From a virus, in the IMG/VR virus record IMGVR_UViG_3300037258_001189, positions 1 through 27,001 of that record: 27,001 nt of DNA; one strand, 5' to 3'. Of the stretch, positions 1 to 27,001 are shown piece after piece. How positions within the stretch are numbered: position 1 is the first letter of the stretch; each line of letters begins with the position of its first letter. The notes under the pieces were generated by a model. It saw nothing but the letters and a program-made list of their open reading frames with translations. It was not told where the DNA came from and did no database searches. Made by a program: the position numbers and the translations under genes.

Positions 1-1110
1 ATGACCGTTTTTACGACCAAAGCCAACGGGACGAAGCGGTATTGCCTGGATGCTCGCGGTTTCGGGCAAGGGCGCCGATATTTCAAAACGAAAATCGCGG
101 CGGAAACGGCCCTCGAAGAGTTGAACGCCCAAAAGCGCACGTCGGGCGATGTTTGGGTATCAATGTCAGCCGGGGAGCGCACGGAAATCTTGGCGGTCCA
201 TGCGGAGATCGTCCGTGCGCAAAAATCGTTGCGCGAGGTGTGGGAGTTTTATCGGCAACATCGGGCCACGTCCACCGCTACGGCAAAGACGCTATCCGAG
301 GTCGTCACCGAGGTTTTGCTGGCTAAAGAGGCTTCCGGGCGGCGGGACACTTACATCAAGCGATTGCGCGGCTACCTCGCCCAATTCTCGCGTGGTCGCG
401 GCCAGATGCTCGTTTCGCAATTCACGTCCACTGACATTGAGGCGTGGTTTGCCAGCCGTAGTGAGAGTGCGCAAACGCGCCAGAGCGCCCTGGGCTTGCT
501 GTCGGGCCTATTCCAATTCGCCTGGCGCAAGGGTTACATTGCCGAAAACCCTTGTCGCCGGGTCGAGCCGGTGTCGGTGACGATTGAGGCTCCAAAGATT
601 CTCACGGTCGCCCAATGCCGGAAGGCTCTCAAATGGTGCGTCGCGGAGCGGCCCCGGTTCCTTGGTTGGCTGGTTTTGACGATGTTCGTTGGGTTGCGCC
701 CAGAGGCTGAGGCGGAAAAGATTTCATGGGATGAAATTGATTTGAAGCAAAAGCGGATTCGGGTCGCCGGTGCGAAAACCAAAACGCGCAGTCACAGGAT
801 CATCGATTTGAACCTAATCCCGGTGGCGGTCGAATGGCTGGAATTAGCCAAGAAGCTGGAAGCGCCGTTGCCCATGTCGCATACGGTGAGGCGGCGAGGA
901 ATTCGGGGATTGCGCGCGGCATTAGGCTTCAAACGCTGGCCGGCGGACGTGTTGCGGCACACGGCGGCGAGCAATCTATTCGCATACCATCAGGACGCAG
1001 GAAAGGTGGCGGCGTTTTTGGGCAATTCGGCGGGGACATTACTCAAGCGTTATCGCGCTCTGATAGTGCGGGAGGAAGCGGAGAGGTTTTTTGAGCTGAA
1101 ACCGGGATGA
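1..1110 (+). CDS. int: Tyrosine recombinase / phage integrase
   Basis: The 369-aa product would catalyse site-specific integration and excision of the phage. An N-terminal arm-binding-like segment (about 1-90) is followed by a SAM-like core-binding domain (about 95-190) and a catalytic domain (about 198-365). Visible catalytic residues are R233 (FVGLRPEAEAE), a Lys in the beta-hairpin (K259 or K261), R319 with H320 (DVLRHTAASN) and nucleophile Y351 (LLKRYRALI). Two usual histidines are replaced: the HxxR position is D316, and the LGH position is N342 (FLGNSAG). Similar LGN forms occur, as I recall, in integrases of Planctomycetes and Verrucomicrobia. The ATG is the first base of the window, so an upstream start and the promoter cannot be judged. 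It ends 10 bp from the convergent 86-aa gene. The family call is certain; activity is inferred from the retained R/K/R/Y set. Confidence 0.95.
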   Translation: MTVFTTKANGTKRYCLDARGFGQGRRYFKTKIAAETALEELNAQKRTSGDVWVSMSAGERTEILAVHAEIVRAQKSLREVWEFYRQHRATSTATAKTLSEVVTEVLLAKEASGRRDTYIKRLRGYLAQFSRGRGQMLVSQFTSTDIEAWFASRSESAQTRQSALGLLSGLFQFAWRKGYIAENPCRRVEPVSVTIEAPKILTVAQCRKALKWCVAERPRFLGWLVLTMFVGLRPEAEAEKISWDEIDLKQKRIRVAGAKTKTRSHRIIDLNLIPVAVEWLELAKKLEAPLPMSHTVRRRGIRGLRAALGFKRWPADVLRHTAASNLFAYHQDAGKVAAFLGNSAGTLLKRYRALIVREEAERFFELKPG

Positions 1111-1120
1111 AATCGGTCTT

Positions 1121-1381
1121 TCAAACAACCGGCGACTTCTCACGACTCCATACAGCAATTAACTCGTTTAATTCGTCCTGTAAGGTTCTCGCTGACTCGA
1201 TGTTTTTGAATGCCAGAATGCAATCTACCGCCGACTCATCAACCTGCTTCGGCCAATTGGCTGGCGTGCTGTTAATCGGCATCTCGGTCTCTTTGAGGGT
1301 TAGCGTCAAGCATTTCGTGCCATCGGCCAACACTGCCTGTTGAGTTTGAACTTTCCCGTCACCGTAAATTATTTTTTTCAT
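1121..1381 (-). CDS. Small hypothetical protein headed by the repeat promoter (86 aa)
   Basis: I do not recognise this 86-aa protein. It starts MKKIIYGDGKVQTQQAVLAD, looks like a small mixed alpha/beta soluble domain, and has no signal peptide or membrane segment. It stands alone between the portal gene (upstream, same strand) and the convergent integrase. Its ATG lies exactly 42 nt after the start of a TTATGGCTTAGTAC element and 8 nt after a GATAAT hexamer, so it is probably transcribed independently of the portal and perhaps as a leaderless mRNA. The position and private promoter fit an accessory (moron) gene or a lysogeny-associated gene. The coding call rests on the promoter arrangement and ordinary composition; function is unknown. 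Confidence 0.7.
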   Translation of the reverse strand: MKKIIYGDGKVQTQQAVLADGTKCLTLTLKETEMPINSTPANWPKQVDESAVDCILAFKNIESARTLQDELNELIAVWSREKSPVV

Positions 1382-1423
1382 ATCCCGCGATTATCCACAT
1401 TTCCGCCTGGTACTAAGCCATAA
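1379..1423 (-). promoter_or_regulatory. Repeat promoter element, copy A (leaderless start)
   Basis: Read on the minus strand: TTATGGCTTAGTAC (1423-1410), 14 nt, GATAAT (1395-1390), 8 nt, then the ATG of the 86-aa gene (1381-1379). The 18 nt CAGGTTATGGCTTAGTAC (1427-1410) are identical to copy B at 3951-3968. The element begins 12 nt after the portal stop codon. Spacing to the -10-like hexamer and to the ATG is the same, without gaps, as in copy D at 12512. I infer a promoter; no transcription start is known. Confidence 0.65.
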
Positions 1424-1434
1424 CCTGAAAGTAT

Positions 1435-3303
1435 TTAATCGCTGTGGCCGTTGCGACCGTCGCCTTGGAGCGCCAAAAGGTCGATCACCTGTCGCGCGAT
1501 GTAGCCCCGGCTTCGGCGCACGGGATTCGCCGTTTTCGTCTTTGCGGGCGGTTGCGCCGCGCCTTTTGCGTCGGGCGCGGGCGTCACCTGGCCCGGCTCG
1601 CCTTTATCAATTATCGGGCGGGTCACGTCCACGTCGCTATAATTCAACCCGTGTAATTCCTGCAATTCTTTCGCCTCGGCTTGCATCGCGTAAAGGTCAT
1701 CAAGATCTTCTCCATCAGGCAGATTGTCTTGAATCTGTTGCGGACAAGTAATCCCCGCCTCTTGCGCCAAGATCATCGCCTGCACGTCTTGCAGCGGATT
1801 GATGAACGGCCAGCGGACACCCTGCCAGCTCGCGGCATCGACAATTTCTTCCAGGCGCGAAATCGACACAGGAATAATGCCCGCCATGATGGAGCAGCGG
1901 AGCCATTCGCGGAAATGCGGCCGGACAACGATGTCGATAAAATGCTCCTGGATGAATTGGAAATTATCGCGTTGCGGCAATTCACTTGAGCGCGAGGCGG
2001 AAAAGCCGAGGTTCTGGAAATTGCCGGACAATGCCTGATAGGAAATGCCGAGGGCCACGGCCACGGCTTCTAGGTTGTCCTTCTTGAACCCCGTTGCCGC
2101 CTCAATGGGAAATTTGGGGTCAATCTGCTGAAGTTCCTGTCCCCATTCGGCTTCCCATGTCGATGCGGGCGAAACGACTTCGCTGCGAACGCCGATGCCC
2201 TGCTGGCGCATGGCGGCGCCGGTGTCCGGACCGGTGTTTCCAGCGTTCCCGGCCTGTTTGATTCGTTCCCAAAAAGATGCGAAATCCTGAGGGTCGGCAA
2301 AATTCATCCCGGTCGGGAAAAGCTTCTTAATCCAGAACGGCTTGCAACAAGACGCGATTGCCGCGAGGGCTAAAGCTGTCTCATATTGCCGGTCCCTGTG
2401 CATGTGTTGCATCGCGGCGTCCATTTCTGAAAAGCCGACATCAGCCTCCGCGCGGTCAGGGACATTGTTGTAATGGAGGATGTCTTTTGCCGGAACTTGC
2501 TCGCGCCAATTTTTCGGGGCGGCTTGTCCGCCGAAAGGATTTGTGCCGAAAACATCGCCGGGATGCCTGGTCAATAGCCAGTATGTCACCGGCGTGTTCC
2601 AGCGGTCATACTCGATGGAAAAACGAATCGCATTCCCGCTTTGGCTTTTGCCGCAATAGCTTTCCTGCAATCGGTCGGCTTCCAGAAGTTCAACGGCAAA
2701 CCCGTATTTGTTATTCGGATAGCCGCGGTGCATTCGCACAACGAGCGAGCCGTCGCGCCAGCCGGACATCGCGATGACGCCGAAAGCGACATTGCGCGAA
2801 ATGTTTTTGCGAACGGTGAAATTCTCAGGGCGCCCCGCGATTTTATATTCGTCCTGGATTATGTCGTTTAAGTCAGTTTCCGGTTTGAATTTGCCGGTGG
2901 CGTCCTTTTTGCCGACGCGCATTTTAAGGCGAAACCCGCGATGTCCGACGATGTTGTTGCGAATGACGCGCAGGGCAGCCTTGCCGTGCGGGGTGTCTTT
3001 GCAAACGGTGCGGGCGCGGGCGCGGGCCACGTATTGCGAGGAAAATATCTCGGAATTTGCGCTGCCGAATGTCCCCCGAAAATCCTGATTGAAATTGTTT
3101 GTGACAGCAGCGTCGAAACTGCGAATGAGCTTTTGATTCAGGCTGCGGATTTGGTTGCGGTCAAAAAAGTCATCGGACGTTTTACCGGAGCGCCAGCCGT
3201 TAAAGAGCGTGACGATGTTTCGCGCGATTTCAGGCGGGATTGACGAAGCGTCGCTTTTGGCGGGTTCCGGCTTTGAGCGGGAGAAGAATTCAAAAAACTT
3301 CAT
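1435..3303 (-). CDS. Phage portal protein, lambda GpB family
   Basis: This 622-aa protein would form the dodecameric portal at the packaging vertex, to which terminase docks and through which DNA passes. Length and layout fit the lambda-type GpB family (about 500-650 aa). An Arg-rich early segment (QYVARARARTVCKDTP) precedes the HGKAALRVIRNNIVGHRGF region typical of portals, and late segments such as INPLQDVQAMILAQEAGIT match the conserved family C-terminal part. The tail end is Pro/Lys/Arg-rich and probably disordered. I chose the start MKFFEFFSRSK at 3303, 1 nt after the upstream stop codon; an in-frame ATG at 3354 would overlap the upstream gene. It is the last structural gene on this strand: no prohead protease, decoration or capsid gene follows, which is unusual for the family. 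Confidence 0.93.
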   Translation of the reverse strand: MKFFEFFSRSKPEPAKSDASSIPPEIARNIVTLFNGWRSGKTSDDFFDRNQIRSLNQKLIRSFDAAVTNNFNQDFRGTFGSANSEIFSSQYVARARARTVCKDTPHGKAALRVIRNNIVGHRGFRLKMRVGKKDATGKFKPETDLNDIIQDEYKIAGRPENFTVRKNISRNVAFGVIAMSGWRDGSLVVRMHRGYPNNKYGFAVELLEADRLQESYCGKSQSGNAIRFSIEYDRWNTPVTYWLLTRHPGDVFGTNPFGGQAAPKNWREQVPAKDILHYNNVPDRAEADVGFSEMDAAMQHMHRDRQYETALALAAIASCCKPFWIKKLFPTGMNFADPQDFASFWERIKQAGNAGNTGPDTGAAMRQQGIGVRSEVVSPASTWEAEWGQELQQIDPKFPIEAATGFKKDNLEAVAVALGISYQALSGNFQNLGFSASRSSELPQRDNFQFIQEHFIDIVVRPHFREWLRCSIMAGIIPVSISRLEEIVDAASWQGVRWPFINPLQDVQAMILAQEAGITCPQQIQDNLPDGEDLDDLYAMQAEAKELQELHGLNYSDVDVTRPIIDKGEPGQVTPAPDAKGAAQPPAKTKTANPVRRSRGYIARQVIDLLALQGDGRNGHSD

Positions 3304-3304
3304 A

Positions 3305-3892
3305 TTAACAGATGGCGAATACGGGGCGGACAAGGCTCGGATCGGGGCGGCCATTCCGGGCGTCCTGGACTTTCTTCAAGTGATTATATTTTTCCTGCCA
3401 TGTGAAAAGCTGGTCAGACGCCTCTTTTTGTTTGATGCGCATGAGGCGGACGCCGGCGATGTCCGATTCATTGACGTAAGTGGCAGCGAGCTTCTGAACG
3501 GTGCATTCCCATGTGCGAACCATTTTCAATTCAAACGGCGTTTCGTCCGGGGCCGTCGCGCCTGAGGCGAGGTCAGGAGTGAGAACGAGGCGACCGCTAT
3601 AAATTTGATGACGTTCCGCCCCGCCGCCCGCGCCAGCCGGGTTCACCGCGTAACCCGCGAGGATGTAAGGGACGGTGGTGTCGAAAGTTTCCGCAAAGTT
3701 ATCAATTTCAACGAGGTGCAGATCGTTTTGAGGAACGGAACGGAATTCGACCACGGGAGCGCCCGTCAAAGTGAGAAGTTCGTATTGGAGATACCAACCG
3801 GATTCGGCTGGGTATTGCGGCAAATCCCGGATGAAATAAAGGCTGTCGCCCGCCGAGAATCGCTGAGGCTCGCTGGATTGAATTTCCGCCAT
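3305..3892 (-). CDS. Connector-position protein between terminase and portal (195 aa)
   Basis: The protein sits where lambda W lies, just upstream of the portal, and probably helps head completion or head-tail joining. The N-terminal half (about 10-115) looks like a beta-sandwich (AGDSLYFIRDLPQYPAESGW followed by alternating strands). The C-terminal part (about 150-195) has a basic helix with an R..RIKQKEAS...WQEKYNHL pattern. From memory this two-part layout occurs in roughly 170-200-aa proteins found between terminase and portal in lambda-packaging siphophages; it is not the 68-aa W fold. It is coupled to the portal by a 1-nt gap. The ATG at 3892 lies in the 3' arm of a short inverted repeat (GCCAT, 5-nt loop, ATGGC) that could mask it. 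A 2.9-kb antisense cassette separates it from the terminase. Role inferred from position. Confidence 0.8.
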   Translation of the reverse strand: MAEIQSSEPQRFSAGDSLYFIRDLPQYPAESGWYLQYELLTLTGAPVVEFRSVPQNDLHLVEIDNFAETFDTTVPYILAGYAVNPAGAGGGAERHQIYSGRLVLTPDLASGATAPDETPFELKMVRTWECTVQKLAATYVNESDIAGVRLMRIKQKEASDQLFTWQEKYNHLKKVQDARNGRPDPSLVRPVFAIC

Positions 3893-3923
3893 TTGAAATG
3901 GCGATGAGTCAAGCCAATTGACT
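3888..3923. repeat. Two short inverted repeats at the connector gene start
   Basis: The palindrome GCCATTT-G-AAATGGC (3888-3902) contains the start codon of the minus-strand connector gene. Just upstream of that gene, AGTCAA-gccaa-TTGACT (3907-3923) forms a second inverted repeat with 6-bp arms. Either could be an operator or a translational control hairpin for the connector and portal genes, or an operator for the divergent cassette promoter 30 nt away. Both are short enough to be partly chance. Confidence 0.35.
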
Positions 3924-3950
3924 TGCGGGAAGCCGGTTGAAAGAAATTTG

Positions 3951-3988
3951 CAGGTTATGGCTTAGTACGGCGGCAGGGCTGGTATAAA
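3951..3988 (+). promoter_or_regulatory. Repeat promoter element, copy B (methyltransferase cassette)
   Basis: CAGGTTATGGCTTAGTAC (3951-3968) is followed, 14 nt later, by TATAAA (3983-3988). The 18-nt word is identical to copy A, and the -10-like hexamer falls at exactly the same offset as in copies A and D. It faces the plus-strand methyltransferase cassette and lies in the 163-nt gap between the connector gene and the first cassette gene. A start near 3995 would give a leader of about 60 nt. Confidence 0.65.
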
Positions 3989-4055
3989 CGGCGGCATAGA
4001 TTGTGCGCAAAGTCACTCGAAACTTTCAAAATGGCCCCTGCCGTTACGCGTCGAA

Positions 4056-4268
4056 ATGAAGCTGGAAATTTTAGCTCAACTGTACGAATCCGAAACGAAG
4101 TGGAAAAACACCCGGGAAGTAATGGAGCGAACGATCATCCTGACTGGCGCATCAACGGACGCATCCTACGTCCTGGCGACAATTAGATTAGACGTGTCAA
4201 GACTCGATTTGTCCAAGTTGTGCGGCAACCCACCGAAATTCAAAGTTACCATCGAATCGATCGAATGA
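4056..4268 (+). CDS. Small hypothetical protein, first gene of methyltransferase cassette (70 aa)
   Basis: This is an unrecognised 70-aa protein beginning MKLEILAQLYESETKW. An N-terminal charged helix is followed by a beta-rich second half (YVLATIRLDVSRLDLS, KFKVTIESIE), suggesting a small folded domain. It is the first gene after promoter copy B and ends 43 nt before the methyltransferase start. No convincing Shine-Dalgarno precedes the ATG; the frame is open upstream to about 3987 without another ATG. A competing 61-aa reading frame overlaps at 4001-4186, but its composition is less protein-like. Real status is moderately likely; function unknown. Confidence 0.5.
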   Translation: MKLEILAQLYESETKWKNTREVMERTIILTGASTDASYVLATIRLDVSRLDLSKLCGNPPKFKVTIESIE

Positions 4269-4311
4269 ACCTGCGAATTCTCTACGTGACAGTAATTTCG
4301 CCAAAGGTTGC

Positions 4312-5931
4312 GTGACTTACGCATCGCTATTTTCCGGCGTAGGCGGATGGGATTACGGATTCGACCGTGCCGGATTCGCTTCGATTTGGGCATGTGAAAT
4401 TGATAAGCAATGCCAATCCGTCTTGCGGCGCCATTGGCCGAAAACGAAAATTTACGATGACGTTACCACTCTCAAGGCGAGCGAATTGGAATGCCCCGAC
4501 GTGTTGCTTTGTTCGCCGCCGTGCCAAGCATTCTCCGTCGCCGGTTTACGGCAATCGTTAAATGATGACCGTGGAAATCTCAGTCTCGTAACAGCGAATT
4601 TAATCAATGAACTCGACCCAAGACTTGTTTGTATTGAAAACGTCCCCGGATGGCTCTCCACAAAAGACAACGCCTTCGGATGTTTCCTTGCCGCATTGGT
4701 GGGAGCGGATGCCCCACTCGTTCCGCCAAAATCAGTCCGGCGATGGCGAACCGTCAAAGAATACCCCGATTGCGATGCAGACGGCGACCGATGCCAGCCA
4801 GACGCCGGTGGGAAGCGGCATTGCGGCGGACAGCATAGATGCGTCGAAGGGGAAGCGTTCAGTTGGACAGACGCGGGTATGGTTGCTGGCCCCAAGCGGC
4901 ACGCAGCTTGGCGCGTCCTCTCAAGTGAATTTTTCGGCCTGGCCCAATCTCGCTACCGTGTGTTCGTTGTCGCGGATACTGTTGGCGGATGTTGCGGACA
5001 AATATTATTTGAGCAGGATGGCGTGCGCAGGAATTTTGCGCCGAGCCGGGAAACGAGGGAAAACATTGCCCCGTGTCTTAGCAATCGCGCTAAAGGCGGT
5101 GGTGGATTCGGAACAGGCGCCGAATGTAGCGGCGCACTGATATCGGAAACGGCAAAGTCGTTATGTTGTGGCAACGGCCACGCTTTCAGTTCCGATAAAA
5201 CTTACGTGCCAGAAATCGCCTGTTCACTGAATGCGCAACGTGACGGTTGCAACGATGGGAGCGACCAAACGTATGTGCCGGAAGTTGCCAGAAAATTGGA
5301 TAGTGGAAGCGGTGGTTTCAATTCTCATTCTGAATTTATTCCAGAAATCGCCGCCTGCCTTCAGGAGCGCGATTCCAAAGGAAGCGATTCCAGCACAAAA
5401 CCGGGCCATCTGATACCAGAGCAAAATCAAGCTTATTCAGTGAGGCTCGCGCAAACATCGTCAAACGGCATCGGCGTTCAAGGGGAAAAAACACACACGC
5501 TCGACGGTGCAGCGCTGGGTGTAGCCTACCGCACTTCCGGCAACTGTGGCGCATTCGAGCAAGGCGACAAAACTTCCGCGCTGAACACTGCCACTGACCC
5601 AAATCAGAATGTCGTTTGCGAACCGACGGCATATCACCGCAACGCATCGTGCGCGGTCACTGAGCAAGAGGGCGGCGTTACCGCCGCCCTGAAATCCAAC
5701 GGGGAACATTCATATCAGTTCATCCATCAAAATTGGCGTGTGCGTCACCTCCATCCCGTTGAATGCGCCAGACTTTCAGGTTTTCCAGATTCATGGTGCA
5801 AAAGTGGTATTGACGCGAACGGCAAGGAATCAGAACTAAGCGATAGCTTCCAATATCGCGCTTACGGAAATTGTGTAAATGTCCCCGTGGCGCGTTGGAT
5901 TGCGGAACGAATCGCCAAACATTCAAAGTGA
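4312..5931 (+). CDS. DNA (cytosine-5-)-methyltransferase with repeat-bearing recognition domain
   Basis: The 539-aa enzyme would transfer a methyl group from S-adenosylmethionine to C5 of cytosine in DNA. Visible motifs are I (SLFSGVGGWDYGFDRAG, 5-21), IV (PPCQAFS, nucleophile C71), VI (ENVPG, 109-113), VIII (QSRYRVFVVA, 212-221), and near the C-terminus IX (HPVECARLSGFPDSW) and X (YRAYGNCVNVPVA). Residues about 255-480 form a long target-recognition region with degenerate repeats of a TYVPEIA..L type, as in multispecific phage enzymes. A Cys-rich insertion (about 145-187) lies between motifs VI and VIII. The start is GTG at 4312 (AAGG 7 nt upstream), just before motif I. No restriction enzyme gene is adjacent, so it is probably a solitary phage methylase for anti-restriction or regulation. 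The next gene overlaps its stop (TGATG). Confidence 0.95.
   Translation: MTYASLFSGVGGWDYGFDRAGFASIWACEIDKQCQSVLRRHWPKTKIYDDVTTLKASELECPDVLLCSPPCQAFSVAGLRQSLNDDRGNLSLVTANLINELDPRLVCIENVPGWLSTKDNAFGCFLAALVGADAPLVPPKSVRRWRTVKEYPDCDADGDRCQPDAGGKRHCGGQHRCVEGEAFSWTDAGMVAGPKRHAAWRVLSSEFFGLAQSRYRVFVVADTVGGCCGQILFEQDGVRRNFAPSRETRENIAPCLSNRAKGGGGFGTGAECSGALISETAKSLCCGNGHAFSSDKTYVPEIACSLNAQRDGCNDGSDQTYVPEVARKLDSGSGGFNSHSEFIPEIAACLQERDSKGSDSSTKPGHLIPEQNQAYSVRLAQTSSNGIGVQGEKTHTLDGAALGVAYRTSGNCGAFEQGDKTSALNTATDPNQNVVCEPTAYHRNASCAVTEQEGGVTAALKSNGEHSYQFIHQNWRVRHLHPVECARLSGFPDSWCKSGIDANGKESELSDSFQYRAYGNCVNVPVARWIAERIAKHSK
4607..5140 (+). CDS. Possible overlapping gene inside the methyltransferase (+1 frame, 177 aa)
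   Basis: A 177-aa reading frame begins with ATG at 4607 and lies wholly within the methyltransferase gene in another frame. Its C-terminal part reads CSLSRILLADV (119-129), YYLSRMACAGILRRA (133-147) and KRGKTLP (149-155). I recognise this as a motif common in phage-encoded proteins from methyltransferase loci (patterns like YxLSxxAcxGILRRAxxRGkxLP). At the same time the methyltransferase frame of this stretch (ILFEQDGVRRNFAPSRE, then NIAPCLSNRAKGGGGFGTG) also looks like conserved family sequence. Both frames therefore seem meaningful. The family memory is unverified, and the ORF could be a passive relic of codon bias; hence a low call. Confidence 0.4.
   Translation: MNSTQDLFVLKTSPDGSPQKTTPSDVSLPHWWERMPHSFRQNQSGDGEPSKNTPIAMQTATDASQTPVGSGIAADSIDASKGKRSVGQTRVWLLAPSGTQLGASSQVNFSAWPNLATVCSLSRILLADVADKYYLSRMACAGILRRAGKRGKTLPRVLAIALKAVVDSEQAPNVAAH
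5200..5420 (+). repeat. Degenerate in-frame repeats in methyltransferase recognition domain
   Basis: Three to four related units are translated as KTYVPEIACSLNAQ, QTYVPEVARKLDSG, SEFIPEIAACLQER and a weaker GHLIPEQNQ, at about 60-75-nt intervals. Such units in phage multispecific cytosine methyltransferases are thought to expand target specificity. The DNA units are diverged, so this is an old protein-level repeat rather than a recent duplication. Confidence 0.6.
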
Positions 5932-6131
5932 TGAACATTAACCACGCGAAACAGACGGTGTCGGTTGCGATCAAGAACGGTTGGATTTCATATCCGAAAG
6001 AGCCGGACAACCTCGGCGCTGGAACTGCGCGCGGCTATTCCAAGGAGGAAGCCCTGCTCGCCCGTCGCCGCGCGACACGCGAATGTATGCGTCGCGCTAG
6101 GGCTAAAGCGCGGCTGGCGAAGGCTGCATGA
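5931..6131 (+). CDS. Small basic helical protein, 66 aa
   Basis: This unrecognised 66-aa protein starts MNINHAKQTVSVAIKNGW. Its C-terminal half is a strongly basic, Ala/Arg-rich helix (EEALLARRRATRECMRRARAKARLAKAA), which suggests nucleic-acid binding. I chose the start at 5931 because its ATG overlaps the methyltransferase stop as TGATG, a typical coupled arrangement, and because its own stop overlaps the next gene (ATGA at 6128-6131). It may be a partner of the methyltransferase; this is inference from context only. Confidence 0.6.
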   Translation: MNINHAKQTVSVAIKNGWISYPKEPDNLGAGTARGYSKEEALLARRRATRECMRRARAKARLAKAA

Positions 6132-6331
6132 AATCTTCCCCTCACGTCGATATGCAGCCGATTCAAAATGGCATCGACATTTCATTGGAACAAGAGCGGG
6201 AAGTCTTGGGCGTGACGGCAATTCAACCGCCATACATCACCCGGTACGGCGAACCTGTTTGCGAGATTTGCAGGCGTCCATTGTCCGGTCACGGATGTTG
6301 CCGGGGACATTTTGAAGATATTTTCAACTAA
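6128..6331 (+). CDS. Small zinc-finger-like protein, 67 aa
   Basis: The 67-aa product begins MKSSPHVDMQPIQNG and carries the C-terminal cluster CEICRRPLSGHGCCRGH (about 45-61), whose Cys and His spacing fits a single small zinc-binding finger. It overlaps the preceding gene by 4 nt (ATGA) and is followed 3 nt later by the ASCH gene, so the four genes are one coupled operon. No known family was recognised; nucleic-acid or protein binding is plausible. Confidence 0.65.
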   Translation: MKSSPHVDMQPIQNGIDISLEQEREVLGVTAIQPPYITRYGEPVCEICRRPLSGHGCCRGHFEDIFN

Positions 6332-6334
6332 TCT

Positions 6335-6805
6335 ATGAAAGCTATTTCTCTCTGGCAACCTTGGGCCTCATTCATGGCAATTGATCTTAAGCGCAATGAA
6401 ACGCGCGGACGGCGCTGTCACATTCGCGGGGACATTGTTGTCTGTGCCGCAAAATCATGGCGACTTCCATCGCAGCGGGTTTGTGAGCTTATGTGGGATA
6501 AGATGGGGTTCGGATTCAATGACTTTGAGTATTTAGTCAGAAGCCTTCCGTATGGCAAAGCCATTTGCGCCGTCGAGTGTTACGACTGCGTTCCAACGGA
6601 AGATTTCCATCTCATTGGAGCTCCAGTGAAAATAAGCCAGCTTGAAGCTGATCTTGGAAACTACACCTGTGGCCGATTTGCGTGGCTCACCAGAAACCTT
6701 CGTCCATTCAAAGAACCATTCCCAGTGAGAGGGCGCCAAGGCTGGTTCGACATCCCGGATGAGATTGTGGCGAAAGCTCTACTTTTGGAATCAAGGTCCA
6801 TGTGA
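6335..6805 (+). CDS. ASCH (PUA-like) domain protein
   Basis: The 156-aa protein shows the ASCH pattern: MKAISLWQPWASFMAIDLKR, then an ETRGR segment, then RGDIVVCAAKSW (about 31-42), YGKAICAVECYDC (about 73-85), and a closing FKEPFPVRGRQGWFDIPDE. ASCH domains are PUA-like folds that bind RNA or modified nucleosides; some are amidohydrolases acting on N4-acetylcytidine. Encoded directly behind a cytosine methyltransferase, it may sense or process modified bases, but this is inference. It is the last gene of the antisense cassette, and its 3' end overlaps the 3' end of the minus-strand terminase gene by 15 nt. No clear terminator follows. Confidence 0.88.
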   Translation: MKAISLWQPWASFMAIDLKRNETRGRRCHIRGDIVVCAAKSWRLPSQRVCELMWDKMGFGFNDFEYLVRSLPYGKAICAVECYDCVPTEDFHLIGAPVKISQLEADLGNYTCGRFAWLTRNLRPFKEPFPVRGRQGWFDIPDEIVAKALLLESRSM

Positions 6806-8878
6806 AGGCGGCTGAGTAATCGCGAGATGTCCAAGCATCCCGTCGATAGCCTGCCTTACTAGCAACATGCATTTCAAATCGCGGTAATGGACATCTTTGC
6901 GGCCAGCGAGAGCTGAGTAATGGTCTTTGCCGTTCTTCAATGCGTAAAATTCATTTTGCATCTGCTGGTCAAACGTCGCGACTCCGCTTTCCATTTGCAG
7001 CGTCATTTCATCCAAACGCGAGCGGTCAAGGAATTCGAATTTCGGCATTCCCGGGGCGCCGCTCCGTATCGCATCCAATTGCATCTTAAACGCCACATTG
7101 CTCCACAGAATCTTTTTCAGGTGAACGACCTTGCGCGTGCCGTCCTTTTCGAAAACTGTCGCCATGACAGGCTGCGGCGGCGAATACGGCCGGTATTTTC
7201 CGTCGGCGTGCTTCCAACTGATGCGGTTTGAAGTTGGGTCGCCCGCGAGCAAAAGCCATGTCGCAACCTTTTCTCGGATGTTGAACGGCATCATGGGCTT
7301 TTCCAGCTTGACGATCTGCCGTTCCGCCGCGGCGCGCTGGATTATCAAGTCCGGCCAATGCCCGATGTCGATAACAACTCGATCATTCGGCACCTTCCAT
7401 TGTTGTTGAACGGCAATCCACGCTTCCCATGATTTGCAAAACCCGCGCGCAAGTTGCCGCGTGTTCCCCATCTTATCGACGGCATCGACCCAATACCAAA
7501 ACCAGCCGGTAATTGATTGCCCCGTGCGGTCGAAATGATCCTGGTCTTGCTGGCAATCGACTCCCATGTTCCGGCAATATTCATCCGGGATTTGCTCGAC
7601 AGGATCATAACTGCCGGGTGAAATTTCAATAACTGGTCGAATGGCCGCACTGCTCCATGTGCGGGCGCCCTTTTTTTGATGCCACTGTTTCAGCGGGTCG
7701 TAATTTCCCATCGATGCGGAGCGTTTGGCTTGCAGGTATTCGAGCATGATGCCGCCCCACGCGAGGCGCTGGCCGCACCATGCGGGCCACCAATGGCCGA
7801 TGTTTTCCGGGAGCGCGCTTGGGTTGGAAGCGACGTATGTCGATGAATGGTCAATCTTCCGGCGAGTTTCGGGAATGTCCCGCCATGCCCCGCTGCAATG
7901 GTAACACTCGTAATAGGTTTGACGCAGGATTTCACGGTCGTCGTAAGCGCCATCGTCGCGTTTCACGGAATCTCCGCGCTTCATGCCGGCGTGACGGCGA
8001 TCTTCCTTTTTGAGAATTGGCGTCCAGTGTTCAATCCACGCCTGGCGGTCAAGTGAGACAATATCCGTCGGGGGAGTCGCAATGAAATCGTCGGGGCGCG
8101 GTCGATGCCATTCAAATGGCTGAGAAGTTGCGCAGAGTGGACACGCGACATGTAAAATTCGCTGGTCCGTGGTTTTCCATTCCGAATCGAAATCGTCATC
8201 TTCCTCGCCGCCCTGGCTTTCGATAATCACCTTGTAATCGCGCAAGCCGGTGACGTTGTCGTGCGCGGTCTTTCGGGCAATCGCCTCCTTAAGAAGACCG
8301 GTGCGACCGGATAGAAAGGCGTCCGAAATTAGAACATAACGGAGCGTGATTCGTTGCGTTGAGCTTTTATTCAGCGGCCATATGCGCAGCGTCATTCCGG
8401 GCAAATAAAGTTCATCCGTCGTGATGTTGAAGCGTCCATCCGGGCCAGCGGCCAAAACATTGTCGATAATCCTCGCGACCGAGGAACTTGATCGGATGTA
8501 AGGCATGAGGCGGGTTTTCCCCTGGTCGAAAGCCGACTCGTCGCCGGGAAAATAAATCGCCATATCGCCCGGATCATTGGCGATGAAATAACCGGCGGGT
8601 TGCTCAATGGTGCCGTTGGTTTTCAGCGTTTGAACGGCGGCCATGTTGACAAATTTCCCGAATGGGCGGCGGCGAATCTCCCGCATCACCTCGGTCAAAT
8701 AGAAAGCCGTCTCGATGTTGAATGGGCGTCCCTCATTGGCGAAACCACGTTCCATAGGAACATCTTTAAAGAATTCCCAAATTTCACCTCGGAACGGAGG
8801 CGCGAGTTGGTCAGCGACCGCGCCGGCAATGTCCGCCATCGTAATTTGAGGCGGGATTTTAGCGTGACGGCGTTTCAT
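6791..8878 (-). CDS. Terminase large subunit, GpA family
   Basis: The 695-aa protein is the DNA-packaging motor and nuclease of the lambda GpA type. The order is: N-terminal ATPase (about 40-240), two Cys pairs forming a zinc site (C246/C249 and C325/C328), and a nuclease domain with MGVDCQQDQ (D442) and VVIDIGHWPD (D505). ATPase motifs are degenerate by eye: the family's QxGKT P-loop reads QTLKT (83-87) and the DEVD Walker B region reads ISDAF (184-188). I chose ATG 8878 because a good Shine-Dalgarno (GGAGG, 7 nt upstream) precedes it and the protein then begins MKRRHAKIPP. The start overlaps the small terminase by 20 nt. Its 3' end meets the ASCH gene tail to tail. Family assignment is secure. 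Confidence 0.93.
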   Translation of the reverse strand: MKRRHAKIPPQITMADIAGAVADQLAPPFRGEIWEFFKDVPMERGFANEGRPFNIETAFYLTEVMREIRRRPFGKFVNMAAVQTLKTNGTIEQPAGYFIANDPGDMAIYFPGDESAFDQGKTRLMPYIRSSSSVARIIDNVLAAGPDGRFNITTDELYLPGMTLRIWPLNKSSTQRITLRYVLISDAFLSGRTGLLKEAIARKTAHDNVTGLRDYKVIIESQGGEEDDDFDSEWKTTDQRILHVACPLCATSQPFEWHRPRPDDFIATPPTDIVSLDRQAWIEHWTPILKKEDRRHAGMKRGDSVKRDDGAYDDREILRQTYYECYHCSGAWRDIPETRRKIDHSSTYVASNPSALPENIGHWWPAWCGQRLAWGGIMLEYLQAKRSASMGNYDPLKQWHQKKGARTWSSAAIRPVIEISPGSYDPVEQIPDEYCRNMGVDCQQDQDHFDRTGQSITGWFWYWVDAVDKMGNTRQLARGFCKSWEAWIAVQQQWKVPNDRVVIDIGHWPDLIIQRAAAERQIVKLEKPMMPFNIREKVATWLLLAGDPTSNRISWKHADGKYRPYSPPQPVMATVFEKDGTRKVVHLKKILWSNVAFKMQLDAIRSGAPGMPKFEFLDRSRLDEMTLQMESGVATFDQQMQNEFYALKNGKDHYSALAGRKDVHYRDLKCMLLVRQAIDGMLGHLAITQPPSHGP

Positions 8879-9674
8879 AGGTTTCCTCCGCGGCTTTGCG
8901 CAACGCGGCGGCAAGGCTGGCGCGCAACGCATCTGCCGCATTTTGGCAGGCGGGTTGAATCACGGATGCAAGTACGGCCTTCTGGTCAGGCGACAAACCG
9001 GACGATTCGAAAACCTTCAACAAATCACCGGCGATGCCCCGCTCTACATATGCCGTCACATTCTGATTAAGGATTGTCCCGATGAAGCGAAGCGCGCGCA
9101 GGTGCTTTTCGACGGGCTGATAAGAGCCTTCAATTACCTGCCGATTGATGCGGGTGATGGCGGCGTTATCGACTTCCTCCTCGGCGCGTTTGCGGGCGGC
9201 CAACCGGAAAACGTCTTGCTCTGGAGCCTCGCCTGCGGACGCGATGACTGTGTGAGATGGCAAAATGTATTGCTCAATCCACCTGGCGATTTCCTTTGTG
9301 GGAAACCGATTATTGACCTTGGGCGGTGGTGGCGGCGTGCCATCGGACAATCCGCGCCCCTTACGCCAATGTCCAAGCTGTTGTTCTGAAATATCAATGG
9401 CGATGCGTCCGGCGAAATGTTTGGCGAGAATGGCCGCGAGCGAGGCTTGCGATTCGGCGTCAGGAAGTTCGCCGGTTTGTGGTGTGTCCTGTTTTGGCGG
9501 AATGATGATGCCCTTTGCAATGAGCTTTTCTTCCTGCCACTTGGCGGTTTCTCCGTTGCAATATTTGGCGTAAAGGACGCTTAGATTTTTGCGCTCGGCA
9601 TCCGAAAACGTTTCGAGGATTTTTTGAACGCGCTCGTAATCGTCCGGCGGTTCCACTGGCTCATTTTCCGGCAT
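8859..9674 (-). CDS. Terminase small subunit, Nu1-like (putative)
   Basis: The 271-aa protein probably binds the packaging site and loads the large subunit. The evidence is position directly upstream of GpA and a Nu1-like winged-helix segment (AIDISEQQLGHWRKGRGL, then a Pro-rich loop, VNNRFPTKEIARWIEQYIL), resembling the MerR-type wing of lambda Nu1. The remainder is helical, with a charged helix (LAARKRAEEEVDNAAITRIN) and an Ala-rich C-terminus, probably for oligomerisation. It is longer than Nu1 (181 aa). The start MPENEPVEPP at 9674 lies 1 nt after the upstream stop codon; an earlier in-frame ATG at 9776 would overlap the upstream gene by about 100 nt and add unlikely sequence. Confidence 0.72.
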   Translation of the reverse strand: MPENEPVEPPDDYERVQKILETFSDAERKNLSVLYAKYCNGETAKWQEEKLIAKGIIIPPKQDTPQTGELPDAESQASLAAILAKHFAGRIAIDISEQQLGHWRKGRGLSDGTPPPPPKVNNRFPTKEIARWIEQYILPSHTVIASAGEAPEQDVFRLAARKRAEEEVDNAAITRINRQVIEGSYQPVEKHLRALRFIGTILNQNVTAYVERGIAGDLLKVFESSGLSPDQKAVLASVIQPACQNAADALRASLAAALRKAAEETYETPSR

Positions 9675-9675
9675 T

Positions 9676-9900
9676 TCATTTGGGGATGAATGTGGTTTCG
9701 CCGATTTCACGGTGGATGATGAGCATTGGCAGTTTGCCGATAAAACCTGCGGCAAGGGCGAGACGGATATTTTCACGCGCCTGTTGCACTGTCGGTTCCA
9801 TCACGAATTGTTTTATGAGCGGAACGGTTCGAGGCGGCACCCGTTTCCGACTTCCATCTTCGCCATGCCAAAGTTCAACGGCGTAGAATTTACCGCTCAT
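9676..9900 (-). CDS. Small hypothetical protein, 74 aa (upstream of small terminase)
   Basis: Unrecognised 74-aa protein starting MSGKFYAVELWHGEDGSRKR. Beta strands at both ends (KFYAVELWHG, LPMLIIHREIGETTFIPK) flank a helix (VQQARENIRLALAAGF), suggesting a compact alpha/beta fold. It overlaps the upstream gene by 4 nt (ATGA) and is followed after 1 nt by the small terminase, so it is translated as part of the packaging operon. Function unknown. Confidence 0.75.
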   Translation of the reverse strand: MSGKFYAVELWHGEDGSRKRVPPRTVPLIKQFVMEPTVQQARENIRLALAAGFIGKLPMLIIHREIGETTFIPK

Positions 9901-10121
9901 TTGAGGTGGACGTTGCGGCCTATTTCATGGGGCTTCCACGTATCCCCGCAATTTTCAAGATAGAATTCACGAACGCCGTCGAATGTGCGGACGAAAAGTT
10001 TAGCAAGCTTTCCACTGCGCATTCTCAGTTTCATGCGGAAACCTTTGAACTGCGGCGCGTCAATTGGCTTTATTTCCCTAAGGCCGTAAACGACTGCCAT
10101 GCCGGTAAGCTTTCCGTTCAT
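9897..10121 (-). CDS. Small hypothetical protein, 74 aa, basic
   Basis: Unrecognised 74-aa protein starting MNGKLTGMAVVYGLREIKPI. It is basic and beta-rich (FRMKLRMRSGKLAKLFVRTFDGVREFYLENCGD), like a small barrel or nucleic-acid-binding fold. Its start and stop both overlap neighbours as ATGA, showing tight coupling in the packaging operon. No family was recognised. Confidence 0.75.
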   Translation of the reverse strand: MNGKLTGMAVVYGLREIKPIDAPQFKGFRMKLRMRSGKLAKLFVRTFDGVREFYLENCGDTWKPHEIGRNVHLK

Positions 10122-10741
10122 GCGTCAATCAATGTTTTCAATTGTTGGCGAACTTCATCGACCCAATCGGTCTTGCGAAAGAGATCCCGCAATTGTTCCG
10201 GGTCCCGCTCTTGCAACGGTTTTTCCCGCACGCATTTTAAGAAGTCCTGTTTGAATCGCGTGACATGCGCGATAAAAATGGTGAGTGTGTCTTGTGGTCG
10301 ATCCGCCGCGCCGTCGCCAAGCAAGCCGCGCTCGCTAACGGTCAATAATTCCAATTGCTGCAAAAGGTTCCGGCGAGCGTCGGGCGCGATGTCATCCCAC
10401 TTCGTCACTTTGGTTGGGAATGCGGCAGCAATGGCGATGCGCCGTTTGGCGATGGCAAAGGCTTCTCGTGAATCATCACCCCACGGCAATTTGTCCTGGA
10501 TGCACCGGGTGGATTCACCGTTGAAAAAATCGAAAGTGATTTGTTCGCGCCCGCAAATGCTTTGGAGTGCCTTGCCTTGGGCGATGAATAAATTAACGAT
10601 GTCCAAAACGCATCCCTGCAAATCGCCGCGGAGGGATTTTATTTTATCCTCGGCTTTGCAAATGGAGGCGATGTGGGATTCGACGGCTTTGCGTTTTTGG
10701 CGCGCAGCGGCGTCCTCGTAGGTTTCAACGGATTTGCTCAT
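10118..10741 (-). CDS. Hypothetical helical protein, 207 aa
   Basis: Unrecognised 207-aa protein starting MSKSVETYEDAAARQKRKAV. It is mostly helical, with a long basic N-terminal helix (about 5-45), a middle segment ITFDFFNGESTRCIQDKLPWG (about 68-88) and an amphipathic C-terminus (DPEQLRDLFRKTDWVDEVRQQL). There is no signal peptide, membrane segment or clear enzyme motif. It is the largest unknown of the operon and overlaps the genes on both sides by 4 nt (ATGA). Position upstream of terminase suggests an early or late accessory role, but nothing in the sequence decides it. Confidence 0.8.
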   Translation of the reverse strand: MSKSVETYEDAAARQKRKAVESHIASICKAEDKIKSLRGDLQGCVLDIVNLFIAQGKALQSICGREQITFDFFNGESTRCIQDKLPWGDDSREAFAIAKRRIAIAAAFPTKVTKWDDIAPDARRNLLQQLELLTVSERGLLGDGAADRPQDTLTIFIAHVTRFKQDFLKCVREKPLQERDPEQLRDLFRKTDWVDEVRQQLKTLIDA

Positions 10742-10962
10742 ACATGTGGCGTTCTGATTGGCGTTTTACCCAAAATAAATTCAGGCGTGGAAATATATTT
10801 ATACTGAAGCGATTTCCCGTTAAAATTCCGCGTCGGGCGCGGCGGGGTTCCATTCGCGCGGCTAGAGTCAGCCTGCCAGACCCGGCGACATTCATCGCAG
10901 TGCAAGCGATTCGTTTTCGCCCGCTCGCCGCATGTCACGCACAGTTGGACTTCCGCGCTCAT
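10738..10962 (-). CDS. Small zinc-ribbon protein, 74 aa
   Basis: The 74-aa product has CVTC (8-11) and CDEC (22-25), a Cys2-Cys2 zinc ribbon with 10 residues between pairs, followed by a basic Arg/Asn-rich tail. Phage zinc ribbons of this type often bind nucleic acid or act as small regulators. Its ATG overlaps the stop of the upstream HTH gene (ATGA), and its stop overlaps the next start in the same way. The zinc site is plain; the role is not known. Confidence 0.78.
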   Translation of the reverse strand: MSAEVQLCVTCGERAKTNRLHCDECRRVWQADSSRANGTPPRPTRNFNGKSLQYKYISTPEFILGKTPIRTPHV

Positions 10963-11504
10963 GTCGTCCTCTGCTTTTCCTGTTGACGGCGGATGTCCGC
11001 GAATCCTGCGCGGGTTTGTTCATCGCGCTGGCCGGGTGCTGCGGGAAGGACCTTCAATCCGTCCGGCAACGAATCACGGAACATGCAATAGAATTTGTCC
11101 GTGTTCGCCTTTGTCATTCCGAGGCGCCGGGCAAGTTCTGTGGGAGTCGAAACGCCGTCGAGTAAATGATGCCAGCGAAGGGCGAGTAGAAGGCAGCGAA
11201 GCAAATGACCCTGTTGACGCCATGTCCGGGCGGAAATCACGATACCCACGCCATCGCGGAACATCCGCATGAAATCCGTGCTGGCGGTTTCGGCCTGGAA
11301 ACGACCGGCCAGATGTTCCTCTACGTCCTCAATTATCTCGGCGGCGCGTTCGACGGGGAGATCATATCGGGCGGACATTTCATCAAGGAAAGTGCCTTCG
11401 TCTTGATGCGAGACGGCGTGGAAAGAGTCGGGTGGGGTTTCCACCGAATCCATCATAGGGCGACCGTTATGTCGGGTCATCGGGGATATTACCTGCATAC
11501 TCAT
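10959..11504 (-). CDS. HTH-containing protein, first gene of packaging operon
   Basis: A helix-turn-helix-like segment lies near the C-terminus (STPTELARRLGMTKANTDKF, followed by YCMFRDSLPDG), after an acidic helical region (DLPVERAAEIIEDVEEHL). It probably binds DNA and may regulate the operon or the divergent tail promoter. The start is uncertain: the frame is open to an ATG at 11558 (199 aa), with further ATGs at 11504, 11498, 11456 and 11453, none with a strong Shine-Dalgarno. I favour a start at or below 11504, because the sequence upstream carries inverted repeats typical of an intergenic control region. It heads a chain of genes joined by ATGA overlaps. The family was not identified. 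Confidence 0.75.
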   Translation of the reverse strand: MSMQVISPMTRHNGRPMMDSVETPPDSFHAVSHQDEGTFLDEMSARYDLPVERAAEIIEDVEEHLAGRFQAETASTDFMRMFRDGVGIVISARTWRQQGHLLRCLLLALRWHHLLDGVSTPTELARRLGMTKANTDKFYCMFRDSLPDGLKVLPAAPGQRDEQTRAGFADIRRQQEKQRTT

Positions 11505-11514
11505 CAGGGACTTG

Positions 11515-11640
11515 CAACCTAAAAGTGAGACATAATGACTCTTGTCAATTATGGGCATTTTGTCACATAGGTGTCTTTTAGGCTCTAATCGTATAATTTA
11601 CTGTGCTACTTTATGACTCTCAGTAGTTACACGCGACTCA
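11515..11640. promoter_or_regulatory. Divergent control region between packaging and tail operons
   Basis: This stretch separates the two divergent late operons. Visible elements are CCTAAAAG at 11518-11525 and its inverse CTTTTAGG at 11575-11582, an imperfect palindrome CATAATGAC..GTCaATTATG (11531-11553), and repeated GACTC words at 11537, 11615 and 11635. TATAAT at 11592-11597 faces the plus strand, and TTGACA on the minus strand lies at 11546-11541. No -10/-35 pair has good spacing on either strand, so the actual promoters may need an activator. The whole is a good candidate for joint late-gene control. Confidence 0.5.
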
Positions 11641-11666
11641 AAAGATTTTGACTGCCATCTATTTGC

Positions 11667-12509
11667 ATGACGCGCATTGTCGGTGTCGATACGACCGGGT
11701 TGAATCAGGCGATTGCCATTTCTCAGCAATATTCTGAACGCACCCCGCAAGTAATGGTTGCCACGGCTGGTTTTTATATCGCCCGCAAAACGACCCGCGA
11801 CGCCAAGCGCGCTTCAATGGGCAAAATGGATTCCGACCTGGGTGCCGATTCCACAGTGGTTCTCTCGACACGCGGGAAGCGGAAGGGTTTGCCGTTGAAA
11901 TCTGGCCGGAGAAAGGTTGCGCTTACGGCAAATACGCCGTCCGGCCAATCTCTCGCCCAGCGAATTATTCTTGCTCGCATGTGGCCCGGAACCAAATACA
12001 ACACGTCCACAAACCAGCGATTTGCCATTGACCGAATGGCGTTGTCGCCTGGCGAAGGCAAAGCCGCTTTTTGGTGGAAAGTATTGGCCGCCGCAAAATT
12101 GATGGTCAAAGCACGGCATTCGTCCATTGCCTTCCTCGCCGCTTCCTCGCGGGCTGTTGTGAAGGCGCTGGAACCTTACGTGGATGTCCGATACCGGCGC
12201 GGGGCGGTCCCGCCCGATCCTGAAGTGGAACGCGCGGCGCAAAGCTCACTCACGTCCAAAGGCTCGGCGACAGTGACACAATCCGGCTATTCCGCGACGA
12301 TGGCCGGGAACTTGAACATTGGGCTTGGGCCACCGTCAGTTTTGGATGAGCGCCACAATGAGGCAATGCAGGCTTGGATGACGCCGGCGTTGCAGGGCGC
12401 GATTTACGACGAAACGATGAAACAGGCGACTTACTCGGCTGGCAAAGGTGAATTGGAGCGGCGCAAGGCGCAATTCGCCCCGACAGGGACGGCGATTTCG
12501 CCGTCGTAA
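11667..12509 (+). CDS. Tail completion/minor tail protein, lambda Z-like (putative)
   Basis: The 280-aa protein opens the tail operon. Its N-terminal part (VGVDTTGLNQAIAISQQYSE, then TPQVMVATAGFYIARKTTRD) resembles lambda Z/HK97 gp10-like tail-completion proteins: a helix followed by a basic segment. Order supports this: next come a U-position gene, a tube candidate, a chaperone candidate and the tape measure, matching lambda Z-U-V-G/T-H. No Shine-Dalgarno is visible before the ATG. The gene is followed immediately by repeat promoter copy D and the RNA-ligase cassette, which separates it from its usual partner. Function assigned mainly from position. Confidence 0.6.
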   Translation: MTRIVGVDTTGLNQAIAISQQYSERTPQVMVATAGFYIARKTTRDAKRASMGKMDSDLGADSTVVLSTRGKRKGLPLKSGRRKVALTANTPSGQSLAQRIILARMWPGTKYNTSTNQRFAIDRMALSPGEGKAAFWWKVLAAAKLMVKARHSSIAFLAASSRAVVKALEPYVDVRYRRGAVPPDPEVERAAQSSLTSKGSATVTQSGYSATMAGNLNIGLGPPSVLDERHNEAMQAWMTPALQGAIYDETMKQATYSAGKGELERRKAQFAPTGTAISPS

Positions 12510-12511
12510 GA

Positions 12512-12556
12512 TTATGGCTTAGTACGGTGGCAATCCGTGGATAATCGGGAGCCATG
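12512..12556 (+). promoter_or_regulatory. Repeat promoter element, copy D (leaderless start)
   Basis: TTATGGCTTAGTAC (12512-12525), 14 nt, GATAAT (12540-12545), 8 nt, then the RNA-ligase ATG (12554-12556). Copy A aligns without gaps over the whole 45 nt, including GTGGATAATCG and the ATG. It begins 2 nt after the stop of the preceding tail gene. Inferred promoter giving an RNA that starts at or within a few bases of the ATG. Confidence 0.68.
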
Positions 12557-13510
12557 ATTAATTCGTATCCCTCAATTTACAATCTTGGCCATTCCGCAAT
12601 TTCCGATTTGCTAAAAGGCTCGGTGATCGTTGAGGAAAAAATCGATGGCTCTCAATTCGGCTTTGGATTGGACGCAGAGGGACACATTCAATGCCGCTCC
12701 AAAGGCGCACAGATCAACATACTCGCGCCGGAAGGGATGTTTGCCGAGGCGGTGAAAACCGTTGAAGAACTCGCGCCACTTCTCCGACCCGGTGTTGTGT
12801 TTCGCGGAGAATACCTCAAATCGCCAAAGCATAACGCCCTATGCTATTCGCGCATCCCTGCCAAACATATCATTCTGTTTGACATTACCACGGGGCTGGA
12901 AACCTACATGACGCCAGAAGAAAAGCAGGCAATCGCTTCATATTTGGGACTCGAATGTGTCCCTGAACTGTTTCGCGGAATCGTTGAGGATGCGAATCAT
13001 TTCAGAACGTTGCTTGACCGCGAATCTTGCCTTGGCGGTCAAAAGATCGAGGGCGTCGTCATCAAGCCGTTGAATTACGATCAATTCGGTAAAGATAAAA
13101 AGTGCCTGATGGGGAAATTCGTTTCGGAAGCGTTCCGCGAGGTTCACTGGGCCGCGTGGGATGCAGAGCATAAAACGAAGTCCAGCAACGACATTATCGA
13201 AATCCTCGCTGCCAAATTCGGCACAAACGCGCGATGGAACAAGGCGCTTATCCATCTCAAGGAAGCTGGAAGTATCGAAAATACCCCGCGCGACATTGGC
13301 TTGCTGATGAAGGAAGTGCCAGAGGATATTTTTAAGGAATGCGCGACGATGATCGCCGATGACCTGATGGATTGGGCGTGGCCGCAATTGCGCCGTCGCG
13401 TCACGCGCGGAGTTCCAGAATGGTATAAGGAGGAACTCCAAAAACGCCAATTTGAGACGCCAGAAAAAATAAATGAAACTCTTGGCTTAGTACCGGCCGG
13501 GACTGTGTAA
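12554..13510 (+). CDS. RNA ligase, Rnl2-like nucleotidyltransferase
   Basis: The 318-aa protein would seal nicked RNA through a ligase-adenylate intermediate. Nucleotidyltransferase motifs are visible: I EEKIDGSQ (27-34, nucleophile K29), an RSKG element (48-51), III FRGEYL (83-88), IIIa ILFDI (107-111), IV EGVVIKPL (166-173) and V LMGKFVSEAF (185-194). The C-terminal region (about 200-318) is helical. The motif set and size match the T4 Rnl2-like RNA ligase family rather than DNA ligases. No polynucleotide kinase/phosphatase or tRNA gene lies nearby. It is a single-gene cassette with its own promoter inside the tail operon, bounded by direct copies of the repeat element (12512 and 13480). 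It may repair tRNAs cut by host anticodon nucleases; that role is inference. Confidence 0.88.
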   Translation: MINSYPSIYNLGHSAISDLLKGSVIVEEKIDGSQFGFGLDAEGHIQCRSKGAQINILAPEGMFAEAVKTVEELAPLLRPGVVFRGEYLKSPKHNALCYSRIPAKHIILFDITTGLETYMTPEEKQAIASYLGLECVPELFRGIVEDANHFRTLLDRESCLGGQKIEGVVIKPLNYDQFGKDKKCLMGKFVSEAFREVHWAAWDAEHKTKSSNDIIEILAAKFGTNARWNKALIHLKEAGSIENTPRDIGLLMKEVPEDIFKECATMIADDLMDWAWPQLRRRVTRGVPEWYKEELQKRQFETPEKINETLGLVPAGTV

Positions 13511-13513
13511 ATA
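13480..13513 (+). promoter_or_regulatory. Repeat promoter element, copy C (overlaps RNA-ligase 3' end)
   Basis: GGCTTAGTAC (13484-13493) is followed, 14 nt later, by TAAATA (13508-13513), the same spacing as in the other three copies, although the first four bases (TCTT) differ from TTAT. The element overlaps the last codons and stop of the ligase gene. A start near 13520 would enter a terminator-like hairpin at 13534-13574 at once. It could feed the two small genes that follow, or a short RNA. Confidence 0.5.
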
Positions 13514-13533
13514 TCGAAATCGTTGTTTGGGGG

Positions 13534-13580
13534 CGCGCCGTTCGGTTTCTTCGCAAAAAGTTCCGGGCGGCGCGTTTTTC
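13534..13580 (+). terminator. Rho-independent terminator-like hairpin after RNA ligase
   Basis: Arms CGCGCCGTTCGG (13534-13545) and CCGGGCGGCGCG (13563-13574) pair over 12 bp with two G-U wobbles; the loop is 17 nt, and TTTTTC follows directly. It probably ends ligase-cassette transcription. Because copy C lies just upstream, it may also act as an attenuator or define a short RNA. A weak promoter-like pair TTAACA/GTTAAT with 17-nt spacing follows at 13581-13609. Confidence 0.65.
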
Positions 13581-13635
13581 TTAACACAAACCGAATGAAC
13601 AGAGTTAATGCTAGTTTGACTGAAAGCTGATTTCG

Positions 13636-14031
13636 ATGGGACACAATGAAATGAAACGAATGCTCTATTTCGGATGCCTTGTGAAAAAAGGGCATTACCT
13701 GTGGGCGACGGAGAGTTGCCATATTGCCAATCGTAGCGCACTCAAATCCGTGAGTGCAATTGATGACGTTACTGATGAGTTTTTGATCTCTTTGGACGGG
13801 GCTTTTACTCCGCTGATAAGCGCACAGGGGGCTTACAAGGAATCATTGGTGCCTCCTTTCCGAATAATCGCTTGGCACGATTATACAGTGGATTCCAGGC
13901 CGGGAAGTAATTCTGCGCTCCTTGGCATTGGCTACGAATCAACTGACGAAATGTTGGACGATGCCATTAACCATTTTCCATCAGTAATGAAACGCCAAAC
14001 ATCACCTCTTTACCTCGCTATGCGATTGTGA
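13636..14031 (+). CDS. Hypothetical protein, 131 aa (second accessory cassette)
   Basis: Unrecognised 131-aa soluble protein starting MGHNEMKRMLYFGCLVKKGH; an alternative start lies at MKRMLYF (13651). It looks like a globular alpha/beta protein (RIIAWHDYTVDS, ALLGIGYESTDEMLDDAINH). It follows the terminator hairpin by about 55 nt and overlaps the next gene by 4 nt (GTGA), so the two form a pair. They are not part of the usual tail order and are probably accessory genes inserted with the ligase. Function unknown. Confidence 0.65.
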   Translation: MGHNEMKRMLYFGCLVKKGHYLWATESCHIANRSALKSVSAIDDVTDEFLISLDGAFTPLISAQGAYKESLVPPFRIIAWHDYTVDSRPGSNSALLGIGYESTDEMLDDAINHFPSVMKRQTSPLYLAMRL

Positions 14032-14330
14032 GCGAGAATTATAAACATGCTGAAATAGTCGGGCCGTTTGTCGAGCCACAATGGCATTACGCCGTCGTGG
14101 ATGGTTATAAGGTGCCTTACATCAAGCTTCTGCCGCTGAAAGGGGAAAATGACGGCAAGATAGAAGTTCATATCGAAGATTCAGATTGTTGTTTTATAAT
14201 TGACGATGCGAGCATTGATGTCGTGCTAAGCCTTCTCGCTAAAGCGATGGCCGTCGCTGCCGGTTACAATAAGCACGGAGAAGGTTCGCAAATCCACAAT
14301 CCGTTTAAGGTTCAGATGTCAGCCATTTGA
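14028..14330 (+). CDS. Hypothetical protein, 100 aa (GTG start)
   Basis: Unrecognised 100-aa protein read from GTG at 14028 (MSENYKHAEIVGPFVEPQWH). A beta-rich middle (KVPYIKLLPLKG, KIEVHIEDSDCCFIIDD) is followed by a helix (VVLSLLAKAMAVAAGY). The start is chosen because GTGA overlaps the previous stop, which implies coupling. It ends 1 nt before the U-like tail gene. Probably an accessory protein; no family recognised. Confidence 0.65.
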   Translation: MSENYKHAEIVGPFVEPQWHYAVVDGYKVPYIKLLPLKGENDGKIEVHIEDSDCCFIIDDASIDVVLSLLAKAMAVAAGYNKHGEGSQIHNPFKVQMSAI

Positions 14331-14331
14331 T

Positions 14332-14907
14332 ATGGGATACAGTTCGCCTCGCAGTAAACTTGACCGCGCCGTTGTCGCCTGGTTGCGACAAAAAGGGGTC
14401 TGCAATTACATCGTCCCCGCGCAATACTCCGCGATTATCGACATGGGGATTTCCCCCGTGTGGCTTGTAGTTCGCTCCCATTCCGGCACGCCCGAAACTG
14501 CGCTTACCAATATCTGGAGTTTCATGGTTGAAGTCAGCGTCATTGGCCCCGCCGTTCCGCCGCCACTCACGGAAAACCAAGGGCAACCACGCGTCAATTT
14601 CGACCAGGTCTTTTCCGACATGATGGACGCGCTGATGCAGACCGGGAATAACCAGGACTTGGGGGCGACCGCCGATTCCATCACGCAATACGGGCGGCTT
14701 CTCAAAACCAGCGCGGACCCGACGCAAGCGGCCAATAATGCCGATATGGGCGACTTCACCTGTCAGGCGTGGTATCCGCCCGTCTCTCTCGACGGCGGGA
14801 ATCCTCGCGACGAGGGCGGCGCACGCGATACAACCACTTGGAAAGAATTCGCAACGTTCCGCGCCATTGCAACGCCGTATGCTGTGACAAATGACGATGG
14901 AAGTTGA
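14332..14907 (+). CDS. Tail terminator-like protein, lambda U position (putative)
   Basis: The 191-aa protein begins MGYSSPRSKLDRAVVAWLRQ, an initial helix as in tail-terminator (U-type) proteins, followed by an alternating beta/helix region (IWSFMVEVSVIGPAVPP, VNFDQVFSDMMDALMQTG) and a late FTCQAWYPPVS strand. In U-type proteins a ring of such subunits caps the tail tube before joining the head. The call rests on order (Z-like, U-like, tube, chaperone, tape measure) and this outline, not on a firm match. It starts 1 nt after the preceding accessory gene. Confidence 0.55.
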   Translation: MGYSSPRSKLDRAVVAWLRQKGVCNYIVPAQYSAIIDMGISPVWLVVRSHSGTPETALTNIWSFMVEVSVIGPAVPPPLTENQGQPRVNFDQVFSDMMDALMQTGNNQDLGATADSITQYGRLLKTSADPTQAANNADMGDFTCQAWYPPVSLDGGNPRDEGGARDTTTWKEFATFRAIATPYAVTNDDGS

Positions 14908-14924
14908 CCGCCGCTAAAGCGTGT

Positions 14925-15299
14925 ATGTCAGACGAAATTAAACCCGCAACCGCACCGGCTACGGCAGCCACTACTGTCGCGCCCGCAATTCCCGCCAAAG
15001 GAACTCAACCGCGTCCGCGCGCCGTCACAACCCCCGGACCCGGCCTGCCAAATGTTGCCGCACCGACTTCAAAGCGGCTCACTCAGCTTTTCATCATCCG
15101 CGACCGGAAAGGCCAGGGGCGCGGAACCGTCGCCCAAGTGTCAGCCTTTATTCAAGGCTCGAATCTTCCGCCCGATGCCAAGGCGTTTTTATCGGCGCGA
15201 GTGGCCGCAATGCCAAGTGCCGCGGTTGGGTTGGACGCTCATATTGTCCAGGAAAACGGGAAGTGGGTCATGCACGCGCATTGCAATGAGATTTTTTAG
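14925..15299 (+). CDS. Hypothetical tail-module protein with Ala/Pro/Thr-rich N-terminus (124 aa)
   Basis: Unrecognised. The first 45 residues (from MSDEIKPATAPATAATTVAP) are low-complexity and probably disordered; the rest is a compact domain (SKRLTQLFIIRDRKGQGRGT, SAFIQGSNLPPDAKAF). I chose the ATG at 14925 over an in-frame TTG at 14904, which would overlap the previous gene. The small size and position before the tube candidate suggest a tail or capsid accessory protein, but no function can be given. Confidence 0.65.
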   Translation: MSDEIKPATAPATAATTVAPAIPAKGTQPRPRAVTTPGPGLPNVAAPTSKRLTQLFIIRDRKGQGRGTVAQVSAFIQGSNLPPDAKAFLSARVAAMPSAAVGLDAHIVQENGKWVMHAHCNEIF

Positions 15300-15301
15300 C
15301 A

Positions 15302-15415
15302 ATGGAAATCAAAGGCAACGCAACGATTCACGGAATAACTTCAGAGGGAGTGGCCCTTCTCGCGCACTTTTGGCCTTGGCTAGAACCCAAGGCCGATTGC
15401 GTTTTGATGCGTTGA
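15302..15415 (+). CDS. Possible 37-aa small protein
   Basis: A short frame (MEIKGNATIHGITSEGVALL, ending DCVLMR) starts 2 nt after the preceding stop and ends 16 nt before the next start, filling the only gap in this part of the operon. The amphipathic middle (VALLAHFWPWLEP) could be a short helix. The tight fit favours a real gene, but it is too short to judge by composition. Nothing else was seen in 15300-15431. Confidence 0.4.
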   Translation: MEIKGNATIHGITSEGVALLAHFWPWLEPKADCVLMR

Positions 15416-15431
15416 CTATTCGCGACGGGGG

Positions 15432-15827
15432 ATGAGAAAAAAGTCCCTTCGCTCTTGGATTCTGTGCCTCCTTTTGCTGGCAACCGTTTGCGTCACTTAC
15501 GCCAGCACAACAATCCTCATCGGCTCGCTGACAACCGTCAATAATACGACGGCCAATAGTTCAAGCGTTCTCGCCACAACCTTCCTCCCCAATCCCGGAA
15601 GTTTCCTGATTTCCGACGGCGGCTTGACCGCAACCACCGCAATGGCCGTCGTCGTTTCATTCTCCCTGGACAATGTGAATTTCACCAACGTCGCCACCAA
15701 TTTTCCGACGACGACCGCCGCAACGACCTACACATGGAACCCCAGTTTTTCCGCGCTTCCTATTTGGGAACGCGTCTCGGTGGTCACAACGAACAGCGTC
15801 TCGGCGGGTGTCATTATCATGCAGTAA
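15432..15827 (+). CDS. Signal-peptide-bearing Thr/Asn-rich protein in tail module (131 aa)
   Basis: The N-terminus is a textbook Sec signal peptide: basic MRKKSLRSW, hydrophobic ILCLLLLATVCV, and a likely cleavage after TYA (about residue 24). The mature part is a Thr/Ser/Val-rich beta domain (SLTTVNNTTANSSSVLATT, AMAVVVSFSLDNVNFTNV). It lies between ordinary tail genes, so it should be made with them, yet it appears destined for export. It could be a virion surface protein assembled outside the cytoplasm, or a secreted lysogen product. No family recognised. Confidence 0.7.
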   Translation: MRKKSLRSWILCLLLLATVCVTYASTTILIGSLTTVNNTTANSSSVLATTFLPNPGSFLISDGGLTATTAMAVVVSFSLDNVNFTNVATNFPTTTAATTYTWNPSFSALPIWERVSVVTTNSVSAGVIIMQ

Positions 15828-15848
15828 TTGACTTGGCGGTTGTTCTGT

Positions 15849-16100
15849 ATGCCAGAACCGCTCAAAGTCACCAAGCAGGCGCAAGAAATTGTTTTACCGG
15901 CTGAACTTCTCCGCAAGCGGATAACGGTTTCCAACGCCAAGGGCGGCGAAATGGCCCTGATTTTCGACTCCCCAAAACTCGACAATCTCATCGCCCGCAT
16001 CAGCGCCGGGGCAAATCACGCTTTCGTCACCGAAACAAACCTCTGGGCGCAATCCACCGGCGAATCTCAGTTGACCGTGAACGCCTATCAGTATGATTGA
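15849..16100 (+). CDS. Small tail-module protein, 83 aa
   Basis: Unrecognised 83-aa protein starting MPEPLKVTKQAQEIVLPAEL. Mostly beta, with the pattern RKRITVSNAKGGEMALIFDS, then SAGANHAFVTETNLWAQSTG and ESQLTVNAYQYD; this resembles small jelly-roll or Ig-like decoration domains. I preferred ATG 15849 to an in-frame TTG at 15828. Its stop overlaps the next start by 8 nt. It may be a decoration or tail accessory protein; position only. Confidence 0.65.
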   Translation: MPEPLKVTKQAQEIVLPAELLRKRITVSNAKGGEMALIFDSPKLDNLIARISAGANHAFVTETNLWAQSTGESQLTVNAYQYD

Positions 16101-16578
16101 AACACTCGTAGGCGACGCGATTATCCACGGCATCCGGGCCACTGGCAGCCAGACAACGGGCTACAGCGGAATCACGATTTCCGGTTATGCGACCTTCATT
16201 CTCGACAGGCTTGAGGCGCAACATATGTTTGACAAATACAAGCTCAAAAATGAGCTTGGCTTTGACATCTCCGGAGCCGCCTTCAATGAGCGTTCCGAGA
16301 TTACAATCGACTTCACGCCGGCGGCGGCAACGCGCGCGGCGGCTTTGCTCATCCCCGATTTCCCGCTCGCATTTTCCGCAATCACGATTGCCAATTGCGC
16401 CGTTGCCACAGGGTTTGGCGCAGGGGCTGCCGCGATCTTCAATGGCGTATATCTTTACGAAGGCGACGCGCGAATTTTGCAGCAATCCGGCGTTGCGGTG
16501 AAACTCAATGGCCTCAAGCTGACCAAATACGCCGATTCCGCGCAGAACGCGATAATGACCGCCATCGTTTCCGGTTAA
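16093..16578 (+). CDS. Major tail tube protein candidate (161 aa)
   Basis: The 161-aa protein is beta-rich with an internal helix (AAATRAAALLIPDFPLAF) and ends with VKLNGLKLTKYAD and a short helix, an outline similar to siphophage and myophage tube subunits, in which such a late strand is common. Position also fits: after the U-like gene and two genes before the tape measure. The size is near lambda V without its Ig domain. The start ATG overlaps the previous stop by 8 nt. Assignment by order and fold outline, not by a firm family match. Confidence 0.5.
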   Translation: MIETLVGDAIIHGIRATGSQTTGYSGITISGYATFILDRLEAQHMFDKYKLKNELGFDISGAAFNERSEITIDFTPAAATRAAALLIPDFPLAFSAITIANCAVATGFGAGAAAIFNGVYLYEGDARILQQSGVAVKLNGLKLTKYADSAQNAIMTAIVSG

Positions 16579-16592
16579 TCACGGAGTTTTCC

Positions 16593-17243
16593 ATGCACGA
16601 ATTTCAACTGGCTTTGGCTGTCTTGCCGGAGCCGCCGAAGCTTTTTGGACTTCGATTGCGCCCATATTCCCTGGGCCATGAACTGCACCTTTATCGCCGC
16701 AACAATCCGTTCATTGCCGGGACATTTGCGGAATTCGAGAAGCTTGCGCCTGGCCGAAAATTCGCTGCCGCGCTGCAATGCACCCACGTTCTTCATCAAG
16801 GATTTGAGGCGAACTGTAAACCGATATGCGGGTTGCGTTGGTGGACGTTCCTCTCCCAATTCCACAATCTGCAAAAAGCTTCGGATACTTTGCGCCGTTA
16901 CATTCTATCCAGTCACGAAGGTTTTCGCGCCGAATTGCCTTCACGCAGCGGCGATGGGATGAGCATCCGGTTTTTGGGCGCGCCGGAACTCTTGCGCCTC
17001 TATCAATTCATTTCGGACACGATACCGGAACGCGAACTCGCGCTTTACCAATGTGGCAAACGATTAACCGCATGGGATTATCCGATGCAACTGGCAACAC
17101 TCCATTGGCAATGCCGCGCTGAACTGGACGGCAGACTTCAAATTTACACCGCACAGCAACAGGCGGCGGACGATGAAATTGCGCGCCGGGAAGCTTTGAA
17201 GGCAAAAGAGGCGGAAGAAAAAGAGAAAGGTCAAAATGCCTAG
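16593..17243 (+). CDS. Tail assembly chaperone-position protein (216 aa)
   Basis: The protein starts MHEFQLALAVLPEPPKLFGL with CGGAG 8 nt upstream. It is mainly helical (GHELHLYRRNNPFIAG, HNLQKASDTLRRYILSSHEG) and ends in a charged helix (DDEIARREALKAKEAEEKEK). It lies directly before the tape measure, where lambda G/T and other phages encode the chaperone that coats the tape measure. No slippery sequence or G-GT style frameshift extension was seen. An 8-nt overlap couples it to the tape measure gene. Role inferred from position. Confidence 0.5.
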   Translation: MHEFQLALAVLPEPPKLFGLRLRPYSLGHELHLYRRNNPFIAGTFAEFEKLAPGRKFAAALQCTHVLHQGFEANCKPICGLRWWTFLSQFHNLQKASDTLRRYILSSHEGFRAELPSRSGDGMSIRFLGAPELLRLYQFISDTIPERELALYQCGKRLTAWDYPMQLATLHWQCRAELDGRLQIYTAQQQAADDEIARREALKAKEAEEKEKGQNA

Positions 17244-18777
17244 CGCGCTTTCATTTCTTGTTGACGCAAACACGTCGCCGTATCAGCAAAAGATGGCAGC
17301 TACGCCTGCCATTGCCGCGCGATATGCGAAAGAGGCTGGACGCGCCTTGCTGCAAGAGGCGAATTTCATTGAGCAACAAATATCTTCCAGTCGCCGAGCT
17401 GGACTCCCTACTGCCGCTTTGGAAGGTCTACTTGCCGGCGTCAAACAGGAACTGGCGACCCTCGCGGTTCAGATTCTTCCAGCTATTCCGGCCAATCTGA
17501 AAGAAAGCGTTTTGGCGACAGCTAATTGGCGGGTTGTCGCGCGAGAGGTTTTGGTCGTCATGCGCGAAATTGCGAGAGGCAACTGGACCCGCGTTCCAGG
17601 TTCACTCTCGATCATTATTCAGAATCTTAGAGTTTCACTCAAGACGCTTTTGGGGTTTTTGCCCGAGCTCGACGGGTTTGCGATCCTCGGAACTATTTTT
17701 CACAGCGTCAATAGGGGTTTCAAGGAAATGGCGGCTGGCGCGGAATTGGCGGCGGACAGGGTTGGAAATCTGAATGAGCGATTGCGGGCGCACAGCGCGG
17801 CACTTCGCACAGCCGCTGAAAACGCCGCGACGTTTCACAGGTGGGAAACCAATTTGGGCGAACGCGACAGCGACAATGTTTCCGCTCAGGCAAACGAGCG
17901 CGTGCGCCTTCTTCAGCATGAATTTGAATTGCGCCAGCGGCTTGCCGATTTGCAAAACCAATCTCCAGAAGAACGGGCGGCGGCGCAATTGGAGGAACAA
18001 CAGCGGGAACTGGATGTATTGAACCAGGCGAAAACCCAAGCGCAATCCGAGGCGGAATCAGCGCACGTTTCCGCGCAGGCGGCAGAGCAACGCTTGCAGG
18101 GAATCGGGCCGCAACGCGAGAATGCATCAATCGCCGAAAGGCAGGCCAACCATGCGGCTGGCATCCTCGCCGCCATTATGGGTGCCAGCGGCGCACAAAC
18201 GTCTGGAAGCAGCTTACGCGCGGCTTGGAAATCCAATAACTTGCCGCAATTATTCAGCGCATTCGGAAATGAACAAAACCGTCTGGTGAACACGAAGGTG
18301 GACGGCAAAGACGTTTCGATGTCTATGGCAACCGCACGCGCCAATTTCGAGGCGGCAAGTCGGCAGTCTGATTCCAATTCCGCCATTGTCCGAGATGCGG
18401 AAGAATCCGCAACGGATGCCCGCGAACGCGCCACTCACGCCCGGTCGCAAGCCGACAGGCTTGACGAGGCAGTTCAACAGCGGCAGGCAACTCTAGCCAT
18501 TGACAGGGAGAATCTCCCGGGCATCGCCAGCGAGACATCCGAGATTGAGCAAGGGCGCCAATTGACCCGTGATATTGAGCGAGGCTTGCGAAGGGAACAT
18601 GGAAGCGGTGAACATGAGTTGACCCATTTGCAGCGCATCGGCGGGATGTATGCGATGCCCGAATTGAATGAGGCCAATAGCATTGCCCGCGATACAAACC
18701 ACACCCTGCACCAAATTCGCGATCGGCTGACATCGGGCGAGCGTCGCGGTGATTCCCATACTCGTGTGAGGTTTTAA
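17236..18777 (+). CDS. Tail tape measure protein
   Basis: The 513-aa protein sets tail length and lies along the tube lumen. A helical N-terminus precedes a hydrophobic stretch (about 125-160, SIIIQNLRVSLKTLLGFLPE then LDGFAILGTIF), as is usual in tape measures. A long coiled-coil region follows (about 215-295, Gln/Glu/Ala-rich: LRQRLADLQNQSPEERAAAQ), then further helices (about 380-450) and a C-terminus NEANSIARDTNHTLHQIRDR. By the usual rule of about 1.5 Angstrom per residue, the tail would be short to medium, roughly 75-80 nm. No lysozyme or peptidase motif is visible. GAAAGG precedes the start by 6 nt. Confidence 0.82.
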   Translation: MPSALSFLVDANTSPYQQKMAATPAIAARYAKEAGRALLQEANFIEQQISSSRRAGLPTAALEGLLAGVKQELATLAVQILPAIPANLKESVLATANWRVVAREVLVVMREIARGNWTRVPGSLSIIIQNLRVSLKTLLGFLPELDGFAILGTIFHSVNRGFKEMAAGAELAADRVGNLNERLRAHSAALRTAAENAATFHRWETNLGERDSDNVSAQANERVRLLQHEFELRQRLADLQNQSPEERAAAQLEEQQRELDVLNQAKTQAQSEAESAHVSAQAAEQRLQGIGPQRENASIAERQANHAAGILAAIMGASGAQTSGSSLRAAWKSNNLPQLFSAFGNEQNRLVNTKVDGKDVSMSMATARANFEAASRQSDSNSAIVRDAEESATDARERATHARSQADRLDEAVQQRQATLAIDRENLPGIASETSEIEQGRQLTRDIERGLRREHGSGEHELTHLQRIGGMYAMPELNEANSIARDTNHTLHQIRDRLTSGERRGDSHTRVRF

Positions 18778-19629
18778 ATGCGTCAAACTGTCGTCGGCAG
18801 CAGCTTTCCAATCGGCCAGGTCGAAGTTTGGGATTATGATCCTGTGCGCGGATGGCTCTATCGCGCCCACATCGAAGGGCGTGACCAACAGTTAATGTCC
18901 GCTCTGCAAAATGATTACGTTGCGCAAGGCATTGCAAATCGGCTCACGTTCGAACTTGGCAAGGGAGTTTTAGACATTGAGGACGCGACTCAACAATGGG
19001 TTCTCGATAACTGGCAACTGGAAGGCAACAGCGAGCAAGTGGCTTGGCTCTCAAATTCGCTCGTCCAACAGGAATTAAACTCTGTTTATCCGACTGCGGT
19101 CAATGACAATACGGTTACAGCCGCGCAAGCCATTGCCGCGATTGCCCAACATTTATCGGACGGCGATAATCAGGACACCGCTTTTTCTGATGGAGTATTA
19201 GACCCGCTCACCACAGGCGACATTTGGAATTTCTACCCTCACGCGCAAGCTGGCCAAACCGCATACGAGAACGATGCGGACGGGAGCGGCTACGTGTTGC
19301 GGCATGGAACAAATGTTTCCAACCAATGGACGGTGAATGTCGCGGATTTCGGAGTAGGTCAAATCTACACGACAGCGCAATTGCTGAGTGAAGTTTCGGA
19401 CGGCGGCCTTTGGCTGAACCCGCTTTCGTTTCGGATGCAGTATAAAATTGCGAACCTGCCAGTTCCCCCCGCGCGCGCCGGCTGGATTGTTGGATGGAAG
19501 AAAGGGCGCTCGACTGAGCAAAACGCGGCCAATAACCGCAATGACATAACGACCCATTACGAATATGGGCAATGGACGACGTGTCTTTATCAGCCGTTTA
19601 ACGGCATTTATGGCGGCGGGGATTTCTGA
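18778..19629 (+). CDS. Distal tail protein candidate (283 aa)
   Basis: Unrecognised 283-aa protein directly after the tape measure, in the place of distal-tail or minor tail proteins. It begins MRQTVVGSSFPIGQVEVWDY. The middle part is helical (TVTAAQAIAAIAQHLSDGD) and the last third is beta-rich and aromatic (FRMQYKIANLPVPPARAGWI, TTHYEYGQWTTCLYQPFNGI). There is no signal peptide. The start follows GAGGT by 6 nt, and its stop overlaps the next ATG (TGATG). Structural role likely, exact role unknown. Confidence 0.62.
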   Translation: MRQTVVGSSFPIGQVEVWDYDPVRGWLYRAHIEGRDQQLMSALQNDYVAQGIANRLTFELGKGVLDIEDATQQWVLDNWQLEGNSEQVAWLSNSLVQQELNSVYPTAVNDNTVTAAQAIAAIAQHLSDGDNQDTAFSDGVLDPLTTGDIWNFYPHAQAGQTAYENDADGSGYVLRHGTNVSNQWTVNVADFGVGQIYTTAQLLSEVSDGGLWLNPLSFRMQYKIANLPVPPARAGWIVGWKKGRSTEQNAANNRNDITTHYEYGQWTTCLYQPFNGIYGGGDF

Positions 19630-20249
19630 TGCCGTCCGAACCTCCAATACCGACGGGGAGCGACCGCGAGGCGACGTGGTTTCAATGGGTTCACCAGACG
19701 TTGCGCGGGTTGCGCTTCAACAATTCTCCCACGGTCAAAGTCAGCCGAGGCCCGGATGGAATTTATTTCGACTCGTCGCCCCCTGGTGGCAACGGAACGA
19801 CGCTCAAACTCTACGCCGTCACTCAGCTTTACGGCGTGGCAACGGACGGAACGGAGGATGGCATCGACTACATCGGCGCTACGCCGTGGGATGTAAATGC
19901 AAACGGCGGAGACGGCGGGACAAGCGGCGCTCAAATATTTATCGCCAAATGCATGGACGGGCGGCAACCGGCCTTGGAATTGATCGACGGCGCCACAATT
20001 CAATACACCTACGTTGACGACAATCACCGGGTCGCCACACCGCAATTGACCGGCGTTGAAAATCACGTCATGCACCGGCGCTACATCGCGTATGACGAAG
20101 CTGACCCGGACCCGAATGTGGCCAATGGTCAGGTTCTGATTTTTGTTGAACGTTCCCAAAACGGAACCGGCGTTCTAGACCCGTCAGGCCAACAGATTCG
20201 TTACCTCGAAATCCAGCCAAACCGCGAGTGGGCGCTGGCGTCCAGCTAA
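19629..20249 (+). CDS. Tail/baseplate-region hypothetical protein (206 aa)
   Basis: Unrecognised 206-aa protein starting MPSEPPIPTGSDREATWFQW. After an N-terminal helix (WFQWVHQTLRGLRF) it is beta-rich with Gly/Asp turns. The segment VSRGPDGIYFDSSPPGGNG resembles an exposed collagen-like or spike-linker stretch. It overlaps both neighbours at the stop/start codons (TGATG and TAATG). Probably a minor tail or fibre-attachment protein. Confidence 0.62.
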   Translation: MPSEPPIPTGSDREATWFQWVHQTLRGLRFNNSPTVKVSRGPDGIYFDSSPPGGNGTTLKLYAVTQLYGVATDGTEDGIDYIGATPWDVNANGGDGGTSGAQIFIAKCMDGRQPALELIDGATIQYTYVDDNHRVATPQLTGVENHVMHRRYIAYDEADPDPNVANGQVLIFVERSQNGTGVLDPSGQQIRYLEIQPNREWALASS

Positions 20250-21190
20250 TGGTTCTAAAACGTTCAGAGACTTTATTGGAAACGCCAAGCGGTTCCGGCC
20301 TTGCGGAAACGCCAGGCAAGGCTTTGCTGACAATTTCGCCTCAACTGCAATGGTTTATTTATTGTTCGGCGGTGCTTCAATATACATCCGCGGCGCAAAG
20401 CAGTCAGCCAAACTCTACCTCAAATTACCCTTCTTGGATTGGGCCGATTTGGATTGCAGGCATTACGGCGCCGCCGCCGCACGGGCCGTTCGTTGCATTT
20501 GATTTCTATCCTTATGTTGTCATGTTCGAAGCAACGGTGGGGCTTCTTGATTTGACCAATTCTTTTGAAGAAGTTCGATTAAATGATACGGGTTACGCCT
20601 TTGATATTGCGGGGACTCGTTGCGTATCATGGATGTTTAGAAGCCTTGACGGATTATTTCCAACGCAATGGCTTTTGGGAAATAGCGCTTACGAGCCTGT
20701 GACAGCGGCCATCGGGGAAAGTTTCCAGGTCCAGAATCCGGGATCTCCGCCAGCCGGGCCGCCATATACGTATTTCTTTCCAGGAGAAGGCGGCGAAAAA
20801 AATGTCAGCGGGTTTTGCGTATTTCCCTCACCAAATTTTATTACCAATCCAGCTTACACTCCGCCGTTCTATTCCGGTCCCGGCGGCCCGCAAACCGGGA
20901 CATCGATACTTCTGAACAAGGCCGGGACAAAAGGCTGCATCGCTCTGCACGATTACGACGCCGCGCACAATCTTTCCCCCTGTGACCCATCGACCATTCA
21001 AGTGGTCAATCTCACTGTGGACGGCGCGGTTTGTTTCAACGGGCCGGTGAGCACGGTTGCGACCGGCAAAGCTCTCGTGTTCTGGATTGGATTGACGCCG
21101 GCGCAAGTTCCTCGCTCGGACACTTGGCCGCCGCTTCCCGCGCCGCAAACTTTTACGGCCGCATCCCAAAACCTTCTCACCGTGCAATGA
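20249..21190 (+). CDS. Tail/baseplate-region hypothetical protein (313 aa)
   Basis: Unrecognised 313-aa protein. The start MVLKRSETLLETPSG at 20249 is chosen because it overlaps the previous stop (TAATG). It is rich in Pro, Gly and aromatic residues (PSWIGPIWIAGITAPPPHGP, YTYFFPGEGGEKNVSG) and reads as an extended beta protein exposed on the virion. No enzyme motif or signal peptide is seen. Its place in the distal tail cluster suggests a baseplate, hub or receptor-binding part. Confidence 0.62.
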   Translation: MVLKRSETLLETPSGSGLAETPGKALLTISPQLQWFIYCSAVLQYTSAAQSSQPNSTSNYPSWIGPIWIAGITAPPPHGPFVAFDFYPYVVMFEATVGLLDLTNSFEEVRLNDTGYAFDIAGTRCVSWMFRSLDGLFPTQWLLGNSAYEPVTAAIGESFQVQNPGSPPAGPPYTYFFPGEGGEKNVSGFCVFPSPNFITNPAYTPPFYSGPGGPQTGTSILLNKAGTKGCIALHDYDAAHNLSPCDPSTIQVVNLTVDGAVCFNGPVSTVATGKALVFWIGLTPAQVPRSDTWPPLPAPQTFTAASQNLLTVQ

Positions 21191-21218
21191 TTGACTTTTT
21201 CCAACGAGTAAGGCGCGA

Positions 21219-21878
21219 ATGCAATTGACTTTATATGTGACGACGAATGGGCAGGGGCTGATTTCCAGCCTGAACACATCGCAACCCGTCGATCCCACGT
21301 CGCTCCCGCTCTACATCGGGGACACCGTCCAGTTGCAGGTTTATTTGATGGACCCGCTGCAAACGACCACGCCGGGCATCAGCAATTTCGGGCCTAAAAA
21401 TACGGCGGGGTTGAACCTGATGCTGTATTTGACGAACGGCTTGGATTCGAATTCCGGCTCGTACGTCCAGTATTCGCAGCAGATTGTTTGGAGCACTGAC
21501 CCGAACAACCAATACTTTTACGCAACGGTCGCTCTCAACACTGCGGGCCTGATTACGCTCATTGGCAACAACACGCAAGCCTCGGCGTATCTGGTGATCG
21601 GCTATCAAACGGCGGCTGGCGACACAACGGTTTTTGAAGCGCAAGTCACACTCAAGCCTGGCATCCCCAATGCCAACATAGTCGTGCCGGCCGGACTTAC
21701 TCCGATTTCACTTGAGCAAGCGCGAATGATTTTTGTTCCCGTCAGCGGTGTTTCGATCCCAGGAGGGCCAACCGGCCAGGGTTTCTATTTGACCACACCC
21801 AACGGGAAGAAGCTGTTTGTGCAGGCGATTGATAACGCGGATGGCACCGCATCCTTGGACGCTTCACCGGCGAATTAA
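21219..21878 (+). CDS. Tail fibre-region hypothetical protein (219 aa)
   Basis: Unrecognised 219-aa protein starting MQLTLYVTTNGQGLISSLNT. The N-terminal beta domain (LPLYIGDTVQLQVYLMDPL) resembles upper-baseplate or fibre-network domains that begin with an intrinsic-property strand pattern. The rest is Thr/Asn-rich beta, and the C-terminus (GKKLFVQAIDNADGTASLD) is a short hairpin. AAGG precedes the start by 6 nt. It ends 2 nt before the signal-peptide fibre gene and may anchor it. Confidence 0.6.
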   Translation: MQLTLYVTTNGQGLISSLNTSQPVDPTSLPLYIGDTVQLQVYLMDPLQTTTPGISNFGPKNTAGLNLMLYLTNGLDSNSGSYVQYSQQIVWSTDPNNQYFYATVALNTAGLITLIGNNTQASAYLVIGYQTAAGDTTVFEAQVTLKPGIPNANIVVPAGLTPISLEQARMIFVPVSGVSIPGGPTGQGFYLTTPNGKKLFVQAIDNADGTASLDASPAN

Positions 21879-21880
21879 AA

Positions 21881-23578
21881 ATGAGAATACTTTTACAGAA
21901 GGTCGCGAAGGGATTTGGAGGAAGTCTCTTTGCCTTCATTATCTTCTGCGCGATTTTCGCACCGCGCGCAGACGCGCAGACGCAGATTATCACCGCGACG
22001 CTGACCGTTACGAATATCGCGACAAACGGTTATAACCTCATCATTAACGGTCACAGCCGGAATTTCACGAACTCCGTTCCGTCCGCAAATATTCAAATCC
22101 TCACGAACCTGACCGAGGCGGGGACGGCAACGAATCTGTTTAATGCGTTCATTTCGTATCCCGAAACCTCGCCGTATTTGAACGTCCAGATGACCGCAAG
22201 CAACGTCATTCAATTTCAAACACTCGCGGGCAGTCCGCCGGCATTGACGGTCGCAACCAATTGGGGCGGCCCTGGAACGGCATCAATTGCGTCCTTCTGG
22301 CTGACATGGACGCTTTCGACGCAGACTTTGTCATCGGCGCAAGTTGTCCGATTGCCGACGAATGGAATCGGGTTGATTGAAAAGACGAATGACCAAAACT
22401 GGTTTGTCGGTTTGTTCAATGATCCTGGTGTAACGAACGCCTTTTTTTATGGCGCTCCATTGTTCCGAGAATTTCTTGGGACGAATTTCGGCACCGCGCT
22501 CGGAACGGCATTGAGCAATTACGTATTTGCAACGTCAAATTCCCTTATCACGATCACGTCCAATACGAGCGTCGGGGTGTCCAACGCTGTGATTTTTTGG
22601 TCGTCAAACTATACGGATTTGGAGGTCAATCTTGGTTCCAATTACACTCACGCCGCCTCGAACTCGCTCTGGACATTGTTTGACCCGTTGCTCGGCGCAA
22701 TTGCGCCGTGGATAGATTCGGCGGGTTCAAGCGGATATGGCACCGGCTCAATAGTTCTTACAAATTCATCAGGGTATGGCCCTGGCTCCGCACAAGCCAA
22801 ACGCATGACTGCTCAATATCAAGGCGAATTCTCGCTCTATGCAAACACAACCGCTCCCGGAACGCCGGTGTTTCTTGATGAGGTTGATGATGGAACCGGG
22901 TTTGACCTTTATTTAAAGGATAGCACCTCCAAAGCCCGCTTTGGAATGGTCGATCCAGGCGGAAGCGGTGCGACATTTTTGCAGGGCGCATCTGGGACAA
23001 GCCCGGGAAACCCGCTCCAAAGCGATTTTGCCATATCGCCCGTCTCGCAGGTTGTCTATACCGCATTCCCGGTGGCATTTGGTTCGCAATTGCTCCCAGC
23101 GGCCACAGTCGGAACGCTCACCAATTTTTTCAATATAACAACCAGCGGAAGCGGCGAGCAACCGTATGACCAATATACCATCCCCGCGAATGTGTTTACA
23201 AATTTGGGCGATACGATAACCAGGAGGGTGGGAATCACACTGAGCGGCACTGGCACTTGGGAAATAAAGGTTTACGCTTTTGCTGACACCATATTTGATA
23301 CCGGCTCTTTCGCGACGACAGGGGCCTCAACCTTGAGTATCACGGCGGAATGCACCGCCTCCACTTTGGGAGGTTCAGGAAACCTGAATTACAACGTGTC
23401 TGTTATTGGGGCTAATCTATCGACGGCAACTCTAGTCCATGTGGGAACACTTGGCGCGAACTTCACTTCGCCAGGATTGCTGAAACTTGGGATAACTGAT
23501 GGAAGCGGTCAATCCGCGACGATATATACGGACAACATCCAGTACGCGCCATCGAGCATCTGGACGATTCAACCTTAG
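21881..23578 (+). CDS. Signal-peptide-bearing tail fibre-like protein (565 aa)
   Basis: The N-terminus is a Sec-type signal: RILLQKVAKGF, then GSLFAFIIFCAIFAP, with likely cleavage after ADA (about residue 32). The mature protein starts with Thr/Asn-rich beta strands, then a region (about 195-270) with recurrent SN motifs (FATSNSLITITSNTSVGVSN, NLGSNYTHAASNSLWTLFD) like a trimeric fibre shaft, a Gly/Ser-rich middle, and a C-terminal beta domain (about 410-565; TGTWEIKVYAFADTIFDTG) resembling a carbohydrate-binding sandwich. The position between baseplate-region genes and the spike supports a fibre role. The signal peptide is unexpected for a virion protein assembled in the cytoplasm. No family firmly identified. 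Confidence 0.7.
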   Translation: MRILLQKVAKGFGGSLFAFIIFCAIFAPRADAQTQIITATLTVTNIATNGYNLIINGHSRNFTNSVPSANIQILTNLTEAGTATNLFNAFISYPETSPYLNVQMTASNVIQFQTLAGSPPALTVATNWGGPGTASIASFWLTWTLSTQTLSSAQVVRLPTNGIGLIEKTNDQNWFVGLFNDPGVTNAFFYGAPLFREFLGTNFGTALGTALSNYVFATSNSLITITSNTSVGVSNAVIFWSSNYTDLEVNLGSNYTHAASNSLWTLFDPLLGAIAPWIDSAGSSGYGTGSIVLTNSSGYGPGSAQAKRMTAQYQGEFSLYANTTAPGTPVFLDEVDDGTGFDLYLKDSTSKARFGMVDPGGSGATFLQGASGTSPGNPLQSDFAISPVSQVVYTAFPVAFGSQLLPAATVGTLTNFFNITTSGSGEQPYDQYTIPANVFTNLGDTITRRVGITLSGTGTWEIKVYAFADTIFDTGSFATTGASTLSITAECTASTLGGSGNLNYNVSVIGANLSTATLVHVGTLGANFTSPGLLKLGITDGSGQSATIYTDNIQYAPSSIWTIQP

Positions 23579-23605
23579 TCAAATTTGACTTTCGCCCATT
23601 GGCGA

Positions 23606-26600
23606 ATGAAACGTTGTCTTTGGGTTTTCGCCCTTCTGTGGGTTTGCCTTACCGTGCGCGCCCAAAGCGGCAATATCGCCGCCACATGGACATTTTCGGC
23701 GTATCCAGGCGTTTCAAACCTCGTCAGCCGCGTTTTTTTGAAACCCATTCCACCGTATTGGCACGGTTCCAACGGGTATAATATCCCGGCGCCGGTTTTG
23801 TTCACCCCGCAAAATTATCCCGGCATCACGAATGGGGCTGTGACGGCAACCAACCTCATCACAAGCACGTTTTACCAAGTGACATTTTCCGGGCCGTCAT
23901 TTGGAACTTTCGCCTGCACGAATTATTTCCCCGCCGTTCTCACGAATGGCGCGGGACCATATAATGCGAGAACTTACGATGTTGCTGGAATTACCCTGTT
24001 CCCGAATTTGACGGTTGGGGTTTATTTCACCGGAACAAATTTCCTTGGGGCTGGACTAGCGCCGACGAATCTTGCCGGGCAACAGGGAATCATTCTTGGC
24101 GGTGTTTATCCGAATTACACGATTGGCGCGGCTTCGCCGATTGTGACGAATAATTATGCCGCGGCTTTGACGCTCAACAATAATCTTGGGGCGAGTAATC
24201 TAGCAGCCACCGCGAATTTAACCGTCGCAAGCAACGTAACCGCCTCGGCATTGACGGTTACGGCGATAACAAATCTTTCACTCTCATCGAATTCGCTGGT
24301 TGCCACTGCCGCAAACGGGTCGAATGAAATTTCGATTTCTTTTTCAACAGTGACGAACGGCGTCAATGCGGCAATAGCAGCAACATCGAATTCACTCGCG
24401 GGCCAAGTCACAGCTTCAACGAATTCCATCAATGCGGCGACATTGACCGGGACGGTGTCGGTTGCGGTTTTGCCGACAGCGACCTCATCTGTTCTTGGGG
24501 TGGTCAAGCCGGACAATTCCACAGTGACAATTTCCGGTGGAATCCTGAGCGCAACAGGAGGTGGCGGCGGCTCATGGACGGGCATGATAGCGACGGGCGT
24601 GACAAACAGCGGAACGCAGGGAATCACCAACGGCGGCCCGTTGACCAATTCCGGGCCGGTTGTCATTACCGGCACTGGAAATTCATCGCCGACGCTCTCT
24701 TTGACCGGAACGGGGGTTGCGGGACATACGGCGACGATCCAGAGCGTTGCGAGCGGCCTGAATTTGAACGGGCAGGTTTTGGTGCCTGCCACCGGGCCGG
24801 TTGTCCTTCCGAGCCTTACCAGCGATTCCAGCCATTTCACCTCCGACGGAAATGGAAACGTGACCGTCAATAGCATTATTAGCGGGCCGAACACGTCATC
24901 GACGGACAGCGGTTTTTCGCGCCTCGCCAAAGCGACCTACGCGACAGGGGACGGCACGCCTGGCGACACGAGCGGGACGAATGTTTCCACGGGCGCAAAG
25001 GTTCTCGGCCTGGCCGCCACGCCGGGCCTGGTCAGCGTGGATGCGGGAGGGAATCTCACACAGACGGCCGGCATTAGCAACATTGCCGGGATGAACAATG
25101 CGTGGGTGTCCAATGCGCCGTATGTCATCGGCACAAACATTTACGGGCCAAGCGACGTGCGATTTTGGGGCGCATTGGGCGCGCCTCATAATGACACGAC
25201 AAATTTTTATAATTGTGCCCATAGTCCATTGAATCGAGGAATTATGCTCATTCCTAATGGCGTCTTTTTGCTCGGCAGCTTGAATCTTGAATCCTGTAGT
25301 GGATTGAGTGTTCGCGGCAACGGGCCAAGCAACACATTCCTAGTGCCGATCTCAAACGGCTATCCGATGCTTGATTGTATCGGAGCCAACTTTCTTGAGA
25401 TGGATGACTTTGCGATCAACTCGACAAATGCTTTGCCCTCGTGCGGTATTTGCATAGGCAGGTTTTCTGACGCTGATGACTCAGGGCAATCCCGATTTAA
25501 AAACCTTCAAATCTACGGGGCGTATCAGGTTTCGACGGTTTACACAATTGCCAGCGAAATAAACGAATTTGAAAACTGCAAGTTCGGCGCTCAAAACTCT
25601 GTGTATAGCAACGCGACGGCCTGTTTTTATTGCGGCGAAAGCACCACCAACATTTACGGAACGAACATTGTCAGTCTCTACACAACCACTACAGCAAGCG
25701 GGACCGGCGGAAACAGTTTCCAGCTATGGAATAATTGCAAGTTCATCGACGGGGATAATTTTCAGGCTTCCACCTGTTTGGTCGATGAATTCGAGTTGGC
25801 ACACAAATTGCAACTCTGCTACTTCTTTTCTCAGGCCGCGACGAATCAAATCGTTCTGGGCCACGCGGGAATTGAGTTTGAGGTGGACGGATGCCGTCAA
25901 GAATCATCGATTCCGACCCCTCAAAACGGAATCTTTATTTCTGATGCGCTCACCTATCAGGACGTGAGTATTTACAATTCCAGCATTTTCCCCATAACCG
26001 CAACGAACTTTTCGATTATGGATGGCTTGAATTTTTGGGGCAGTTATTTCAACGGAACGAACGATGTGAATTTGACTGTCTTAAATGTTGACACCCTGCG
26101 AAACAGCCATATCCAGCAATCAATGGTTATGCCTAACATGGCTAACCGGGTGCAAGACGGGAAATGGATTGCCCGAAACGCCGCCAGTTCAGCGAACGTT
26201 TTCCACGGCATCTACGAAACCAATCTCAGCACCTACTTGCTCAACTCGACGCGGATGCCGATTGGGGGCGGACTCATCACGCAAAACCCTACAAACGCAC
26301 TGCACGTTATCGGCGGCCAGACGATCACGACGATTGCCAATTCAGTCACCAATTATACTACCAGATTTGATCTTGCTAACCCTGCTGATTCAATCGTGTT
26401 AGGATATGCCGGGGTTGACGTTGGTATTATTGACTCCGTAAACAACGTTACATTGACCGGGAATTTGTTGGCGCTAAAACCGTTTGGAGGAAATGTGGCG
26501 ATTGGCAAATTGACGGCCAGTTTTCCTCTTGATGTGCTTGGAACTGTCAATGCGAATTATCTCGGAGTGGCTCTGACGGCTTCACCAACCGAGGCCGCAT

Positions 26601-27001
26601 TGTGCGTCAACAGTCCTTATGCCGTTTTGGGCACTCCTTATCCGGTTGCCGTAGCGCAAACGGGATCGCTCGAACTGGGTGGAGTGTATGAAGTGCCAGA
26701 AGTGGCTCTGGATGGCACAAGCGGCACATGGTTCAATGTCTACAAGCATAATGTCGGGCTGACGCTGGCTGGAGGATTTTCAAACGACCTGTCATTTCAT
26801 TTCCAGGGCGGATGGACCAACGGCAACTACGGGCAGTCCGCGACCGGGGTAACCACAGGCTCAACCGGCAATTTCAGCGGCACCGTGACGGCGGGGAGTA
26901 TCGCTTCGAGTTTGAAAAGCTCAACGAATGTCCCTTGGACAGCAGTCAACACTGTATGGGTCACAACCAACGGAAATGATGTCACAGCGTCGAACTTTTA
27001 C
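23606..27001 (+). CDS. Tail spike/fibre with signal peptide and beta-helix, 3' end outside window
   Basis: The frame is open without a stop from ATG 23606 to the last base (1132 codons), so the gene is partial. A signal peptide (MKRCLWVFALLWVCLTVRAQ, probable cleavage after VRA) opens it. An Asn/Thr-rich fibre section (about 190-290) has SN repeats (LSLSSNSLVATAANGSN). The linker SSVLGVVKPDNSTVTISGG (about 294-313) is typical of tail fibres, and a Gly run follows. A pectate-lyase-like right-handed beta-helix begins near 517 (DVRFWGALGAPHNDTT, then IMLIPNGVFLLGSLNLESC, GLSVRGNGPSNTFLVP). Such spikes bind and often cleave surface polysaccharide; catalytic residues cannot be assigned here. The C-terminal part (from about 980) again looks fibre-like. 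Confidence 0.85.
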   Translation, partial: MKRCLWVFALLWVCLTVRAQSGNIAATWTFSAYPGVSNLVSRVFLKPIPPYWHGSNGYNIPAPVLFTPQNYPGITNGAVTATNLITSTFYQVTFSGPSFGTFACTNYFPAVLTNGAGPYNARTYDVAGITLFPNLTVGVYFTGTNFLGAGLAPTNLAGQQGIILGGVYPNYTIGAASPIVTNNYAAALTLNNNLGASNLAATANLTVASNVTASALTVTAITNLSLSSNSLVATAANGSNEISISFSTVTNGVNAAIAATSNSLAGQVTASTNSINAATLTGTVSVAVLPTATSSVLGVVKPDNSTVTISGGILSATGGGGGSWTGMIATGVTNSGTQGITNGGPLTNSGPVVITGTGNSSPTLSLTGTGVAGHTATIQSVASGLNLNGQVLVPATGPVVLPSLTSDSSHFTSDGNGNVTVNSIISGPNTSSTDSGFSRLAKATYATGDGTPGDTSGTNVSTGAKVLGLAATPGLVSVDAGGNLTQTAGISNIAGMNNAWVSNAPYVIGTNIYGPSDVRFWGALGAPHNDTTNFYNCAHSPLNRGIMLIPNGVFLLGSLNLESCSGLSVRGNGPSNTFLVPISNGYPMLDCIGANFLEMDDFAINSTNALPSCGICIGRFSDADDSGQSRFKNLQIYGAYQVSTVYTIASEINEFENCKFGAQNSVYSNATACFYCGESTTNIYGTNIVSLYTTTTASGTGGNSFQLWNNCKFIDGDNFQASTCLVDEFELAHKLQLCYFFSQAATNQIVLGHAGIEFEVDGCRQESSIPTPQNGIFISDALTYQDVSIYNSSIFPITATNFSIMDGLNFWGSYFNGTNDVNLTVLNVDTLRNSHIQQSMVMPNMANRVQDGKWIARNAASSANVFHGIYETNLSTYLLNSTRMPIGGGLITQNPTNALHVIGGQTITTIANSVTNYTTRFDLANPADSIVLGYAGVDVGIIDSVNNVTLTGNLLALKPFGGNVAIGKLTASFPLDVLGTVNANYLGVALTASPTEAALCVNSPYAVLGTPYPVAVAQTGSLELGGVYEVPEVALDGTSGTWFNVYKHNVGLTLAGGFSNDLSFHFQGGWTNGNYGQSATGVTTGSTGNFSGTVTAGSIASSLKSSTNVPWTAVNTVWVTTNGNDVTASNFY

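Follow-up and report, generated by a model that had tools for sequence, protein, structure and literature searches.

A repeated promoter-like element associated with accessory genes inserted among the structural genes of a probable Verrucomicrobiota phage

Four copies of a short promoter-like element were found in a 27,001-base incomplete virus record (the whole stretch analysed, referred to here as the window), and they probably constitute a promoter family of the phage for accessory (moron-like) genes inserted at junctions of the structural gene order. Promoter function is inferred from the anatomy of the elements, and the start points of transcription and the reader of the conserved box are predictions of the same kind. 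Phage accessory genes are thought to arrive singly, each bringing its own promoter. The arrangement found here suggests that the optional genes may be run from a dedicated switch of the phage itself. If so, accessory genes can join a common regulon during or after their acquisition, and a shared promoter sequence would be a handle for finding such genes. In addition, it would be a promoter type open to testing in the Verrucomicrobiota, a bacterial phylum whose phage gene expression is, to our knowledge, almost unstudied.

The window was found to encode a tyrosine integrase, a lambda-type portal, a GpA-type terminase, a head-tail joining protein (HTJ) and tail genes, together with a C5 cytosine methyltransferase and an Rnl2-like RNA ligase. 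The best match of its TerL to a named phage was to Verrucomicrobia phage P8625 (21%), and a TerL relative with a 29% match was found inside a Verrucomicrobia genome. Based on these two matches, the host of the virus is probably a member of the Verrucomicrobiota.

Table 1. Coordinates of the four elements (A–D) and of the features associated with them in the window.
Feature	Position	Strand	Remarks
86-aa gene	1121..1381	-	family not recognised; headed by element A
Element A	1379..1430	-	box 1419-1410; TTATGGCTTAGTAC 1423-1410; spacer 1409-1396
Element A hexamer GATAAT	1395-1390	-	followed by 8 nt, then ATG at 1381 (86-aa gene)
Element B	3948..4002	+	TTATGGCTTAGTAC 3955-3968 (box 3959-3968); spacer 3969-3982; hexamer TATAAA 3983-3988
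Accessory unit after B	4056..6805	+	70-aa gene, methyltransferase, 66-aa and 67-aa genes, ASCH-like protein
C5 cytosine methyltransferase	4312-5931	+	in accessory unit after B
ASCH-like protein	6335-6805	+	named from a sequence motif; no Pfam match
Element D	12509..12553	+	TTATGGCTTAGTAC 12512-12525 (box 12516-12525); spacer 12526-12539; hexamer GATAAT 12540-12545
Rnl2-like RNA ligase, 318 aa	12554..13510	+	downstream of D
Element C	13477..13513	+	box 13484-13493; spacer 13494-13507; hexamer TAAATA 13508-13513
Strong intrinsic terminator	13529..13580 (about)	+	long G+C stem, then TTTTT; between C and 131-aa gene
131-aa (g131) and 100-aa genes	13636..14330	+	G+C 0.455; second half of g280-g191 insert

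An exact search returned four copies of the box GGCTTAGTAC, one on the minus strand and three on the plus strand (Table 1), as the first-pass annotation had reported. Its further observations that three copies extend to TTATGGCTTAGTAC (A, B, and D) and that 18 nt (CAGGTTATGGCTTAGTAC) are common to two of them, A and B, were also borne out. Four copies of a 10-mer would not in themselves be unusual, since 11 such 10-mers occur in the window compared to a mean of 4.1 in simulations. The box allowing up to one mismatch gave five matches against 0.27 expected from shuffled sequence, and TTATGGCTTAGTAC is the sole 14-mer with three copies in the window; none of 200 order-2 Markov simulations produced a three-copy 14-mer. 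The noncoding part of the window, which amounts to 792 bases (2.9%), contains the boxes of A, B, and D, and the fourth (C) lies within the last codons of the RNA ligase. When all upstream regions of the window were compared all-against-all, the top three pairs were those among A, B, and D (scores 17.5, 14.5, and 13.0), and only these clearly exceeded the shuffled maximum of 11.5.

All four boxes are followed by a -10-like hexamer that begins 14 nt 3′ of the box (GATAAT, TATAAA, GATAAT, and TAAATA in A, B, D, and C), in agreement with the first-pass annotation, the one in C being weak with a 3/6 match to TATAAT. The best of the four is that of element B (TGGTATAAA), where TGG stands directly 5′ of TATAAA. 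Mean pairwise identity among the four elements was complete (100%) for the box, 61% for the hexamer and 39% for the spacer, and dropped to about 30% in the far flanks. This is the profile of two apparently constrained boxes flanking a free spacer, beyond what recent duplication alone would be expected to leave. Direct reading of the sequences showed an upstream A/T-rich tract in three of the four elements (A, B, and C).

A feature that had escaped the first-pass annotation is the position of the start codon. Both A and D have an ATG exactly 8 nt 3′ of GATAAT, which places their boxes at the same distance from the start, and no Shine-Dalgarno sequence precedes the ATG of either gene. Such spacing is as expected of leaderless or nearly leaderless mRNAs of the 86-aa gene and the ligase. 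If transcription starts at the ATG of A and D, the box would lie at about -38 to -29 and TTATGGCTTAGTAC at about -42 to -29; this is the site of a -35 element, which the box does not resemble. A promoter scan of the window detected a TTGACA-like -35 element 16–18 nt from the -10 hexamer in none of the four elements; thus, they are not standard sigma-70 promoters.

At two of the three junctions at which the elements lie, the structural genes are neighbors in related phages. TerL, HTJ, and portal are contiguous in four relatives (L005, L059, L063, and L064); the window has a 2.9 kb gap between TerL and HTJ, which holds the methyltransferase unit, with element B at or in the insert. A smaller, unrelated insert is present at the same junction in L062. 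Similarly, g280 and g191 are 24–25 bp apart in L062 and L063 and are separated by 1.8 kb in the window, where the gap holds the ligase unit and the two small genes, with elements D and C at or in the insert. Both units are therefore inserted between genes that are neighbors in related phages. At the third junction, the portal is followed by a protease-capsid gene within about 20 bp in L057, L060, and L063 and after about 490 bp in L062. A match to this gene was found nowhere in the 27-kb window, where element A, the 86-aa gene, and the integrase stand in its place after the portal; here the capsid gene is missing, which is more than a displacement. The G+C content of the accessory units is 0.455–0.526 compared to 0.536–0.582 in the remaining window, i.e., their base composition is unlike that of their neighbors, as in morons.

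The first-pass annotation had placed each copy just upstream of non-structural genes and had proposed a promoter class for morons. A structural operon follows none of the four boxes in the window, as it had also noted, and the placement holds for A, B, and D; the proposed class agrees with the junctions TerL|HTJ, g280|g191, and portal|capsid and with the promoter-like form. Both claims are doubtful for C and the two small genes after the ligase. Element C overlaps the 3′ end of the ligase gene, its hexamer contains the ligase stop codon, and its 5′ part is diverged (TCTTGG in place of TTATGG). Because the strong terminator stands between C and g131 and C itself lies in the ligase 3′ end, its role as a promoter for g131 is doubtful, and transcription of the two small genes from it is unlikely. 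Folding of positions 13500–13600, the terminator region, gave -35.3 kcal/mol (z -2.84). The final ca. 17 codons of the ligase ORF exceed the homologous end of the ligase in contig L051 and pass through element C. At the other end of this unit, element D starts at the g280 stop codon. The unit has the layout of promoter-like element, gene, and terminator that is known from morons.

Element B differs from A and D in that it has no ATG at +9, ATAG standing at the position of the ATG of D, and the first convincing gene begins further 3′ (Table 1). The methyltransferase unit lies on the strand opposite to the surrounding structural genes (TerL and HTJ). By a simple scan, no terminator was found after this unit or after the 86-aa gene. 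The missing ATG at B counts against a promoter family, as do the weak hexamer of C and its location in coding sequence before a terminator.

A different signal, TTGAC(T/C), was observed 13–16 nt 5′ of the ATG of many structural genes, in the window those of HTJ, g280, g131b, g131c, g90, g161, and g1139. The accessory gene g131 also carries TTGACT, 14 nt before its ATG, and the 86-aa gene and the ligase gene are devoid of the signal. It is present in relatives too, at an orthologous site upstream of HTJ (window, L059, L063, and L064) and at one upstream of the capsid gene (L060, L061, L062, and L063), and Shine-Dalgarno sequences are nearly absent in the window and its relatives. TTGACY may serve as a signal for translation in this phage group. 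It was found at 1 of 291 genes in 20 sampled Verrucomicrobiota genomes, and a 16S rRNA tail complementary to TTGACT was absent in 115 genomes.

The element was searched for outside the window, as the first-pass annotation had proposed for related phages, and nothing was recovered: the strict element had 0 matches in IMG/VR and was present in none of the TerL/portal relatives (L005, L040–L045, and L057–L064), searches that may omit records very close to the window virus. A loose motif gave 33 viral matches, all without the extended box and without the 8-nt spacing between hexamer and ATG, and these were ascribed to chance. That the element was found in no other record counts against a promoter family, conservation across phages being the strongest test. 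The L051 ligase is 64% identical to that of the window, and upstream of it AGATTATGG and, 8 nt before the ATG, GATAAG are present. When the two upstream regions were aligned, 78 of 5000 shuffles were as good or better, and the pair ranked about 8 of 877. Since this alignment is marginal and nothing comparable stands upstream of the ligase in L075 and the other ligase relatives, it is only suggestive of a promoter inherited along with the ligase. No Rnl2-like ligase was found in 289 Verrucomicrobiota genomes, although this search was of an uninformative kind.

These searches also bear on whether the elements could belong to a promoter class of an unsampled bacterial host, read by a host sigma factor with nothing phage-made involved. 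The hexamers do resemble ordinary -10 elements; however, 388 sampled Verrucomicrobiota genomes gave 4 matches with up to two mismatches compared to 8 for a reversed control, and the loose viral matches lack the extended box and the spacing. We regard this origin as improbable. About equally improbable is that the elements are passive joins, i.e., relics of homology in units derived from one donor or recombined at the repeated word, as was considered in the first-pass annotation in the form of cassette exchange. All copies lie at synteny breaks, the direct copies D and C flank the ligase, A and B share their 18 nt, and Cluster O mycobacteriophages provide a known case of repeats at the borders of indels (PMC4351075). 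Against this, a passive relic would not be expected to keep its box identical while the spacer fell to 39% identity, no shared tract exceeds 18 nt, beyond the box D and C have almost nothing alike, and the element is present in 0 of 35 phage contigs with related ligases. Exchange by homology is thus weak as an explanation.

Binding by a phage repressor or silencer, with the box and its flanks forming an operator that overlaps ordinary promoters, is unlikely, albeit somewhat less so. Silencing of accessory genes would make sense, half-sites resembling GRTTAT-N26-ATAATC, with a separation of about three helical turns, were read directly in the sequences of A and D, and a GTATC word lies between the -35 and -10 elements of three P8625 promoters. 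The invariant box, however, lacks dyad symmetry, the half-sites of B are imperfect and C has none, and with the normal -35 missing there is no evident promoter to repress. Least probable of all, and very unlikely in our view, is a cis-acting element conserved as RNA in the 5′ leader, of riboswitch or translation type. It would fit the location directly upstream of the ATG in A and D and the folding of D, which alone among the copies folds well compared to shuffles (z -2.22). The other three copies were no better than shuffles (z -0.05, 0.86, and -0.48), the structures differ, no Rfam match at the gathering threshold was found in the window, and the spacing is promoter-like.

In the preferred reading, that of a promoter family for accessory genes, the host RNA polymerase would be engaged through the -10 hexamer and the invariant box TTATGGCTTAGTAC would substitute for a normal -35 element, its reader being a phage-made activator, a special sigma factor or a sigma factor of the unsampled host. 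Transcription at A and D would begin at the ATG or no more than a few bases from it, and that from B about 60–70 nt ahead of the 70-aa/methyltransferase unit, whereas C may be a partly decayed copy that would read directly into the ligase terminator. A more specific version, which we consider possible but doubtful, is that TTATGGCTTAGTAC is recognized by a phage-encoded activator or sigma-like factor that turns on the accessory units alone, as one regulon of leaderless mRNAs, apart from the TTGACY-marked structural genes. The pointers to a dedicated regulator or sigma factor, as proposed in the first-pass annotation, are indirect, namely the lack of a canonical -35 and the absence of any excess of the element in the 388 Verrucomicrobiota genomes. 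A candidate regulator was not identified in the incomplete 27-kb fragment, and a Pfam scan of its proteins gave no match to MotA or AsiA.

Compared to phage morons of the HK97/HK022 type (Juhala 2000, as cited in PMC7067206), the units of the window are alike in being extra genes between the neighbors of relatives, with deviating base composition and a promoter-like element of their own; the ligase unit in addition has a terminator of its own, and the B unit is antisense to the surrounding structural genes. They are unlike them in having one promoter sequence in common and a non-canonical -35 box. Cluster O mycobacteriophages have predicted leaderless promoters, one of them for a reversed gene within the structural operon, and a palindromic 17-bp repeat in more than 30 copies that is tied to insertions and deletions (PMC4351075). 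These are features similar to those of the window, except that promoters and repeats are separate there.

The T4 middle promoters likewise combine a phage-specific box in place of the -35 with a retained sigma-70-type -10; their MotA box has the consensus WWWTGCTTtA, 12 ± 1 bp from the -10 (PMC2988021). TTATGGCTTA matches this consensus at 8 of 10 positions, but in the window the ten comparable bases are 18 nt from the -10, and because of this difference in spacing it is a likeness and not membership. In P8625 the arrangement TTGACA-N17-TATTGG (or TATCTG)-N7-ATG was found three times, upstream of gp08, gp15, and gp22, with the GTATC word common to the spacers; a search of the P8625 genome paper (PMC4642752) gave no mention of promoters. 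Phages of this phylum thus do have repeated promoters with an ATG 7–8 nt past the -10. Those of P8625 resemble the window elements in being several near-identical copies within a single Verrucomicrobia phage, with the ATG 7 nt past the -10, whereas the canonical TTGACA, the 17-nt spacer, the sequence, and the genes downstream are different.

By distribution, the nearest described phenomenon is that of the SAS/ESAS repeats of Cluster K mycobacteriophages, a 13-bp GGGATAGGAGCCC-like sequence that is Shine-Dalgarno-like and present in many copies 3–7 bp from start codons (PMC3203893). The window element differs from these in sequence and position, its box standing 28 nt before the start with a -10 hexamer in between, and in its number of four copies. 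Both are short, non-palindromic, phage-specific repeats that lie mostly in one orientation to the genes, close to start codons, and are confined to non-structural genes (PMC3203893).

Many structural genes of the window phage and of its diverged relatives were found to carry the word TTGACT or TTGACC 13-16 nt upstream of their ATG, and the word is kept at orthologous places (see table). Shine-Dalgarno sequences are nearly missing from these phages, and no start-proximal signal of this kind was found in the 20 Verrucomicrobiota genomes sampled. The word is possibly a non-canonical translation signal, or a short-leader signal.

Positions of the sequence features described in the text
Feature	Sequence	Positions
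TTGACT/TTGACC	window	3912 (-), 11648, 13616, 14904, 15412, 15828, 16071, 23585
TTGACT/TTGACC	relative L063	110, 3835, 6125, 10203, 11024
TTGACT/TTGACC	relative L059	4644
TTGACT/TTGACC	relative L060	1669
TTGACT/TTGACC	relative L064	1296
TTGACT/TTGACC	relative L062	
TTGAC and possible -10	L054 (L051 ligase phage)	1286-1330, 9326-9366
Extra ligase codons	window	13457-13510
Terminase N-terminal part	relative L041	89-865 (+)
Terminase C-terminal part	relative L041	1748-2959 (-)
TTGACA-N17-TATTGG/TATCTG	P8625 (L125)	5412, 10736, 15558

The RNA ligase of the window has about 17 more codons at its end than the L051 ligase (64% identical), and these are encoded by element C, one of the promoter-like box copies, together with its upstream flank. 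In the phage with this related ligase and an ASCH-like gene (IMGVR_UViG_3300036900_000119, L054-L056; 58.7 kb), words of the AACGCTGTCCC type occur in more than 20 copies, arranged as repeated runs. In addition, its ASCH-like gene and its ligase gene each show TTGAC, together with a possible -10, shortly upstream of the ATG, as if these genes, too, were served by a near-leaderless promoter of their own.

Two irregularities of gene order concern window positions 1-1435 and 11559-11666: the window lacks the protease-capsid gene, which in four relatives lies directly or closely 3' of the portal gene, and its block from portal to g199 is reversed in orientation compared to g280 onward. This organization may reflect a rearranged genome, an incomplete record or an assembly join. 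In L041, the N- and C-terminal portions of the terminase are encoded on different strands and separated by other ORFs, through either an inversion inside the gene or misassembly.

In Verrucomicrobia phage P8625, the named phage nearest to the window by TerL, TTGACA-N17-TATTGG/TATCTG occurs in three copies, all sharing a GTATC word and each followed by an ATG 7 nt later, which apparently represent a repeated, leaderless promoter family.
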